Source: Arthrobacter sp. NEB 688 (GTDB taxonomy: Bacteria; Actinomycetota; Actinomycetes; Actinomycetales; Dermatophilaceae). Taken from it: 64,000 nt of DNA. Below are positions 1-64,000 of the stretch, one piece after another (positions within the stretch are counted from its first letter, which is position 1; every line of letters begins with the position of its first letter). The notes below the pieces were generated by a model, which worked only from the letters and a program-made list of their open reading frames with translations, was not told the origin of the DNA and did no database searches. The position numbers were made by a program, and so were the translations under genes. The stretch is taken from positions 2,294,001-2,358,000 of the forward strand of contig NZ_CP053707.1 in NCBI RefSeq assembly GCF_013201035.1, given 5' to 3'.

Positions 1-2395
1 CCGACGACGCCGCGGACGCGTTCGAGCGCGGCGTGGCCGAGGCCTCCGTCCTCGAGCGTCGTCTGGCGTCGGGGCTGGACGCCTTCGACGGCGCGAGCCA
101 CGAGAAGAGCATCCAGCGCTTCCGGCACGGTCTGCACGGGGTCCAGGAGATCCTCCGCGACGCGCTGCCTACTCAGGTGGCGTCGAACCGCGGGTTCGAC
201 GCGGAGGGGCAACTCGGCCGTATCGGCCTGCTGCGCCGAGAGCTGACGAAGACCCGTCGCGGCCTCGGGGTCCGCGCACTCATGGAGCAGTACGGCGACC
301 TGGTCACCCAGCTGACGCCGTGCGTCCTCGTCAGCCCCGACTCGCTCGCGAGGTTCTTCCCGCCGAAGGCCGGGATCTTCGACCTGGTGGTGTTCGACGA
401 GGCCTCACAGATCCGCGTCGCGGACGCGATCGGGGCGATGGGGCGAGCCACGTCCGTCGTGGTCGTCGGGGACTCGAAGCAGATGCCGCCCACCTCGTTC
501 GCGGAGGCGAGCCTGGACGTCGACTCCGAGGAGGCGGAGGTCGACCTCGTCGTCGAGGACCAGGAGAGCATCCTCACCGAGGCGGTCCAGGCCGGGGTTC
601 CGCAGCACTGGCTCTCGTGGCACTACCGGAGCCAGGACGAGTCGCTGATCTCGTTCAGCAACACGCACTACTACGAAGGGCGGCTCTCGTCGTTCCCCGC
701 CCCACGGCACGGGGCCGCCGACGCGGGGGTGGGTGGCTACGGCGTGGCACTCGTCCGCGTCCTGGGCGAGTTCCACCGGTCCGCACGCGGGAAGCTGATG
801 CGCACCAACCCGGTCGAGGCCGAGGCGATCGTCGCCGACCTTCGTCGTCGTTTCGACGCGGCGACCGGGGGAGACACGCCGTCGGTCGGGGTGGTGACCT
901 TCAACCAGCAGCAGCGGGCCTACATCGAGGCGTTGATCCGCGACGACGTGGACCAGCGGATGGCGGAGGCGCTCGACGACCGCGAGTCGGAAGGGCTGTT
1001 CGTCAAGAACCTCGAGAACGTCCAGGGCGACGAGCGTGACGTCATCCTCTTCTCGACGGCCTTCGGGGTCAACGACAAGGGCGTGCTCCCGCTCAACTTC
1101 GGGCCGCTCAACCGGGGTGGCGGGGAACGCCGGCTCAACGTGGCCGTCACGCGCGCGCGCCGTCAGGTGGTGGTCTACAGCTCCTTCGAGCCGAGCCAGC
1201 TGCGAGCCGAGGAGACGAGCTCCGTCGGGATCAAGCACCTGCGGGCCTACCTCGACCTCGCCGCGCTCGGTGCCGAGACGCTGGCGAGGCGTGTGTCCCG
1301 CACGCGTGCCCCGGACCGCCACCGGGAACAGGTGGCCGATGCCCTCCGTGACCGCGGATGGGTCGTGCGCACCGACGTCGGTCTGTCGGACTTCCGCGTC
1401 GACCTCGTCGTGGCTCCTCCGGAGTCGCCCGAGCAGCCGGTGGCCGCGGTCCTGCTCGACGGCCCCGAGTGGGCCACCCGACGCACGGTGGGGGATCGTG
1501 ACGGGCTGCCCTCGGACGTCCTGGGCGGGATGATGCGGTGGCCGGTCGTCGCTCGTCTGTGGTTGCCGGCATGGCTGGACGACCCGCAAGGTGCCCTCGA
1601 CCGGCTCGAGGAGCAGCTACAGGCACCGGTCGCGAACAGTGGCTCGACCGTGCACGCGGCCGATGACGCGCCACACCTCGCTGACACCGCCCCGGTGGTG
1701 GAGGGCCGGTCGACCGCCCCCGCGCCTTTCGACGTCCGACCGACGGAGACGATGGACGCTGCGCTCAGGTCCATCGGGGCCGCGCCAGCCCTTGCCGCCC
1801 CGTCGTCGCAGCGTTCGGGCGTGGTCGGCGGCACGCTGTTCCGGCCCTTCGAGGCCGGGTGGCGTGGGTCCAGGGACCAGCTGAACGCTCTCGAGTGGTC
1901 GCGGTCCGCGCGGACGCAGGTCCGTGACGCCATCCTCGACGTCGTGGAGGCGGAGGGGCCGGTCCACGAGGAGCGCGCAGCGCGCCTGGCCGCAACCTGT
2001 TTCGAGCTCACACGGCTCAACGCCAAACGCATCGCCTCACTGCTCGCGCAGGTGCCGAGCGACCTGCGGCGCGGACCGGAGGGAGACGTCCTGTGGCCGG
2101 GTGGTCTGGACCCACACACGTGGGATGACCACCGCCGGGACCCGGACGCCCAGCGCCCCATCGAGCACATCAGCCTGCTCGAGATCGCCAACGCCATGTC
2201 GACCCTGGCGAGGGGGAGCGGTGGTATGTCCGAGCAGGACGTGATGCGGACGGGGCTGGCGGAGTTCGGGCTGGTGCGCATGACGCCCGGGGTCACGGCG
2301 CGCGCCTCAGCGCTGCCCTGGAGCTTGCGCTCACGGCCGGACGGCTGCGTCGGGAGGGCGACTACGTCGTCGCGGCGACGCCGGGCGCACAGTGA
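1..2395 (+). CDS. Giant SF1 helicase with nuclease-like and DUF3320-like tail (5' partial, frameshifted near 3' end)
   Basis: The frame is open to the left edge, so only the C-terminal part is present. Helicase motifs of the Dna2/Upf1-like SF1 group are visible: VVFDEASQIR (about nt 387), WHYRSQDE (about nt 618), VQGDERDVI (about nt 1020) and NVAVTRARR (about nt 1137). Next comes a region like the MTES_1575-type PD-(D/E)XK domain (nt 1310-1620, with LSDFRVDLVV, VAAVLLDGPEW and RLWLPAWL), then a DUF3320-like winged tail (nt 1840-2395). In the GC run at 2297-2306 the frame breaks. Read literally, it runs on without a stop through the next gene to 2762. One missing or two extra bases there restore a family-like end (TARLSAALELAL ... 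AATPGAQ) stopping at 2393-2395. Such helicases are common in defence islands. The helicase call is firm; the intact length and the cause of the frameshift are unknown. Confidence 0.8.
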
Positions 2396-2432
2396 ATGCA
2401 CCCCGAGGCTTCGATCAGGCGAGGAGCGAGGA

Positions 2433-2762
2433 ATGAGCGAGAGCACCCCGGACTATACGAACGTCGTGACCGCAGAATGGCGTGCGCGCATGGACTGGGA
2501 TCGTCTCTCCGACAGCCAGCGATTGGCCATCGCCGAGTGGGGGCTTGACATGTTCAACTTGGCCGCCCCGGTCGTCGAAGGCATCGACCGAGTGAAGGGT
2601 GAGGGACGCGTGGTGGTGCTGGACGATGGTTCGCGGTGGAAGGTCGCGGCGCACGACCGTGACATCAGCGACATGTGGTCGTACCTGACGAAGGTCGCTG
2701 TGATCGGTGACGTCATGTACAGCATCTCGGATGCCGAGCAGGTCGAGGTGACCGAGAAGTGA
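2433..2762 (+). CDS. Hypothetical protein, 109 aa
   Basis: The start is ATG at 2433, chosen because a strong purine-rich ribosome site (GAGGAGCGAGGA, 2421-2432) sits directly before it. The protein is acidic and soluble, with no recognised domain; the middle holds a short beta-rich stretch (VVVLDDGSRWKV). Its stop overlaps the GTG start of the next gene in a GTGA junction (2759-2762), which implies translational coupling. Because of the frameshift in the upstream helicase gene, this frame is also continuous with the helicase frame, so a naive gene caller would report one fused protein. I do not recognise a family. It most likely works with the two genes that follow. Confidence 0.65.
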   Translation: MSESTPDYTNVVTAEWRARMDWDRLSDSQRLAIAEWGLDMFNLAAPVVEGIDRVKGEGRVVVLDDGSRWKVAAHDRDISDMWSYLTKVAVIGDVMYSISDAEQVEVTEK

Positions 2763-4042
2763 CTGACGAGATCGAAGTGATCGAGGACGGTGACGGCGTT
2801 GCTCTCATCGGGGACGCGCAGGCCATCGACCGGTTCCTCGAGGAGCGGCAGCTCGCGTCACGCGATCTGGACCTCCCACGGCTGAGCGGGGTGTTGCGGT
2901 TGGGCTCGGTGTCGGCGCAGGTCGGGTCAGAGCTGGCGGCGCAGTCCGGGCGTTGGATCAAGCTGTCGAAGGAGTCGGCCGATCAGCTCAAGACGCTGGA
3001 CGCCATGAAAGGGTCCAGCGACGGTGTCGCGCGCGCGATCCTGAATCAGAATGGCAAGAACAAGCACATCCTCGAGTTCGTCAAGAGCCCCGGCGCGCGG
3101 TCGATGCTGAGCAACCCGGCGGTGCTGGCCGGCGCGGCGGGGATCATGGCCCAGCTCGCCATGCAGCAGACGATGGACGAGATCACCGACTACCTCGCGG
3201 CGATCGACGCCAAGGTCGACGACATACTGCGGGCGCAGAAGGACACCGTGGTCGCCGGGATGATCGGTGTCGACTTCGTTCTGCGCGAGGCGATGACCAT
3301 CCGGGAGCAGGTGGGAAGGGTGAGCGACGTGACCTGGTCGAAGGTACAGGCGACAGGCCAAACCATCGCTCAGACCCAGGCCTACGCTCTCCGACAGCTG
3401 GACGCTATGGCAGAGAAGCTGGAAAGGACGCGAAAGGTCGACGACCTGGCCGACGTGGCACGGAGCGCGGAGGTCCAAGCGGCCGAATGGCTCGTTGTCC
3501 TGGCCAAGTGCTTCCAGCTGCAGGACGCCGTTGCGATCCTCGAGCTCGACCGCGTCCTCGACGACGAGCCGGAGACGCTCCAGCAGCACCGCATCGGGGT
3601 GCACGTCGCGCGGGACCACCGACGCGACGCCATCGCGGAGACCACTGTCCGGCTACTGGCCCGGATCGACGCCGCCGCAACTGTGGCCAACGCGAAGGTG
3701 TTGACCAACCCTCGCTCGTCCAGGTCTGTCGTGCGATCGAGCAACATCGTGATCGGCTCACTTCGCGAGGCTCATCGGGTGCTTGGGATCGAGGGAGGAG
3801 CTGGGCCCGTCAACGAACGACGATGGATCGAAGCCGCGGGCGATCTCCGCGATCGCGCGGTGAGCACCGGGGCATTGCGCGTGGGTGACGCACGAGCCCT
3901 CGGTGAACTGGCCGGCGGACGGCTCCGTTCGGCGTCGGGTCGAGTGGGCGGCGACATGGTGCGGAGCATTCGTCGTCGACGAGACGACCCATCGGAGACG
4001 TCAACTGCTGCCGAACTGCCCGTGACGCCCTCCGACAACTGA
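2759..4042 (+). CDS. Hypothetical coiled-coil/helical protein, 427 aa
   Basis: The start is GTG at 2759, overlapping the preceding stop by four bases. The protein is mostly alpha-helical. Residues about 120-140 form a short apolar stretch (VLAGAAGIMAQLAMQQ), followed by a helix with the pattern MDEITDYLAAIDAKVDDIL. This combination recurs in uncharacterised actinobacterial proteins. A long charged helical region follows, and a low-complexity basic then acidic tail (SIRRRRDDPSETST) ends the protein. No catalytic motif is evident. Context is the right flank of a helicase gene and the left flank of a predicted membrane protein (4274-5290), separated by about 230 bases without a clear gene. Function unknown. 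Confidence 0.7.
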   Translation: MTDEIEVIEDGDGVALIGDAQAIDRFLEERQLASRDLDLPRLSGVLRLGSVSAQVGSELAAQSGRWIKLSKESADQLKTLDAMKGSSDGVARAILNQNGKNKHILEFVKSPGARSMLSNPAVLAGAAGIMAQLAMQQTMDEITDYLAAIDAKVDDILRAQKDTVVAGMIGVDFVLREAMTIREQVGRVSDVTWSKVQATGQTIAQTQAYALRQLDAMAEKLERTRKVDDLADVARSAEVQAAEWLVVLAKCFQLQDAVAILELDRVLDDEPETLQQHRIGVHVARDHRRDAIAETTVRLLARIDAAATVANAKVLTNPRSSRSVVRSSNIVIGSLREAHRVLGIEGGAGPVNERRWIEAAGDLRDRAVSTGALRVGDARALGELAGGRLRSASGRVGGDMVRSIRRRRDDPSETSTAAELPVTPSDN

Positions 4043-4273
4043 CGGGTCGTCAGCGCCGAGGTTTCGTGGCCCAGGTCTGAAGCACGGCGAGTCGCGCGGT
4101 CAGTGGCCGCGCTGACACTTCGACGTCGGATGTGATCATCGGTTGCTCCCCACGGTCGGAAAGGTCGGGCGCTTTCCCAGAAGCAGTTCTCAGCGTCGGG
4201 ACTCGAGAATTGCTGACGCGCACGTCGGATGTCAGTACGCTCCGTCAACGGCACCGAGATAGCGGGGATCAAC

Positions 4274-5290
4274 ATGAAGTTGTCGGACGTGAAATTCGAC
4301 GTCGCGGATCTGGCCACCTTGAGAGCGCTGCAGATGTTCGTGTTTGCGCGCGACCTGACTGAGACGACCAGCCTCAAGCAGCAGGGAAGCAAACGGACCA
4401 ACCTCCGCGACTTCCAGAAGGCCACCGCAGAGTGGGGTCACGAGGTGGAGGCGCCGCAGTGGCTGGACGCGGTCACCGAAGCCGACGGCAGTCAGGTGCC
4501 GGCTGCTATCTCGGCTGCGTTATCGGGCTCCCCTGCCCGGGATGCAGAGCGATACGGTCTCTTGAGACTCGAGCTGGTGGCCAGCACATCGTTGCCCCGG
4601 GGGACGAAATGGGCGGTGAACGCGGAAAGCCTGCATGGCGAGGCCCTGCGGCTTCTCGACCCCACAGAAAGCAACGGTGACGTTGAGGGCCTCGCCAAGC
4701 GCTTCCGGCAGAGCCTGCGACGGATATCCACTGATGCTCTGAGCCCCGCCCTGAGGCTCGGTCTCGTCGGAGGCTCGGTGGCGCTCACCGTGGTGTCGAG
4801 TGGCGTGGCGACCGCAGTCGGGACAGCCATTGGAGGCGCCATGGGTCTTTCCGGCGCGGCTGCAACCAGCGCGGGCTTGGCGTTCCTCGGTGGTGGCAGC
4901 CTCGCGGCGGGCGGCTTTGGGATGGCTGGTGGGGCTCTGGTCGTGACGGTGGTGTCGAAGGCCGGTTACATGGGCTCTCGATACGTGGCCACCTCGTTGG
5001 CCATCAAGTCGCCCGAAGCGATGATCCACGAGCTAGCCAAACTCGAGGTCCTCTGCGAGCTGCGTCCTGAGCTGACGAGCGAAGTGCTCGGGCATCTCGA
5101 AGCTCTGCGAGATGAGCTGGGCGCTACTGACGCTCACGGCAAGGACGGGATGGCGAACCGGGCGAAAGCTGTGCGCGCTGTCGACTCTGTGACTCGGCGG
5201 TTGACCGACACTGCAACGCATCGTCGCTGGCGGATGGTGACTCGCCTCGCCCCAGCCCCCGGATTCGATGACTGGGTCGATGGCCGCTAG
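4274..5290 (+). CDS. Hypothetical protein with central glycine-rich hydrophobic segment, 338 aa
   Basis: An upstream ATG exists at 4229, but ATG 4274 is preferred because GGGGATCAAC lies just ahead of it. The N-terminal 150 residues are soluble and carry no recognised motif. Residues about 160-240 form a long run of glycine, alanine and small hydrophobic residues (e.g. VATAVGTAIGGAMGLSGAAA and LGGGSLAAGGFGMAGGALVV). Such a run could form two closely packed membrane helices or a pore-like hairpin. The C-terminal 90 residues are helical and charged. It is intact and follows the 427-aa protein on the same strand. If the unit is a defence system, this would be the natural membrane-acting effector, but that is inference only. 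Confidence 0.65.
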   Translation: MKLSDVKFDVADLATLRALQMFVFARDLTETTSLKQQGSKRTNLRDFQKATAEWGHEVEAPQWLDAVTEADGSQVPAAISAALSGSPARDAERYGLLRLELVASTSLPRGTKWAVNAESLHGEALRLLDPTESNGDVEGLAKRFRQSLRRISTDALSPALRLGLVGGSVALTVVSSGVATAVGTAIGGAMGLSGAAATSAGLAFLGGGSLAAGGFGMAGGALVVTVVSKAGYMGSRYVATSLAIKSPEAMIHELAKLEVLCELRPELTSEVLGHLEALRDELGATDAHGKDGMANRAKAVRAVDSVTRRLTDTATHRRWRMVTRLAPAPGFDDWVDGR

Positions 5291-5313
5291 CCCTTGCACG
5301 CGGAGCTGCGCCC

Positions 5314-5949
5314 TCAGCGTTCGAACGTCACGGTCACCTGGCTGAAGCCGGCCGAGCCGAGCAGCCCGCGCAGCATCGCGGTCGTGTTCTCCTTCGCGCG
5401 GTCGACGAGCATCCCCTCACCCTGGGCGGCACGCCGCATCCGCTCGACGGCCTTGCGCTGCGCTCGTGCCTCCAGGTCGGAGTCCTGGAACCGCGAGACG
5501 AAGCCTGCGCTGCGGTCGGCCACGTAGCTGGTCTTCAGGTCGAGGGCCGGCTCGTCGATGCGGGGGAGCGGGAGCGTGACCGTGACGGACTGCCGGTCCT
5601 GCGAGACGACGACGCTGCTCTGGTCGAGGCGACCGAAGTCGACGACGGCATCGACGTCACCCTTTCCGACGTAGATGACCCGACCGCCGCTCACCCAGGA
5701 CGGCAGGTTGTCGGTGTCGTCCTCAAGGTCGACCACCGTCTCGTAGTGGGCGTACGCGGGATGGAACTCGCTGATGTCGTTCAGTGACTTGAGCACGGAC
5801 GGACCGGTGCGGTCGGTCTCCTCGGTGGCGAAGGGATTGACGGAGTCCCACCACGGTGAGCGGCTGAGCCCGAACACTGCTCCGCCGACCACGGTTGTCA
5901 GGACGACCACGGTCGCGACGAGTCGAGCGACGAACCCCCAGAAGCGCAT
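5314..5949 (-). CDS. DUF4230 domain-containing membrane-anchored protein, 211 aa
   Basis: The start is ATG at 5949 (MRFWGFVARLVATVV), immediately before a single N-terminal membrane helix (residues about 5-27). The rest matches the DUF4230 pattern: a beta-rich domain with VIYVGKGDVDAVVDFGRL, then VTLPLPRIDEPALD, and a helical end with repeated RAKENT/LLGSAGF elements. A much longer reading frame extends upstream to 6918, but it overlaps the WYL gene on the other strand and has no family similarity, so it is rejected. The gene converges with 4274-5290; only 23 bases separate their ends. It diverges from the WYL pair at 6085. Molecular role unknown. Confidence 0.75.
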   Translation of the reverse strand: MRFWGFVARLVATVVVLTTVVGGAVFGLSRSPWWDSVNPFATEETDRTGPSVLKSLNDISEFHPAYAHYETVVDLEDDTDNLPSWVSGGRVIYVGKGDVDAVVDFGRLDQSSVVVSQDRQSVTVTLPLPRIDEPALDLKTSYVADRSAGFVSRFQDSDLEARAQRKAVERMRRAAQGEGMLVDRAKENTTAMLRGLLGSAGFSQVTVTFER

Positions 5950-6084
5950 GGACGGAAGGTACCCGAGGGTGACAACACGGTATGGCGCGTTCCGGCGAGT
6001 GGTTGCGACGGCAGGTCGATGCGTCACCATGCCGTGATGGAGCGTCTGTCCCGGCCGAACGCCCTGATCAGGTATGAAGTGTCC

Positions 6085-7119
6085 ATGCACAGCGGGGGTT
6101 CTGAGGTAGTGGTGGACGAAGAGGACGGTCGAGCAGGCGACGCTCCTCGCCTCGGGCGCTCGGAAACGGCGTCTGCCTCGACCCTGGAGCTGCTGCTCGA
6201 GAGCCTTCCCGACGAATCCGTCCGTGCCCCCGGCTCCGCCGAACCGAGCGGGGCGACGCACGTGCCCGCGCGCAAGGAGCCCGCGGTCGCGCGGCTCCTC
6301 CGCCTGCTCAGGGCGCTCGCGGCGGCCGGCTCGCGCGGCCTGGATGGCCCTTACCTGCTGGAGCTGGCGGGGTACGACGCCGGCTCCCCGAAGTCGGCGA
6401 TGGCCAGCCTCCAGCGCGACGTGCGACGGCTGGAAGACGCCGGCTGGCGCATCGACAACATGGCGGCCGAGGGCAGCACCGGGCGATACGTCCTCCACCC
6501 GAACGACCTCGCCTCTCGCGCCGGCCTCACCGCCGGCGAGCAGTCGGTGCTGGAGGAGGCGCTCGCTGCTCACGGAGCACAAAGCCAGGGCGAGACCGGC
6601 GACGACGTCCCGCCCGCCTACGGCGCGGTCCGGCGCGCGATCGACCGGCGGTGCATGGTCGAGATGACCTACAACGACACGCTGCGCAGGGTTCACCCCA
6701 TCCGGCTCACGCACCCGCCGGGTCGATGGCTCCTGCGCGCGCGGGACGAGCACGACCAGGTCGTGAAGTGGTTCCTGCTGCACAAGATCGAGGTGGTGTC
6801 GCTCGACGAGCCGGGAACGGCGGAGGCGGTCGTCGACGACCCGGCGGACTCCCTCAACCCGCACCACTGGCGTGCCGACGCGCCGCAGGATGTGCAGATA
6901 CTCGTGGCCGAGGAGCACGTTCCCTTCGTGCGGCGCAGCCTGGGACTGTCGGTGTCGGAGACGCCGGGCGGTGACCGTGTCCGAATCACCGTCCGAGTGA
7001 CCAACCGCCGAGCCCTGACGGACTGGCTCGTGACGATGGGGGAGCGGGTGCTGCTCGCGGGTCCGGAGGACGTCCGGCAGGAGTTCCTGGCGCGTCTCGA
7101 GGCGGTGGCGCGTGGTTGA
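6085..7119 (+). CDS. WYL-domain transcriptional regulator (PafB-like position in pair)
   Basis: The protein has a variable N-terminal extension of about 65 residues, a winged-helix region (VARLLRLLRALAAAG ... SAMASLQRDVRRLEDAGW), a WYL domain (RRVHPIRLTHPPGRWLLRARD) and a C-terminal extension ending LLAGPEDVRQEFLARLEAVA. It overlaps the next WYL gene by eight bases, so the two are co-translated like actinobacterial PafB and PafC, which form a heteromeric WYL regulator of the DNA-damage response. It is a close paralogue of 25600-26577. Several methionines are possible starts; ATG 6085 is chosen, with ATG 6037 as an alternative. WYL proteins often control defence operons by sensing nucleic acid or nucleotide signals. 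Confidence 0.85.
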   Translation: MHSGGSEVVVDEEDGRAGDAPRLGRSETASASTLELLLESLPDESVRAPGSAEPSGATHVPARKEPAVARLLRLLRALAAAGSRGLDGPYLLELAGYDAGSPKSAMASLQRDVRRLEDAGWRIDNMAAEGSTGRYVLHPNDLASRAGLTAGEQSVLEEALAAHGAQSQGETGDDVPPAYGAVRRAIDRRCMVEMTYNDTLRRVHPIRLTHPPGRWLLRARDEHDQVVKWFLLHKIEVVSLDEPGTAEAVVDDPADSLNPHHWRADAPQDVQILVAEEHVPFVRRSLGLSVSETPGGDRVRITVRVTNRRALTDWLVTMGERVLLAGPEDVRQEFLARLEAVARG

Positions 7120-8086
7120 GCGATTCGTCCGTCATCTCGCGGAGCTGCCGGCGGTCCTCGAGGCGCTGTCATACCACGAGGCCGTCCGGATGTCGTTGCT
7201 GGCTGATGAGGTCGGCTTGACGGAGGCCAAGGTCCGAGAGCTGCTCGTCTCCTACTTCATGACTGACGAGCCGCCGGACCGACGCGGGTGGGTGCCACCT
7301 CTGGAGTTCGTCGACGAGGCGGGCCGCGAGTCGGACCCGGCCGTAGCCCCGATGGTCAGGCTGACCAGCGACATCGTGACGAACGACCTCGCCTTCCGGT
7401 ACAGCCCCGTCGCGACATGGGCGCACACGTATCGGATTGCGCGCGACGAGCTGCACCTGAACCCCGAGAACTCGCTGCTGGAGGGTGCCCTCGAGAAGCT
7501 CGGCCGAGTCATCGACGACGTGCCCGATGCAGGCCTCGGCGCCGACGCGCTGCCGGACGGCCCGGCGGCCTGGCACCGGGCGGCCACGGACCGCCGGCGT
7601 GTCGCGATCAGGTACGCCCGCGCCTGGCGGCCCGGTACCACCGAGCGCGTCGTCGAGCCCTACCGCGTCGTCCGGACCCGGAGGGGGTGGGAGGTCGACG
7701 CCGGACCACCCGACGTCGACGGCCGGCTGAGGACGTACCTGCTCACCGGGATGCTCGACGCGACGCTCCTCGACGAGACGTTCGAGCTGCCGGAAGACCT
7801 GGTGGCGATGCTCGTCCGCCAGCGCCGCACGACGCCGGTCGACTTCGTGCTTCCCCCCGAGGAGGTATGGGTGCTCGAGCGCCTGGCCGAGAGGATCGAA
7901 GAGATCCGACGGGACGAGACCGACGTCGAGATCAGGGCGTGGTTCCTCGAGCCCGTGCGCGAACGCGTCGCCGCCGCGCTGGTCACTGCTGGGCCGCGCG
8001 CGATGGTCGTGAGTAGAGATTTCATGGACGCCGGGCGCCAGCTGGCGCAGGTCCTTTCTTCTCACCACTCAAGAAGGATGTCGTAG
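7112..8086 (+). CDS. WYL-domain transcriptional regulator (PafC-like position in pair)
   Basis: The start is GTG at 7112, overlapping the first WYL gene by eight bases. The N-terminal winged helix is typical of the second member of such pairs (LPAVLEALSYHEAVRM ... VGLTEAKVRELLVSYFM). A WYL core follows (VEPYRVVRTRRGWEVDAGPP), then a C-terminal winged extension (AALVTAGPRAMVVSRDFMDA). It is nearly superimposable on 26570-27538 over its whole length. The block RLTSDIVTNDLAFRYSPV is conserved in both, with one replacement (I to V). The first and second members of each pair are presumably obligate partners. Targets are not visible from sequence. Confidence 0.85.
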   Translation: MVERFVRHLAELPAVLEALSYHEAVRMSLLADEVGLTEAKVRELLVSYFMTDEPPDRRGWVPPLEFVDEAGRESDPAVAPMVRLTSDIVTNDLAFRYSPVATWAHTYRIARDELHLNPENSLLEGALEKLGRVIDDVPDAGLGADALPDGPAAWHRAATDRRRVAIRYARAWRPGTTERVVEPYRVVRTRRGWEVDAGPPDVDGRLRTYLLTGMLDATLLDETFELPEDLVAMLVRQRRTTPVDFVLPPEEVWVLERLAERIEEIRRDETDVEIRAWFLEPVRERVAAALVTAGPRAMVVSRDFMDAGRQLAQVLSSHHSRRMS

Positions 8087-8145
8087 CGCTCCCGGCGCAC
8101 CACGAGGTCCCCCCCGCGAGCCAACCGGCCCCTAGGAGTAGCGAG

Positions 8146-8420
8146 TCAGCGGTCGAAGAAGCCGTGGTACGCCAGGCGCTGAGCAGCCCTCTTGATGTCG
8201 TCCTCGCTGAACAGGTCGACGAATTCACCGCGGATGATCAACGCCTCCGCCGTCAGGTCGAGGCGGCCTTTCTCCCAGAGAACCGAGAAGCCGGACGACG
8301 GTGACGTCGCCCGCAACAGATGCTGGCCGCCTCAAGACCGCCTCGTCCGGCGATCATCTGGATGAAGAGGGTTGGGTTGTAGCCCGTCTCTTCGTGAGTC
8401 CGCTTGTAGAGGTTGACCAT
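8146..8420 (-). pseudogene. Remnant of a conserved C-terminal helical domain, frameshifted
   Basis: On the minus strand from 8420 the reading NLYKRTHEETGYNPTLFIQM is followed by AGRGGLEAA. A one-base loss near 8336 then forces a frame change, after which LLRATSPSSGFSVLWEKG and LTAEALIIRGEFVDLFSEDD continue to a TGA at 8146-8148. The two halves join into one sensible domain (ETGYN ... GLEAA ... LW ... GRLDLT ... LF) that I recognise as a frequent C-terminal module of uncharacterised bacterial proteins, without a known function. What lay upstream is lost: 8421-8659 shows no convincing reading frame. It belongs to the decayed leftward block. Confidence 0.55.
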
Positions 8421-8659
8421 GGCTGCATGGAAACGGGCGTGGCGTCGGCGAGGGACGACTGGGCACCGTTCTTGGAGGGAGCCGGAGGGTCATCGAGAGG
8501 GTTCTCGTCTGGTCGCTGTGCGACCTGAAGAGTGTCCTCTGAGCGGGCAAAAGCGGAGGTGGTCTGCGCAGGCCCTTCGCCGTCCAACCTTGTTCCGATG
8601 GAACGTATCGTCAGAGGCGAACGGCCGGCGATAATCTCGATGCCCGAGGGTGGGTTGCT

Positions 8660-10377
8660 CTACATCCGCGACGCGAGGGCGCCGAGGCCGATCTCACCGG
8701 CGGCGTACTGCGCGGGCGGCATGGCGACGACTTCCGCGACCGTCCCCGCCGGCCCGCCCGTGAAGCACTCATGGATGTGACGGGCGACATTTCGCCGCGG
8801 ACCTGCATACCGCTTCTCGCTCCCGGCTTCGCTGCCCAAGACTTCGTCGTCCTCAGATTCGTAGGCTTCGGCTTCGAGGTGGGCGATCTCGCCAGCCTGA
8901 TCGAGGCCCATGAATTCGTTGAGCGCTTCGGCGACCATCTCCTGTCGCGCGGTGAGAAAGTCCTCGAACCGGTCGAGCTCCTTGAGTTTGGCGTGCACGG
9001 GTATCCACTGCTCGTCGAGTCGATCGGTGGTGATGCTGAGCAAGCAGTCGGACGGCGGTTTCTGTCCAATCAACCGGTTAGCTGTTCCTGAGAAAGGCGA
9101 GGTTTGCGATGTTGTTTGTCAGCTCACGCCCGAAGCGGCTCTGCAACGCGCCTTCGGGAACACGTGGTGGTACTCGATCTTCGAGGTCAGGGTCATCGGC
9201 GCCGCGCGCAGTGTTGTGTTGCTCTTCCAGTCTCGAGCCTGACGGCGCAGGGCGGCGATGTAGAGCAAGTTGAACCCCGCTGATGAGTAGGTCCGAGACG
9301 CAACCTCGTTGGCCGTGATCTTCGTGCCGACGGGGCGTGCACCGGAGGCCCGGGTGAGCAGGTCGTTCCACAGCGGATCGCCAGCCTTCTCACGGACCAG
9401 TCGCGCCTCGGTGTCGAGCTTTCCTTCTACTTGGTTGGAGTAGCGACTGAAGGCCACCGCCGTGTAGACGCAGCGGCACCGGGAGTCAGAGTCCGCGGCG
9501 CTGAGGTTGCCACCTCGGAGGTGCAACAGGTAAGCCGGCAGGACGACGACGTTCGGCGAGGTGAGGACCGCTGAGCGCGGGATCCCACACTCGCCCTTGA
9601 GGAAGTCGACGGCGAGACGCAGTGCCTTCTCGGTCATCGCCCAGGCGACCTTGCGGTCGTCCCCGGACACCGACGGCTTCGCGGTCGAGGGCGAGATTAT
9701 GCTCCGCCAGCTGGTCGTTGAAGGCCTCGATCGTGTCGAGCTCCTCGGGCCAGCATGCGGCGATCGCGCTGTAGACGAGATCACCCATCGACAGCCGTCG
9801 CCCTCCTTGGTTCACCCGGGCGAAGATCTCAGCGACGACCTCGTAGTCGTCCGAGTCGACGGTGACGACCGGGACAAGGTAGTCCCAAATGGCGTGGACG
9901 CGACGGGCGCGCTCGCAGTACAGGTCCCAGCTCGGATCGTCGTGCTCGATGCCTGCCTCGCGAAGCACAGCGCTGATCTGCACACCGTCTGCCAGTAGCT
10001 CGAGGACGCGCATTAGGCCCACGCTCCGTGCCTGGACGCTGCTGGGGTTGATGAACTCTTCCGAGTCGACATCGAACCTCACGTCGAGCTTGCCGCCGAT
10101 GACGGCGGTCGGGTCGATGACCTTCGCGAGCGACGCGAGCCCCTGTTGCCCGTCGAGGAGCGCGCCGGGCTGCTTGATGTCGCCTGCCTGAGCGGCACCT
10201 CGATCGACGTGTTCCAGATCAGGGGAGTGCCGATGGGATATCCGCGGTAGAGAGAGTCGAGCAGCTGGGGACCTGCGCTCGCTGCTGGACGTAATCGCGC
10301 TCGATGGGGGGCACGACGAGGCGGCCCGCCAACAGGTCGCGGAGCTCCGTGAGGAGGAATTCGCTGCCCAGCACCAT
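8660..10377 (-). pseudogene. Decayed DUF262/HNH (GmrSD-type) restriction-like gene
   Basis: The start codon is ATG 10377 (MVLGSEFLLTELRDLLAGR), typical of the DUF262 N-terminus. The protein continues across frames: LLDSLYRGYPIGTPLIWNTS, then QPGALLDGQQGLASLAKVID (the ParB-like DGQQR motif, here DGQQG), then FARVNQGGRRLSMGDLVYS. It continues with GDDRKVAWAMTEKAL, the HNH-type IEYHHVFPKA (DUF1524-like), GRELTNNIANLAFLRNS, and NRLIGQKPPS to a stop at 8660. Frame changes are needed near 10277, 10200, 9690, 9150 and 9083. GmrSD-type enzymes are modification-dependent DNA nucleases. This copy cannot be functional as read. Its start is 17 bases after the exonuclease stop, so it was the last gene of the leftward operon. 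Confidence 0.85.
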
Positions 10378-10393
10378 GAGGAGTCCGTTCGGA

Positions 10394-11638
10394 TCAGACC
10401 TGCTTGAGTAACCGCTCGAAGGCAGTCTCGGTGATGATGGGGATTCCGTACGAGCGTGCCTTGCCCGCTTTGCCGCTGAAAGAGTTTGGGTCCGCGGCGA
10501 TGACGACCTTGGTTTTCTTCGTCACGCCGCCGGGTTCGAGGCCATGGCGCCGAGCGAGTGACTCCCACTCTGAGCGGTCACGGACCATCTCACCGGTGAA
10601 GACAACGCGGTCGCCGGGCTCGAGCCGGATGCCGCTGGTCGTGAGAGCCACCGGGGACGAGGACGTGTGGCGGCCGAGCCCCTCTTGGTGGGCTACTTGC
10701 AGGGCGGTGTCGACGTCAGTGCTGCGAAGGCCGAGCATCGATGCCCACTTCTCAAGATCCAGACGCTCGTCGGCGGTGACGACGTGATCCTCCAGGGCGA
10801 CCTTGGCCATCGCGCGCAGGTAGTCCGCGTGCAGGTCCAGAACCTGTCCGCGAGTGAGGCCGGCCGCTGTGGCTGCGTCGACGAGCTGTTCCTTCTCGTG
10901 CTCAGCGAGGAACCCGTCGAGCATCGACATCTCGAGGACAGCGAGATACGAGTCGACGCGAACATCGGCGGCGCGTGGCATCCGCGAGACGATGCGATCG
11001 AGCCACTCGTCCTGCCGGGCCGCGCGGGTCTCCGATCGGCGAGCCATGCGTAGCTCGGGGTACTCGCCGGTGAAGCTCGGCCACGCGTAGGCGCGTGTTG
11101 TTGACAGGGTCTCGGCCCACGGCGGACGAAAGGCGGACTGTCGCAGGTAGTGACCCAGCAAGAGGGCGGTTGCCATCGCGTCGGCGCCCGCGGAGTGCGC
11201 CGCGGTCAACGGGATGCCGCTTGCGCGGCAACAGTCGATGAGGCGACGGCTCGGGGCGTCCAGGTAGGCAGTCGACCACTGCATCGTGCAGAGGCCGGAC
11301 AGCGGAAGTGCCTGGAGCGGCACCCCCGACCGCTGCATCTCAGCAGCGAGGAAGCGCAGGTCGAAGGTGGCGTTATGAGCAACCGTGGTGCGACCGAGCT
11401 AGGCTCGAAGAACGTAGGGCGCCACGTCGTTGAACGTCGGTGCGCCGGCGACGTCGGTCGCGGTGAGCCCGTGGATCCGGGTCGGTCCGACGTCCCGCTG
11501 TGGGTTGACTAGCGTCGACCAATTATCCTGGACCTCGCCATTGTCCGAGACATAGACGACGCCGATCTTGACCACCCTGTCACCCTTCTCGGGGGAGAGC
11601 CCTGTCGTTTCGACGTCAATGACGGTGTAACCAGTCAT
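10394..11638 (-). pseudogene. DEDD-type 3'-5' exonuclease with C-terminal BRCT domain, interrupted by an in-frame amber codon
   Basis: The start ATG at 11638 follows the HNH stop by one base. The N-terminus is a DnaQ-like exonuclease (VIDVETTGLSPEKGD, i.e. the DxE motif). A TAG at 11401-11399 interrupts the frame. Immediately beyond it, in the same frame, comes LGRTTVAHNATFDLRFLAAE, the ExoII motif. Then follow LTAAHSAGADAMATALLL (ExoIII HxAxxD), a helical linker and a BRCT domain (GDRVVFTGEMVRDRSEWE ... VTKKTKVVIAADPNSFSGK). Only one base differs from a GAG glutamate codon. The gene may be dead, a sequencing error or a suppressed amber. A protein restarted at ATG 11338 would lack ExoI and ExoII. 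Confidence 0.85.
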
Positions 11639-11639
11639 G

Positions 11640-12377
11640 CTAACGAAGCCCTTTCGTGGCGCGGTGGTGGTCGATCCGACCGGCGATGGACGAAGCCTCG
11701 AGCGGAGGGTTCTCGATGTGAAGGAGACGGTGGCAGGCGGCACACACCACAGAGATTTCCTCCAATGACGTCCTCACCTCGCCAGAAACACTCAATGGGT
11801 CCTTGTGGTGGACGTCGATCGCCCGATCACCGTCTGGGCCGAACACCATTCGAGGTTGTAGGCCGCACGCCTCACACGTTCCCATATAGACGTCCAGAGC
11901 CTCGTCTCGAAGTTGCCGTGAGCGGCTCCGGCACAAGGCTATCCGCTTTCGACCTTCCGCCACAGAGATGCGGGGCCTACTGCCGACAGCATCGATGAGG
12001 TCATCGACAAAGGCTATTGCGGGAGCGTCCTCTAGCCTGCGCCATGGGCGCGATCCGTTGTGGCTACCTGTCACGTCATCCCACGACATGGCTGGGAGCA
12101 GAGGTGTGTCCTCGCCGGCAATCCAGATGGCGCCAGCGTTAGTCACCTCGGAAACGGGGGTAACCGCAGTGATCCGCCTGCTTCGGCCAGTACCTGTGGT
12201 GTCCACGAGCACGTCTCCCACGTGACACTCACCCGTCACGTGCCATCCCGGCACATCGTGCCCGAGTCGATAGTTTGTGAGGTCGCGCCGAGAGCCGTCA
12301 CAGCGGACCAACGCGGCCCCGTCGACAACCCGTCTCCGGATCGCGCGAAGGCTTGTGATCGTCTGGTTCTCAGACAT
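11640..12377 (-). CDS. HNH endonuclease, 245 aa
   Basis: The C-terminal third is a clear HNH domain of the McrA type: YMGTCEACGL with a CxxC zinc pair, AIDVHHKDPLS, and VVCAACHRLLH with the second CxxC pair and the final histidine. The N-terminal 150 residues form a beta-rich domain (WHVTGECHVGDVLVDTTG) that may recognise DNA or a modified base, but I do not recognise the family. The frame is intact. It overlaps the small upstream gene by eight bases and ends one base before the exonuclease start, so all are in one operon. HNH plus exonuclease-BRCT plus DUF262 nuclease suggests a DNA-degrading defence cluster. Confidence 0.85.
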   Translation of the reverse strand: MSENQTITSLRAIRRRVVDGAALVRCDGSRRDLTNYRLGHDVPGWHVTGECHVGDVLVDTTGTGRSRRITAVTPVSEVTNAGAIWIAGEDTPLLPAMSWDDVTGSHNGSRPWRRLEDAPAIAFVDDLIDAVGSRPRISVAEGRKRIALCRSRSRQLRDEALDVYMGTCEACGLQPRMVFGPDGDRAIDVHHKDPLSVSGEVRTSLEEISVVCAACHRLLHIENPPLEASSIAGRIDHHRATKGLR

Positions 12378-12600
12378 CCAGCTCCACCGCCTCAGTCGCG
12401 AGGAACGATCGGGCTTGACGCTCGAAGGTGCTTCCGCTTCGTCGTTCGAGCGTCACCTCGAGGTCGGCGTCCTCGGCGAAGACCGCCTGAGCGACCTCCA
12501 GGCGGGCGTCGTGGGTGTCACGCATCGGCCCCAGCTCGTCACCGTTCAGGCGCCATCCAGCCAGCGGGGTCAGGGCGGGATAGAGGCCGCCAAACGTCAC
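12370..12600 (-). CDS. Small hypothetical protein, 76 aa
   Basis: A GTG at 12600 lies one base after the stop of the preceding gene (12602), giving a coupled 76-residue frame (starting MTFGGLYPALTPLAGWR) that ends inside the HNH start. It contains a charged pattern (LEVTLERRSGSTFERQAR). The open frame extends further upstream in a different frame from the preceding gene, so a frameshift fusion of the two genes is a second possibility. No family recognised. Confidence 0.5.
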   Translation of the reverse strand: MTFGGLYPALTPLAGWRLNGDELGPMRDTHDARLEVAQAVFAEDADLEVTLERRSGSTFERQARSFLATEAVELDV

Positions 12601-12601
12601 G

Positions 12602-13417
12602 TCAGTTGCCCAGCTGATGGTAGCGATGGCGTCCGCGGAACTGGAGCCCGGTCGTGCGGGATTGCCGATACTCGCCAAGCCAACCGACCGGAGGGCCGAC
12701 CACATCGGTGCGGACAGAGCGGCCAGAGACTGCCGCGGGTTCCTGTTCCATCAGGGCGCGGTACCAACCTCCATACGACGAGGCCACTAGAGCCCGGTGG
12801 GCGACGCCGGCGCCGTCGCTGAGGCTGTCAGTGCGAACCACTGTGGCCCCTCGTCCTGACTCTGCCCCGAGGGCAATCGCGACGTGGTCGAGGAGGTGGA
12901 GGGGGTCCCCGTCTGTTCCCCAAACAGCGGACCATTGCGCCGAGCGGCGGCTCGTGAAGCGATCCTGGAGGGGCGTCGCCTCGGTGTCTCCAATCCGTGA
13001 GAGACCGACCATGCGTGCGGCGACGTGAGTGAAGGGGCGCGCGATTGTGGCCCAGGCAAGAAAGGCACCCAGGCGGTCCGGGGTCCACCATCTCGCGATG
13101 GCAGCAAGGACCGGGTCATCGGTCGGAGCGCCCATCGCGAGCCACCGACCCAGACCAAGGTCAGGGCGAGTCCAGCCCAGGCCGAAGTGGCACAGATGCA
13201 GGAGGGGGGACCAGTATGCGATCAGATCCCCGTACAGGCTCTGGTTAGAGGTGCCTCCACGCCGCACGAACGCGTCGGTCGGATCCGGCGGCGGCTTCAA
13301 CGTCGCCCCAGCGGCGGAGGCCGCCATCCACCAGGCGCGCGGCAGGTGACGGACCCATGGCCCTGAGTCCCCGAAGGCTTCCTCATCGGAGTCATGGCTC
13401 CATGGGGTGTCACTCAT
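12602..13417 (-). CDS. Hypothetical protein, 271 aa
   Basis: The start ATG at 13417 forms an ATGA overlap with the preceding stop and has AGAGGA upstream. The protein is tryptophan-rich (WVRHLPRAWWMAAS, LLHLCHFGLGW, IARWWTPDRLGAF) and mostly helical, with no membrane segment strong enough to call and no recognised catalytic motif. Its position is the upstream part of the leftward HNH/exonuclease operon. The C-terminus (last about 35 residues) is low-complexity and may be altered by a frameshift, because a better-looking frame continues across its stop into the next gene. Confidence 0.55.
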   Translation of the reverse strand: MSDTPWSHDSDEEAFGDSGPWVRHLPRAWWMAASAAGATLKPPPDPTDAFVRRGGTSNQSLYGDLIAYWSPLLHLCHFGLGWTRPDLGLGRWLAMGAPTDDPVLAAIARWWTPDRLGAFLAWATIARPFTHVAARMVGLSRIGDTEATPLQDRFTSRRSAQWSAVWGTDGDPLHLLDHVAIALGAESGRGATVVRTDSLSDGAGVAHRALVASSYGGWYRALMEQEPAAVSGRSVRTDVVGPPVGWLGEYRQSRTTGLQFRGRHRYHQLGN

Positions 13418-13850
13418 CTCAGGTCCTCTGCTGTGCACCGGATGGCTCTGGCCCAGGCACCGCTGCGACGAGGCCCCTGCGGTGACGACCCGCCCGCCGA
13501 GGGCGGGCGACGCCATTCGCACAACCCGTGCGGGATGTGGGCGACGTCGGCATCACCCTCTTGGTGGACCCGAAGTCCTTTGGGGACTCCGTGCTGTGCG
13601 AACGCCGGGGCGGTGCGCAGGTAGCTCGCGATCAGGGGTTCGAACGCAGCGCTTTTGCCAACCCCGTCATCGCCATGCGCGTTCCAGATCGCGTCGAGTT
13701 GCCAGTAGAAAGACTCCAGCGCCGAATCCGACACTAGCGACCACAACCCTTCCGCGCGATACCAAATGTGGCGCCCACCATAACCAGACCTCCAACAGTT
13801 CTTCGGCCGTGTCGGGAGGGAAGTCCTTTGGATGTTCTTGCTACGTAGCT
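13414..13850 (-). pseudogene. Frameshifted gene fragment at the head of the leftward operon
   Basis: Coding-like sequence begins near 13850 (HPKDFPPDTAEELLEVWLWW). It shifts frame near 13765 and continues as YRAEGLWSLVSDSALES and AIWNAHGDDGVGKSAAFEPL to a stop at 13414 that overlaps the next ATG. An in-frame TAG lies just before the coding-like start and no start codon is evident. The C-terminal 40 residues are proline/arginine-rich and look degraded. No family recognised. The stretch 13851-14087 shows no supported gene on either strand. Confidence 0.45.
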
Positions 13851-14087
13851 CACGGCAGACCGCGACGCACTAGGTGCGTCCGTCGGAGGCTCGGAGAAGG
13901 GGGCGATTGTGCAGGGGTGGGCTCAGCACGGGAGGCGGCAGCAGTGCCCTGGCGGCGTCGGCGCACGCCGCATGCCAGCGCTTCCGCCACACCGACCCCG
14001 CTCCTCACCGGAGTCACCCGCCGTGGCCTGGCCGCAAAGCTCGAGCGCCCTGATACCTCCGCCGGCATCCCGGAAGCGTGCTGGATG

Positions 14088-14765
14088 CGCGCGATGACGT
14101 TCGAGACACTCCTGCGGAACGAGAAGTTCGTCTCCAAGCTTCGCACGCCGGCGGTCGGCCGTCTGTCGTTGGCTCGGCCGGAGGCCGTCCGCCGGGCAGA
14201 TGGCAAGGTGACGGTCGGTGCCACCGAAAGCATGCGTCAGTGAGCGCAACCCAAAGTCGACCCACGAACGCGTCGCCACCATGGTCACCGGCCTCGCCAT
14301 CTCGTTCCCGGGATGGAGTCCGTCGCTAGCGCGACCCCCGTCAAGCCCGACTTCGCCACTGTCGCCCCGCCCTTCCGTGTGGTGGAGGACGAGACGGAGG
14401 CTGGAGCAGAAGGTCGCCCGATCGGAACCTGGCTCGTCATTGGGGATGTCAAGAACTCCGAGCAGGTCCGCTCGCGGGTCGACGACCAGCGCATGACCAA
14501 GGGCTGATGCCAGATCGCGCTCGGGGCGGCCGCGGCACAGGCCTAGAGCAAGGTGCCCACGGGGATGACGGTGCGTCTCTGGGGAGCGCTCGCGGTGCCT
14601 CGGAACATGGTCTTTCAGCCTGAGGCGAACGTCGAGGGTCTGGACGACCACCCCACCGAGGTGATGGACCGGGTCCGCGAACGGCGGGAGCTCGTCGAGC
14701 CGCACCACGGCTCGGTCATCGCACCTACGCTCGTGGGGTCCTGCAACTGGAAGGCTCGTGGCTGA
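14088..14765 (+). pseudogene. Decayed PD-(D/E)XK nuclease-like gene
   Basis: Coding-like segments on the plus strand fit together across breaks: MRAMTFETLLRNEKFVSKLR (from 14091), then SERNPKSTHERVATMVTGLA after a shift near 14230. A shift near 14312 leads to SATPVKPDFATVAPPFRVVE ... TWLVIGDVKNSEQVRSRVDD. In that last frame there are stops at 14505-14507 (TGA) and 14544-14546 (TAG), after which PTGMTVRLWGALAVPRNM and EVMDRVRERRELVEP continue to 14765. KPD plus GDVK is the spacing of a PD-(D/E)XK core. Two frameshifts and two nonsense codons make it non-functional. The family call is moderate. The following 227 bases to 14992 show nothing. Confidence 0.5.
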
Positions 14766-14992
14766 GCGGTGACTAGCGTGGCGCCAGTCGCGCTGGCCAC
14801 GGCGAAGGCCATCCCTGAAGCGTTCTCGGTTGATCGTGTTACTGCACGGGTCAAAGCGCCGACCTTCTCAGGGCGCTCCCGACCAGCGACCACGGCGACG
14901 TGCGGGACTGTGACGCCGCGGCCACGATCTGACACAGTAATGGGCAGGCCCAGTTGATCGGTCCGACGCTCTTCGTGATCGCTGCGTGTCGG

Positions 14993-15832
14993 TCAGCTCG
15001 CGACCCGGCGCCGCGGCCAAGCGACGTAGGAGTCGGGGCGAAGCTCGGCAGACTCCCGAAGCGAACCGCGCATCTCGTAGAAGCCTGGGTGCCGTTCCAG
15101 ATGAAACACCCTGACCAGGGTGAACTGGTCGGTTGCTTCCGTGGAGAACTCCACCTCGTTCGCGCTGACGTAGAACGGCTGCCGTGCAGACCGGACGGTC
15201 GTCTTGACTTCCAGGAATCGCTCTTCGCCATCGGGCGTGAAGGAGCGAATGTCAAACCCGAGACCGTCGCCGTCCTCTACTGAAGAGTGCCGTACCTTCC
15301 TCGCGAGGTCTCGGCGCCCCCGTTCCGTCAGGACGCGGCGCTCGCGGTCCAGCACGAGAAGCTCGCCAGCCAACCCGCGGGCCGCGTTGCTCGCCTCGAG
15401 CGCGTTGTAGTCAATTCTCACGCCAGAGCGAAAGGCCGCGGCGCGATCAGGTACGACCAGATCATCCGGGACATCGACTGGGCTCCCAAGCTGTCGCAAC
15501 ATCTTGCTTGGTTCACGCGAGGCCGACCTCATGAGCAGCTGACGAAGATCAGGGTCGTTGTCAAACCGTTCGCTCGTGCGTTGCCGCAGAAGGTCTTGGA
15601 CATTCGAGAGTGGCTTGAAGCCCTCCACGAAAGTGGCGCCCAGCTCGGCGAGCACAGCGGAGACGTTGCTGAACTTGTACTGGACGGCGGACTCGCTGCG
15701 CCCGATCTCCCGGCTGAGTGGCCGGTAGTAGTCCACCTTCGGGAAGGTCTCGTCCCGCAGCTCACGTCGCAGCATTGCGAAGTAGACGTCGAGTGTTCGC
15801 TCGACTTCGCTCTCTGCCCACCCCTGCGCCAC
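14993..15832 (-). CDS. DUF3883 domain-containing protein, 279 aa
   Basis: The start is GTG at 15832. The N-terminal half is helical (AESEVERTLDVYFAMLRREL), resembling the pattern found in proteins that pair with DUF3883. The C-terminal half is the DUF3883 domain: GLGFDIRSFTPDGEERFLEV followed by KTT, with downstream FYVSANEVEFS and FTLVRVFHL. DUF3883 is related to PD-(D/E)XK nucleases (D..ExK core) and is frequent in defence islands. It is divergent from the large operon starting at 16015 and shares its 180-base upstream region, so it could be part of the same system or an independent nuclease. The frame is intact. Confidence 0.8.
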   Translation of the reverse strand: MAQGWAESEVERTLDVYFAMLRRELRDETFPKVDYYRPLSREIGRSESAVQYKFSNVSAVLAELGATFVEGFKPLSNVQDLLRQRTSERFDNDPDLRQLLMRSASREPSKMLRQLGSPVDVPDDLVVPDRAAAFRSGVRIDYNALEASNAARGLAGELLVLDRERRVLTERGRRDLARKVRHSSVEDGDGLGFDIRSFTPDGEERFLEVKTTVRSARQPFYVSANEVEFSTEATDQFTLVRVFHLERHPGFYEMRGSLRESAELRPDSYVAWPRRRVAS

Positions 15833-15851
15833 GCGGGCAGTGTGTCACGGT

Positions 15852-15866
15852 CTCGAACGGTTCGAG
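15852..15866. promoter_or_regulatory. Inverted repeat in the divergent promoter region
   Basis: CTCGAAC-G-GTTCGAG is a perfect 7+1+7 inverted repeat, 20 bases before the GTG of the DUF3883 gene and about 150 bases before the 16015 gene. The half-site matches that of actinobacterial LexA boxes (TCGAAC-N4-GTTCGA), but the spacer is one base rather than four, so it is not a canonical SOS box. It could be an operator for one of the WYL regulators; this is inference. Confidence 0.4.
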
Positions 15867-16014
15867 GCAGGTTCGCACAAGTGCAATAGACGGGCTGTGG
15901 CGAACAGTGTCGTGCTCGTTTCACGCGTGTGTGTTGGAGGCAACGGTTACCGTGCCCTTCGTTGGTCAACCGGGGAGCGCCAGCGCAGGAGCGCGGCATC
16001 GCGAGGGGAATGAA

Positions 16015-19000
16015 GTGGACGACTCAAACAGCCCGTGGGTGCGCTACGACGCCTGGAACTTCGCGCTGGCGGAGACGTGGTTCAGTGGCGACTCGGCCTT
16101 TCACCCCGCTTATGTCGATGTCGACCAAGCCGTCCTCCAGTCCGCTGCGAGCCGCATCGGGGTCGCCGGTGACCCGACCGCGGCGTTGATCGATGTTGTC
16201 CGGGAGTCCCTCTGGCTCGAGGACGACCGAGCGTTCGCAGCCCACCGTCGGTCCCTCGATATGTGGCGTGCGCGGGCCCGCCAGGCGCGAGCCACCAAGT
16301 CCCGCATGGAGGCTCCCCCTCCGGTGATGCCGCTCCTCGGGGTGTTCACGGTGGCCGCCGAGCAGATGGGAGCCAGCGATGTCTACGCAGCAAACGCGTA
16401 CCGCCCTCGCCTCGAGGCGCTGCTCAACGTGCCGGCCACGCGCTCGAGGAGCTTCCAGAACGCCTTCACCCAGCACAGCGAGGTGGTGTGGCGCGCGCTC
16501 AACGAGTACCTCGAGCTCAATGAAGGTCTGTGCGGCCTCCCGACCGCCTACTCTCTCGGGCACCGATATGTCGGGCTTCCGCAGTCTCAGGCATTGGTGC
16601 GAACGGCTGATCGCCGAAAGCTGCCACAGTTCTTCCGCCTCTTCGGCTTCGCTCCTCGGTCAGAGGCGGTGTCGTCCGATCTGGAGCGGCTGCTCGACAT
16701 CTGGATCGGCCAGACTCCAAGCCCCGTCTCCAGGAACTTGAGTCGTCTCTGGAAGGGCAAAGCCCGCGAGCGGATCGCGGGCATCGCAAGTGTCGAGCTC
16801 TCGCACTGGGACGGCTCGTACGAGAAGGACGATGAGGAAGGAGCCTCATCCCGAGCTGGTGAGCTGCGACTCACGGTGCTCCTCCGACGTGGTCTCGGAG
16901 GGCGGCGGCTCGAGCTTTCGTTTGCAGCCAGGTTCCCCACACCAGTCACGGTCGAGCACCTGACGATCGAGTCTGCAGAGGGCAAGCCCCGTGTCGCGGT
17001 GCTCCCGTCAGCGGGGGCGCGAATGCGCCCCGCGCCTATGAGTCGCTTTGATGCCGAGTCGCTGGTTGGTGCAGCAGTCAGCCTGTCCGAGCCGTCACGC
17101 CACCAGACAGCGGCACGGAGACCGCGCCGGGTTCTCCCTCTGCATCGGGACGACCTCCTGGGCGTCTTTGTCGAGGTGGAGAAGATCCAGCTGACCGAGG
17201 ACGCGATGGTCTTGGTCAAGGACGAGCCCAAGGTCGTCGAGCTGGTGAAGGAGCTGCTGAGCTCGCATGGCCGGCACGGTGACATCTTCGCGGCGGAGTC
17301 CAGAGAGGGGGTCGACGCGCTGCCCGGACTGCCGACCGGATGGCTCCTGATCGACGGCGTTGAGATGTTTGCTGTGCCGAGTGAGGTGAAGCACGCCGAC
17401 CTCAACCCCCTGGTGCCCCTGATGTCTGCTCAGATGTCGTTCGCCGGCGGGCTCAAGATGCCTGGGAGAGTCCGGAAATGGTCGAGTCAGCAGCCTCCCG
17501 AGATCCGTGCAGCGGTCTCCGAGGCGTCGCGCCTCGAGATAGCCCTGGCGCCGCTCGATGAGCGGGGGCCTGGGAGTAGTCGAAGCTGGACGGCCGACCA
17601 GCCGGCGATCGTCGTCGACCTCAGCGACGAGGGTCTCGCGGACGGCGACTACGAAGTCACTCTTGCCGCCGACGGCACCACGCTGGCTCAGACCACGCTC
17701 CGGCTCCGGTCAGGGGACACTCCCGATCTGGTCAGCTGGACGACATCACCGCGGCTGGTCTACGAGCTCGACGGCGCCGCGATCGCTGCGTTGAGCGCCG
17801 TAGACATGTCAGAGGCGTCGGATCTCCTGGTCGACGGCCCACGGCTGCTTGGCGAGCCACAGGTGCGCATCGAGCCTCGCGCGCTGCCAGGCGCCCCCAC
17901 CTGGCTGACCAGGCCTTCACAGAAGGCCACCAACGTCAGGCCGGTGGTCATGGGAGTCGCGGATCCTCGCTCCTGTCTCGTGACAGGGCGGCACTACCTC
18001 GAGCTGCCGCCGTACATGGGCGGCAAGACGAGTGGTCAGATCCAAGGAGTGTGCAGGACCTGCGGCCTCGTGAAGAGCTTCCCTGGGAACCCCAGGAAGC
18101 AGAAGCGAAAGCAGCAGAAGACATCCCTCGACCTGGACCTGACGCGTCTCCCGGCTCCGAGGGAGACGGCTGTCGCCCTCGACACCTGCCTCGACGCACT
18201 GATTCACGTCGGTGGTGGCAGCATGGGCTCTTTCGAACGGGTGGCCACGCAGGCCGAAGGCTCAAGCCTCTTCGTGGACGACCTGCTACGCACCCTCGAA
18301 GGCCTCGGACACGTCGACGTCAAGCGTGACCTCAACCTTCTGCCCCTTGAGTGGGAGATCACTCCCACCCAGTTTGCCGAGCTTGCCGACGGCTCGTTCC
18401 TGCTCACGGGTGCCTGGTCCGCGGCCTCTCGTTCCCGCCTTCGGGCACTGGTGGAGGAAGCGGGGGGCGCCCTGCGTGTCGAGTGCAGCACACAGACCAA
18501 GCTGTTGAGCAGATGGTCGGTGGAAGGCTTGTCTGCTGACCTGATGGAGGAGATCGCACTAGCCATCGGGGACTGTTTCGTAGCGCGTGATGCAGCCGCC
18601 CGCCTGTTGGCTGCTCTGCCACCCCTGAGCCAGGTCACAGAAGCACTTCCCCTGCGCGCCATTCCGATGCACTCGAAGGCACAGAAGTTCGACCTCGGTA
18701 GCGCCCGGTGGGTGCCGGTGCCAGGAGTAGCGGGGCCTGGCGCGTACCGGGTCGAGCAGTCCTTCCGCACCATCTCCCTGTGGGTTGACCATGAGGGCGC
18801 CATCCGTCGTGAGGGACGGCAAGGCTCTGTACAGCTGGTGAAGCACATCGCCGCGTCCGCCGCTGGGCGGCCGCTGGCCGCCTACTCCCCGGCTCGAGAG
18901 ATGTTGTTCGTTCCCCTGGGCTCTGACCTTCCCGGCCTCTACGGCCGCGTCGCGACCCTCTGCGGCGGGTCGTCCCCTCTCGTCTCCACGGGAACCCGCA

Positions 19001-19065
19001 CCCTCGCCTACACCGACGTGCCTCGTCGCACCGCCGAGTCCCTCGCCGGGCTACTTACTAGCTGA
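16015..19065 (+). CDS. Large defence-operon protein of unknown fold, 1016 aa (DruH-like by position only)
   Basis: GTG 16015 is chosen because GAGGGG (16003-16008) sits six bases upstream; the longer frame from 15718 overlaps the divergent gene and looks non-coding. The protein starts [15 protein letters not shown]. The first 300 residues are helical ([19 protein letters not shown]). The middle is beta-rich ([19 protein letters not shown]). A zinc-binding CxxC ([10 protein letters not shown]) lies near residue 680, followed by a lysine-rich loop. A winged-helix-like part ([19 protein letters not shown]) lies in the last third. Eleven bases separate it from the helicase gene. Druantia type III consists of such a large protein (DruH) and DruE; I assign similarity from gene order and size only, not from a motif. 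Confidence 0.7.
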
Positions 19066-19076
19066 AAGAAGAACCT

Positions 19077-22000
19077 GTGACCACTCCGCTGACGTTGCGA
19101 GACGAGCTCCGGGACGCCTACCTCCGCTACTTCGACACTGCCTTCTGGCTGCGGGATGCCCGGCTTCGCGCCGAACGCCGCCAGCTCCTCGAGGAGCCCG
19201 GACGTCTGCTCAGCGAGTGCCTGCTGGAGCCGGTGTTGCCCTATGACGCTGATACCCAGCTCCTGGACGTGACGAGAGAGGCGAAGGTCTCCGACGAAGC
19301 GGCGCGAACTGTGGGTGATGCCTTGTTCGGTTCGTTCACGCCGGAGGGGGAAGCCATCCGCCTGCGGTCTCACCAGGCCGACGCCGTGCGTCATCACTTC
19401 CGGCCCGGTGACGCGGGCGAACGCAACGTCGTCGTCACCTCCGGTACCGGCTCGGGCAAGACGGAAAGCTTCTGGCTCCCGACGCTGCTGCGGCTCGTGG
19501 AGGAGTCGCACTCGTGGGATGACCAACCTGCTGTGCGGCACGCATGGGCAACGGGCGCGGACGACTCGTGGCACTCGCCGCGTACGGGCGAGACTCGCGA
19601 GGCAGCGGTACGAGCACTTGTGCTCTACCCGACCAACGCGCTCGTCGAAGACCAGATGACACGCCTTCGCCGAGCGGTCCGACGCATCGGACTCGCCCAG
19701 CCGACCAAGCCGCTCTGGTTCGGTCGCTACACCGGCGTCACGCTCGGCCAGACCTCGCGGCCGAAGCCGAAGAGCAACTCCATCGTCGAGGTCGCGACCG
19801 AGATGCGGAACATCGACCGCGAGTTCACCAAGCTTCGAGACGGTGGTGCATCCGAAGACGACCTCGCCGAGTTCCCTGACCCTCGTATGCATGAGCTGCT
19901 CGTGCGGTGGGACATGGTCGACACGCCTCCGGACATCCTGGTCACGAACTACTCGATGTTGAACGCGATGCTCATGCGGCACCACGAGGAGAGCCTTTTC
20001 GCCAAGACGCGAGACTGGCTGCAGCGCGACGGCAGCGTCTTCACACTCGTCGTGGACGAGCTGCACCTGTACCGCGGCACGCAGGGTAGCGAGGTCGCCA
20101 TGGTGGTGCGCAACCTCCTGAGCCGCCTCAGGTTGGAGCCTGGGTCGCCCAAACTGCGCATCATCGCGACGAGCGCCTCGCTCACAGCGGATGGCTCTGG
20201 TCTTTCGTTCCTGGAGGAGTTCTTTGGCGTCGGGCGTGACTCCTTCTTCGTGACATCTGGGGAACCGCGGTCGCTAGGTGATCCAGTGCGTCTCAGCCGG
20301 ACTGACGCCCAACGCGGCGAGCTGGGGGTAGACCCGGCCGAGCTGTCTCGGGCGGTGGCCGTAGCGTGCGTCGACGACGTCGAGCAACGAGTCAGGGCGA
20401 CGGAGGCTAGCGTCGTTGCCGAACGGCTCTTTGGCGAACCCGACGAGGACCTCGAAGGATTGCGCGGTGTTCTGCGCGAGATCTCGGAAGGCGACGCGAG
20501 AGGGGGCATCCCTCTCCGAGCCCACCAGTTCGTCCGCACCGTCCGGGGGTTCTGGGCGTGCAGCAACCGGGAGTGCAGCGGCGTGCCACCTGAGCACCGT
20601 GCGAGCCGCACCATGGGGACGCTCTATGCCATTCCGGTCGACACCTGTCCGCACTGCGGATGCCGCGTGCTGGAGCTTCTCTACTGCTTCGAGTGCGGCG
20701 ATGCCAGCCTGGGAGGGTTCGTCGTCGGTGAGCTGTCCGATGAGGAAGGCGGCGGCGTTGTCGTCGGTCCATCGGCTGTCGACATCCCTGCACTCGAGGC
20801 TTTGCCAGTCTTCCGACGCGAGCACGGAAAGTACGTCTGGTTCTGGCCCGGGGAGCGACCCGCCGAAGCCGATCCTTCCTGGGCACGCGGTCTGCCCAAG
20901 AACAAGGACCGAGACCAGATTGCGGTCAAGGGCAGGCCAGCCTCGCCGAGGTCCGTGACTTTTGGCTTTGTGCCAGCACGATTGGAGCCAAGCCTGGGAT
21001 GGATCAGTCGAGGCGGGCAAGACTCCAACGGGTGGGTGCTGCAGGCAAGTGCCCTTCCGGACGACAGTCCGCACTCCATCCCCGCTCTGCCCGACCGGTG
21101 CCCGAGGTGCGGGACCGCCTACTACAACGAGTCCGCGAAGTTCTACGACGGGTTCGTCCGAAGCCCGATTCGTGCTCACACATCGGGGACCGCGCAGTCA
21201 ACCCAGCTGTACCTGTCGCAGCTCATCAGAAGCATGGGGAGCACGCCGCAAGACTCTCGGACCATCGTCTTCACCGACAGTCGGGATGACGCTGCCCGGA
21301 CGGCAGCCGGCGTGGCCAAGAACCACTACCGCGACGTGGTCCGACAGGTAGTTCGCCAGGTGATGGATGAAGCAGAACCCGATGTCGAGGACATCGTCAG
21401 CAGGCACGCCCGGGGTGAGTCGCTGTCGATGAGCGAACAGGTGGTGGCCGAACAGTTCAAGGCGGAGCACCCTGGTGCGCTGGACCTCGTCCAGAAGCGG
21501 CGCTTCGTCGAGCTGGACGACGAGGAGGTCCAGTCTCTTGCGGCCTCCTTCGGGTCGGCACCTGACAGCTCCATCTCGTGGGTCGACCTCCGTCAGCAGA
21601 CGCTCGGAGAGTTGGTGAGCCGCGGCATCCCGCCGGCTGGGCCGGGTCCCTCCGGCGCAAAGAACTCGGACGGGAGCCCATGGTGGACGGCATTCCTGCC
21701 GTCCACGTCAGGCGACTGGACGGCCCTGCCGACCGCGGTGCGAGACCAGGAGGCAGACCGGCAGAAGGAGCGCCTCACCGAGAGCATGGCCGAAGCGCTC
21801 TTCGATCGAGCAGGGCGCGACATTGAATCTGTGGCGCTGGCCCACGTGGCGGCGGCGAAGATCGACGCCACGAGAGGACCGCTGAGCGCGTCAGCCAACG
21901 CCGAGGTGCTGCAGTCGGTCCTTCGGATCCTTGGAATCGCACGGCGGTGGTCGGGAGGTGACTGCGACGAAAGCCTCAGGCCGCCCAAGGTCATCCGCCA

Positions 22001-24434
22001 GTACCTGACCAACGTCGCGAAGAGGCACACGGCAGAGGTCGATGACCTGGTCGTCTGGGTCCAGGGCGCGCTCGAAGGTGCGGGCATCGTCAGCAAGTGG
22101 CTGATCAACATCAGCAACCTCGTCTCACCCCTGACTTTCGTTAAGGCGGGGGAGCACACCTGGGACTGCCAGAACTGCTCGTTCCGCCACCTCCACCCTT
22201 CTGCGGGCATCTGTGCCAACCGGTACTGCCATTCTGATCGGCTGACGATGGTTCCGGTCGACCATGACTCGAGCGACTACTACGGGTGGCTGGCGAGCCA
22301 GACACCTCGCCGCCTCGCCGTCGCGGAGCTCACTGGACAGACCAAGCCGCTCGCAGAGCAGAGACGGCGAGCTCGCGTCTTCAAGGGAGTTCTGCTTCCT
22401 TCGCCCGAGGAGAACCGGACCACGACGCCTCTTGATGTCCTGAGCGTGACGACCACGATGGAAGTAGGAGTGGATATCGGGTCGCTCCGGTCGACGTTGA
22501 TGGCCAACATGCCGCCTCAGCGCTTCAACTACCAGCAACGGGTGGGACGGGCCGGTCGTGCGGGTCAGGCATTCTCGTACGCAGTCACCGTCTGCCGAGA
22601 CCGGACGCACGACGACGACTACTTCACCACCCCACGCCGGATGACGGGCGACGAACCACCGCAGCCGTTCTTGGACCTTCGGCGACGCCGCATCCCCCAG
22701 CGCGTCATCGTGGCCGAGCTGCTTCGTCGGGCTTTTGCGTCCCTGACGCCCGCTCCGGACTGGACAAGCGACAGCATCCACGGGACGTTCGGTCGGACGC
22801 AAGAGTGGGCGGAGCGACGCAACGACGTCGCGGCATGGCTGGCAGACGAGGCGGGCCGCATGGCGACCGTCCGCCGCTTCACCGTCTTCACTGGCCTCGA
22901 CGATGCGGACCTTAGACAGCTCCACCTATCGACGGGGGACGAGCTCGTTGCCGCTATCGATGCTGCCGTGGAGAATGACGGCGGGGATACCCCAGAGCTG
23001 AGCGAGCTGCTGGCTACCGTTGGCATCCTGCCCATGTTTGGCTTCCCGACGCGCGTTCGTCAGCTCATGGGGAGCCGACCGAGAAGCCGGTCTGACCTGA
23101 ATGCAGCGTCTGTGTCCGACCGGTCGCTCGACATGGCCGTCTCGATGTTCGCCCCAGGAGCGCAGGTCGTTCGCGACGGCAGCATCCACACGGTCGCCGG
23201 GTTCGCTGCGTGGGACGTTCGAGGGTTCGGCAGGCCTCAACCCCGTGACCCGTTGGGTCCGCGCAAGAACGTGGGCCAATGTGGCGCGTGTGGGGCGGCT
23301 CGCCTTGACCCGCCCTCCGAGGTTTGCGAAATCTGTGGTGGCGCGCTGGCAGCCATCCCGTTGCACCAGCCCCTGGGATTCCGGACGACCTACCAGTCGC
23401 GCGACTACGACGATGAAAACGACGCATCACCCACGGCGGGCGCGCCCATGCTGTCTGTCGGTTCGGAGCCGACGAGCGAGTCGCCGGTGCTTGGGTGCCG
23501 GATCTCGGCCTACGACCAGGCGAGTCTCATCCAAGTGAACGACAACCGAGGACGGCTGTTCCCCATCGCTCGTCAGTTCGACGGGTCCTGGATCGTCACC
23601 GACGAAGCACTGTTCCCCGATCTCAAGAGCTGGCCGCCGGCGGCCCGCGCCGAGGAAGAGATCGCCATCGGCGAGATTCGGACAACTGATGTCCTGACCA
23701 TCCGTCTCCAGACGGCACGTCTTCCGAGAGGCTTCCTGTCCCGGTCTGCATCGCACGTGCCGGCAGGGCGAGCCGCCTACTGGTCGCTCGCGGAGGTTCT
23801 CCGACGGGGGGCGAAGAGACTCCTGGATGTGGATCCGCAGGAACTGATCTCGGGTCTCCACCCGTTGCCCGACGGTTCCATGTCCGTGTTCATCGCTGAC
23901 TCGCTAGACAACGGAGCGGGGTACGCCAGTGAGATCGGTCAGGCTGCCACCTTCGAGGAGTTCGTCAAGCGGCTCAGCAAGGAGCTGGCGGACGAGTACA
24001 CGGACGCACGGCACGTCCAATGCACGAGCTCGTGTCCTGACTGCCTTCGGTCCTACGACAACCGGCGCCTGCACGGCGCTCTCGACTGGCGACTGGCGCT
24101 CGACATGCTGGACCTCGTCAACGACCAGCCCATCTCTCTCGAGCGGTGGCTGGCGCCGGCGGCTGCAGTGGCACGGGCCTTGACGGAATCTGAGTTTCTC
24201 GACCTAGCAGGGGACACGACCCAGGACGGCCAGGTGTACGTTGCTCGACGCGATCGGAAGGCCGCGGTGCTGCTCGGACATCCTCTCTGGGACGTCGAGG
24301 CGGACTACTGGACAGAGGACCAGGCAGCGGCTGTGGACGAGCTGGAGAACGACCTGGGCTTTGGCGAAGTCCACGTCGAGGACGTCTTCACGGCCGTGCG
24401 CCGGCCGCTCGCCGTCGTTCGGAGGCTGATGTGA
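19077..24434 (+). CDS. DEAD/DEAH-box helicase with zinc clusters and DUF1998-like C-terminus, 1785 aa (DruE-like)
   Basis: SF2 motifs are clear: Walker [12 protein letters not shown] (residues 121-131), [13 protein letters not shown] (Ia), [10 protein letters not shown], the DELH box in [10 protein letters not shown] (about 326), ATSASL (III), [13 protein letters not shown] (V) and [11 protein letters not shown] (VI, about 1152). Between and after the helicase lobes are CxxC pairs (CPHCGC, CFECG, CPRCG, CQNC, CGACG, CEICG). The end has SLDNGAGYA and [14 protein letters not shown] (about 1650), as in MrfA/DUF1998-family helicases. Length and layout match DruE of Druantia better than MrfA (about 750 aa) or DrmA. 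The start is GTG 19077. The stop overlaps the nuclease start (GTGA). Probably an ATP-driven DNA translocase of a defence complex. Confidence 0.85.
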
Positions 24435-25525
24435 CCGTTGCGTGGCCGGACCCCGACATCGAGCCGATTGACCGGGTGTCACCGACCTTTCTCAGCGCGA
24501 TGGACCAGTGCCTCAAGCGCGCGGCCTTTCGACGGGATACCAAGGTGCGTGACTGGGACAGGCCGTCGACGCGCAGCGCTCTGGGTCTGGCCGCACACGG
24601 GGTGACGGAGGCGGTCGCACGTCGCCAGTACGACACTAGTGAGGACCTTCAAGACTGGCTTGAGCGAACATGGAGCACGTCGATCGCGCTGCATCAGCGA
24701 CGATTGAGCGACGCTTGGGACGGCCGAGAGATTCCGGAACCTCGTCTGTGGCCCGGTTACGCCCGAACCAAGACGCGACTGCTGCGGCAGCTCAGACGGC
24801 AGCTCGAAAGGGCTGATATCCCTGGGAGTGCACCGTTAGCGTCACCCACGCCGGGTCGGAGCCATTCGACCCAGCACGCGAGTCCTCCGCCTCTGCCGTG
24901 GGTCGAGCACGGTTTGGAGGATCCTGATTGCGGAGTTTTTGGAACGCCGGATCGTGTGGAGCTTCGCGGCTCGGAGTTGTGGGTAGTCGATCTCAAGGCT
25001 GGTGTGCACCAGGGAGAGATGACGAGCAGCCAGCGCCGCCAGCTCCTCATTTACGCGCACCTCGTGAAGAGGTGCCTGGGACGACTGCCTGATCATGCAT
25101 GCATCCAGGACGTCAGCGGCCACGAGAGCTCGTTCCAGGTGACCTTGGAGGAGACGGCCGAGACGATCGAGCGCGTGAAGGCTGATGTCCGGGACTTCAA
25201 CAACTCGGTCAGGGATGCCGCGGTCGTCGGATCTCCGAGCCCCGAGTCGTGCGGGCGTTGTCCGTTTCGCGTCGTGTGTCATGACTACTGGGACGCTTCA
25301 GAGGGCGACTGGAGGTTTCGGGGTGATGTACGCGGAGAGATCGTCGACGTTGATCCGGACGGGTGGCTCTTGAGCGACGAAGCGGAACCAGCAGTCCCGC
25401 GTCGCCTAGTGGGGCCCGACGGGCTGGATGCCCGGCAGGGAGCGGCTGTTGTCGCCGTGGGGTGCCGACCCGTAGGACCGCGAGTGCTTCACGCCACGTG
25501 GGACAGCCGCGTCCGAGTCTTCTAG
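24431..25525 (+). CDS. Cas4/AddB-like PD-(D/E)XK nuclease with Fe-S cysteines, 364 aa
   Basis: The start is GTG 24431, overlapping the helicase stop by four bases. Cys27 ([12 protein letters not shown]) and Cys274, Cys277 and Cys283 ([10 protein letters not shown]) have the C...CxxCx5C arrangement that holds a 4Fe-4S cluster in Cas4, AddB and Dna2-type nucleases. The PD-(D/E)XK core is [10 protein letters not shown] (P173-D174) and LWVVDLKAG (D187, K189), followed by QxxxY-like [13 protein letters not shown]. The last 75 residues form a separate beta-rich domain, perhaps OB-like. Tight coupling to the helicase suggests helicase-nuclease action on DNA ends. Known Druantia operons, as far as I recall, lack such a gene. 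Confidence 0.85.
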
Positions 25526-25599
25526 CGTGTCGTCGCTTGGTGTGAAGAGACAATCCGTACAAGAGACGCGAGAAGAGACAGGCGACAAGGGGCGAACGG

Positions 25600-26577
25600 G
25601 TGCCTGACGATGTGGCGGGACAAGGACACGTGGCGGACCTGGACGTTGCTGCTCTGATGCTCGAAGGCATCGACGTGTCCGCGTTCGAGCTCGCCGTAGA
25701 GCGGAACTCTGTGGCAGCCGTGCCGGCTTCCTCTCGGGTGGCTCCAGTCGCACGCCTTCTGCGCCTGCTGCGGACTCTCGCCGCATCAGACGGACCGAGG
25801 GGGCTCGAGGCCGCCCGGCTGCTCGATGTCGCCGGCTACGATGCGGGGAACCCAAAGTCCGCTATGGCAAGCCTGCAGCGAGACCTTCGACGGCTCACCG
25901 ACGCTGGCTGGCAGATCGAGAACGTGTCACCGGAAGGGTCGGACGCACGCTACGTCCTGTTCCCTAATGACCTCGCCAGCCGGGCCGGGCTGACGCCCGG
26001 CGAGCAGTCGGTTCTCGAGGAGGCCCTGAACAGTGCAACTGGCACGTCCGAGATCGCCGATCCTCCAGGTGGGCTCGCGCTAGCCCGCAGAGCCGTTGAC
26101 GCCCACTGCGTGCTCGAGATGACCTACGGCGGCCGGCTCCGGCGCGTGCAGCCCTTGCGGCTGCACAGTGCCGGTGGCCGATGGCTGCTCCGCGCACGCG
26201 ACGAGCACGACGAAGCCGTCAAGTGGTTCCGCATCGAGAAGATCGAGCAGCCCTCGCTCGACGACCCCGGCAGCGCTCCCGAGCACATCGAGGACCCGGA
26301 GGACTCCCTCGACCCGCACCAGTGGCGGATCCACGCGCCGACTGACATCGAGCTGGAGGTCGGCGCGGGTCACCTGCCCTACGTGCGGCAGACGCTACGT
26401 CTGCCGCTCGACGTCGCGGACCGGCCCGACGGGAAGCACCACTTCCGTGTGACGATCACGAACCGGCGGGCGCTCACCGACTGGCTCGTCACCATGGGCA
26501 CCCGCGTGCGGCTCCTAGGGCCGGCCGACCTGCGCCGCGACGTCCTCGCGCACTTCGAGGCGGTGGCCCGTGGTTGA
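25600..26577 (+). CDS. WYL-domain regulator, first member of the second pair
   Basis: The start is GTG 25600 with AAGGGGCGAACGG before it. After a 45-residue variable N-terminus come the winged helix (VARLLRLLRTLAASD ... AMASLQRDLRRLTDAGW), the WYL core (RRVQPLRLHSAGGRWLLRARD) and the C-terminal extension (LLGPADLRRDVLAHFEAVARG). It follows the nuclease by 74 bases on the same strand, so read-through from the defence operon is likely. It overlaps its partner by eight bases, the same junction as at 7112-7119. It is clearly paralogous to 6085-7119; the variable N-termini are the main difference, which may set partner or ligand specificity. Confidence 0.85.
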   Translation: MPDDVAGQGHVADLDVAALMLEGIDVSAFELAVERNSVAAVPASSRVAPVARLLRLLRTLAASDGPRGLEAARLLDVAGYDAGNPKSAMASLQRDLRRLTDAGWQIENVSPEGSDARYVLFPNDLASRAGLTPGEQSVLEEALNSATGTSEIADPPGGLALARRAVDAHCVLEMTYGGRLRRVQPLRLHSAGGRWLLRARDEHDEAVKWFRIEKIEQPSLDDPGSAPEHIEDPEDSLDPHQWRIHAPTDIELEVGAGHLPYVRQTLRLPLDVADRPDGKHHFRVTITNRRALTDWLVTMGTRVRLLGPADLRRDVLAHFEAVARG

Positions 26578-27538
26578 GGCGTTCGTCCAGCAGCTCGCTG
26601 GGCTCCCAGCGCTCCTCGAGGCGCTCTCATACCACCGGGCGGTGCCGATCGCGGTCGTCGCGGAGGAAGTGGGCCTGCCATCGAAGAAGGTGCGCGAGCT
26701 CCTCGTCGAGTACTTCCTCACCGACGAACCGGACGACCGGCGGGGCTGGATCCCGCCGCTGGAGTTCCTCGACGAGTCGGGGGAGGAGGCCGACCCGCGG
26801 ACGGCGCCGTGCGTGCGGCTGACCAGCGACGTTGTGACGAACGATCTCGCCTTCCGCTACAGCCCGGTCACAACGTGGGCGCGGACGTACCGGCTCGCTC
26901 GCGATCAGCTCCACCTCGACCCGGAGAACTTTCTCCTCGAAGGAGCACTCGAGAAACTCGGGCGAGCGATCGACGACGAGCTGCGGCCGGGCAGCGCCAT
27001 CGACCGCGGCGACGTCGGGCCCGCCCGCTGGGACCGGGCCGCGAAGGAGCGGACGAAGGTCGCGATCACCTACGTCCGGGCGTGGCATCCGGGGACGAGT
27101 CGACGCACCGTCGATCCGTACCGCGTCGTGCGGACCCGGCGCGGTTGGGAGGTCGACGGCGGCCCGCCGGACGAGTCCGGGCGGATCCGCACGTATCTCC
27201 TGTCCGGCGTTGTAGAGGCGGAGTTCCTTGACGAGTCACTCGAGCTCCCGGCTGGCCTAGAGTGGTTGCTCGCCCAGCAGCGGCGCACGACGCCCGTCAA
27301 CTTTGACGTTCCGCTGGAGGAGCTGTGGGCCCTCGAACGGCTGGCGGAGCACGTCGAGGAGATTCGCCGGGACGCCGAGGACGTGAGCCTCCGGGCGCAC
27401 TTTCTCGAGCCGGTGCAGGCCCGCGTCGCCGCGGCACTCGTCACCGCTGGCCCGCGGGCGATGGTCGTCGACCGCGACCTGATGGATGCCGGACGCGAGC
27501 TTGCCGCCGAGCTCCTTGCCCACCACCGAGGTGACTGA
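26570..27538 (+). CDS. WYL-domain regulator, second member of the second pair
   Basis: The start is GTG 26570. The winged helix (LPALLEALSYHRAVPIAVV ... PSKKVRELLVEYFL), WYL core (VDPYRVVRTRRGWEVDGGPP) and C-terminal region (AALVTAGPRAMVVDRDLMDA) align along the whole length with 7112-8086. Only 54 bases separate its end from the convergent gene at 27593, and no terminator-like hairpin was found there. With its partner it is the most likely regulator of the operon upstream; activation by DNA damage, as for PafBC, is a possibility rather than something shown here. Confidence 0.85.
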   Translation: MVEAFVQQLAGLPALLEALSYHRAVPIAVVAEEVGLPSKKVRELLVEYFLTDEPDDRRGWIPPLEFLDESGEEADPRTAPCVRLTSDVVTNDLAFRYSPVTTWARTYRLARDQLHLDPENFLLEGALEKLGRAIDDELRPGSAIDRGDVGPARWDRAAKERTKVAITYVRAWHPGTSRRTVDPYRVVRTRRGWEVDGGPPDESGRIRTYLLSGVVEAEFLDESLELPAGLEWLLAQQRRTTPVNFDVPLEELWALERLAEHVEEIRRDAEDVSLRAHFLEPVQARVAAALVTAGPRAMVVDRDLMDAGRELAAELLAHHRGD

Positions 27539-27592
27539 CTTACCTGACCGGCGGCGCACCGACGTCTAAACCGCAGAGACCAACGCGCTTGT

Positions 27593-28510
27593 TCAGGCCG
27601 CGCCGCCCGTACGGAGCGCGAAGTCGCGGGCGGTGTTGCCGCCGGCACCGCGCATCCGCTCGATGGCCTGGACGAGGTGGCGGGGGACGAACGGCGCTGC
27701 CTGCACGTCCTGCTCGACCATGAGCAGCCCGTGGTCAGTGACGAAGCGCAGCCCCACCGCGTCGCGGTTGAGCAGACCCACCTCGCGCTGGGCGGCGCGC
27801 TGCGACTTGATGCCGTGGACGAGCACGCAGAACAGACGAACGGTCGGCTCGTGGTCCATCACCCGGACGTAAGCCCTACGGTGCCCCACCGTGAACGGCA
27901 CGTCGCCGTCCTCGTCGAGCTCGGTGTTCTCGCCGGCCGTCGCCATGGTGCGTCGCACGAGTTCCATCAGCTCGAACGAACTGGCCACAGGGTGGGCAAG
28001 ATCCAGGTCCACCGTGTCGAGGTCACTGGCCGGGATGGGAGAGGGCGTCGGCTCCAGCCCCTCCGGTCCGGGCGGCATACCGGCGAGGAGGAGCGGGTGG
28101 ACCACGCCGAACGCCTCGCGCAGCACCCGGACGATTGTTTCGGCAACGAGCTCACACTCGGTGGCATTGGCGTAGCGGAACCAGTTGGGCGCGTCGTCCG
28201 CAGGGTCCTCGCTCGGCGGTGCGAATCCAAGAGCGTCGAGGACCTCCGGACCGATCAGCCCCGTCCGAGCCGTCGGCTCCAGGAAGGCCTCACTGCTCGC
28301 CTCGAGCCGGAAGGCGGAGCCCTCGGCGAAGGACAGGACCTGCACGTAGGGCAGGGCGCCCTCCGTGGGCTCCTCGCCCTGGGTCTGGACGAAGATGCTC
28401 TGCCCGTCCTCCAGGCAATCCAACCGGCGCAGCAACTGCCCCTCGTACTGGCTCCACGCCTCCTCGATCGACCGCTCCAGGTCGACCCCCGACTGCTCGT
28501 TCCGCCCCAT
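27593..28510 (-). CDS. YbjN/TY-Chap-like protein, 305 aa
   Basis: The start is ATG 28510 (MGRNEQSGVDLERSIEEAW) with GGAAGAGGGG upstream; the longer frame to 28702 overlaps the divergent gene. Two repeats of the type III chaperone/YbjN fold seem present: an N-terminal part (FVQTQGEEPTEGALPYVQV ... AFRLEASSEAF) and a C-terminal part (AYVRVMDHEPTVRLFCVLV ... LRFVTDHGLLMVEQDV). Families of this kind (TY-Chap) are predicted peptide-binding proteins often found near conflict systems. It diverges from the macro-SIR2 gene. Fold assignment is by pattern only. Confidence 0.6.
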   Translation of the reverse strand: MGRNEQSGVDLERSIEEAWSQYEGQLLRRLDCLEDGQSIFVQTQGEEPTEGALPYVQVLSFAEGSAFRLEASSEAFLEPTARTGLIGPEVLDALGFAPPSEDPADDAPNWFRYANATECELVAETIVRVLREAFGVVHPLLLAGMPPGPEGLEPTPSPIPASDLDTVDLDLAHPVASSFELMELVRRTMATAGENTELDEDGDVPFTVGHRRAYVRVMDHEPTVRLFCVLVHGIKSQRAAQREVGLLNRDAVGLRFVTDHGLLMVEQDVQAAPFVPRHLVQAIERMRGAGGNTARDFALRTGGAA

Positions 28511-28587
28511 GTGCGCCACCCCTCTTCCTTCGTCTTCGGCTGCGACCACAGCGTGCCCGAAGGGTCCAACACGCCGGTTGGCCGCGC

Positions 28588-28606
28588 AGGTGTCGTGTCG
28601 ACACCT
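28588..28606. promoter_or_regulatory. Perfect inverted repeat upstream of the macro-SIR2 gene
   Basis: AGGTGTCG-TGT-CGACACCT is an 8+3+8 perfect inverted repeat, ending 31 bases before the ATG at 28638 and 78 bases upstream of the divergent gene. The position fits an operator or repressor site covering both promoters. The binding protein is unknown. Confidence 0.5.
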
Positions 28607-28637
28607 AGGGCCGCCCGTCCTCTGGCACATTGCGCCC

Positions 28638-30182
28638 ATGGAGGGGCACCTTTTCGCGGTTCTGGGCGACCTGACTCGACTGGACACTGACGCCGTCGTC
28701 ATCCCGTGCGACTTCGAAGGGAACGTCAGCCACTACTGGAAACCGTTGCTGCCGGAGAAGCGCTTCGACCCGGGGCCGTACGGCCACCGTCTGCGGGACG
28801 GCCTCACGGCGCCGCCCGGCGAGGTCACGATCGCCGCTGGGGACCGGCGTCTGTCCTTGGCGGTGACGGCTGCCCGCGAGCCGTTGCCTCCCTGCGAGGT
28901 CGTGGACCGAGCCGTGCAGGCGGTGCTCGCCGCCGCGCGCGACCTCGCCTCCCATCGGGGGCGCCATCTTCCGCTCGTCTCGTTGCCGTTGGTCGGCACG
29001 GGGTTGGGCGGTCACTCGACGGAGCGCCGGAGGGTGGTCGAGCTGTTGGTGCCTGCGCTCATCGACCTCACACGCCGCGAGGGCGTGGACGTGGCACTCG
29101 TGCTCAATGATCGCCGTGACTACGCCGCGGTGCAGGCGGAGCGCGGCCGTTCGTCGACCGCGGCCACGGATCCGTGGAGCGGGCTGTCCACCGATGGGCA
29201 GCGGCAGGCGGACGATCTTGGGCGCCTCGCCGCACGCGGTGCGTTGTCACTGTTCGTCGGATCTGGGGTCAGCGTTCCCCTGGGATTGCCGAACTGGCGA
29301 GAACTCATGGTCTTGATGGGCCAGCGTGCAGGCGTGACGTACGAAGTGCCGGAGGATGCCAACCTTCTCGATGAAGCGGCAGGCCTTCGGTGGTTGTTGC
29401 GATCCGACTACGCACCTTTCATGCGCAAGACCTTCGAGCGGAAGCACCACGCGCTGGGGCACGCGCTCCTCGCCGCGCTCGGGGTGCAGCGCATGGTCAC
29501 GACCAACTACGATCCGTGTCTCGAGCTCGCACTCGACGGCGTCCATCGCGCCGACTACGCCGTCATGACGCGGAACCTGGCGACCGGTGAGCGGCCTTGG
29601 CTGCTCAAGATCCACGGTGATGTGAAGGACCCCGAGTCGATGGTTCTCACGCGCGCCGACTACGAGCGCCTGGCCGACGAAGGCCGTGCCCTGCACGGTG
29701 TCGTCGAGAGCCTCATGCTGACCAGCCACGTGATGTTCGTCGGCTACAGCCTCGTCGACCACGACTTCGCCGACGTCGCCCATGGAGTCAAGCTGGTTCG
29801 CGACCGCGCCGAGACATTGGGTGCCCGCCCGCCCTCAGGGACCGCGCTCGCGCTGCACCCGGGTGCTGTCGACGAGGACCGATGGCTGGGTGAGGTGGAC
29901 GTCGTCGCGATGGGGGAGGCGGACGAGCTCCCGGCTGCGCCCCGGACTCTTGAGATCTTCCTCGACCGTGTCGCCTGGGCCTGCCTCGACCAAGGGGAGC
30001 TCGCTGCGGAGTTCCTCCTGGACGACCGCTACGCAGCCGGCGCCGACCCGGCCGATGTGGCCCTTCGCCAGGCTCTCGAGGTGGTCGCAGCGAACCCCGA
30101 GGTGCGGGGATCGGTGGGGTGGAGAAAAGTCGAGGGTCTGCTGACCGCGCTGGGACATGTCCCTGGTCCGCCGGCTCCATGA
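28638..30182 (+). CDS. Macro domain-SIR2 fusion protein, 514 aa
   Basis: ATG 28638 is chosen because a macro domain starts there (LDTDAVVIPCD) and ends near residue 165, with the ADP-ribose-binding-loop-like VSLPLVGTGLGG. A SIR2-like NAD-binding domain follows (residues about 195-400): LSLFVGSGVSVPLGLPNW, MVTTNYDPCLELA, LLKIHGDVKDPESMVL with the conserved histidine, and FVGYSLVDHDFADV. The last 100 residues are helical. SIR2 domains in Thoeris, DSR and related systems deplete NAD on infection; macro domains bind or remove ADP-ribose. Fusing both suggests production and processing of an NAD-derived signal, or self-limited NADase activity. The frame is intact. Confidence 0.85.
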   Translation: MEGHLFAVLGDLTRLDTDAVVIPCDFEGNVSHYWKPLLPEKRFDPGPYGHRLRDGLTAPPGEVTIAAGDRRLSLAVTAAREPLPPCEVVDRAVQAVLAAARDLASHRGRHLPLVSLPLVGTGLGGHSTERRRVVELLVPALIDLTRREGVDVALVLNDRRDYAAVQAERGRSSTAATDPWSGLSTDGQRQADDLGRLAARGALSLFVGSGVSVPLGLPNWRELMVLMGQRAGVTYEVPEDANLLDEAAGLRWLLRSDYAPFMRKTFERKHHALGHALLAALGVQRMVTTNYDPCLELALDGVHRADYAVMTRNLATGERPWLLKIHGDVKDPESMVLTRADYERLADEGRALHGVVESLMLTSHVMFVGYSLVDHDFADVAHGVKLVRDRAETLGARPPSGTALALHPGAVDEDRWLGEVDVVAMGEADELPAAPRTLEIFLDRVAWACLDQGELAAEFLLDDRYAAGADPADVALRQALEVVAANPEVRGSVGWRKVEGLLTALGHVPGPPAP

Positions 30183-30258
30183 GTGGGTCGGCATGTCGCG
30201 AGGAGCATTGCCCACGAACCTGTCTCGAGTGTTGTGGGTGGCCGATAACCTCCGGCCC

Positions 30259-30687
30259 ATGAGTGACGAGCTGGTCTACGGGGCCTCCAGGTACGGGTAC
30301 ACGACGATCGCGCCGCGCGTTGCCCTCGAGAGGGTGGCGGCGCAGGTCCATGCCGCCCTGGCGGCCGCCACCTACGGTGAGGCACGGGCCGTCGATGCCC
30401 CGATCGACAACGACGAGATCGCCGACGACGCGGCCTACGACGTTCGCGAGCTGGGGCAGGTCGCGGACGGTGACTGGCCACCGAACGCCGGGATGGTCGC
30501 GCTGGAGACCCTGCCCTCCGAGCTCGTCGCGCTCATGCACCTGGAGCACAGCATGGTCGGCCAGGAGTGGGCCGAGCTCCGCGACGAGGACGTCGCCCGC
30601 GTCGTCGAGGAAGCACGCTCGATGGGGTACGTCGTTCGGCGGGATGACGAGCTGATCTGCTCCTTCGACTCGCTGCTGGAACTGTGA
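30259..30687 (+). CDS. Hypothetical protein, 142 aa
   Basis: The frame is open from 30157, overlapping the macro-SIR2 end, but ATG 30259 (MSDELVYGASRYGYTTI) is the likely start since the preceding residues look non-coding. No strong ribosome site is visible. It is acidic and helical in its second half (ARVVEEARSMGYVVRRDDE). No family recognised. It precedes the zinc-ribbon/NERD operon by ten bases and may be its first gene. Confidence 0.6.
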   Translation: MSDELVYGASRYGYTTIAPRVALERVAAQVHAALAAATYGEARAVDAPIDNDEIADDAAYDVRELGQVADGDWPPNAGMVALETLPSELVALMHLEHSMVGQEWAELRDEDVARVVEEARSMGYVVRRDDELICSFDSLLEL

Positions 30688-30697
30688 GTCCTCCCCG

Positions 30698-30922
30698 ATG
30701 AACAGCGACGAGGAGAGGTCACCGTGCCCGAGCTGCGGTGGTGACGCGGTGCTGGACATCGCCTACGGGGACCCGGTGCGAGCGCCTGGTCCCGGAGTCG
30801 TGCTCGGTGGATGCGTGGTGGGAGGCGACATGAAGAAGTGGCAGTGCGCCCGGTGCGGTCACCGGTGGGGCGACGTCGACCGGGTGACCGTCGACCTCGA
30901 CGAGACCAGGCGGCTCTCGTGA
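30698..30922 (+). CDS. Small zinc-ribbon protein, 74 aa
   Basis: Two CxxC knuckles are visible (CPSCGGDAV and WQCARCGHRW) about 40 residues apart, the layout of a zinc ribbon. The stop overlaps the GTG start of the helicase gene in a GTGA junction at 30919-30922, so the two are coupled. It may be a nucleic-acid-binding adaptor for that helicase. Confidence 0.7.
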   Translation: MNSDEERSPCPSCGGDAVLDIAYGDPVRAPGPGVVLGGCVVGGDMKKWQCARCGHRWGDVDRVTVDLDETRRLS

Positions 30923-32619
30923 CGGCCCGACTGCGACCGGTGCAGCCGGTCTTCGCCACGGCCTCGGAGAAGGAGGCCTGGGACAAGCTCGTCCAGCAGG
31001 CTCCTGACGAGTGGACCATCCTGGCCAACGTCCGGCTCACCGACGAGAAGAAGGACTGGGAGTTCGACCTCGTCGTCCTCATGCCGGACGTCGGGGTGAT
31101 CGTGGGCGAGGTCAAGGGGGGCAACGTGACCATCGCCGACGGCGAGTGGCGGACCTCGACCTCCCGAGAGGGCACGCGGGTCATCCATCCGGTCGACCAG
31201 GCGCGCGACGGCAAGCACGCCCTGTGGGCATACGTCCGTAGCGACCCGCGGTGGAAGGGGTCCAGCCGGACGCGGGTCCGGTTCGGGCACACGGTGATCA
31301 CGCCCAGGACGAACATCCACGAAGACTTCGCGACGCCGGACTGCCCCCGCTGGATGATCCACGGCAAGAACGACCTCGGGGACCTGGCCGGGAGACTGTG
31401 GGACATCGCGGCCAAGCAGGAGTCCGGGTTCCGCGCGCCGAGCGCGGACGACTGTGACCTCATCGCCGAGATCCTCCTCGGCCGCAACCTGCCCCAACGC
31501 ACGCTGCTGGCGGAGGCCGACGAGCGGGAGAGCCGTGCCGACCGGCTCACCCTCGAGCAGTCGGCCATCCTCGGGGCGACCCGGCTCATCCCGCGGCTCG
31601 AGGTGCGCGGGGGAGCGGGCAGCGGCAAGACGGTGCTCGCGACGACCCAGGCCAAAGAGCTGACCCGCGGTGGCAACGGTCGGCCGGCGCAGCGCGTGGC
31701 GCTGCTGTGCTACTCGATCGGGCTCGCGAGCTGGTTTCGACGGCTCATGGAGACGGTCGACCGCAAGCACCGCCCGGCCTTCTGCGGCACCTTCGAGGAC
31801 CTGGCGCGGTATGTGGGCGTCGAGGAGTTCGGCGGTCGCGACGAGCCGGACTTCTGGGAGGAGCGGCTGCCGCAGCAGATGCTCGAACTCGCGTCGTCGT
31901 TGCCCGACGGCAAGAAGTTCGACGCGGTGGTCGTCGACGAGGCGCAGGACTTCGCCGACCTGTGGTGGGCGCCGATCATGCGCAGTCTCCGGGACGAGGA
32001 GACGGGCGGTCTGTACGTCTACAGCGACGAGAACCAGCGGGTCTTCCAGCGGTTCGGGGCGCCGCCGGTCCCGCTCGTGCCGATCGTCCTCGACCACAAC
32101 CTGCGCAACACGCGGCAGATCGCCGAGACCTTCGGCCCACTGGCGCCCATGCGCATGCGGTCTCGAGGTGGAGACGGACCCGAGGTGACGTTCATCCCCA
32201 GCGGGCTGGACGACGCTCTCGACGTGGCGGACGACGCCGTCGAGGCGCTGCTGGAGGACTGGCGGCCGGAGGACGTCGCCCTGCTGACCACTGGAGCGCG
32301 CCACGACGAGCAGGTCGCGCGGCAGGAGATGCTCGGGCAGGCGGGCTACTGGGACACGTTCTGGGACACGGACCAGGTGTTCTACGGGCACGTCCTCGGG
32401 TTCAAGGGTCTCGAGCGGCGATGTGTCGTGCTGTGCGCGAACGAGACCTCGGTCAAGGACCGCTCGCGTGAGCGGCTCTACGTCGGGCTGTCACGGGCGA
32501 CGGACAAGCTCGTCGTCGTCGGACCGCCGGACCTCATCCGCGACATCGGCGGGCCGGAGGTTGCCAAGCGGCTGGGACTGGGGGTTGCCGTGACCACGAC
32601 GAACAGGGGGACACCATGA
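30919..32619 (+). CDS. NERD-domain SF1 (UvrD-like) helicase, 566 aa
   Basis: The start is GTG 30919; a longer frame upstream is only the zinc-ribbon gene in another frame. Residues 15-130 are a NERD nuclease-related domain (EFDLVVLMPDVGVIVGEVKG, i.e. D ... E-x-K). The helicase follows: Walker A RGGAGSGKTVLATT (about 231), Walker B AVVVDEAQDF (about 336), DHNLRNTRQIAETFGP, GHVLGFKGLERRCVVL and ERLYVGLSRATDKLVVVG. The sequence between lobes is short, as in the NERD/UvrD group. The stop overlaps the next start by four bases. Likely a DNA-processing enzyme of a small three- or four-gene defence unit. Confidence 0.88.
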   Translation: MTARLRPVQPVFATASEKEAWDKLVQQAPDEWTILANVRLTDEKKDWEFDLVVLMPDVGVIVGEVKGGNVTIADGEWRTSTSREGTRVIHPVDQARDGKHALWAYVRSDPRWKGSSRTRVRFGHTVITPRTNIHEDFATPDCPRWMIHGKNDLGDLAGRLWDIAAKQESGFRAPSADDCDLIAEILLGRNLPQRTLLAEADERESRADRLTLEQSAILGATRLIPRLEVRGGAGSGKTVLATTQAKELTRGGNGRPAQRVALLCYSIGLASWFRRLMETVDRKHRPAFCGTFEDLARYVGVEEFGGRDEPDFWEERLPQQMLELASSLPDGKKFDAVVVDEAQDFADLWWAPIMRSLRDEETGGLYVYSDENQRVFQRFGAPPVPLVPIVLDHNLRNTRQIAETFGPLAPMRMRSRGGDGPEVTFIPSGLDDALDVADDAVEALLEDWRPEDVALLTTGARHDEQVARQEMLGQAGYWDTFWDTDQVFYGHVLGFKGLERRCVVLCANETSVKDRSRERLYVGLSRATDKLVVVGPPDLIRDIGGPEVAKRLGLGVAVTTTNRGTP

Positions 32620-33341
32620 CGACGACCGACGACCGCTTCCGCGCGGTGCCCGACGGCTGGAAGGCCGCGACGGACGACCAGCTCAGCAGAGGGCTCGACA
32701 CCGCCCTCGCCGTCTTGCACGGCTCACGGGTCGTGGACGACGTGGCGCTGCACTACGACAGGTCCTCGAACTACGCCGGGGCGACGTTCCTCGACCTCGA
32801 CCCGGTCGACCCGTACGCCATCACGAGCGGCGACCTGCTGTCACTGACCCTGCTCGGGGTGCAGGCCGAGCCGCAGGCCGTGCGTCGCCTGCTCGAGCTG
32901 ACGACGACCAACCGCGAGATCCGCGTGCTGCTCACGGAGGAGCACCTGCCGCTGGACGCCGACCTCGTGGTCGCCGACGACGACACGCTCCTCGCGATGG
33001 CGTCCCTCCACGAGAGCCTCAAGCGGGCGCTGTCCCTGGACGCGACCCAGACGAAGAACCCGTGGGTGACGGCCTCGAAGCTGAGCGCACGCAAGCGCCC
33101 TGACCTCTTCCCGGTGCGGGACTCGGTGGTGTGCGAGGTGCTCGGTCTCAGCGGCCCGAGACAGAACTACCAGGTGGACTGGCAGGTCTACCGCCACATC
33201 ATCCAGAACGACGGGGTCCGCAAGCGCCTGGACGACATCATCGACGAGGTGCAACAGCGGGCGGACGTCAACGTCGGCCACGTCAACCGCCGGCTGCGGC
33301 ACCTCGACGTCGCGTTGTGGATGCACGGGCGACGCTCCTGA
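32616..33341 (+). CDS. DUF6308-like protein, 241 aa
   Basis: ATG 32616 overlaps the helicase stop (ATGA). The protein shows the pattern of the actinobacterial DUF6308 family: HYDRSSNYAGATFLDLDPVD, YAITSGDLLSLTLLGVQ, WVTASKLSARKRPDLFPVRD, and a C-terminal helical part ending LRHLDVALWMHG. Biochemical role unknown. The strict overlap with the NERD helicase implies a shared task. No convincing terminator follows in the 48 bases to the convergent operon. Confidence 0.65.
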   Translation: MTTTDDRFRAVPDGWKAATDDQLSRGLDTALAVLHGSRVVDDVALHYDRSSNYAGATFLDLDPVDPYAITSGDLLSLTLLGVQAEPQAVRRLLELTTTNREIRVLLTEEHLPLDADLVVADDDTLLAMASLHESLKRALSLDATQTKNPWVTASKLSARKRPDLFPVRDSVVCEVLGLSGPRQNYQVDWQVYRHIIQNDGVRKRLDDIIDEVQQRADVNVGHVNRRLRHLDVALWMHGRRS

Positions 33342-33389
33342 CGAAGAAGTAGGGCCTCACTCGCGTCGAGCGAGCGCCCCCGACCCCGA

Positions 33390-33773
33390 TCACTCGTCGT
33401 CACCATCGGCGGCCCACAGCTCCCACGCTTCGCCGGGATCGCCGTCGGCCTGCTCGAGGTACACCGCTGCCAGGTCTCCCAGGTCGTGCAGAGCGGCTGC
33501 GCCGATGAACGCTGCCGCGTCGTCGAGGTCACCCGTCACCACGTCGGGCTCGAGGCCGAGCTCCACGGCGTCGCGGATCATCTCCTCGTTCGTCGCGCCT
33601 CTTCGGTGCCATGCCTCGGCCAGGCGGACGTCATCTCGGTGGGTCACGAGCATCTCCTCGTCGTGCCGGGTGTGGGCGGGCTGCGGTCCGGGCGGATGGT
33701 GCTCGAAGAGGCTCGATGCGGTGTGCACCATCGAGACCGTGGGCAGGTGCTGGCCCCTGTCGTACCCGTTCAC
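33390..33773 (-). CDS. Hypothetical protein, 127 aa
   Basis: The start is GTG 33773, in a GTGA overlap with the preceding stop. The C-terminal 87 residues (from MLVTHRDDVRLAEAWHRRG) are acidic and helical with alternating Asp/Glu (DVVTGDLDDAAAFIGAAALH). The N-terminal 40 residues are less regular, so an internal start at the second methionine remains possible. Last gene of the cREC operon. No family recognised. Confidence 0.6.
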   Translation of the reverse strand: MNGYDRGQHLPTVSMVHTASSLFEHHPPGPQPAHTRHDEEMLVTHRDDVRLAEAWHRRGATNEEMIRDAVELGLEPDVVTGDLDDAAAFIGAAALHDLGDLAAVYLEQADGDPGEAWELWAADGDDE

Positions 33774-34198
33774 CACTGCCACCCCCTGCGGTCCATCTCG
33801 GCCTTGACGTGCGACAGTGACTCGCGGAGCCACTCGGCCGGCCCCACCCGCTTCTCGGTGTGGAGGTCCCACGACAGCTGTCCGTGAAGGTCGCGGAGGT
33901 CCTGGTCCGACAGCCGCCCGACCGCTGTGCCCACGTTCTCGCCGGCCAAGGAGACCGCTCCATCGGGACGTCCACGATGCGGGTCGGAAGGACCGCTCCA
34001 CGCCTCGACAGCCATCGCCAGCTCATGCGCACGGAGCACCGCAGCGCCCGCGTACGGACGCGCCATGGTCGGGTCGTCCTGCTCGACCTCACGGCGGAGC
34101 CATCCGACCGTTCGCTCTAGGTCGTCCACGAGGGTGAGCAGACCCTCGCGCGAGGGGAACTCGTCCTGGGAGGTCAGGCCATCCACCGGTGCCTCCAC
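33770..34198 (-). CDS. Hypothetical protein, 142 aa (start GTG 34198 or 34186)
   Basis: Both GTG codons overlap the end of the cREC gene (25 or 13 bases). Two helical parts are seen: REGLLTLVDDLERTVGWLRR and GTAVGRLSDQDLRDLHGQLS. It is soluble, without a recognised motif. The four-base overlap with the next gene shows it belongs to the same translation unit. Confidence 0.6.
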   Translation of the reverse strand: MEAPVDGLTSQDEFPSREGLLTLVDDLERTVGWLRREVEQDDPTMARPYAGAAVLRAHELAMAVEAWSGPSDPHRGRPDGAVSLAGENVGTAVGRLSDQDLRDLHGQLSWDLHTEKRVGPAEWLRESLSHVKAEMDRRGWQW

Positions 34199-34533
34199 AT
34201 GCCGGCGACGAACGAGCGCCGCGACGGGTAGCCCGCGGCCACCAGCTCGGCGTTGACACGGTGCCCGGCGCGGACGTTCGCGCTGTGCACGTAGATCCGG
34301 CCGACGGGCAGGGGCGCGCCGGCTGAAGCCCGCGCCACGAGATGGTCGACGAGCGGCTGGACGGTGTCGTCACCGACAAGGTCGTGGTCGAGCCAGAGCT
34401 CGTCGACGAACCGGCCGTCAAGGGTCCGGAGCAGGGCCAGGGCCTCGGTCGAGGTCTGCGCGACGAGCGCCTCGCGGCCGTCGCGGAAGACGCGCACGTC
34501 GTCGACGAGGACGCGCAGCACAGAGGCGCTCAT
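34174..34533 (-). CDS. Cyclic-phosphate processing receiver (cREC) domain protein, 119 aa
   Basis: ATG 34533 overlaps the upstream stop (ATGA). The sequence fits the cREC family: LRVLVDDVRVFRDGRE (Asp pair of the receiver fold), FVDELWLDHDLVGDDTVQPL (LDHDLG-like motif) and GRIYVHSANVRAGHRVNAEL (HSAN, the phosphate-binding histidine). cREC proteins are predicted hydrolases of cyclic phosphates of nucleotides or RNA. Its neighbours are three small unknown proteins in one overlapping operon. Confidence 0.8.
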   Translation of the reverse strand: MSASVLRVLVDDVRVFRDGREALVAQTSTEALALLRTLDGRFVDELWLDHDLVGDDTVQPLVDHLVARASAGAPLPVGRIYVHSANVRAGHRVNAELVAAGYPSRRSFVAGMWRHRWMA

Positions 34534-34778
34534 CGCGCGCGCCCGGTCTCGGGGATCCAGGAGTCCTGGTCGAGCCCTCGGCGGACCAGCGAACGCCGCG
34601 CCTCCGACAGCTCCTTCGAGATCCACCAGCGGCCGTAGGCATCGGGGTGGCGAGCCATCCGGTGGTCGAGGTGTCGCAGGTGCTCGATGAGCTCCGGGAC
34701 GGGCAGGGCGTCGAACGCTTCGGTCGTCCAGCCGGTCGGCAGGTCGGCGGCGCGGTAGGGGTTGTCGGATTCGGGCAC
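34530..34778 (-). CDS. Hypothetical protein, 82 aa
   Basis: First gene of the leftward four-gene operon; its stop overlaps the cREC start by four bases. It contains a helical segment with basic and aromatic residues (YGRWWISKELSEARRSLVRR). There are 179 bases between its start and the end of the protease gene, which should hold the promoter; a ribosome site (GAGGAGCC) precedes ATG 34778. No family recognised. Confidence 0.6.
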   Translation of the reverse strand: MPESDNPYRAADLPTGWTTEAFDALPVPELIEHLRHLDHRMARHPDAYGRWWISKELSEARRSLVRRGLDQDSWIPETGRAR

Positions 34779-34957
34779 GGTGGCTCCTCGGGGTCACACG
34801 GACCCCTCGGCCAGACCGTGGAGATCCGCTGTTGTCATCGGATGACCAGCTCTTCACCTGGGGCACCCCCGCGGAAGGGGTTGCCGGACAGCAAGCCAGG
34901 GCTCGTCGCTGCCTCTCGTGAGCTGTGACCAGCATAGCGACGAGGTACGACACCCAC

Positions 34958-35974
34958 TCAGAGGCCAGGCACGCACTCGCCGTTGCCGAGCACCGAGAGC
35001 GCGTAGCGGTCCCCGACACCGAAGCTCGTCTGTCCGGAGCTCTCGGCGTTCATCAGCTCTCGGGAGCTCGGGACGTGAGCCGCACCGAGGACATGAGCGA
35101 GCTCGTGCATCACGACGGCCTGGACGCCGCGTGCACCCCCGGCGGTCGACAGGTCCGGGGCGAGAGCGTCGGTGTCGAGCCACACATTGCCGCTGACGTA
35201 GGTGAGGCGACCATGCGTGTCCCGCACCGGTAGCCCCCCGCCGAGACCCGCCGTGTTGCCCTCGAGCTCCGGCTCCTCACGAGCATCGCTCCACGCGATG
35301 AGGACCGGCGCCCAGCGCTCGCCGTAGCGCTGCGGCTGGTAGAGCGCCCGGTCCTTGGAGGGCGCCTCGTCGGTGGACCCGTCGTCGACGAAGCGCAGTC
35401 CCGTGGCCCGGGACACCTCGGAGACGGCGGCGTCGATGACCTCGCGTCCCCCTGGGCCCACCCCGGCCCGGTCGCGCACGACGTAGTGGATGGGGCGGCA
35501 GGGGTCGAAGGTGACGGGTGCAGCACTGTCGTCCTGCGTCGCGAGGAAGGCGAAGCGGTCGGAGCGCGGGATGTCGGTCAGGGCGACGGCCGGAAGCTGC
35601 CGGCTGCTGGAGCCAGAGCTGGGTGGGTGCGGCTCACCGGCCGCGACTCGCGCCGACGACAGGCTGCTGCTCCACTCGCCGGCGTGCGGAGCGGCGAACC
35701 ATCCGCCGGCCAGGACGACCACGGCGAGGAGCGCGCTGCCGCGCTTGTGGCGCCGCCACCACGGGTCCGTGCCGAGCGCTCGCGACGGACCGGGCTGCCA
35801 GGCGCGCGGGTCGTGACGTGACGACCGCCCGTCCGGCCAGAGCACCTGCTCGGGGTCAGGGTTGCGCAGGTCGAGGCGGTCCAGCTCCTCGAGCCTGCGC
35901 AACATCTCGCGCTGTCGACGACCTGGTCCACCTGAGAGCGCGTCCATCCGCGCGCGAAGTCCCCCGTTCGGCAT
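34958..35974 (-). CDS. Membrane-anchored matrixin-like zinc metalloprotease, 338 aa
   Basis: The start is ATG 35974. A cytoplasmic N-terminus of about 80 residues precedes one membrane helix (SALLAVVVLAGGWFAAP), then a linker and an extracellular protease domain. The zinc motif is VMHELAHVLGAAHV (HExxHxxGxxH), followed by a Met-turn-like RELMNAESSG. The blocks VTFDPCRPIHYVV and RWAPVLIAWSD are shared with the second protease at 40570-41493, showing they are paralogues. Two cysteines (DPCRP, NGEC) may form a disulfide. Substrate unknown; the protease domain would face outward. Confidence 0.82.
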   Translation of the reverse strand: MPNGGLRARMDALSGGPGRRQREMLRRLEELDRLDLRNPDPEQVLWPDGRSSRHDPRAWQPGPSRALGTDPWWRRHKRGSALLAVVVLAGGWFAAPHAGEWSSSLSSARVAAGEPHPPSSGSSSRQLPAVALTDIPRSDRFAFLATQDDSAAPVTFDPCRPIHYVVRDRAGVGPGGREVIDAAVSEVSRATGLRFVDDGSTDEAPSKDRALYQPQRYGERWAPVLIAWSDAREEPELEGNTAGLGGGLPVRDTHGRLTYVSGNVWLDTDALAPDLSTAGGARGVQAVVMHELAHVLGAAHVPSSRELMNAESSGQTSFGVGDRYALSVLGNGECVPGL

Positions 35975-36112
35975 CCGGACAACCTAGGAGCGCGTGGATG
36001 GGCGCTCGCCTCGGTCGGAGCGAGACCGGCCGAACGGCTGAATCTGTCCTGCGCCCTGGACCCTGTCGGACCTGCCCTCTAGCGTTCCGTCGCGACGTCA
36101 CAGTGATGGGGG

Positions 36113-36880
36113 ATGACGGTGGGAACCTTTCCGTTCGGCGCGCCGGTGCGCGACCTGGCCATGGGCACGCCTCTGCGAGAGGTGTCGACGATCGTCGTCG
36201 GCGCCTATCCGTCGGCTGTCCACGTCGAGTGGACCCCGCCCCAGGGCATGGGCCGGCGGGTGGCTGCGCTGCCCGTCGACAACGAGCCGTATCCCTTCTG
36301 GGACGGCTCGGGCATGGACCACTTCGTCGAGCGCTGGCGGGGCGAGTGGTTCCGACCCGAGTGGGGGACGGTGCGGCCGTCGCGCCTCAACGGGTCGTCG
36401 GGGCGAGTGCTCCACGCTCGATGGCTCGCGCGGCTGCGTGTCGAGCCGGACGACTACTTCGTCACCGACTGTCTGCCGACCTCGATGAAGAGCACCGGCG
36501 TTGCCACGGCCGTCGAGAAGGTCTCCGCGCCGCTGGCTGGGAGGCACAGGCTGCCACCGGTCGTCATGCAGGAACATCCCTCGGAGAACGCGATCGTCAC
36601 CGCTGCAGTCGACCACCACGAGCGACTCCGCCGGCAGGTCGAGGCATCCGGCGCATCGATCGTCGTGACCCTGGGCAACGCCGCCGCCCGCGTGGTGGCC
36701 GCCTTGAGTGGGCAGCCCGACGGGGCGCTCGACGACGCCACCTACGAGAAGCCCCGGTCGGCCATAATCGGTGCCCGCACCTTGACGTGGCACGCCCTGG
36801 TCCACCCGGCAGTCCGTGCGCCGTGGGTCGAGCGCCACGACCAGTGGGTTGTCGGGCAGCGGCAGGGGGCCACGGCATGA
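36113..36880 (+). CDS. Hypothetical protein, possible uracil-DNA-glycosylase fold, 255 aa
   Basis: ATG 36113 follows a purine-rich GATGGGGGATG stretch. STIVVGAYPSAVHVEWTPP resembles the active-site loop of UDG-like proteins in position, YFVTDCLPTSMKSTGV could match a later loop, and ASIVVTLGNAAARVVAAL resembles the nucleotide-contact strand. No catalytic residue can be named with confidence, so the fold call is tentative. It overlaps the DUF2510 gene by four bases. Expression is likely from the 140-base intergenic region shared with the divergent protease. Confidence 0.5.
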   Translation: MTVGTFPFGAPVRDLAMGTPLREVSTIVVGAYPSAVHVEWTPPQGMGRRVAALPVDNEPYPFWDGSGMDHFVERWRGEWFRPEWGTVRPSRLNGSSGRVLHARWLARLRVEPDDYFVTDCLPTSMKSTGVATAVEKVSAPLAGRHRLPPVVMQEHPSENAIVTAAVDHHERLRRQVEASGASIVVTLGNAAARVVAALSGQPDGALDDATYEKPRSAIIGARTLTWHALVHPAVRAPWVERHDQWVVGQRQGATA

Positions 36881-37353
36881 GCCAGAACGCTCCCGCGGGG
36901 TGGTACCCGCAGCCCGACGGCAGCCAGCGGTGGTGGACCGGCTCCACGTGGGGAGAGGTCTCGGCACCCGGTGCTGGTCCGGTCGTCCACGGCGAGATCG
37001 TGCCGCTGGGGTCCGCTCCGCAGGCACCCGCTGTTCCGTCCACCTACCCCGTGCCGACGGGCCGGCCGGCTCCCCTCGTGGCCGGCCCCTACGGCTACGC
37101 CCCGGCCATGCGGGTCGCGCCCAAGAGCGCGGGCCTTGCTCTCCTCGCGTCCTTCTTCCTCCCCGGGCTCGGTCAGTTCGTCAACGGACAGGCGGCGAAG
37201 GGGTTCGCGTTCCTCCTCACCTCCTTCGTGGGCTTTCTGCTGCTGTTCGTCTTCGTCGGGTTCGTCGTGCTCCCGGTGGTGTGGATCTGGTCGATGGTGG
37301 ACGCGTACTCCAGCGCGCAGGCCTGGAACGCGCGGCACGGCATCCTCAGCTGA
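36877..37353 (+). CDS. DUF2510/TM2-like membrane protein, 158 aa
   Basis: ATG 36877 overlaps the preceding stop. The N-terminus is a DUF2510 motif (PAGWYPQPDGSQRWWTGSTW), followed by a proline-rich linker. A TM2-type hairpin comes next: LALLASFFLPGLGQFVNGQ, a short loop, then AFLLTSFVGFLLLFVFVGFV and VLPVVWIWSMVDAY. Such proteins sit in the cell membrane; no catalytic activity is expected. Confidence 0.8.
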   Translation: MSQNAPAGWYPQPDGSQRWWTGSTWGEVSAPGAGPVVHGEIVPLGSAPQAPAVPSTYPVPTGRPAPLVAGPYGYAPAMRVAPKSAGLALLASFFLPGLGQFVNGQAAKGFAFLLTSFVGFLLLFVFVGFVVLPVVWIWSMVDAYSSAQAWNARHGILS

Positions 37354-37456
37354 CCGGCAGCGTCTGCCGCCGGGCCTGATCGAGCATCTGTCGAGGGTTC
37401 GACGCCGGTCCACGCCCGGGTTGTCGGGGGAGCGGGGGTGTGGTTGGGTACGCGTC

Positions 37457-37470
37457 AGAGAGCGCTCTCT
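37457..37470. promoter_or_regulatory. LacI-type operator upstream of the beta-helix gene
   Basis: AGAGAGCGCTCTCT is a perfect 14-base palindrome with the central GCGC typical of LacI-family operators, 37 bases before ATG 37508. The convergent gene 39477-40520 encodes a LacI-family regulator, the obvious candidate ligand-responsive repressor. Confidence 0.6.
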
Positions 37471-37507
37471 CACCGATGAGCGAGCCCCGGCGCGAACGGA
37501 CTGCGAC

Positions 37508-39421
37508 ATGACCTCACCCCCGCCCGCGAGGACCACCCGAGCCACCCGCCGAGCCGTCGCCGGCGTCGTGACCGGCCTCCTCGCCCTCACCGGCACGGCC
37601 GCCCAGCTGGTGCCCGCCGCCGCGGCGCCGGCCAAGCCGAAGCCGCCGGCCCCGAGCCTCGACCTCGGCAGCAAGGTGCTCGTCCTCGACCCGAGCATGG
37701 CGACGGCCGACATCAAGGCTGCCGTCGACAGGATCAGCAACGCCCAGACCGACGACGAGATGGGCACCGGCCGCTGGAGCATCCTCTTCAAGCCCGGCAC
37801 CTACGGCACCGCCACCGAGCCGCTGCAGCTCAAGGTCGGCTACAACACCGAGGTCGCCGGCCTCGGCGCGAGCCCGGACGACGTGCACGTCGTCGGCAAG
37901 ATCGAGGTCTACAACCGCTGCCTCGACGACGGCGGCACGAGCAACTGCATCGCGCTCAACAACTTCTGGCGCACCCTGAGCAACCTGACGATCGACGTCA
38001 ACGGCACCGGCCAGGACGGCTGCCGTCAGTCGGCCAACTTCTGGGCCGTCAGCCAGGCCGTCTCGATGCGCCGCGTCGCCGTCAAGGGCGGAAACCTCAG
38101 CCTGATGGACTACTGCACCGCCGGCCCGCAGTTCGCCAGCGGCGGGTTCATCGCCGACACCTCCGCCGACGCCGTCATCAACGGCTCGCAGCAGCAGTGG
38201 CTGACCCGCAACAGCACGGTCGGCAGCTGGAGCAACGGCGTCTGGAACCAGGTCTTCGCCGGCGTCGAGGGAGCCCCCGACGACAGCGCCTTCCCGAACC
38301 CGCCGTACACGACGCTCGAGAAGACGCCGGTCAGCCGCGAGAAGCCGTACCTCTTCATGGACGGCACCCGCTGGGCCGTGCGCGTCCCGTCGGCGCAGAC
38401 CGACACCCGCGGCCGCAGCTGGGCCAACGGCATCACCCCTGGAAAGACGCTGCCGCTCAGCGCCTTCCACGTCGCGAAGCCCGGCGAGTCGGTCAAGGAC
38501 ATCAACAAGGCGCTCGCCAAGGGCCAGCACCTCCTGCTGACCCCCGGCATCTACGACGTCGACCGCAGCATCGAGGTCAAGCGCCCCGGCACGGTCGTCC
38601 TCGGGATGGGCCACGCAACCCTCACCGCGCAGAAGGGCGCCACGCCCCTCGAGGTCGCCGACGGCGCCGGCACCGTCATCGCCGGTGTCACCATCGACGC
38701 GGGGAGCAAGCTGTCGCGCAACCTGCTCCACGTCGACGACCACGACAAGGGCAAGGGTGGCGACCGCTCCGGCCGCGGCTCGAGCGCCAAGGACCCGCTG
38801 ACCCTCAGCGACGTCTACTTCCGCGTCGGCGGCCCGCACATCGGCAAGGTCAAGGTCGCGCTCCAGATCGACGCCGACCACGTCCTCGTCGACCACACCT
38901 GGGTCTGGCGCGCCGACCACGGCAACGAGGACTTCACCGGCGGCTTCCTCGGCGACGACGAGCGCTGGGCCGTCAACACCGGCACCAACGGCCTCATCGT
39001 CAACGGCGACGACGTCACCGCCACGGGCCTGTTCGTCGAGCACTTCCAGCAGCACAACACGATCTGGAACGGCGAGCGCGGACGGACCGTCCTCTACCAG
39101 AACGAGCTCCCGTACGACCCGCCCACGCAGGCCGACTGGACCCAGCCCGACGGCACCCTGGGCTACGCCGGGTACGTCGTCTCCCCGAAGGTCCGCACCC
39201 ACGAGCTCTGGGGCGGTGGGTCGTACGTCTACAACCGCAACAACCCGTCGATCGTCACCGAGCACGGCTTCCAGGTGCCGACCACCCCGGGTGTGCGGCT
39301 GCACCACCTGCTGACCGTCAACCTCGGCGCCGGCACGACCCGCCACGTCGTCAACGACCAGGGCAGCCAGGTGGACAACTCGAACACCGGCACCCCGGCG
39401 TACGTCAGCGAGTACCCGTGA
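37508..39421 (+). CDS. Secreted right-handed beta-helix protein, 637 aa
   Basis: ATG 37508 starts a signal peptide (basic TTRATRRAV, hydrophobic AGVVTGLLALTGTAAQL, cleavage near AAAAPAKP). The mature part begins VLVLDPSMATADIKAAVDR and WSILFKPGTYG, then has repeated beta-helix turns (TVIAGVTIDAG, HVLVDHTWVWRADHGNEDF, VTATGLFVEHFQQHNTIWN). This family is often labelled adenylyl cyclase in databases, but nothing here supports a cyclase. A carbohydrate-binding or carbohydrate-cleaving role (as in pectate-lyase-like folds) fits better, together with LacI-type control. A strong terminator follows. Confidence 0.75.
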   Translation: MTSPPPARTTRATRRAVAGVVTGLLALTGTAAQLVPAAAAPAKPKPPAPSLDLGSKVLVLDPSMATADIKAAVDRISNAQTDDEMGTGRWSILFKPGTYGTATEPLQLKVGYNTEVAGLGASPDDVHVVGKIEVYNRCLDDGGTSNCIALNNFWRTLSNLTIDVNGTGQDGCRQSANFWAVSQAVSMRRVAVKGGNLSLMDYCTAGPQFASGGFIADTSADAVINGSQQQWLTRNSTVGSWSNGVWNQVFAGVEGAPDDSAFPNPPYTTLEKTPVSREKPYLFMDGTRWAVRVPSAQTDTRGRSWANGITPGKTLPLSAFHVAKPGESVKDINKALAKGQHLLLTPGIYDVDRSIEVKRPGTVVLGMGHATLTAQKGATPLEVADGAGTVIAGVTIDAGSKLSRNLLHVDDHDKGKGGDRSGRGSSAKDPLTLSDVYFRVGGPHIGKVKVALQIDADHVLVDHTWVWRADHGNEDFTGGFLGDDERWAVNTGTNGLIVNGDDVTATGLFVEHFQQHNTIWNGERGRTVLYQNELPYDPPTQADWTQPDGTLGYAGYVVSPKVRTHELWGGGSYVYNRNNPSIVTEHGFQVPTTPGVRLHHLLTVNLGAGTTRHVVNDQGSQVDNSNTGTPAYVSEYP

Positions 39422-39450
39422 GCCGCACCGACTGACCCCGGACGGGTCCG

Positions 39451-39489
39451 CGACAGCGCCTGAGCACGGTTCCCGCTCAGGCGCTGTCG
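39451..39489. terminator. Bidirectional hairpin between convergent genes
   Basis: A perfect 15-base stem (39451-39465 with 39475-39489) encloses a nine-base loop. It lies between the stop of the beta-helix gene (39421) and the LacI gene, and its right arm covers the LacI stop. No U-tract, as is usual in high-GC actinomycetes. Confidence 0.7.
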
Positions 39490-40520
39490 CGCACCACGAG
39501 CTCGACGCCCAGCACGACGGCGCCCGATGCCTCCGCCGTCGCGAGCTCCGGCAGCGGGTCGGGCACCGGCCGGCCGAGGCGCTGGAGCAGCAGCTGGGCC
39601 ATCAGCCGGCCCTGGGTCTCGGTGCGCTGGCGCACGGTCGTCAGCGGGGGAGCGGCCACCGCCGCGACGTCGGCGTCGTCGAAGCCGATGACCGCGACGT
39701 CATCAGGGACCGAGCGCCCGGCCTCCCGCAGCGCCGTCAGCGCGCCGAGGGCCATGAGGTCGTTGGCGACGAAGAGGCCGTCGACGTCCGGGCGGCGCTG
39801 CAGGAGAGCGGATGTCGCCAGCGCTCCGCCGGTCGTCGTGAAGTCGCCGACCTCGACCAGCTCCGGGTCGAACGCCGGCCCGAGCGCTTCACGGAACCCC
39901 GCGATCCGGTCCGTCCCGGCCGTCATGTCCTGCGGCCCGGCCACGGTCGCGATGTGCTTCCGCCCGCTCGCCAGCAGGTGGCGCGCCGCCAGCCGGCCGC
40001 CCTCGACGTTGTCGTGGTCGACGTGGCCGACCCCGGGGTGCTCGGCCACCGGTCGGCCCCCGGCGACGACGGCGATGCCGCAGCCCTCGACGAGCCCGAC
40101 GACGTCGTGGTCGCCGTGCTCGGAGATGACGAGCGCGCCGTCGACGTGACCGCCGCGCAGGAAGCCGGCCAGCCGGTCGAGGTCCTCCTCGGTCTGCACC
40201 ATCGAGAGCACCATGTGCAGCCCGGAGCGCGCCAGCTCCTGGCTCGCCCCGCGCGCTACGGCGGCGAAGAACGGGTCGCCGAAGACGCGGCTCGTCGCCT
40301 CGGCCGCCACGAGCGTGACGGCGTCGGCGCGGCGCGTCATCAGCGCTCGCGCAGCGGGGTTGGGGACGTAGCCGAGCTCGTCGACGGCGGCACGGACGCG
40401 CTCGGCCATCGCCTCCTCGACCGTCGGGGAGCCGTTGACCACCCGGGAGACCGTGGCCCGCGAGACACCGGCGCGCGCGGCGACCTGCTCGAGGGTCGGC
40501 CGCTGACGGGCGGGCATCAT
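39477..40520 (-). CDS. LacI-family transcriptional regulator, 347 aa
   Basis: ATG 40520 (or ATG 40517) precedes a classical LacI helix-turn-helix: TLEQVAARAGVSRATVSRVV with NGSPTV and the hinge-region helix NPAARALMTRR. The periplasmic-binding-like effector domain follows (VDGALVISEHGDHDVV, VGHVDHDNVEGGRLAARHL, VDGLFVANDLMALGAL, DDVAVIGFDDADVAAVAAPP). It is convergent with the beta-helix gene, whose promoter carries the palindrome at 37457. Effector unknown, probably a sugar. Confidence 0.9.
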   Translation of the reverse strand: MMPARQRPTLEQVAARAGVSRATVSRVVNGSPTVEEAMAERVRAAVDELGYVPNPAARALMTRRADAVTLVAAEATSRVFGDPFFAAVARGASQELARSGLHMVLSMVQTEEDLDRLAGFLRGGHVDGALVISEHGDHDVVGLVEGCGIAVVAGGRPVAEHPGVGHVDHDNVEGGRLAARHLLASGRKHIATVAGPQDMTAGTDRIAGFREALGPAFDPELVEVGDFTTTGGALATSALLQRRPDVDGLFVANDLMALGALTALREAGRSVPDDVAVIGFDDADVAAVAAPPLTTVRQRTETQGRLMAQLLLQRLGRPVPDPLPELATAEASGAVVLGVELVVRDSA

Positions 40521-40569
40521 CCGGTGCACGCCCACACGGTAGCCACCCCGGCTCCGAGGCCGCGGACGC

Positions 40570-41493
40570 TCACCGCAGGCAGGGCCCGCTGCCGAGCCTG
40601 GCGAAGGCGTACCGGTCACCGTCCTGCAGAGTGCCCGGGCCGTTCTGCGCGCTCATCAGCTGGTCGCCGGCGACGGGATGGTCCGCGCCGAGCACGTGCC
40701 CGAGCTCGTGGACGATCACGCCGTGGGCGTCCGCGCGGCGCAGCGGGCTGCCGAGCCAGGGACCGAGCGTGGGGGTGTCGAGCTCGATGGTGCCGGTGAC
40801 CCAGCTGCGGCGGCCGGTGGGGCGGTCGGACTCCCGGGGGCCGCCCAGCCCGACGATGCTTCCGTCGAGGCGCGGCGTCTCCTTCGGGTCGCTCCAGGCG
40901 ATGAGGACCGGCGCCCACTGCCGCTCGTACTGGGGCATCCGCAGGCTGCGCGACCGCGAGGGCTTCTCGTCCGTGTAGCCGTCGAAGACGAAGGCCAACC
41001 CCGTCGCGTCCGACACCTCGGCGACGGCGTCGGCGATGGCGTCGCGGCCGGTGTCTCCGAGGTCGTAGGGGTCGTGGACGACGTAGTGGATGGGGCGGCA
41101 CGGGTCGAAGGTGACCGGCACGTCCGTGTCGACCTCGTCGATGTACGCGTACTCGTCGGGGTCCGGCGTGTCCGGCAGCGGGGCGGCGGCGCGCATCCGG
41201 CCGCCCTCCGGCACCGGCCCGGCCGAGGCGCCGACGCGGAAGGTCGGGTCGCCGTTGACCAGGTAGTCGGTCAGCGTCACGATGTGCGGCCAGCCGAGCC
41301 TGAGGCCGAGCAGGGCGACGAGCAGGACCCCGACCAGGAGCGGGGTGCGGGGGCCGCGCGGACGGTGGGCACGCGGAGGGCGTTGCAGCGCAGGCACGCT
41401 CGGGCCGGCCGGGCCGTACTCGTCGAGGAGCTCGGCCACGGCCGGGACGTCGCGCGCGAGGCGCGCCAGCTCGTCGTCACCCCCGGTCGGCAC
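40570..41493 (-). CDS. Membrane-anchored matrixin-like zinc metalloprotease, 307 aa
   Basis: The start is GTG 41493. A cytoplasmic segment (DELARLARDVPAVAELLDEY), a membrane helix (LLVGVLLVALLGLRLGW) and an extracellular protease domain follow. The zinc motif is IVHELGHVLGADHPVAGDQL with a Met after it (QLMSAQ). The shared blocks VTFDPCRPIHYVVHD and QWAPVLIAWSDPKETPRL show paralogy with 34958-35974. A DUF3500 gene lies upstream on the same strand, 84 bases away. Substrate unknown. Confidence 0.82.
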   Translation of the reverse strand: MPTGGDDELARLARDVPAVAELLDEYGPAGPSVPALQRPPRAHRPRGPRTPLLVGVLLVALLGLRLGWPHIVTLTDYLVNGDPTFRVGASAGPVPEGGRMRAAAPLPDTPDPDEYAYIDEVDTDVPVTFDPCRPIHYVVHDPYDLGDTGRDAIADAVAEVSDATGLAFVFDGYTDEKPSRSRSLRMPQYERQWAPVLIAWSDPKETPRLDGSIVGLGGPRESDRPTGRRSWVTGTIELDTPTLGPWLGSPLRRADAHGVIVHELGHVLGADHPVAGDQLMSAQNGPGTLQDGDRYAFARLGSGPCLR

Positions 41494-41577
41494 CCGGACA
41501 GGCTAGTAGCGCGGCCCGGCGGGGGCGGGGCATCCGGGGGAGGGCTGGCCGAACGGCCGAGCGCCGGGGTGCGTGCC

Positions 41578-42723
41578 TCAGTGGTGGCGCGCGTGGTGGG
41601 CGGCGAGCAGGTCGGCCCCGAAGTCGCGGGATGGGTCGCGCCACACCGAGTGCGCGTGGTTGGCGCCGCGCTGCGTGTTGTCCCACTCGATGAGCAGGCC
41701 GGGGCCCTGGAGGCGGTAGTAGTGCGGCGCGCCGGGCTCGGTCGGGCCCGCCCACGCGACGTGGACGTCGTCGAGCGCCGGCCCGTCGTACGCGCGCGCC
41801 GGCGAGACGCCCTCCGGGACGCGGTCGAAGTACGTCCCGAGCAGGGCCCACAGCACCTCGCGCTGGCCGTCATCGAGGTCGCGCCCGGCGACGCCCTGCG
41901 GATCCTCGGTCAGCTCGACGGCGGCGTGGCCGGCCTCGGAGAAGTCGGCGGCGTCGTCGATGGCGTCGCTGAGCGCCTGCAGCTTCGCCTGCTGCTCGTC
42001 GTCGGGGAAGCGCTCGTCGCGCCAGATGCCGGCCAGCGGGATGACGCGGTCGCCCGGCGAGACCGTCGTGCGGTTGGCGGTGACGAAGTCGGACGGTGCC
42101 TTGTCGAGCAGCACCGCGCGGGCGGCCAGCTCGGGGGAGAGGGAGCGCACGAGATCGCGCCCGAGGTCCTCGACGCGGCCGAGCGGCCGGTTGAGCGCCC
42201 CGCCGAGCAGCGGCGAGGTCGCGGGGTCGGCGCCGAGGAAGCAGGGCGTGGTCGCGACGAGCTCGCCGTCGACGACGAGGTTGTTGAGCGAGACGTGGTG
42301 GCCGCCGTAGCGCCATCCCCACGTGCCGGTGGCGGGGTCGCCGAAGACCCGCAGGTAGTACAGGCCCGGGTCGCGGCCGCGCTCGCGGTCGAAGATCGTC
42401 ACGAAGCCCTCGACCCGGTCGAGGACGTTCTCGAGGCCCATGACGGTCGCCACCGTCACGTAGCCGGCCATCGACAGGCCCGAGGCGACGAGGCGCATCG
42501 CGGCGCGTTGCTGCGTGGGCCGCTGCTCGTGCACGGTCAGGCCGCCGTGGTCGGTCGGCGTGTAGAACCAGCGGCGGCGCTCGGCGTCGTCGGGCCCGTC
42601 GCCCGGCCCGGCGCCGACGGCCACCGACCGCTGCTCGGGGGTGAGCGTGTCGAGCCACGCCTGCGCTGCCTCGGCCATGAGGGCGGCGAGCTCGCGCCGC
42701 CCGGGGACCGCCTCGTCCGCCAT
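41578..42723 (-). CDS. DUF3500 domain-containing protein, 381 aa
   Basis: ATG 42723. It carries DUF3500 features throughout: RRWFYTPTDHGGLTV, GYVTVATVMGLENVLDRVEG, GLYYLRVFGDP ... WGWRYGGHHVSLN, TPCFLGADPA, and the C-terminal GPGLLIEWDNTQRGANHAHS with VWRDPSRDFG. The conserved His/Asn/Trp positions suggest a metal- or ligand-binding site. Its biological function is not established. It is divergent from the ABM-domain gene; the 117-base gap contains partly symmetric CCTAACC/GGTTAGG elements. Confidence 0.85.
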   Translation of the reverse strand: MADEAVPGRRELAALMAEAAQAWLDTLTPEQRSVAVGAGPGDGPDDAERRRWFYTPTDHGGLTVHEQRPTQQRAAMRLVASGLSMAGYVTVATVMGLENVLDRVEGFVTIFDRERGRDPGLYYLRVFGDPATGTWGWRYGGHHVSLNNLVVDGELVATTPCFLGADPATSPLLGGALNRPLGRVEDLGRDLVRSLSPELAARAVLLDKAPSDFVTANRTTVSPGDRVIPLAGIWRDERFPDDEQQAKLQALSDAIDDAADFSEAGHAAVELTEDPQGVAGRDLDDGQREVLWALLGTYFDRVPEGVSPARAYDGPALDDVHVAWAGPTEPGAPHYYRLQGPGLLIEWDNTQRGANHAHSVWRDPSRDFGADLLAAHHARHH

Positions 42724-42840
42724 GCCGGAACCCTAACCGTCCGCACAGGCGTCGCGGCGGCTGCGGAGGGTTAGGTTCGTCGGCACCGGATGCGGGTCGA
42801 CACCGGCGTCGTCCCGACGGTCCCGAGCCAGGAGGCCTGC

Positions 42841-43161
42841 ATGCCCACGCCCACCGACGACAACCGCGACCTGCTCACCGTCATCGCCTACATGAAGGCG
42901 GCTCCCGGCAAGGAGGACGAGCTACGCGCCGCCCTCCAGGAGCTCATCGAGCCGACGTCGCAGGAGGACGGGTACGTCAACTACGACCTCCACGAGTCGG
43001 TCGAGGACCCGGGCCGCTTCTTCTTCTACGAGAACTGGCACTCGGGCGAGCACCTCGACGCGCACCTCGGGGCGCCGCATCTCACGGCGTTCATCGCACG
43101 GATCCCGGAGCTCATCGACGAGAACGGGCTGACGGTCAACCGGGTGCGCCGCATCGGCTGA
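42841..43161 (+). CDS. ABM-domain (putative quinol) monooxygenase-like protein, 106 aa
   Basis: ATG 42841 has a near-ideal AGGAGG site nine bases before it; the longer frame from 42790 is not needed. The antibiotic-biosynthesis-monooxygenase fold is clear: VIAYMKAAPGKEDELRAALQ, SQEDGYVNYDLHES, PGRFFFYENWHSGEHLDAHL, PHLTAFIARIPEL. Cofactor-free enzymes of this fold oxidise quinols; the substrate here is unknown. Confidence 0.85.
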   Translation: MPTPTDDNRDLLTVIAYMKAAPGKEDELRAALQELIEPTSQEDGYVNYDLHESVEDPGRFFFYENWHSGEHLDAHLGAPHLTAFIARIPELIDENGLTVNRVRRIG

Positions 43162-43178
43162 CCTCGCGTGTCGATGGC

Positions 43179-43207
43179 GGGCCGGGTGGGCGTCGTCCAC
43201 CCGGCCC
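43179..43207. terminator. Hairpin between convergent genes
   Basis: A perfect 11-base GC-rich stem (GGGCCGGGTGG with its complement) has a seven-base loop, located after the ABM gene stop (43161) and before the DUF222-HNH stop (43233). It likely serves both directions. Confidence 0.6.
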
Positions 43208-43232
43208 GGCTCGTGTGGGCGGCGGGCCGCTG

Positions 43233-44579
43233 TCAGGCGGCGTCGAGGAGTGCGGCGAGGTGCCGCTCGAGAGCGGAGTCGTCATCCGGCGGCGGGTCGC
43301 TGCCCCAGCCGAGAAGTGGCGGTGCGAGGGAGCGGTAGGCGTGGCCGGTGGGCGTGCGCACCTCGACCTCGTGGGGTGACCCGCGGACGACGACCACCTG
43401 CCAGCCGGGTGCCTCCTTGACGAGGTTGCAGCGGGCGCAGAGTCCGGAGCCGTTGACGATGCTCGTCGGGCCACCGTCGCGGGCGGGGTGGACGTGGTCG
43501 GCGTGGACGACGGGGGAGTCGCACCACGGGGTGGTGCACACGTCGTCGCGCAGCACGAGCATCCGCCGCAGGAGGCCGGTGAACAGACGGCGGCGAGCAT
43601 CCATCGCCACGAGGTCGCGGCCGTCGGGGCCGGTGTACAGGCGCCGCAGCCACACGGATGCGTCGCCGGCGTCGCGGATCCAGGCACGCGCGACCGGAGC
43701 CGGGACGGACCCGTGCCCGGGGACGCGAGCCGGGGCGTCGACCGAGGCGTCGGTGTCGCCCGTGCCGAGAAGTGAGCGGTCGGTCATCACGAGGTGGACC
43801 TCGACCGGCTGCACCTGGCCGACGGCGAGGCCGGCGAGCAGCCGCGTGGCGGTGTCGGCCATCACCGCACCGAGGCCGCGCCCGTCGGGGGCCTTGTCGT
43901 CGCAGCCGCCGCCGACGACGAGCTGCGCCCGCGCGCGCACCGCCGCGTAGGCGCCGACGGCCTCGCGCAGCGGGGCCAGCACGGTCAGCCAGGCCATCCC
44001 GTCGGGCGCGGGGCGCACCGAGACCCGGCGGGACGCGGCCGCGGCCTCCATCCGGCGGACGACGGAGGCGGCATCGAGCTCGGCGGCCACGCGACGGGCG
44101 GCCCGGCCGGCGGCTCGCGGCCCGAGCCGGGGGAGGACACCGGCGAGGCGACGGTCGACCTCGGCGCGGTCCTCGCGGGTCAGGGTCGCCGTCTCGCGGA
44201 CGACCTCGACCGCGTGGCGCTCGCCGATCACGCCCTCGGTCAGCGCCGCCATGGTGGACGGCATCTCGTGGACGAGGGCGCGGGACATCCCGACGAACCG
44301 GTCTCCCAGGGTGGGGGACTCGCGGCGGGCGAGGGCCACCTGCGAGCCGACGGACCGTGCGACGTCCTGCGGCGCGAGCCCTTCGCGGGAGAGACGGAGG
44401 GCGTCGGTGACGCGCGCCTGCGCCGCGGCGACGGCGCCCTTGAGCCGTTCGAGCTCGGCCAGCAGGTCGATGCGCTCGTGGTCGTCCAACGCGTCGGCGG
44501 GGACGTCCGCGAGGGAGGCCCGGAAGGAGGCGACCGACGGCGCGGCCGACCGGCTCGCGACTCCTTCAGTGACCCCCAT
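43233..44579 (-). CDS. DUF222/HNH endonuclease-like protein, 448 aa
   Basis: ATG 44579 has AGGAGGG upstream. The N-terminal DUF222 region is helical (LAELERLKGAVAAAQARVTD, GERHAVEVVRETATLTREDR). The C-terminal HNH domain has CTTPWCDSPVVHADHVHP and GLCARCNLVKEAPGWQV, with the His-Asn-His layout and CxxC. This family is abundant in actinomycete chromosomes in many copies, often as 13E12-type repeat proteins; its role is unclear. Confidence 0.88.
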   Translation of the reverse strand: MGVTEGVASRSAAPSVASFRASLADVPADALDDHERIDLLAELERLKGAVAAAQARVTDALRLSREGLAPQDVARSVGSQVALARRESPTLGDRFVGMSRALVHEMPSTMAALTEGVIGERHAVEVVRETATLTREDRAEVDRRLAGVLPRLGPRAAGRAARRVAAELDAASVVRRMEAAAASRRVSVRPAPDGMAWLTVLAPLREAVGAYAAVRARAQLVVGGGCDDKAPDGRGLGAVMADTATRLLAGLAVGQVQPVEVHLVMTDRSLLGTGDTDASVDAPARVPGHGSVPAPVARAWIRDAGDASVWLRRLYTGPDGRDLVAMDARRRLFTGLLRRMLVLRDDVCTTPWCDSPVVHADHVHPARDGGPTSIVNGSGLCARCNLVKEAPGWQVVVVRGSPHEVEVRTPTGHAYRSLAPPLLGWGSDPPPDDDSALERHLAALLDAA

Positions 44580-44681
44580 GGCGCTCTCCCTCCTGCTGCT
44601 CACCATCGTAGGGATGCCCACCGACAGCCCACTCGAGGAACGAGAGCGGCTGCGGCGCAGAGAGGTCCGAGCACGACAGGG

Positions 44682-44715
44682 CGAGGCCCGGTCGGTAGTC
44701 CGACCGGGGCCTCGC
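44682..44715. terminator. Hairpin after the small membrane protein gene
   Basis: GCGAGGCCCGGTCGG pairs with CCGACCGGGGCCTCGC around a TAGT loop, with one bulged base. It lies 30 bases downstream of the stop of the gene 44746-45333 (minus strand). Confidence 0.6.
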
Positions 44716-44745
44716 TGGTGAGACCGCGTGGCAGGGGGTGCGGTC

Positions 44746-45333
44746 TCAGGCCGGGGAGTGGATCTTCTCGATGGCGGGAGCCTCGACCAGGTTGACCCGG
44801 TGGGCGTGGCGGAGGCCGAGGGCGCCGAGGACGAACATCACCAGGGAGCCGGCGAAGGCGGCGATGGCGGCCCACATCGCGATCGCACCGATGGTGGCGA
44901 AGGCGTAGGCGTTGAGGAGCATCCCGCGCAGGGTCGTGCCCATGAAGAGCGTCTGGCGCAGCTGGCCGAGGTCCTGGGTGGCCTGCGCGGTCGGGGCGGT
45001 CTTGAGGGCGGCCATGTACTCACCGGAGACCTGCGAGTACGTCTTGCCCTGCGAGGCCTCGTCCATGTGGGCCTGGATGTAGTAGTCGGCGTACGCCTTG
45101 GCCTGGGCGCCGGTGGTCAGCTCCTGGCCGGCGTACTGCGTGAGCTCGGCCTTCATCTGCGGCGTCGTGAGGGCGGCGGCCACGGGCATCGTGATCTGCT
45201 GGGCGGCCAGCTGGTCGTGGACGGTGCTGGTGGCGAAGGTCGAGGCCCACGTGAGGAGGCCTGCGGCCACGAGGAGGACCGTGGCGATGATGATGCCGGT
45301 CCAGGAGATGAGCTGGTCGAATGCCTTGCGCAT
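44746..45333 (-). CDS. Two-pass membrane protein of unknown function, 195 aa
   Basis: ATG 45333. One N-terminal helix (ISWTGIIIATVLLVAAGLLT) leads to an external region of about 110 residues with alternating small and charged residues (GAQAKAYADYYIQAHMDEAS). One long C-terminal hydrophobic region follows (AIAMWAAIAAFAGSLVMFVL), ending in a basic tail. A perfect palindrome 77-94 bases upstream is a probable operator. Similar proteins occur across actinomycetes without assigned function. Confidence 0.7.
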   Translation of the reverse strand: MRKAFDQLISWTGIIIATVLLVAAGLLTWASTFATSTVHDQLAAQQITMPVAAALTTPQMKAELTQYAGQELTTGAQAKAYADYYIQAHMDEASQGKTYSQVSGEYMAALKTAPTAQATQDLGQLRQTLFMGTTLRGMLLNAYAFATIGAIAMWAAIAAFAGSLVMFVLGALGLRHAHRVNLVEAPAIEKIHSPA

Positions 45334-45409
45334 GTCGTTCGCGTCCCTTCGGGAGGGCCCGGGGTCAGGGCCCGTGGTCTGTGCTGGGTGGCCTTGCAGA
45401 ACTGAAACT

Positions 45410-45427
45410 ACTACTACGCGTAGTAGT
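45410..45427. promoter_or_regulatory. BlaI/MecI-like palindrome
   Basis: ACTACTACGCGTAGTAGT is a perfect 18-base palindrome containing TACTAC and GTAGTA half-sites separated by two bases, reminiscent of operators of the BlaI/MecI/CopY repressor family. It lies upstream of the minus-strand gene starting at 45333. The regulator itself is not in the window. Confidence 0.5.
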
Positions 45428-45511
45428 TGAAAAGGTGCAACCCTGTCGCCTCGGTCACATCACCGGGCGGGGAGTTCTGCTGCCGCACAGACGGGCCCGA
45501 GCGGGGCGGGG

Positions 45512-48500
45512 TCAGAGGTGGATGTCGTCCGCGTAGACGAGCCGCTGCTGCCAGACCGGGGCCTCGCCGAACTCGGGCACCTGCTCTCGCGGCGGGGGGT
45601 CACCGGGGAAGCGCTCCCACTCCTCGATGCGCACCCGCCACGTCGAGCCGCCGGGCGCGCCGGACGCGGTGACGCCACCGACCGGGGTGCGCACGTCCAT
45701 CGCCGTGTCCGACTCCAGCTCGCCGACCCACACGAGGTCCTCGAGGCGGCTCGCGTACCCCCGCGGCACGAGCTCGACCGTGTCGACGCTCGCCCACGCC
45801 AGGTCGCCACCGAGCGCGGGGTCGTGACGCTGCAGGCGGGCGACGAGGGTCCGGTTGCGCGACACCGAGACCGCGTACTGCCGCGAAGCCGACTCGCGAT
45901 GCCCGGCGAGCCCGCTGACGACCACCCGCGCGTGCGTCGCGTCGGTCCGCGCCACGGACGCCGTCCGCTCCGGCGCCAGCTGCACCTGGTCCAGCCGCAC
46001 GGGCGTCGAAAGGTGGGCCCCCGCGACGGAGTCCGGCTGGTAGCGCGCCACGGCCAGGCGGACGAACGGCCAGAAGGTCGCCCGCGCGTCGAACGCGACG
46101 TCGACGTACCACTGCTGCCGCTCGGCGCTGTACTGCGGGCGGTACCCGGCGACGACGACCGGCACGGTCGCCGGCGGGTTCGCGAGCCCTCCGCCCTGGA
46201 GGGGGAGGGGCAGCGTGACGGGTGGGTGCACCGGGCGCCCGGGGTCGACCCGGTCGTCCCACCCGGCGCTGGACAGGGCGTCGTCGAGCTCGGTGAGCGT
46301 CACCGGCCGGCGCGGCACGCCGGGCGCCGACCAGATGGGGTCCGACCCCCACTGGCTGACGAACGGGAACCCGCCCGCGGGGTCGGCCTCGGGGTTCGAC
46401 AGGTCCGGCAGCGGGTAGGGCGCCTTCTCGTCGTCACCGACGGCCAGGAGCACCGCGAGCAGCTCGCCGTCACCGCTGGAGTTCCACGGCCGTTCGAGGT
46501 AGATCCGGACACCGGGACGCCGGACCCGTCGCCGCCCGAACGGCTGCTCGGGCTCCTCGGTCTCCTCCCACCGGAAGAGCGGCAGGACGGAGTGCACGGT
46601 CGGTGGGTCCGGCCGCTCGGTCGACGGCAGGGACACGACGAGCTCCTGGCTGATCACGCTCTGCCCGTCGTCGAGCGGGTCGGCGGGGTGGCCGGCCAAG
46701 AGGGCCGGGGCGAAGTACTCGCGGAACCGGGTCGAGGCCCGGAAGCGGTAGCGCACGACGTGGTGGCGCGTGTCGGGCATCGGATGGACGGTGTCGCGCA
46801 GGACGACTCCCTCGAATCCCGGCAGCGGCACCGTCTGGTCGGCCAGCCACAGCGGCAGGATGCGGTCCTGCGGGCGCACCGCGACCTCGAACCCGGCTGC
46901 GGCCGAGGAGCGCTCGACCGGCGCATGCAGCGTGACGTCGTCGACGAGGTCGGTCCACGCGAGGGTGGCGGTGACCTTGTCGGTGCTCGGACCGTGCACC
47001 TCGACCCCGCCGACGAGCGAGGTCAGCACCGACCCGCGCGCCCGGAACGGCACGACGACCGTCGGTCGCGGAGCGCTGACGGGCCGCGGCACCGCGTGCA
47101 CCAGCCGCACCTCCTCGCCGGGCGTCAGCGACCACAGGAGACCGTCGGCCGCCGCCCCTCGCACGTCCGGGTCGCCGGTCAGCACGTCGGCGAGGCTGCG
47201 CCACACCCCCATCCAGGGCAGGCGGTCCTCCGGCAAGGTGCTCGCCAGGCGGAAGGTCTGCACGTCGCCGGCGGGCAGCCGGAGGTCAAGGGCCCGCCCG
47301 TCGATGGATGCCCCGAGCCGGTCCGCGCCGCCGAGCGTCAGGAGGAAGGGCTCGCGCTCCGGCCACTCGCCGCCGTACGGGGCGGTCACCTGCTCCGCGC
47401 CCCACGGGAAGGCGACGTGGCGCCCGCTGCCGGCCTCGGTGAAGGCGAGCGAGACCCCGGACGCCAGCGGGTCGGGCAGGTACGGCAGGTCGAGGGACGC
47501 GGTCTCGTGGACGACGTACTGCCCGGGGGCCGGGGCGTCGCCGGGGTGCAGCACGAGCTCCGGCGGGGTGCCGGGGGCCGCGGGCGGCAGCACCTTGAGC
47601 GGGCGCTGCGGGTCGTGCGGGTTGTGGTGGTCGCCGCCGACGGGCTCGGGCAGCAGTCGCACCCCGGCCTGCGGCGACGGCGCCCCCGTCGGGTCGCTCG
47701 GGTGGGGGACCTCGCGGTCGTACCAGGTCCCGCTCTCGCGCAGCGCCCACGCGAGCATCCGGCGGCGGGCCGCGGGCGTGCCCTCGTCGATCCCGGGGTC
47801 GAAGACGCCGTGCAGCTCGGCCTGCACCTGGCTGGTCTTCGGCGGGGCGAGGTGGCGCCGGGCGCTGCCGGCGTACAGCGGGGCCTCGGTGGCGACCGCG
47901 GCGGCGTACTCGTCCGGCGGTTGCACGGTGACCTCGAGCGTGCCCGGGTCCTGGGTGACCCCGGAGCGGACGACGACGACCCGTAGCGACTCGCCCTCGG
48001 TGAACTGCGCGAGCGGGACGACGACCGGAGGGGGCACGGGGTCCCAGCGCAGGAAGGGGCGGGCGGGGGTGACGAGGGACGCGGCCCTCCGGGCACCGGG
48101 CACCGTGAGGCCCGGGCGGTCGAGACCGCCGACGAGGTCGGCGAGGTGACCCGCGAGGAGGTCGCGGTGGAGGGCGAGGTCCGTTGTCACGGTGCTGCGC
48201 CCGAAGGTGCCGGCGGCCGCCGCGCGACGGAACGCGGCGCCCACGGCGGCGGTGCGGGACACCAGCCCCTGTGCGGGCGGCGGCGGCTCGGCCAGCACCC
48301 GACGGGTCTCGGCCCCCCGCGTCCCGAGGTCGCGCAGCGACGGCACCTCGACCGCGTCGACGGCCTCGGCCGCGGGTCGTCCCAGCGACGTCGCGGCGAC
48401 GACGGTCCGCAGCATCGAGAGGTCGGCCGCCCCGAGCAGGAGGTCGTTCGCCGAGACGGCGTGCTCGGCCGTCCCGCCCCGGACCACCTCGCCGACGACC

Positions 48501-50455
48501 GGCGCGTCGGGGTCGGGAGGGAGGAGCGTCTCGACGTGCGCGACCCCTCGGGTTGCGTCGAATGCGGCGCCGCGCGCGAAGACGGCGGCCAGCCCGGACG
48601 CGTCGGCGGTCCCCGCCGCCCTGAGCCGGCGCGTGAGAGCGGTGTCGGACAACGGGGCCAGCGCGGTGGCGGCCTCGGCGACCTCCAAGAGCTCCGGCGA
48701 CCGCGGACCGACGTGGTGGGCCCGGACGTTGCCGCCGAGGTCGACCCCCCACGCCCGGAAGCCGTAGTCGCGCCCGTACCGCAGCCGCGGGAGGGTGCCC
48801 GGGGCGTACTCGTGGGTGACGACGAAGGGGTGCGGCTCGCGCCCGGTCGGCGTGGTGGGCGTCGGCTCGGCGGTCTCGGCCACGTGGGTGCCACCACCGG
48901 GTGCGTCCTCGAGCACACCCCGCACCTGCTTGCCGGGGCGCGGCACGGACAGGCTCCAACCCTCCCATCCGAACATCGCCTCGTGGACGTGCACGGCGCC
49001 GCCCTCGACCCCGCGGGTCTCCGTCGCGCTCGTGCCCTGGACGAAGCCCTCGCCCGGCTCGTCGACGTACACCTCCTCGCCGTCGACCCGGAGCGTCGAC
49101 CGGCGGGAGTGCAGCGAGTGCCATGCGCGGGAGACGCTGTCCCACACCTCGACCCGCATGCCCCGCGTGACGTCCTGCGTGTGGAGCAGCGGCATCCGGG
49201 ACGGTGGCCCCGGGGTCTCGAGCGCGGCCTGGTACCCCTCCTGCCGGGTCAGCTGGGTCAGCCCCCGACCGGCCTGTCGGCGCCGGGTCACCGTGAACCC
49301 CGTGGCGCGCAGCGCCGGTGACGCGGCGTCCGCCGGCATCTCCTGGAGCTGGGTGAGCGCCAGCCGAGGCATCGTCGTGAGGAAGCGCTCGGCCTTGATG
49401 GCGGAGCCGTCGGGGTCGACGTCGACGACGTCGAAGACCTCGGGGTCGCCGAGCGTCAGCGCGCCCTCCGACCAGATGGCCGGGTCGTCCGGGTTGGGCT
49501 GCGGCACGAAGGACCCGTCGCGCAGCGCACCGACGGCGAGTCGCGGTGAGCGACAGGCGTCGTCACCACCACGGGTCCGCACGACCGCGGCCAGCCACTG
49601 GCTGCGGCGCAGGCGGGAGGGGTCGGACCGCACGGGCAGCAGCAGCCCGAGGCGGCGCAGGAAGAGCGGGTGGTCGCCGGCGGCTCCGACGCGAGCGTGG
49701 AACTCGGGCGCGGGCGGCTCGAGCGGCTCCACCCGGTCGGGCGGGTCGGCGAGGACCTGGTGCTCGGCCTGGCTCTCGGGACGCTCGTAGAAGCGCCGCG
49801 CGAGGTGCAGGTGCCACAGGACGGTCCCGACGTCGCCGGCCGGGGTCGCCGGCAACGTCCCGGCGGCGGGAGTCGTCCAGGCCCCGTCGGCGCCGCCGTG
49901 CAGCTGCCGGTCGAGGTAGGCGGTGAGCCTGGACTCGTCGTACCGCGGGGAGCGGCGGCCCCGGTCGCCGTGGCCGCCCCGTCCGTCCCAGGTGATGGCC
50001 TTGGCCTCGTTGACGATTCCGAGCACGTTCTGGAGGAGCGGGTGCTCGGAGGGCGTCACCGGGTTCACGGGGTCCGCGGCGACGGTGGCGAGGTGGACGG
50101 CTTTCGCGATGTCGGCGCAGTCCTTCGCGGCGAACGTGCGCCAGTCGCGGTCGCGCCACTCGGGGACGCGGTTGGCGCGCACCGGCGTGTCTTCGCCGAA
50201 GGCCCTGCGCCAGAGGGCGGCATCCATCCCGTTGAGGTCGACGGTGGCGGGGATGTCGCCGTCCTGGTCGACGAGGGTGACCTCGACGCCGTCGGCGAGG
50301 ACCGCGGCCCAGTCGCGGAAGAGGTCGAACTCGCCGAGCACGGCGCCGTCGTCGTCGGGGCGCAGCGTCGGCGCGACGAAGACGGTGACGTGGGCGGGCG
50401 CGTCGTCGGCGACGGACACGGGCAGGGCGATGGCGGTGAACCACTCGGCGTTCAT
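45512..50455 (-). CDS. Giant uncharacterised protein, 1647 aa
   Basis: ATG 50455 (MNAEWFTAIALPVSVADDA) overlaps the upstream stop in an ATGA junction; frames running further upstream are ignored. No signal peptide. The protein is long and beta-rich with repeated fibronectin-like phrases (YGRDYGFRAWGVDLGGNVRA, GGAVHVHEAMFGWEGWSLS, RYRFRASTRFREYFAPALLA, WYVDVAFDARATFWPFVRLA, RIEEWERFPGDPPPREQ). It has many Trp and Pro residues and few Cys. I do not recognise a family with a known role. Translational coupling to the 1304-aa protein implies one large assembly, possibly surface-associated. No transposon-like features; codon use matches surrounding genes. Confidence 0.75.
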   Translation of the reverse strand: MNAEWFTAIALPVSVADDAPAHVTVFVAPTLRPDDDGAVLGEFDLFRDWAAVLADGVEVTLVDQDGDIPATVDLNGMDAALWRRAFGEDTPVRANRVPEWRDRDWRTFAAKDCADIAKAVHLATVAADPVNPVTPSEHPLLQNVLGIVNEAKAITWDGRGGHGDRGRRSPRYDESRLTAYLDRQLHGGADGAWTTPAAGTLPATPAGDVGTVLWHLHLARRFYERPESQAEHQVLADPPDRVEPLEPPAPEFHARVGAAGDHPLFLRRLGLLLPVRSDPSRLRRSQWLAAVVRTRGGDDACRSPRLAVGALRDGSFVPQPNPDDPAIWSEGALTLGDPEVFDVVDVDPDGSAIKAERFLTTMPRLALTQLQEMPADAASPALRATGFTVTRRRQAGRGLTQLTRQEGYQAALETPGPPSRMPLLHTQDVTRGMRVEVWDSVSRAWHSLHSRRSTLRVDGEEVYVDEPGEGFVQGTSATETRGVEGGAVHVHEAMFGWEGWSLSVPRPGKQVRGVLEDAPGGGTHVAETAEPTPTTPTGREPHPFVVTHEYAPGTLPRLRYGRDYGFRAWGVDLGGNVRAHHVGPRSPELLEVAEAATALAPLSDTALTRRLRAAGTADASGLAAVFARGAAFDATRGVAHVETLLPPDPDAPVVGEVVRGGTAEHAVSANDLLLGAADLSMLRTVVAATSLGRPAAEAVDAVEVPSLRDLGTRGAETRRVLAEPPPPAQGLVSRTAAVGAAFRRAAAAGTFGRSTVTTDLALHRDLLAGHLADLVGGLDRPGLTVPGARRAASLVTPARPFLRWDPVPPPVVVPLAQFTEGESLRVVVVRSGVTQDPGTLEVTVQPPDEYAAAVATEAPLYAGSARRHLAPPKTSQVQAELHGVFDPGIDEGTPAARRRMLAWALRESGTWYDREVPHPSDPTGAPSPQAGVRLLPEPVGGDHHNPHDPQRPLKVLPPAAPGTPPELVLHPGDAPAPGQYVVHETASLDLPYLPDPLASGVSLAFTEAGSGRHVAFPWGAEQVTAPYGGEWPEREPFLLTLGGADRLGASIDGRALDLRLPAGDVQTFRLASTLPEDRLPWMGVWRSLADVLTGDPDVRGAAADGLLWSLTPGEEVRLVHAVPRPVSAPRPTVVVPFRARGSVLTSLVGGVEVHGPSTDKVTATLAWTDLVDDVTLHAPVERSSAAAGFEVAVRPQDRILPLWLADQTVPLPGFEGVVLRDTVHPMPDTRHHVVRYRFRASTRFREYFAPALLAGHPADPLDDGQSVISQELVVSLPSTERPDPPTVHSVLPLFRWEETEEPEQPFGRRRVRRPGVRIYLERPWNSSGDGELLAVLLAVGDDEKAPYPLPDLSNPEADPAGGFPFVSQWGSDPIWSAPGVPRRPVTLTELDDALSSAGWDDRVDPGRPVHPPVTLPLPLQGGGLANPPATVPVVVAGYRPQYSAERQQWYVDVAFDARATFWPFVRLAVARYQPDSVAGAHLSTPVRLDQVQLAPERTASVARTDATHARVVVSGLAGHRESASRQYAVSVSRNRTLVARLQRHDPALGGDLAWASVDTVELVPRGYASRLEDLVWVGELESDTAMDVRTPVGGVTASGAPGGSTWRVRIEEWERFPGDPPPREQVPEFGEAPVWQQRLVYADDIHL

Positions 50456-53400
50456 GCCGGGACCTCCTCGGTGGCGAAGGCGAGCAGGTAGTCGTCCCAG
50501 GCGGGGGCGGTGCCGTCGGCCTCGAGGACGACGTCGCGCAGGCTCGGGTCCCCGTTGGACCCGGCGAGCTGGCGCTCCGCCTCGATGCTGACGCTCGCGG
50601 AGAAGCAGAGGACCTCGACCTCGACGGTGATGCGCGCGCGGCCGATCATCTTGCCGGTGGTGAAGCTGTAGACGAGCTCCATCGACAGCTCGATCGAGGC
50701 GGAGATGAGACCGAGGACGTCGACCTCGCCGCGCAGGCGGAAGTAGCCGGTGAGGGAGCCCTTCTCGCCCTCGAGCCGGATGTAGATGCCGATGGCGGCC
50801 GAGATGGAGCCCGACGCGACACCGAAGTCCACCGCGAGGTACGCGCCCGCCTCCAGCCCGAGCTCGAGCACCTCGAGACCCTTGGGGGAGAGGCGGATGA
50901 GGAACCACCCACCGCCGCCGAGGAAGACGACCGAGAGGACGAAGGGGCGCTCACGCGTGCAGAAGTTGAAGCCGAAGCTGATCGTCTCGCCGAGGAACGG
51001 GACCCGGACGTCGGCGCCGAGGGACATGTTCGACAGGTTGAACACGCCGACGGCGAGGTTCGGCAGGGTGAGGCTGAACCCGGCGGTGAGCCCCTGGGGG
51101 GTGACCTCGACGCTCGGTGGGTCGGAGAAGCCGTCCAGCGGGATGAGGTCCTTGATCGTCTCGACGAAGGACAGGAAGCCGCCGAAGACGATGTCGCCCA
51201 TGACGACGTCGACCTCGGCCTTGCCGCTCGTCCCCCCGTGGAACCCCAACCGCTCGAAGGGGATCGTGACGAGGGGCTCCGACGCGAAGAGGATGAGCGA
51301 GAAGTCGCGCAGCTCGGCGAGGACCTCGACGCTCGGCGCGGCGGAGGCGCGCAGCGTGCCGGCGAGGGCGATGACGAGCGAGTCCGGGGCCAGCCGGACG
51401 AGCGGCGCCTCGCCCTTGGGCCACGACTCGAGCGTCGGCGTCCACTCGAAGCGGAAGCTGATCTCCTTGCGCTCGAGGTCGACTCCCTGCAGCACCCCGA
51501 CGACGTCGGCGAGCAGGTCGGCCGACGCCGCCAGCCGCGTCAGCGCGTCGGCGGTCTGCGTGAGCCGGGAGCGCGGCATCATCGGCAGCGGTGCCCGCGA
51601 CAGCGCACGGGCCGCGGTCGCGGCGACCGTCAGCCGCTGCTTGAGGCCGCTCGGTGCGTCGAGGGCCGACGCCACGAACCCCGTGTCGAGACCGGCCAGC
51701 GCAGCGGGCAGGCCCCCGACGAACACCAGCAGGTCGGCGAAGGCGGTGGCCAGGGCCTCGGCGTCGTCGAGGAGGGCCTGCGCCTCCGCCAGGGCGGCCC
51801 CGCCGGACCCCTGCACGCGGTCGCGCACCGCCGCAGCCGAGCCCGCGGCATCCTGCGCCACCGCGACCGCACGCTGGACCTCCGACTCGATGGCGGAGAA
51901 GGTGTCGAGCGCCTCGGTCACGAGGGCGGGCGCCTGCGCGAGCGGGCCGGTCGCGGGCAGGAGGTCGACGAGCTCGACGAGGCCGAAGAGCTTGGGGAGC
52001 GCGTCGCCGAGGAACGCGGCGGGGTCGAACGTCCCCGCCGCGACCGAGGCGAGGTCCCCGACCGGCCCTCGCACCTGCGAGAGGCCGGCCACCGTGAGGT
52101 TGGGCTGGACGAAGCCGCCCGCCCTGTCGGACCCGGTGTCACCCGGCGCGCCACCGAAACCGATGCGCGGCAGCTCCTGCGGCTCGTCCAGCGCCGGGCC
52201 GGTCGTGGCGAGGTCGTCCCGGTACTCCGCCGTCGAGTCCAGCCCGGGCAGGAGCGTCGAGGCCCACACCCGCCCCGCGTTGCCGGGCGTGAAGCCGCGG
52301 GTCCGGTACTCGGGGAAGTAGGTGATGCGGGTCGCGCCCGTCCCGGCGACCGCCTGCGCGGCGGGGAGCACGACGTCGGCGGTCGACATCCGCGGGGTGC
52401 TTCCGCCCTGCCGCGCGGTGCCCAGCAGCCGCAGCGTCCGCGTCTCGACCCGGGAGTCGCCCTCGTGCCCGGCCGGCGCGAAGGCCACGTGCTGGCCGCC
52501 GAGGTCGATGATGCGCCGCGCGTCCTGCGCGTACCCCTTCTCGAGCGCGCGCAGGTCGGCAGCCGCCCGCACGTGCTCCGCCACCCAGACCATCGGCACG
52601 GGCTGGCTCTGCGGCCGTCCGTCACGGTCGACGCCGTCGACCCGCCACGAGAAGGTCTGGCCGACGACGCGTGGCCAGAACGCCTGTGACGCAGTCAGCC
52701 CCGGGATGGTGTCGTCACCCGGCGGGTCGAGCGCCGGGGTGGCACCCGGTGCGATGCGGGTGCTCGTCCAGGGCAGGCCGTGCACGGCGGTGTGGTCGCG
52801 GTGGGGGTCGATGACGACGAGGAACTGCCGCTGCACGAGCCCCGCGCGCGGGTCGGCCTGCGGGCGGATGCTGCGCTGGGTGAGCTTGACGCGGACGGTG
52901 GGCTGGCCGAGCGGGAAGAGGTAGCCGGGGTAGACGACGCGCACGTACTGGTCACGGCCGGCGGTCGCGACGTGGTCCCAGGCGAGGACCGACGCGATGC
53001 CCTGCTCGGAGTACGGCTGCGTGTCCCAGTGGCCGTGCAGGTCGAGCCACGCCCCGAGTGCGGTGAGCCACAGCCGGTCCGCGCCGACCGGCACGGGGTC
53101 GATCCGGCGGCGACCGCTCCCCGGCCACACCTCGGCGGTCTGGCGGACGAGCCGGTGCCGGTCCGCCCGGTCGAGCGAGCCGAGGAACGGGTCGGCCGAC
53201 GCCCCCGCGCTCGTCACCGTGTCCGGGCCCAGCGGCTTGGTGTCGGCGTCGTCGGCGCCGGGGTCGCGCCAGACGGAGACGGGGTGGTCGTCGCGGTCGC
53301 GGGCCCAGACCGCACGCACGACGCGCGTCTCGGCGTCGGCGGGCCTGCCGGGTCGCAGCAGGTCGGCCTCGGTCCGCGCGCCCGTGTCGAGCCGGGTGTG

Positions 53401-54366
53401 CCAGAGCTCGACGTGGCCGGTGGCGTCGCCGGCGGTCACCGGGGTGGCGGCGTGCACCCAGTGGCCCTCGGAGGTCGGGGAGACCTGGAGCCGGAACGGC
53501 GCCTCGATCGAGGTCTCGTCGGGATTCGCCCTCCGGCTGTACGTCCCCCGACGGAAGACCCCGAGGCCGCGGGCGGAGGGGTCGAGCAGCTCCCCGACGC
53601 GGCCGCCGAGCACCGCGCGGTCGAGCCCACGGACCAGCCGGATGCCGTGGGTCCTCGCGTAGCCGGCGACGAGCCGGTCGTTGGCCGCCAGCGCGGTGCG
53701 GCCCCGGACGGTGTTCTCGTCCGGCACGACCGTGCCGGCGCTGCCGCGGCGCATGATCGTGACCCCCTCGGCGCCGAGGACCGCGAACACCCCACCCGGG
53801 AGGGGCAGCTCGAGCGCCGGGTCGAGCCGCAGCCTCCCGCTCGGCAGCTGGTAGGGCGCGGGTCGGCGCCCCGGCGCGGCGCCGCGCGGGTGGAGGACGG
53901 CATCGAGCCATGGGAGGGCCCCGAGGATGCCGGCGGTCGTGTGCGGGATGCGGCCGCCCTCCGGCAGGCGGAAGACGAGCCGGCTGCCGCGGGCCGGTCG
54001 ATAGCGCGCGGGGCGCCCGGCCGCGAGGACGACGGTGGTCGCCGGGGGAGCGGGGGGAGTTCGGTCGGGGTGCATCGGGTCCGGCTGCGGCGCCGCGCTC
54101 GCCTCGTACGACGCCTCCTCGTGCGCGTGCTGAAAGGGCAGGTCGACGACGAGCGTGGCGTCGGGGCCCGCGACGACGACCGCGTGCGCGCCCTCGGCCC
54201 CGGGGTCGGCCGGCGGCTCGAGGGTCGCTCCGCGCACGGTGACGGTCAGCGCGACGAGGTCCTGCGGGCGCACGAGGTCGACGACGAGGTCGTCCTCGCG
54301 CGGCCGGTGGTCGTAGGGGTGCAGCTTGCCGGCGTCGGGGAGGCCGGGGACGGTGCGGTGGCTCAT
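50452..54366 (-). CDS. Giant uncharacterised protein, 1304 aa
   Basis: ATG 54366 (MSHRTVPGLPDAGKLHPYD) is preferred over longer frames. The N-terminal half is beta-rich with Pro/Arg-rich linkers. A helical middle part (LVTEALDTFSAIESEVQRAV, ADLLVFVGGLPAALAGLDTG) lies near residues 760-930. The C-terminal 350 residues are a distinctive beta repeat: LTLPNLAVGVFNLSNMSLGA, VVFLGGGGWFLIRLSPKGLE, GLEAGAYLAVDFGVASGSIS, GYFRLRGEVDVLGLISASIE. This is a pattern I have seen in large uncharacterised proteins (possibly DUF6603-like). No export signal. First gene of the coupled pair. Confidence 0.75.
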   Translation of the reverse strand: MSHRTVPGLPDAGKLHPYDHRPREDDLVVDLVRPQDLVALTVTVRGATLEPPADPGAEGAHAVVVAGPDATLVVDLPFQHAHEEASYEASAAPQPDPMHPDRTPPAPPATTVVLAAGRPARYRPARGSRLVFRLPEGGRIPHTTAGILGALPWLDAVLHPRGAAPGRRPAPYQLPSGRLRLDPALELPLPGGVFAVLGAEGVTIMRRGSAGTVVPDENTVRGRTALAANDRLVAGYARTHGIRLVRGLDRAVLGGRVGELLDPSARGLGVFRRGTYSRRANPDETSIEAPFRLQVSPTSEGHWVHAATPVTAGDATGHVELWHTRLDTGARTEADLLRPGRPADAETRVVRAVWARDRDDHPVSVWRDPGADDADTKPLGPDTVTSAGASADPFLGSLDRADRHRLVRQTAEVWPGSGRRRIDPVPVGADRLWLTALGAWLDLHGHWDTQPYSEQGIASVLAWDHVATAGRDQYVRVVYPGYLFPLGQPTVRVKLTQRSIRPQADPRAGLVQRQFLVVIDPHRDHTAVHGLPWTSTRIAPGATPALDPPGDDTIPGLTASQAFWPRVVGQTFSWRVDGVDRDGRPQSQPVPMVWVAEHVRAAADLRALEKGYAQDARRIIDLGGQHVAFAPAGHEGDSRVETRTLRLLGTARQGGSTPRMSTADVVLPAAQAVAGTGATRITYFPEYRTRGFTPGNAGRVWASTLLPGLDSTAEYRDDLATTGPALDEPQELPRIGFGGAPGDTGSDRAGGFVQPNLTVAGLSQVRGPVGDLASVAAGTFDPAAFLGDALPKLFGLVELVDLLPATGPLAQAPALVTEALDTFSAIESEVQRAVAVAQDAAGSAAAVRDRVQGSGGAALAEAQALLDDAEALATAFADLLVFVGGLPAALAGLDTGFVASALDAPSGLKQRLTVAATAARALSRAPLPMMPRSRLTQTADALTRLAASADLLADVVGVLQGVDLERKEISFRFEWTPTLESWPKGEAPLVRLAPDSLVIALAGTLRASAAPSVEVLAELRDFSLILFASEPLVTIPFERLGFHGGTSGKAEVDVVMGDIVFGGFLSFVETIKDLIPLDGFSDPPSVEVTPQGLTAGFSLTLPNLAVGVFNLSNMSLGADVRVPFLGETISFGFNFCTRERPFVLSVVFLGGGGWFLIRLSPKGLEVLELGLEAGAYLAVDFGVASGSISAAIGIYIRLEGEKGSLTGYFRLRGEVDVLGLISASIELSMELVYSFTTGKMIGRARITVEVEVLCFSASVSIEAERQLAGSNGDPSLRDVVLEADGTAPAWDDYLLAFATEEVPA

Positions 54367-54527
54367 CGGGCGCTCCGGTCCGCGACCCGGCCTCGGGGGT
54401 TGCCGGCCGGATCGCGGAGCCGACGACCTGCTGGAGAGGAGCCCGCACGACACCGCGTGATACCCACCGTGCACCCCCGGCCCGCACGGGAACGACCGAG
54501 GCCCCGAACCTACTGCCGCTCACGAGC

Positions 54528-54559
54528 GGTGGCCATGGCCCGACCGGGCCATGGCCACC
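54528..54559. terminator. Hairpin after the beta-amylase gene
   Basis: GGTGGCCATGGCC pairs with GGCCATGGCCACC around a six-base centre (outer stem 13 bases, extendable to 15). It lies 15 bases downstream of the minus-strand beta-amylase stop (54574). Confidence 0.7.
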
Positions 54560-54573
54560 GGGGCGTGGGTGCG

Positions 54574-56304
54574 CTAGGGCCGCGTGATCGCCACGTCCGT
54601 CGAGCCCGGCAGCACGTAGACGTGGGTCGACGAGGCCGGGTACCAGCGGGTCGCCCCGTCCCAGGCGCCGCCCGAGCTGACGAAGGCGAAGTTGAACGTC
54701 GGGGTGCCCTGGACGGTGGTGCTCCACCAGTGCCGGCCGTTGAGGTAGCCCTCGTAGGTCATCGCGCGGTCGCCGGTCAGGCCGTTCCACGGGTGCATCG
54801 TGTAGCCCGTGGCGGAGGCGGGCTCCGCGTAGTGCACGGTGACGCGCTGGCGGTAGCGGGCGATGAAGGCGGCGTAGCGCGACATCCCGAGTCCCGACGA
54901 GACGTCCCCGACGCGCAGGACGGTGAGGCCGGTGTAGGGGGCGTAGTCGAAGGCGTTGACGATGGTGTCCCAGCCGGCGTTCGTGGCGACCCCTCCGGAC
55001 AGCGCGTTCTCGCCCTTGATCGTCACCCCGAGCGACTGGGCGTGCTGGGCCACCCAGAAGACGAGGTCCTGCGCACCGGACCACGCCGGCGAGGAGTAGG
55101 TGTTGGTCATCTCGAGACAGGTGAAGTGCAGGACGACCTGGCGCGTCGTGGCCACCTGCTTCGCCAGGCCGACGACCTTCGTGTAGCCGTGCCCGGTCGC
55201 GGCGGCGTCCATGTCGACCGACGTCTGCACGAGACCGGCGGCGACCTCGGCCGCCCGCGGGTACGAGGGGTTGGTCATCGCCCAGTGGACGCCCGGGACC
55301 TTGTAGCCCAGCGGGGCGTTGCCGAAGGACGACCCGAGCGCCCCCGACACGGCGTCGAGGACGGTCTTCCCGTGGGTCACCAGGCTCTGGTTGTACCAGT
55401 CGACGAAGTCCTTCCCGTACTTCACGGCGCGGTAGGAGTTGGAGGTGAAGAAGCCGGTTCCGTCCGAGGGCGGGGTGATCTGGCTCGTGGAGGTCAGCGA
55501 GGTGCCCCACGCGGTGTTGACGCTCGCGAGCGTGCCGTACTTCGTGAGCATCGCCGAGCGGAAGGACGCGACGGCGAGAGGCGAGTACGACTGCAGCGCA
55601 CCGCGGGTGGGGTACCCGGTGCCGCTGTCGTGGGCGTTGTACGACGGGTAGCGCAGCTCACCGGCGGGACCGAGGGAGACGTTGAGCTCCTGGAGGTCGT
55701 TGGCGTACGTCGTGCCGTAGCGGTTCTTGAAGGCCGTCGCGAAGTCCGCGTACTCGCCGACGACGAGCGGGTCGGCCCACACCTGGAGGGTCTCGCTCGA
55801 GAGGTTGCCCTGCTCGCTGCGGTACCTCAGGCCGTTGCCGTCGAGCGTCACGCCGTTGAGCGTCCGGCCCGTGTACTTCGACCAGACCCACGTGGGCAGC
55901 GGGAAGCTGCACGTGTCGCCGACGTTCCCGCCGCACTGGTGGAAGGACAGGATGGGGACGATCTTCAGGCCCTGGGCCTTGATCTTCGCGAACATCGTGT
56001 CGTAGTACGACCAGTCGAACACCTGGTCCGTGGTCTCGACCTTGCCCCACCACACGTCGACGCTCACGGCGTCCACGCCGTACTCGCGGGCCGTGCGGAT
56101 CTGCGACTCGAAGGTCGGCCACTGGGAGGCGTCGACCCACAGCGGGGCCATGACGTTGGCGGTGAAGGCCGGGTTGTTGGTGGCGGTCGCGGCGGATGCC
56201 GAGGGGGCGGCGGGCAGCATCCCCAGGGCGAGGGCGAGCAGGCCGACGAGGACGAGCCGGGCGCGGGCGACCCGCAGCGCGTGCGGACGGACGGGGACGG
56301 ACAC
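54574..56304 (-). CDS. Secreted GH14 beta-amylase, 576 aa
   Basis: GTG 56304 has a GGAGGT site before it and begins a signal peptide (RARLVLVGLLALALGMLPAA, cleavage near SASAATA). GH14 motifs are visible: ANVMAPLWVDASQWPTF, YGVDAVSVDVWWGKVE, IVPILSFHQCGGNVGDTC, the first catalytic Glu in LGPAGELRYPSYNAH, and the second in IKGENALSGG. The C-terminal 70 residues (WWSTTVQGTPTFNFAFVSS) may be a starch-binding module. The enzyme would release maltose from external starch or glycogen. An operator-like element at 56401 lies 97 bases upstream, at the end of the SulP gene. Confidence 0.9.
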   Translation of the reverse strand: MSVPVRPHALRVARARLVLVGLLALALGMLPAAPSASAATATNNPAFTANVMAPLWVDASQWPTFESQIRTAREYGVDAVSVDVWWGKVETTDQVFDWSYYDTMFAKIKAQGLKIVPILSFHQCGGNVGDTCSFPLPTWVWSKYTGRTLNGVTLDGNGLRYRSEQGNLSSETLQVWADPLVVGEYADFATAFKNRYGTTYANDLQELNVSLGPAGELRYPSYNAHDSGTGYPTRGALQSYSPLAVASFRSAMLTKYGTLASVNTAWGTSLTSTSQITPPSDGTGFFTSNSYRAVKYGKDFVDWYNQSLVTHGKTVLDAVSGALGSSFGNAPLGYKVPGVHWAMTNPSYPRAAEVAAGLVQTSVDMDAAATGHGYTKVVGLAKQVATTRQVVLHFTCLEMTNTYSSPAWSGAQDLVFWVAQHAQSLGVTIKGENALSGGVATNAGWDTIVNAFDYAPYTGLTVLRVGDVSSGLGMSRYAAFIARYRQRVTVHYAEPASATGYTMHPWNGLTGDRAMTYEGYLNGRHWWSTTVQGTPTFNFAFVSSGGAWDGATRWYPASSTHVYVLPGSTDVAITRP

Positions 56305-56400
56305 CGGGGGACCTCCGGGGGAGAGGGGCGCGGAACGAGCGCCGGGCCGGGGGCCGGGGCTCGCGACGGTGCGAGCGGAGCAGGACGGCCGGACTCTAGT

Positions 56401-56413
56401 GGAAGCGTTTACG
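56401..56413. promoter_or_regulatory. LacI/CcpA-like operator upstream of beta-amylase
   Basis: GGAAGCGTTTACG (CGTAAACGCTTCC on the minus strand) resembles the catabolite or LacI-family consensus built on AANCGNTT. It lies upstream of the beta-amylase start and overlaps the stop of the SulP gene (56409). The sequence differs from the palindrome at 37457, so another regulator is likely. Confidence 0.4.
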
Positions 56414-58148
56414 CCTCGCATCCGGAGCGGGCGGCCTTGACGCCCGCGGCGATGGAGTGCCACAGGTGGTGGGGCCCGAGCTCGTCGACGAGACCGGAGC
56501 GCTCCAGCACCCCGCGCACGTCGGACAGCACGCGCACGAGGTGGACGTCGACCCCCTTGCGGCGCAGCGAGCGGACCAGGTGGGCCAGCCGGTCGCAGGT
56601 CGTCGAGTCCATCTGGTTGGTGGCCTCGAGGTCGAGGACCAGGGTGGCGCCGCCGTCGCGGTCCCGGCGGCGCAGGGCGAGCTGCTCCACCTGCGCGAGC
56701 ACCGTCGAGGCGTTGGCCCAGAACAGCGGTCCGTCGGGGCGGACGACGACGACGCCGGCGTAGGTGCGTCGGGTCGGGTCCGAGCGGAGCGAGCCCCAGG
56801 CCGCCTTCTCGTCCTCGACCCGCCCCATCTCGTCGACGCGCACCTGCACCGAGCGGTAGACCAGCCCGAGCACCGACTGCGCGACCGCGACGAGGAGCCC
56901 GTTGAGCGGCCCGAGGACGAGCACGCCGACCAGCGCCACGACCGCCGCGACGAAGTCGTTGCGGCGCACCCGCCGGTAGCGGGCGAAAGCGCCGGGGTGG
57001 ACGAGCCCCCAGACGGCCCGGATGACGACGGCGGACAGGACGGTGCGCGGCAGGTCCGCCAGCAGGCCGGTCGCGGCCACGAGGAAGCCGAGCGTCGCGA
57101 CCGCCGCCGTGATGCCGCTCAGCTGCGTCCAGGCCCCGGCGCTCGCGTTGGCCGCGGTCTTGGACAGGGAGCCGCCGACCCCCATCCCGCCGAAGGCGCC
57201 GGAGGCGAGGTTGGCCGCGCCGTGGGCGACGAGCTCACGGTCGTCGGTGCGCGCGTCGACGTCCTCGGCGGAGAACAGGCGCACGGCGGCCAGCCCCTCG
57301 GCCACGGCGACCGCGGCGATCGCGACCCCGCCGGTCACGAGCCCGGACAGCAGGTGCGGGTCCACGGCGGGCAGCCGCGGCACGGGGAGGCCGCTCGGTA
57401 CGGCGCCGACCGTCCGCACGCCGAGCTCGGCGAGACCCGCCCACCGGGCCGCCACGACGCCGCCGACGAGGACCACGAGCGACCACGGAACCCGTGGTGC
57501 CAGGCGGTGACCGCCGAAGAGCACGAGCAGGGCGACGGCGCCCACGGCGAGCGTCGGACCGTCGGCACCACCGATTCCGCGCACGAGGGCGACGAGGCGG
57601 TCGCCGAGGGTGCCGACGGGAGCCGGCAGACCGGCCAGCGCCGGCACCTCACCGACGACGATGAGCACGACGAGGCCGGCGACGAACCCCGTGACGATCG
57701 GCTCGCTGAGGAACTGCGCGACCCAGCCGAGCCGCAGGAGACCTGCCACGACGAGGACCACGCCGGCGACGAGGGCCAGCCCCGACGTCAGCCCGACGGC
57801 GGCCGCGGGGTCGCCTCCCGAGAGCACCCGGACGATGGACCCGGACAGCACCGACACGGTGGAGACCGGACCGACGAAAAGCACCTTGGACGAACCGAAC
57901 ACGGCGTAGGCGAGCAGTGCGGGAGGCAACGTCCAGAGCCCCACGACGAGCGGGACGCCGGCGACCGCCGCGTACCCGAGCGACTGCGGGACGGCGAGGG
58001 AGGCGACGAGGAGCCCGGCGAGGACGTCGCCCGTCAGGTGGCCGCGCGGGTAGTGGCGCAGCGACCGGAGGTTCTCCGGGACGAGCGGCAGCGACGCGGG
58101 CACCCCACCATCCTGCTCCCGGTCGTGGGTCGGCGGGGTCGCTTCCAC
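56409..58148 (-). CDS. SulP-family anion transporter with STAS domain, 579 aa
   Basis: The start is uncertain: GTG 58148 is chosen, GTG 58103 or a TTG at 58247 are alternatives. The SulP signature is clear: GHLTGDVLAGLLVASLAVPQ and SLGYAAVAGVPLVVGLWTLP, followed by about ten membrane helices. The motif GGMGVGGSLSKTAANASAGA appears near the middle. The cytoplasmic STAS domain is at the end (LVLDLEATNQMDSTTCDRLA). Family members move sulfate, bicarbonate or other anions, with proton or sodium coupling. It lies upstream of the beta-amylase on the same strand, but a functional link is unlikely. Confidence 0.88.
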   Translation of the reverse strand: MEATPPTHDREQDGGVPASLPLVPENLRSLRHYPRGHLTGDVLAGLLVASLAVPQSLGYAAVAGVPLVVGLWTLPPALLAYAVFGSSKVLFVGPVSTVSVLSGSIVRVLSGGDPAAAVGLTSGLALVAGVVLVVAGLLRLGWVAQFLSEPIVTGFVAGLVVLIVVGEVPALAGLPAPVGTLGDRLVALVRGIGGADGPTLAVGAVALLVLFGGHRLAPRVPWSLVVLVGGVVAARWAGLAELGVRTVGAVPSGLPVPRLPAVDPHLLSGLVTGGVAIAAVAVAEGLAAVRLFSAEDVDARTDDRELVAHGAANLASGAFGGMGVGGSLSKTAANASAGAWTQLSGITAAVATLGFLVAATGLLADLPRTVLSAVVIRAVWGLVHPGAFARYRRVRRNDFVAAVVALVGVLVLGPLNGLLVAVAQSVLGLVYRSVQVRVDEMGRVEDEKAAWGSLRSDPTRRTYAGVVVVRPDGPLFWANASTVLAQVEQLALRRRDRDGGATLVLDLEATNQMDSTTCDRLAHLVRSLRRKGVDVHLVRVLSDVRGVLERSGLVDELGPHHLWHSIAAGVKAARSGCEA

Positions 58149-58366
58149 GGGTGCGGAATCCGTAGGACCGATGACAGCACGGGCCGTCGGGACGCGTCCA
58201 TCGGATGCTCGGACAGTCGCCCTCCACCGTTCGGAGGAGGGTGACAACGGTGTCCGTCAAGCGCCACTCTCGGCTTCGTAAAGGATTGGTCAAGTGACGG
58301 TCGAGAACTGCTCTGGGTCACTACTTTTCGAGGAGCAACGGGACGGACCCCGGCAAAGGAGATCAG

Positions 58367-59455
58367 GTGAGCGTGTCAGTCGTCACGGTGGACGGAGCCG
58401 TCGTCCGGGTGTCGGGCCAGGCCTTTCGCGAGACCTTCTCGCAGCGGTCGTCGGGGCGGACGGCCGAGTCCGATGGTGACGTCACCACGAGCTCCTCGAC
58501 GCCCCTCGCCACGGGATCCGTGGCCCTCAAGCACCAGGCCGCCCAGGACGCCGGTGCGGGTCGCCTCACCCTCACCCACGCCACGGCCGCCAAGTCGGCC
58601 CTCGCCGAGTCCATCCTCGACGCGGAGGACGCTCTGACGTCCGTGCACCGCTCGTGGTTCGCCCCGGCCCAGCGCCCCTGCGGGCCGCGCCCCGACCGGG
58701 TCGACGAGTCGACGATCGTCGCCCGTCACGCGGAGGCCGCCGTCCGCGGTGTGCCGTGGTTCGACGTGTCGAAGCGCCGCCAGGCCGCGCAGATCGCCCG
58801 CCGTCTCGCCCACGCGGACATCGACATCGCGCGCCGCGCCGCCGAGGAGCGCGTGCAGGCGGAGGAGCGCCGCCTCGACGCGTGGTGGAACGCCCTGTGC
58901 GCCAACGACCCCACCGTCGTCACCGAGCACGTGAACGGCGTCTTCGCGGGCGAGTCCGGCCCACGCGCCGCGGCGCTCGGGGCGGCCGGTCCCGTCCTCG
59001 AGGTCGCCGTCCTCGCCCCCGGCGAGCACGTCCTCCCGGCGGAGGAGGTGCGGATGGGTGCCGCCCGCACGCTGACCATCCGGCGTGCATCGGCCGGCCA
59101 CCGCTCCGAGCTGTACCGCCAGCACGTCGCGGGGCTGCTCGTGGCGACGGCGCGACGCGCCCTCGCGGCGGCGCCGGGCGCCGGCTCCGTCCGCGTCCAC
59201 GTGCTGCGCTCCACCTGCTCCGGCCCCTACGACGACGTCTCCCTGCTCGCCGTCGCCGAGATCGCCCGCGAGGACCTGCACCGCGCCGACTTCGGCCTCG
59301 ACGCCGTCTCCCTGCTGGCGCGCATCGGCCGGGGGACCGTGCTCGGCACGGGGGGCGCCGAGGCGGCGATGGAGCCGGTCGGCCTCGACGTCGTCCCCGG
59401 TCTCGCCGAGCGCCTCGCTGAGCTGTGCTGCGCCGAGCGCCAGGCGTCCGCCTGA
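58367..59455 (+). CDS. Hypothetical protein, 362 aa
   Basis: GTG 58367 has AAAGGAGATCAG directly upstream, a strong ribosome site. The N-terminal 90 residues are Ser/Thr/Ala-rich (TSSSTPLATGSVALKHQAAQ). A long helical part follows with many Arg and Ala (RQAAQIARRLAHADIDIARR), then a compact domain (LEVAVLAPGEHVLPAEEVRM, LYRQHVAGLLVATARRALA). It is soluble, with no export signal. No family recognised with a function. It has 110 bases of upstream sequence that should contain the promoter. Confidence 0.7.
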   Translation: MSVSVVTVDGAVVRVSGQAFRETFSQRSSGRTAESDGDVTTSSSTPLATGSVALKHQAAQDAGAGRLTLTHATAAKSALAESILDAEDALTSVHRSWFAPAQRPCGPRPDRVDESTIVARHAEAAVRGVPWFDVSKRRQAAQIARRLAHADIDIARRAAEERVQAEERRLDAWWNALCANDPTVVTEHVNGVFAGESGPRAAALGAAGPVLEVAVLAPGEHVLPAEEVRMGAARTLTIRRASAGHRSELYRQHVAGLLVATARRALAAAPGAGSVRVHVLRSTCSGPYDDVSLLAVAEIAREDLHRADFGLDAVSLLARIGRGTVLGTGGAEAAMEPVGLDVVPGLAERLAELCCAERQASA

Positions 59456-59457
59456 CC

Positions 59458-59823
59458 ATGCGCTTCGTCACGCCCCCCACCTGGCCCCCCATGCCCGAGG
59501 GCTGGCTGCCCGACCCCGGGTGGCGCCCGGAGCCCGGGTGGCCGCCCGCGCCGAAGGGCTGGAGCTTCTGGGAGAACGACTACGGCGTCGCCGTGCCCGG
59601 CCCCGCGGGCCTCTACGGGACGCGTCCGCGCCTGCTCACCGGTCTGGGCATCGTCCTGGCGATCGCCACCGGCCTCCTCGGCTTCTACCTCGGGTCCGGC
59701 GGGGCCGCCTCCGCGGACGCCCAGGCCCCCGCCCCGGTCCGGACCGTCGTGTCCTCGCCCGGGGCCTCCTCGACCACGGCGCCGCCGACCGTCCTGTCCC
59801 CGGGCCCGGTTCCGTCCGAGTAG
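59458..59823 (+). CDS. Small single-pass membrane protein with PGW repeats, 121 aa
   Basis: ATG 59458 follows the previous stop by two bases. The N-terminal 45 residues hold Pro-Gly-Trp repeats (PEGWLPDPGWRPEPGWPPAP), resembling the DUF2510-type ligand-binding segment. One membrane helix follows (LLTGLGIVLAIATGLLGFYL), then a Ser/Thr/Pro-rich exported tail. Likely co-transcribed with the upstream gene and followed by a strong terminator. Confidence 0.7.
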   Translation: MRFVTPPTWPPMPEGWLPDPGWRPEPGWPPAPKGWSFWENDYGVAVPGPAGLYGTRPRLLTGLGIVLAIATGLLGFYLGSGGAASADAQAPAPVRTVVSSPGASSTTAPPTVLSPGPVPSE

Positions 59824-59864
59824 GGGGTCCGCCCGCACCTGTCGAGCTCGAGCGGGCGGACCCC
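59824..59864 (+). terminator. Strong hairpin terminator
   Basis: GGGGTCCGCCCGC (59824-59836) pairs perfectly over 13 bases with 59852-59864, loop 15 bases. It sits directly after the stop of the 121-aa gene and before the aldo/keto reductase ATG at 59880. Confidence 0.8.
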
Positions 59865-59879
59865 TCCTACTGTGGGGTC

Positions 59880-60890
59880 ATGGAGTTCCGATACCTCGGC
59901 AACAGTGGTCTCAAGATCTCGGAGATCACCTACGGCAACTGGCTGACCCACGGGTCACAGGTCGAGAACGAGGCGGCCGCCGCGTGCGTGCGCGCCGCCC
60001 TCGACCACGGCATCAGCACCTTCGACACCGCCGACGTCTACGCCAACACCAAGGCGGAGACCGTCCTCGGCGAGGCCCTCAAGGGCGAGCGGCGCGAGAG
60101 CCTGGAGATCTTCACGAAGGTCTACTGGCCGACCGGCCCCGGCGGCAAGAACGACACCGGCCTCTCGCGCAAGCACATCATGGAGTCGATCAACGGCTCC
60201 CTGCAGCGCCTGCAGACCGACTACGTCGACCTCTACCAGGCCCACCGCTACGACACCGAGACGCCGCTGGAGGAGACGATGCAGGCGTTCGCCGACGTCG
60301 TCCGGCAGGGCAAGGCCCTCTACATCGGGGTCTCGGAGTGGACGGCCGAGCAGATCCGGGCCGGGCACGCGCTCGCGAAGGACCTCGGTGTCCAGCTCAT
60401 CTCGAGCCAGCCGCAGTACTCGATGCTCTGGCGCGTCATCGAGGACGAGGTCGTGCCGGCGAGCAAGGAGCTCGGCATCGGCCAGATCGTCTGGAGCCCC
60501 ATCGCGCAGGGGGTGCTGACCGGGAAGTACAAGCCGGGCGAGGCCCCGCCCGCCGGCTCGCGAGCGACCGACGACAAGGGCGGCGCCGACATGATCAAGC
60601 GCTTCATGGACGACGAGCTGCTGACCCGCGTCCAGAAGCTGCAGCCGATCGCCGACGAGGCCGGCCTGACGATGGCGCAGCTGGCCATCGCGTGGGTGCT
60701 GCAGAACGACAACGTGTCTGCGGCGCTCGTCGGCGCCTCGCGGCCCGAGCAGGTCGAGAGCAACGTCAAGGCCGCGGGCGTGACGCTCGAGCCGTCGGCG
60801 ATGCAGGCCATCGACGACGCGCTCGGTGACTCCGTCGTGCGCGACCCCGCGATGACCGCGCAGAACTCCCCGCAGGCCCGCGTGGCCTGA
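59880..60890 (+). CDS. Aldo/keto reductase (Kv-beta/YghZ-like group), 336 aa
   Basis: The start ATG 59880 lies 15 bases after the terminator. AKR features: FDTADVYANTKAETVLGEAL with the catalytic Asp and Tyr, IFTKVYWPTG (Lys), DYVDLYQAHRYD (His), and IVWSPIAQGVLTGKY. The NADPH-binding end is AALVGASRPEQVESNVKAAG. The KVYWPTGPGGKND stretch places it near the potassium-channel beta-subunit/YghZ branch. It reduces aldehydes with NADPH; the physiological substrate is unknown. Confidence 0.92.
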   Translation: MEFRYLGNSGLKISEITYGNWLTHGSQVENEAAAACVRAALDHGISTFDTADVYANTKAETVLGEALKGERRESLEIFTKVYWPTGPGGKNDTGLSRKHIMESINGSLQRLQTDYVDLYQAHRYDTETPLEETMQAFADVVRQGKALYIGVSEWTAEQIRAGHALAKDLGVQLISSQPQYSMLWRVIEDEVVPASKELGIGQIVWSPIAQGVLTGKYKPGEAPPAGSRATDDKGGADMIKRFMDDELLTRVQKLQPIADEAGLTMAQLAIAWVLQNDNVSAALVGASRPEQVESNVKAAGVTLEPSAMQAIDDALGDSVVRDPAMTAQNSPQARVA

Positions 60891-60919
60891 GCCCGGGACC
60901 GGTGCCCGACCGGGTCAGG
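60886..60919. terminator. Weak hairpin between convergent genes
   Basis: CCTGAGCCCGG pairs with CCGGGTCAGG with one bulge, covering the aldo/keto reductase stop and the stop of the minus-strand gene at 60915. Confidence 0.4.
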
Positions 60920-61889
60920 GAGCGAACGCCGTTCCGTCCCAGACCCGGTCGAGCATCGAGGCGTAGGCGCTGCGGGCGATGTCGTTGCCGGACCAGACGA
61001 GTGCGAGCTCGTCACCCAGCCGGCTGGTGCCCGGCACGAGACCGGCCACCGAGCGCACCCGCGCGAAGGCGTGGTCGGCGCGGCCCGACGGGGCCACCGG
61101 CACCCGTCGGCAGCGGAACGTCGTCGGTGCGAGCACGGTCTCGAGCGGGACCGCGGCCACGTCGCCGAGGTCGCGCTCGACGAAGCCGCGGCCGACGGCG
61201 TCCCACGCGAGGGCCGTCCACTGCTCGGTGACCGAGCCGGGCGAGCCGGCGGTGACCTTGACGCCGAGGCGGTACCCCGGGGTGACGTCGGCGGCGGAGC
61301 GCCCCAGCACGACCGGGTCGGTCTCGGGCTCGGTGGTCACGACCGTCGGGGCCACCCACACCTCGCGCCCGAGCCACGGCATCGGGTCCGGGGGACCCGA
61401 CGTCCCGGCGGGGGGCGCCGGCAGGGCCGCGGCCGGGCCCCAGAGCGGGAGCATCCCACCGATGCCGGCGAGGTCGGCCAGGGCCGCGACGAGCGGTCCC
61501 GCGAGGTCCTCGCGGACGGCGACCGAGAGCGGGACGCCGCCCCCCGCAGGGCCGTCCGGCCGCTGCGTCGCGACGGCGGTGAGGCGCAGCGGCGGGACCG
61601 AGGTGCTCGGCAGGTCGGCGAGGGACTCGGTGGCGAGCCCGAGCGCCGAGCCGATGGTGTCGGTGCGCATCCGGTCCTCGTGCATCCACTCGAGGAGGTT
61701 GAGGTAGCCGCCCACCTCGGTGATGTTCCGCGGCGCGGGGACCCGCGACGGGATGACGTCGCCCTGGGTCGCGAGCCGCCGCAGGAGCATCGCCTGGGCC
61801 TGCTGGATCTCGGGGCTGGTCGCGCCCCTGATCACCTCGGTGAGGGCGAGGACGAGGGCGTCGCCCGCGGCGTCCGGTGTCGTGGTCAT
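60915..61889 (-). CDS. Hypothetical protein, 324 aa
   Basis: ATG 61889 has GAAGGGACAGACACC upstream. The N-terminus is helical (LALTEVIRGATSPEIQQAQA, GGYLNLLEWMHEDRMRTDTI). The rest is beta-rich (REVWVAPTVVTTEPETDPVV, YRLGVKVTAGSPGSVTEQWT). No signal peptide and no known catalytic motif. It lies 20 bases downstream of the OmpA-domain gene on the same strand, so both form an operon that extends beyond the right edge. No family recognised. Confidence 0.65.
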   Translation of the reverse strand: MTTTPDAAGDALVLALTEVIRGATSPEIQQAQAMLLRRLATQGDVIPSRVPAPRNITEVGGYLNLLEWMHEDRMRTDTIGSALGLATESLADLPSTSVPPLRLTAVATQRPDGPAGGGVPLSVAVREDLAGPLVAALADLAGIGGMLPLWGPAAALPAPPAGTSGPPDPMPWLGREVWVAPTVVTTEPETDPVVLGRSAADVTPGYRLGVKVTAGSPGSVTEQWTALAWDAVGRGFVERDLGDVAAVPLETVLAPTTFRCRRVPVAPSGRADHAFARVRSVAGLVPGTSRLGDELALVWSGNDIARSAYASMLDRVWDGTAFAP

Positions 61890-61909
61890 GGTGTCTGTCC
61901 CTTCGCTGG

Positions 61910-64000
61910 TCAGTACTGGAAGGCGACGTCGGCGCGCCGCAGCCTCGGGTAGTCGCCGGGGGCCCCGGCGAGGACGCCGCCCTCGGCACGGGTGGCGGTG
62001 ACGCCCTGCGTGGCGAGGTGGGCGATGACGGCGTCGGCGCGGCGGTGGGCCAGGTCGGCGTTGTGGGAGGCGGTGCCCTCCGGGGAGGCGTACCCGCGGA
62101 CGACGGCGCCGGTGACCCCGGCGGCCTTCGCCGTGGTGACGACGGCGTCGAGCGCCGTGACGTCCGCGGGGGCCGGGCCGACGGCCAGGTCGTCCTCGTC
62201 GAGGGCGAAGTGCACGGTCGCGGTCGCCGGAGGGGCGGGCTTCGGGGCGGGCGGCGGCTCGGCGGGGCCCGGGTCGGGGTCCTCGTCGGGCTTCTTCTCG
62301 GGCTTCGTGGGGTCGGTCTTCTTCTCGTCGGCCTTCTTGCCCGTGTAGAGCGAGGCGGAGGTCTCCATCGCCTTGACGGCGAGCTGGGTGGCCGACGCCA
62401 GGGCGTCCTTGCGTGCGGCCTCACCGGTGTCGATGGTCTTGCCACCGAGCGTCGTGAGGTTGCCCGCGTTCGTCAGCGCGCCGACGTCGAAGCCCTTCTG
62501 CTCCTTCGCCGCTGCGACGAGCGCCGCCGCGAGCGTGGTGTCGGCGGCGACCGGCGCCATCGAGAAGTTCTGGATCTGCGGGGTGAGGCCCGTGAGCGTG
62601 TTGGGCGCCGTGAGGGCGCCGGCCAGCGACTGACCGGGGGCGCCGACGGCGGCGATCTCCGGGGCGCTGTCGCCCGGGCTGTCCTGCCAGTTCCAGAACC
62701 GCGTGAGGTCGATCTTCTCCGCGGACGGGCAGTGCCCGAGCACGGCCTCGCCGAGGACACCCTTCGTCGGCAGCGCGATCGTCGAGCGGGGCGGGTCGAA
62801 GCCGTCGGTGTGGAACCGGGTCAGCGCGTCCTGCACCTGCGCGCTCGTCAGGCCGGTGGCCATGGTCATCTCGGCCGGGATCATGAACGGCAGCACCATG
62901 CAGTTACCGAAGTAGCCGAGCACGTTGTTGGTGATGCACGAGATGAGCGGCACGCCCCGGCGGGGGCGCCCCTCGGCGTCCGGGGGCAGCCCGATCTCGT
63001 AGCGCTCGAGCATCACGGCGCGCTCTTCCGTTGTGAGGGAGGCGAACACGGCGACGCTGCACGTCATCGTGTTGCGCACGACCCACTGGAAGGTCTTCTC
63101 GATCTCGAGGACCGAGGCGTAGGAGAGCACGGGCGGGATGCCCCGCGCCGGCACGGGGTAGGCCGAGACCGGCAGCTCGACGGCGCCGGGGAAGCCGCGG
63201 CCGACGACCTGGACCGCCGAGCCACCGCTGGTGGCCGCCGGCAGCTGCGCGGAGAACGCGGTGACGAGGGGTCCGCCGAGCTCGCGCTCGACCCGGTCGG
63301 CCGCGAAGGCCTTGGACACCGACGGCTTCTCGAAGGCGGCCTTGAGCGCCTGCTCGCCGAGGCTGCCGAGGACCACGCCGGCGATGCGCAGGTCGGCGAC
63401 CGCCGGTGGGGCGAAGGAGTAGTCGAGCCGTGCGGCGCGGCGACGCACCTCGAAGCCGACGACGTCCTGCCGGGCCATCGACGGGGGGAGCGTCACCGAG
63501 GCCGTCCAGGTGCGCGAGGCGCCGGTGGCGCGGCGGGCGGTGCGCAGGGCCCCGAAGAGGGCCTCCTCCGAGGCGAAGGCGTTCGGGCCCGTGGGCAGGT
63601 CGTACGACGGGTCACCCTCCAGCCGGATCGGGCCGACCCGCACGCCGCGCGGTCCGAGGACCGTGACGGACACCTCGTCGGTCGCGAGAAACGTTCCGGT
63701 GAGGGCGAGGTCGAGCGTCTCGACGGTCGCCGCGGACTGGTCGGCGACCGCGGTCGACGGGTTGGACGCGAAGTCGGTCAGCAGCGTCAGGCCCCGGCGG
63801 TGGCGGGCCGGCACGACACGGGTCAGGACGTCGGCGTGGGTGAGCATCCGGCCGTAGCGGTCGAGCACCTCGTCGCGCGTGTCGGGGGCGTCGGTCAGAC
63901 GCGGGGGGAGTCCGGGCGGGAGGAACTTGACGATCTCGAGCGGCACGAGGCAGACGAGGTTGACGCCCTCGACGACCGTCGAGACGTCGAAGAGCCGTTG
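61910..64000 (-). CDS. OmpA-domain protein (5' partial, continues beyond the right edge)
   Basis: The frame is open to the last base, so the N-terminus is missing; GTG codons near 63946 exist, but coding-like sequence (RLFDVSTVVEGVNLVCL) continues upstream of them. The main part is a large mixed domain (FQWVVRNTMTCSVAVFASLT, VPLISCITNNVLGYFGNCMV, GHCPSAEKIDLTRFWNWQDS). A Lys/Pro/Asp-rich linker (KKTDPTKPEKKPDEDPDPGP) leads to a C-terminal OmpA-like domain (TVHFALDEDDLAVGPAPADV, VRGYASPEGTASHNADLAHR), which usually binds peptidoglycan. No membrane helix is seen in the visible part. Possibly a structural or cell-wall-linked protein of a larger gene cluster. Confidence 0.75.
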   Translation of the reverse strand, partial: QRLFDVSTVVEGVNLVCLVPLEIVKFLPPGLPPRLTDAPDTRDEVLDRYGRMLTHADVLTRVVPARHRRGLTLLTDFASNPSTAVADQSAATVETLDLALTGTFLATDEVSVTVLGPRGVRVGPIRLEGDPSYDLPTGPNAFASEEALFGALRTARRATGASRTWTASVTLPPSMARQDVVGFEVRRRAARLDYSFAPPAVADLRIAGVVLGSLGEQALKAAFEKPSVSKAFAADRVERELGGPLVTAFSAQLPAATSGGSAVQVVGRGFPGAVELPVSAYPVPARGIPPVLSYASVLEIEKTFQWVVRNTMTCSVAVFASLTTEERAVMLERYEIGLPPDAEGRPRRGVPLISCITNNVLGYFGNCMVLPFMIPAEMTMATGLTSAQVQDALTRFHTDGFDPPRSTIALPTKGVLGEAVLGHCPSAEKIDLTRFWNWQDSPGDSAPEIAAVGAPGQSLAGALTAPNTLTGLTPQIQNFSMAPVAADTTLAAALVAAAKEQKGFDVGALTNAGNLTTLGGKTIDTGEAARKDALASATQLAVKAMETSASLYTGKKADEKKTDPTKPEKKPDEDPDPGPAEPPPAPKPAPPATATVHFALDEDDLAVGPAPADVTALDAVVTTAKAAGVTGAVVRGYASPEGTASHNADLAHRRADAVIAHLATQGVTATRAEGGVLAGAPGDYPRLRRADVAFQY

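Follow-up and report, generated by a model that had tools for sequence, protein, structure and literature searches.

Among the Druantia defence systems, type II comprises DruM, DruF, DruG and DruE, and the available part of one report names DruM and DruG as its requisites (PMC8565338). Type IV comprises DruE, DruF and DruL, and type III pairs DruH with DruE. In the portions available of two further reports, the type III DruE is a helicase-nuclease by itself (PMC13192584; PMC12458937), and the latter also predicts inactivated Vsr nucleases in the helicases of types I and II (Bell et al., PMC12458937). A literature search of titles and abstracts returned recent mechanistic papers for type III Druantia and none for types II and IV.

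The locus described here lies in a stretch of 64,000 nt from Arthrobacter sp. NEB 688 (GCF_013201035.1, NZ_CP053707.1, positions 2,294,001-2,358,000 of the forward strand), hereafter called the window. It had been predicted to hold five genes on one strand, with specified gaps and overlaps, and a diverging DUF3883 gene, and rechecking of the coordinates confirmed this layout to the base:

14993-15832, minus strand: PDC-S36/NOV_C divergent neighbour, 279 aa, of doubtful membership (PDC-S36, 282 bits), with 182 bases between it and druF
16015-19065, plus strand: druF, long form, 1016 aa, GTG start, with helical N-terminus, beta-rich middle, CHCC zinc site and DruL-homologous C-terminal third (PDLC00023; model pLDDT 86.5)
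18172-19065, plus strand: DruL-equivalent domain within druF, residues 720-1016 (PDLC00057 DruL4, 68 bits)
19077-24434, plus strand: druE, 1785 aa, after an 11-base gap; YprA/MrfA-type SF2 helicase with MZB zinc domain (PDLC00015 DruE2, 1661 bits)
24431-25525, plus strand: druK, 364 aa, in a GTGA overlap with druE; predicted Fe-S PD-(D/E)XK nuclease with C27, H56, D174, D187, K189, Q204 and C274/C277/C283 (PDLC00060, 216 bits)
25600-26577, plus strand: WYL-WCX regulator, first member of pair B, accessory, 325 aa, after a 74-base gap (WYL and WCX above cut-off)
26570-27538, plus strand: WYL regulator, second member of pair B, 322 aa, in an 8-base overlap with the first (WYL above cut-off)

Defence genes were assigned with PADLOC models and domains with Pfam cut-offs; NOV_C (PF13020) is the domain which we take to be the former DUF3883. 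The open frame of druF could be extended upstream to 15718; the start at 16015 is reasonable, as the match to the DruF2 profile, counted from there, starts at residue 5. The genes are considered real because of the scores of DruF2 (1053 bits), DruE2 (1661 bits), DruK (216 bits) and PDC-S36 (282 bits), and because the order druF-druE(-druK) is kept in other genomes. A promoter and terminator scan of the locus gave no more matches than shuffled sequence, so that the five genes are only a putative single transcription unit.

The 1785-residue protein, originally described as DruE-like, proved to be DruE, matching DruE2 over residues 2-1784. Its DEAD, Helicase_C and MZB domains score above the Pfam cut-offs and the helicase motifs are invariant in 20 sequences, while neither Pfam nor PADLOC names a nuclease domain in it. 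The closest of the related cassettes is that of genome G709, whose DruE is 67 % identical. A profile search of the 1016-residue partner had been set beforehand as a check that could overturn the original prediction; it gave a clear score to a known family, Druantia's own DruF (PDLC00023, 1053 bits over residues 5-1016). The likening to type III did not hold. The locus shares a YprA-type DruE helicase with type III, but no DruE3 model exceeds 356 bits, where DruE2 reaches 1661, the partner is DruF, and DruH was not found here. These model scores rule out type III. A type III system, or a relative of DISARM or Dpd, extended by a nuclease is therefore very improbable, even with a common helicase family and weak matches to DpdJ (62 bits) and DrmA (34 bits). 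On its profile matches, the operon of long druF, druE and druK almost certainly belongs to the II/IV branch of the Druantia defence systems. The locus varies on a defence family already known and is not a new kind. Of the original alternatives, an extended Druantia variant or a separate helicase-nuclease system, a Druantia-family helicase-nuclease operon stood, and the comparison with type III and the WYL pair as a conserved part did not.

By sequence comparison, the PADLOC DruL, the protein by which type IV is defined, is equivalent to the last third of the long DruF: both the DruF2 and the DruL4 models were matched by 55 of 55 aligned members (E ≤ 0.01), the free DruL proteins compared being 12 of about 20 in the loci, chosen by similarity to DruF. 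The DruL part is modelled with a pLDDT of 96.5 and has a winged-helix-like start; Foldseek gave nothing for it at E ≤ 0.001, with weak winged-helix matches and, beyond that start, no confident PDB match. For DruF as a whole, Foldseek against PDB and BFVD likewise gave nothing at E ≤ 0.001, sub-threshold matches being mostly to FN3/Ig-like domains, and since there is no confident structural match the role of DruF is a guess. Its zinc-site residues C654/H660/C680/C683 are kept in 41-42 of 43 sequences.

The full-length DruE2 and DruF2 matches resemble type II. The locus differs from that type in that a cis-encoded DruM is absent from the window, DruG gave no match, and druE is followed by druK and the WYL pair. 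Genome-wide, PF00145 was found only at approximately 809 kb and at 326 kb, and not in the window (2294-2358 kb). None of the 25 window proteins that were run against PADLOC matched DruG, with no positive DruG match from anywhere serving as control. With type IV the locus shares DruE and DruF without DruM, the DruL sequence forming the last third of DruF; it differs in that DruL is fused and has no gene of its own (a separate druL was not found here, the sequence occurring solely as DruF residues 720-1016) and in that DruE2 (1661 bits) outscores DruE4 (1380 bits). The locus thus has the type IV composition of DruE and DruF without DruM and DruG, the absence of DruG being one without a positive control. 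The lack of an m5C methyltransferase in the window and of a DruG match in its 25 proteins would also be expected of a decayed type II Druantia that had lost druM and druG and no longer worked, but the three long genes are intact, their active-site residues are conserved and the identical three-gene set is seen again in other genomes, making decay improbable.

For the survey of related loci, 99 were fetched (4 of them duplicates), giving 96 with the window included, of which 85 had 1.5 kb after druE and 74 had 6 kb on both sides; genes in the fetched loci were our own GC-bias or longest-frame calls with unrefined starts. DruF was detected upstream of and adjoining DruE in 95 of the 99, and in two of the four loci without detected DruF (L060 and L085) the contig ends at DruE. 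Among 396 genomes of the order, 17 contain DruF, and a plasmid search with DruF returned 2 distant records. In the neighbourhood survey proposed for the core genes, 58 of 85 loci were without druK and none of 99 had the WYL pair; the checks set beforehand thus went in part against the original prediction.

The third gene product was expected to be a Cas4-like nuclease, and the DruK profile (216 bits, profile positions 2-286 of 347), PDDEXK_1 (61 bits) and residue conservation support an Fe-S PD-(D/E)XK enzyme of Cas4/RecB type. It is not a new addition to Druantia, however, as it corresponds to DruK, already modelled by PADLOC; the profile, the PD-(D/E)XK and Fe-S residues and the position after druE all agree with that family. 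Residues C27, H56, D174, K189, Y208, C274, C277 and C283 are kept in 27 of 27 sequences, and D187 and Q204 in 26. In all 27 loci with a DruK of at least 300 aa, druK adjoins druE (-433 to +14 bases, taking longest-frame starts; -4 in the window). These are 27 of the 85 loci with room for the gene, window included, and its absence from the other 58 indicates that DruE-DruF can exist without DruK. Conversely, DruK (PDLC00060, E ≤ 1e-15) occurs in 7 of 392 genomes of the order, beside druF-druE in all 7. The DruF that it accompanies may be fused (long form, 17 loci) or split (8 loci), with 2 loci of another kind. On a DruE tree made with a quick method and SH-aLRT support only, the druK label needed 15 changes, 13 of them forced by supported branches, and was clustered beyond 500 of 500 shuffles; this scattered yet clustered pattern is as expected of a plug-in effector. 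Cassettes with the same three genes in the same order are found in Demequina, Cellulomonas, Nocardioides, Mycobacterium and others; they differ from the present locus in that, of the 24 druK loci flanked by 6 kb on either side, 17 have a methyltransferase within 10 kb, and none has the WYL pair. A gene of about 655 codons in Proteobacteria was considered as DruG and rejected, PADLOC giving one weak NERD+UvrD match (in one member) and all Pfam matches being under cut-off.

In 48 of the 74 loci an m5C methyltransferase is encoded no more than 10 kb from druE (phmmer with four queries from the loci themselves, >35 bits; 2 of the 48 are query loci). Such linkage, together with the requirement for DruM in type II given in the available part of PMC8565338, would fit a methylation-guarded restriction system with DruM in trans, in which a methyltransferase encoded at 809 kb would mark the host's own DNA, leaving DNA without the mark open to attack by DruF-DruE-DruK. 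This DruM-like enzyme (539 aa, m5C) lies 1.5 Mb from the window in a CglI-like module. All 7 genomes of the order with clear DruK (E ≤ 1e-15) carry a homologue of it, in 6 cases at a start-to-start distance of 1.5-11 kb from druF, and in G709, the closest relative, the methyltransferase, GmrSD_N, Z1, DUF4420, druF, druE and druK lie on one strand within about 18 kb. Against this, only 20 of the 48 linked enzymes score >300 bits to the DruM-like queries (15 at 60-300, 13 at ≤60), and 26 of 74 loci, the window among them, have none, although in two of these (L033 and L034) one lies immediately beyond the fetched sequence. The 7/7 co-occurrence hinges on the DruK threshold, since genome G668, whose DruK is more divergent (L042, below threshold), does not figure among the 44 genomes with the methyltransferase; the Fisher tests of co-occurrence moreover took the 17 DruF genomes (of 396) and the 392-genome set as one and ignored relatedness. 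The 809-kb enzyme also has neighbours of its own (Vsr, GmrSD_N, Z1, DUF4420) and homologues in 34 genomes of the order without DruF. No special kinship with the druFE-linked enzymes was found: the linked ones did not cluster on a tree (433 of 500 shuffles as low) that kept 27 of 41 rows after a BLAST filter, the 14 dropped being probably wrong or short longest-frame choices. The module resembles CglI/NgoAVII-type restriction (methyltransferase and Z1 protein), a likeness resting on the Z1 domain and a search listing. It is linked to druFEK in G709 and lies elsewhere in this genome, outside the window, and its composition differs from the three-gene CglI in the part of PMC4267653 available. We therefore regard DruM in trans as unlikely and methylation-based self-marking in this strain, more broadly, as doubtful.

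The two WYL genes had been proposed as a PafBC-like regulator pair added to the system. Housekeeping PafBC pairs of WYL proteins are widespread in actinobacteria, whereas P0004 homologues (E ≤ 1e-20) occur in only 4 of 297 genomes of the order (its own, G410, G425 and G439); this distribution and a stronger WYL pair at 2.77 Mb, taken to be the PafBC-like one, exclude that identity. The common strand, the 74-base gap behind druK and the 8-base overlap favour all five genes forming one regulated system with the WYL pair as an integral sensor switching DruFEK on. The available parts of published accounts add that WYL regulators co-localise with defence systems (PMC9122601) and that the SiwR WYL domain binds ssDNA (PMC10693628). 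Such a system is nonetheless unlikely: none of the 99 related loci has a homologue, the two large neighbours scanned in G410 and G425 encode a GGDEF protein and a CDP-alcohol transferase, and an equal pair follows a different operon 18 kb upstream in the window. There, the paralogue of the first protein (6019-7119) is 59 % identical over 265 aa and that of the second (7112-8086) 69 % identical, with the same 8-base overlap. Judged by this distribution, the pair is a local add-on, a locally recruited regulator, and the chances that it regulates the druFEK operon are about even. The NOV_C gene has a long homologue in 2 of 99 loci (L054 and L094), upstream of and divergent from druF in L054. One more gene, in L043 and again in the duplicate locus L110, matches just the N-terminal part (PDC-S36 positions 1-97). 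Membership of the NOV_C gene in the system is accordingly doubtful.

Taken as a whole, the locus is best explained as a Druantia II/IV operon in which a DruF scaffold and the DruE helicase work with the DruK nuclease in trans (probability roughly 0.6). DruF, as a multidomain scaffold, would recognise or grip invading DNA and load DruE, which would translocate on or unwind it, its own nuclease being presumably missing or dead by analogy; DruK would then degrade or nick the exposed DNA in trans. That DruE and DruK act as one helicase-nuclease is quite probable. The linkage and co-occurrence of methyltransferases also count in favour of this explanation. Self DNA would be spared, probably via 5-methylcytosine or DNA state, and the WYL pair probably senses ssDNA or nucleotide stress. 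A more general scheme, which we consider a long shot, the more so as the 7/7 co-occurrence hinges on the DruK threshold, is that II/IV Druantia share an invariable core, made up of a DruF/DruL targeting scaffold whose fold has so far found no match and a helicase that lacks a functional nuclease. The position immediately behind druE would take interchangeable effectors: DruK, the ATPase-like protein of ~655 aa in Proteobacteria, Septu-like pairs, or nothing at all. Self and foreign DNA would then be told apart by a cytosine methyltransferase not necessarily in the locus, here 1.5 Mb away in another restriction module and guarding the host against its own DruFEK.

With DruL identified as the C-terminal part of DruF, PADLOC type IV loses the principal gene whose presence set it apart, and rules requiring a separate DruL, or DruM and DruG, would seem unable to type loci of this sort. 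The locus offers a compact three-gene form in which to probe the role of DruF and to ask if DruK stands in for the nuclease missing from DruE.

On re-reading the coordinates, the positions, gaps and overlaps of six genes in the original prediction were all borne out. Since PADLOC models exist for all three core genes, druFEK is a known kind of system. Features of the window are as follows.

3-2762, +: 3' part of a PDC-S37/Hhe-like helicase gene that includes an MTES_1575 nuclease domain; the gene runs across the window edge and by its frame starts upstream (fetched stretch L131)
6019-7119 and 7112-8086, +: second WYL pair, whose members share 59 % and 69 % identity with those at 25600-27538 and have the same GTGGTTGA overlap
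9486-10568, -: weak GmrSD_N/HEC-05 protein, between the two WYL-bearing operons
10394-11338, -: BRCT-domain protein that matches PDC-S48 (333 bits) and, weakly, DEDDh
11640-12377, -: gene with a weak match to HNH / type IV restriction, likewise lying between the operons that carry WYL genes
14993-15832, -: divergent NOV_C gene
16015-19065, +: druF (P0001, 1016 aa)
19077-24434, +: druE (P0002, 1785 aa)
24431-25525, +: druK (P0003, 364 aa)
25600-26577 (P0004) and 26570-27538, +: WYL pair
28365-30182, +: SIR2-like protein resembling ThsA (77 bits), downstream of the druFEK operon
30811-32619, +: NERD-helicase (RTasNERD-Hel, 99 bits), downstream of the druFEK operon

With PADLOC profiles, P0001 matched DruF2 over its full length (1053 bits), P0002 scored 1661 bits with DruE2, 1380 with DruE4, 529 with DruE1 and at most 356 with DruE3, P0003 matched DruK (216 bits) and the divergent gene matched PDC-S36 (282 bits). 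Pfam found DEAD, Helicase_C and MZB on DruE, PDDEXK_1 on DruK, WYL in both regulators with WCX in the first, and NOV_C on the divergent gene; no Pfam domain matched DruF. None of the locus proteins matched the DruH profiles, and type III Druantia is thus excluded. The profile check proposed for the 1785-aa and 1016-aa proteins therefore upheld Druantia, as DruE2 and DruF2, while the suggested likeness to type III (DruH with DruE) fell away.

DruF residues 758-1012 matched the DruL4 model, DruL being the hypothetical protein which sets type IV apart from type II in PADLOC, as described in PMC8565338. Both the DruF2 and DruL4 models were matched at E ≤ 0.01 by 55 of 55 sequences (the domain cut out of the window's protein, the corresponding part of 42 other long DruF proteins, and 12 free DruL proteins), and the simplest reading of these sequences is that DruL would be the C-terminus of DruF, split off. 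AlphaFold modelled both confidently (pLDDT 86.5 for DruF; 96.5 for the DruL-equivalent domain): the predicted DruF is helical at its N-terminus, rich in beta structure in the middle and alpha/beta in its C-terminal part, which has a winged-helix-like start; Foldseek with both models returned nothing at E ≤ 0.001 in PDB or BFVD. C654, H660, C680 and C683 resemble a zinc site and are conserved in 41-42 of 43 sequences. In a Poribacteria locus (L101:7018-9108), a coiled-coil DruC1-like protein (71 bits) lies between druF and a free druL, upstream of druE, and may form a link with Druantia type I.

An own profile detected DruF in 95 of the 99 fetched loci (L026-L124), the exceptions being L060 and L085, at contig ends, and L095 and L100. 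Long DruF occurred in 2/396 genomes of the phylum sample, and a match of some kind to the DruF2 model PDLC00023 in 17/396 of the order sample.

C27, H56, D174, K189, Y208 and C274/C277/C283 of DruK were invariant in 27 sequences (as in a smaller set of 10), and D187 and Q204 were each present in 26 of 27 (one E and one H, respectively). This is the pattern typical of Cas4/AddB-type Fe-S nucleases. The nuclease had been proposed as a conserved core part: it adjoins or overlaps druE wherever present (27/27 loci; 17 with long DruF, 8 split, 2 other), but is missing from 58 of the 85 non-redundant loci, window included, with room downstream of druE. The DruK model PDLC00060 at E ≤ 1e-15, a threshold that misses the more divergent DruK of G668, also next to druE, found druK in 7/392 order genomes, each time beside druF-druE, with no orphan. 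On a DruE tree of 93 rows, where the window's DruE is sister to that of its closest relative, G709 (67 % identity, support 100), the druK label (30 rows) requires 15 changes, at least 13 of them forced by supported branches; 0 of 500 shuffles were as low.

Other genes were seen after druE. A conserved protein of ~655 aa replaces druK in Proteobacteria (L068, L070, L074, L075, L077, L081, L083, L085, L107, L109), with weak AAA/helicase matches in the L068 member scanned. In Streptomyces (L091:15441-17959), a scanned Septu-like PtuA / PDC-M01 pair immediately follows druF-druL-druE, and such a pair was assigned by gene size alone in L092, L093 and L123. In Mycobacterium aquaticum (L078:15238-16001) the druK matches are split over two overlapping frames, and the gene is possibly broken.

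DruM is required in type II according to PADLOC (PMC8565338). In the linkage count (METHYLTRANSFERASE), an m5C methyltransferase lay ≤10 kb from druE in 48 of the 74 loci that had 6 kb available on either side (druK-positive 17/24, druK-negative 31/50); 20 matches exceeded 300 bits, 15 had 60-300 and 13 ≤60, that of L047 being a clear DruM2 (806 bits). Two of the 26 negative loci (L033, L034) have one just beyond the fetched stretch. G709 carries methyltransferase, GmrSD_N, Z1, DUF4420, druF, druE and druK in that order on one strand over ~18 kb. The homologous enzyme of the window's genome lies at 809 kb with Vsr, GmrSD_N, Z1 and DUF4420, 1.5 Mb from druFEK. Its homologues (E ≤ 1e-60) occurred in 44/392 order genomes, including 10/17 DruF genomes (p = 1.3e-6) and 7/7 PDLC00060 genomes (p = 1.4e-7), or 6/6 minus the own genome (p = 1.3e-6), relatedness being ignored throughout. 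Against a special bond count the lack of DruF in 34 of the 44, the absence of G668 from them, the unlinked enzymes nearest to the 809-kb enzyme on the tree, and the intermixing there of druFE-linked and unlinked methyltransferases.

The WYL pair, proposed as part of the system, had no homologue of either protein in the 99 related loci (E ≤ 1e-4). P0004 relatives (E ≤ 1e-20) were found in 4/297 order genomes, own included, with a GGDEF protein and a CDP-alcohol transferase as the scanned neighbours in G410 and G425. Of the seven WYL matches of the genome (4.08 Mb, single contig), four are the window's two pairs; two more form a stronger pair at 2.77 Mb, which is taken for PafBC, and the last lies at 677 kb. 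The pair at 6019-8086 follows the PDC-S37/Hhe-like helicase gene (~2,100 aa in full, by open frame) and then two smaller genes. Two helicase operons of this island, unrelated to each other, thus each have a copy of the same WYL pair behind them, and the pair would be a regulator module of local origin, not a component of Druantia. Nocardioides sp. GY 10127 has a homologue of the PDC-S37/Hhe-like helicase close to druF-druE (L067:770-6829).

Several neighbours of druFEK within the window are defence-like, and the region thus looks like a defence island. G+C in 2-kb windows was 0.64-0.68 over 8-27 kb and 0.69-0.78 to the right; AT skew was strong (0.31) at 56001-58000.

In the open-licence PMC literature, no paper was found on Druantia together with DruK, or with WYL and Actinobacteria, and only the PADLOC paper (PMC8565338) on Druantia with DruL. 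Neither type definition fits the locus exactly: DruE and DruF are type II-like but DruM in cis is missing from the window, DruL is fused into DruF whereas it is separate in type IV, and DruK and the WYL add-on are present. Type III DruE is described as a helicase-nuclease preferring 3'-tailed DNA, with DruH a likely sensor (PMC13192584), and DruH-DruE as blocking phage DNA circularization and replication (PMC13316683); Bell et al. predicted the Vsr nucleases of type I/II DruE to be dead (PMC12458937). From the type III data and the predicted dead Vsr, a mechanism can be proposed in which DruF would be the targeting scaffold, DruE the motor and DruK a nuclease acting in trans.
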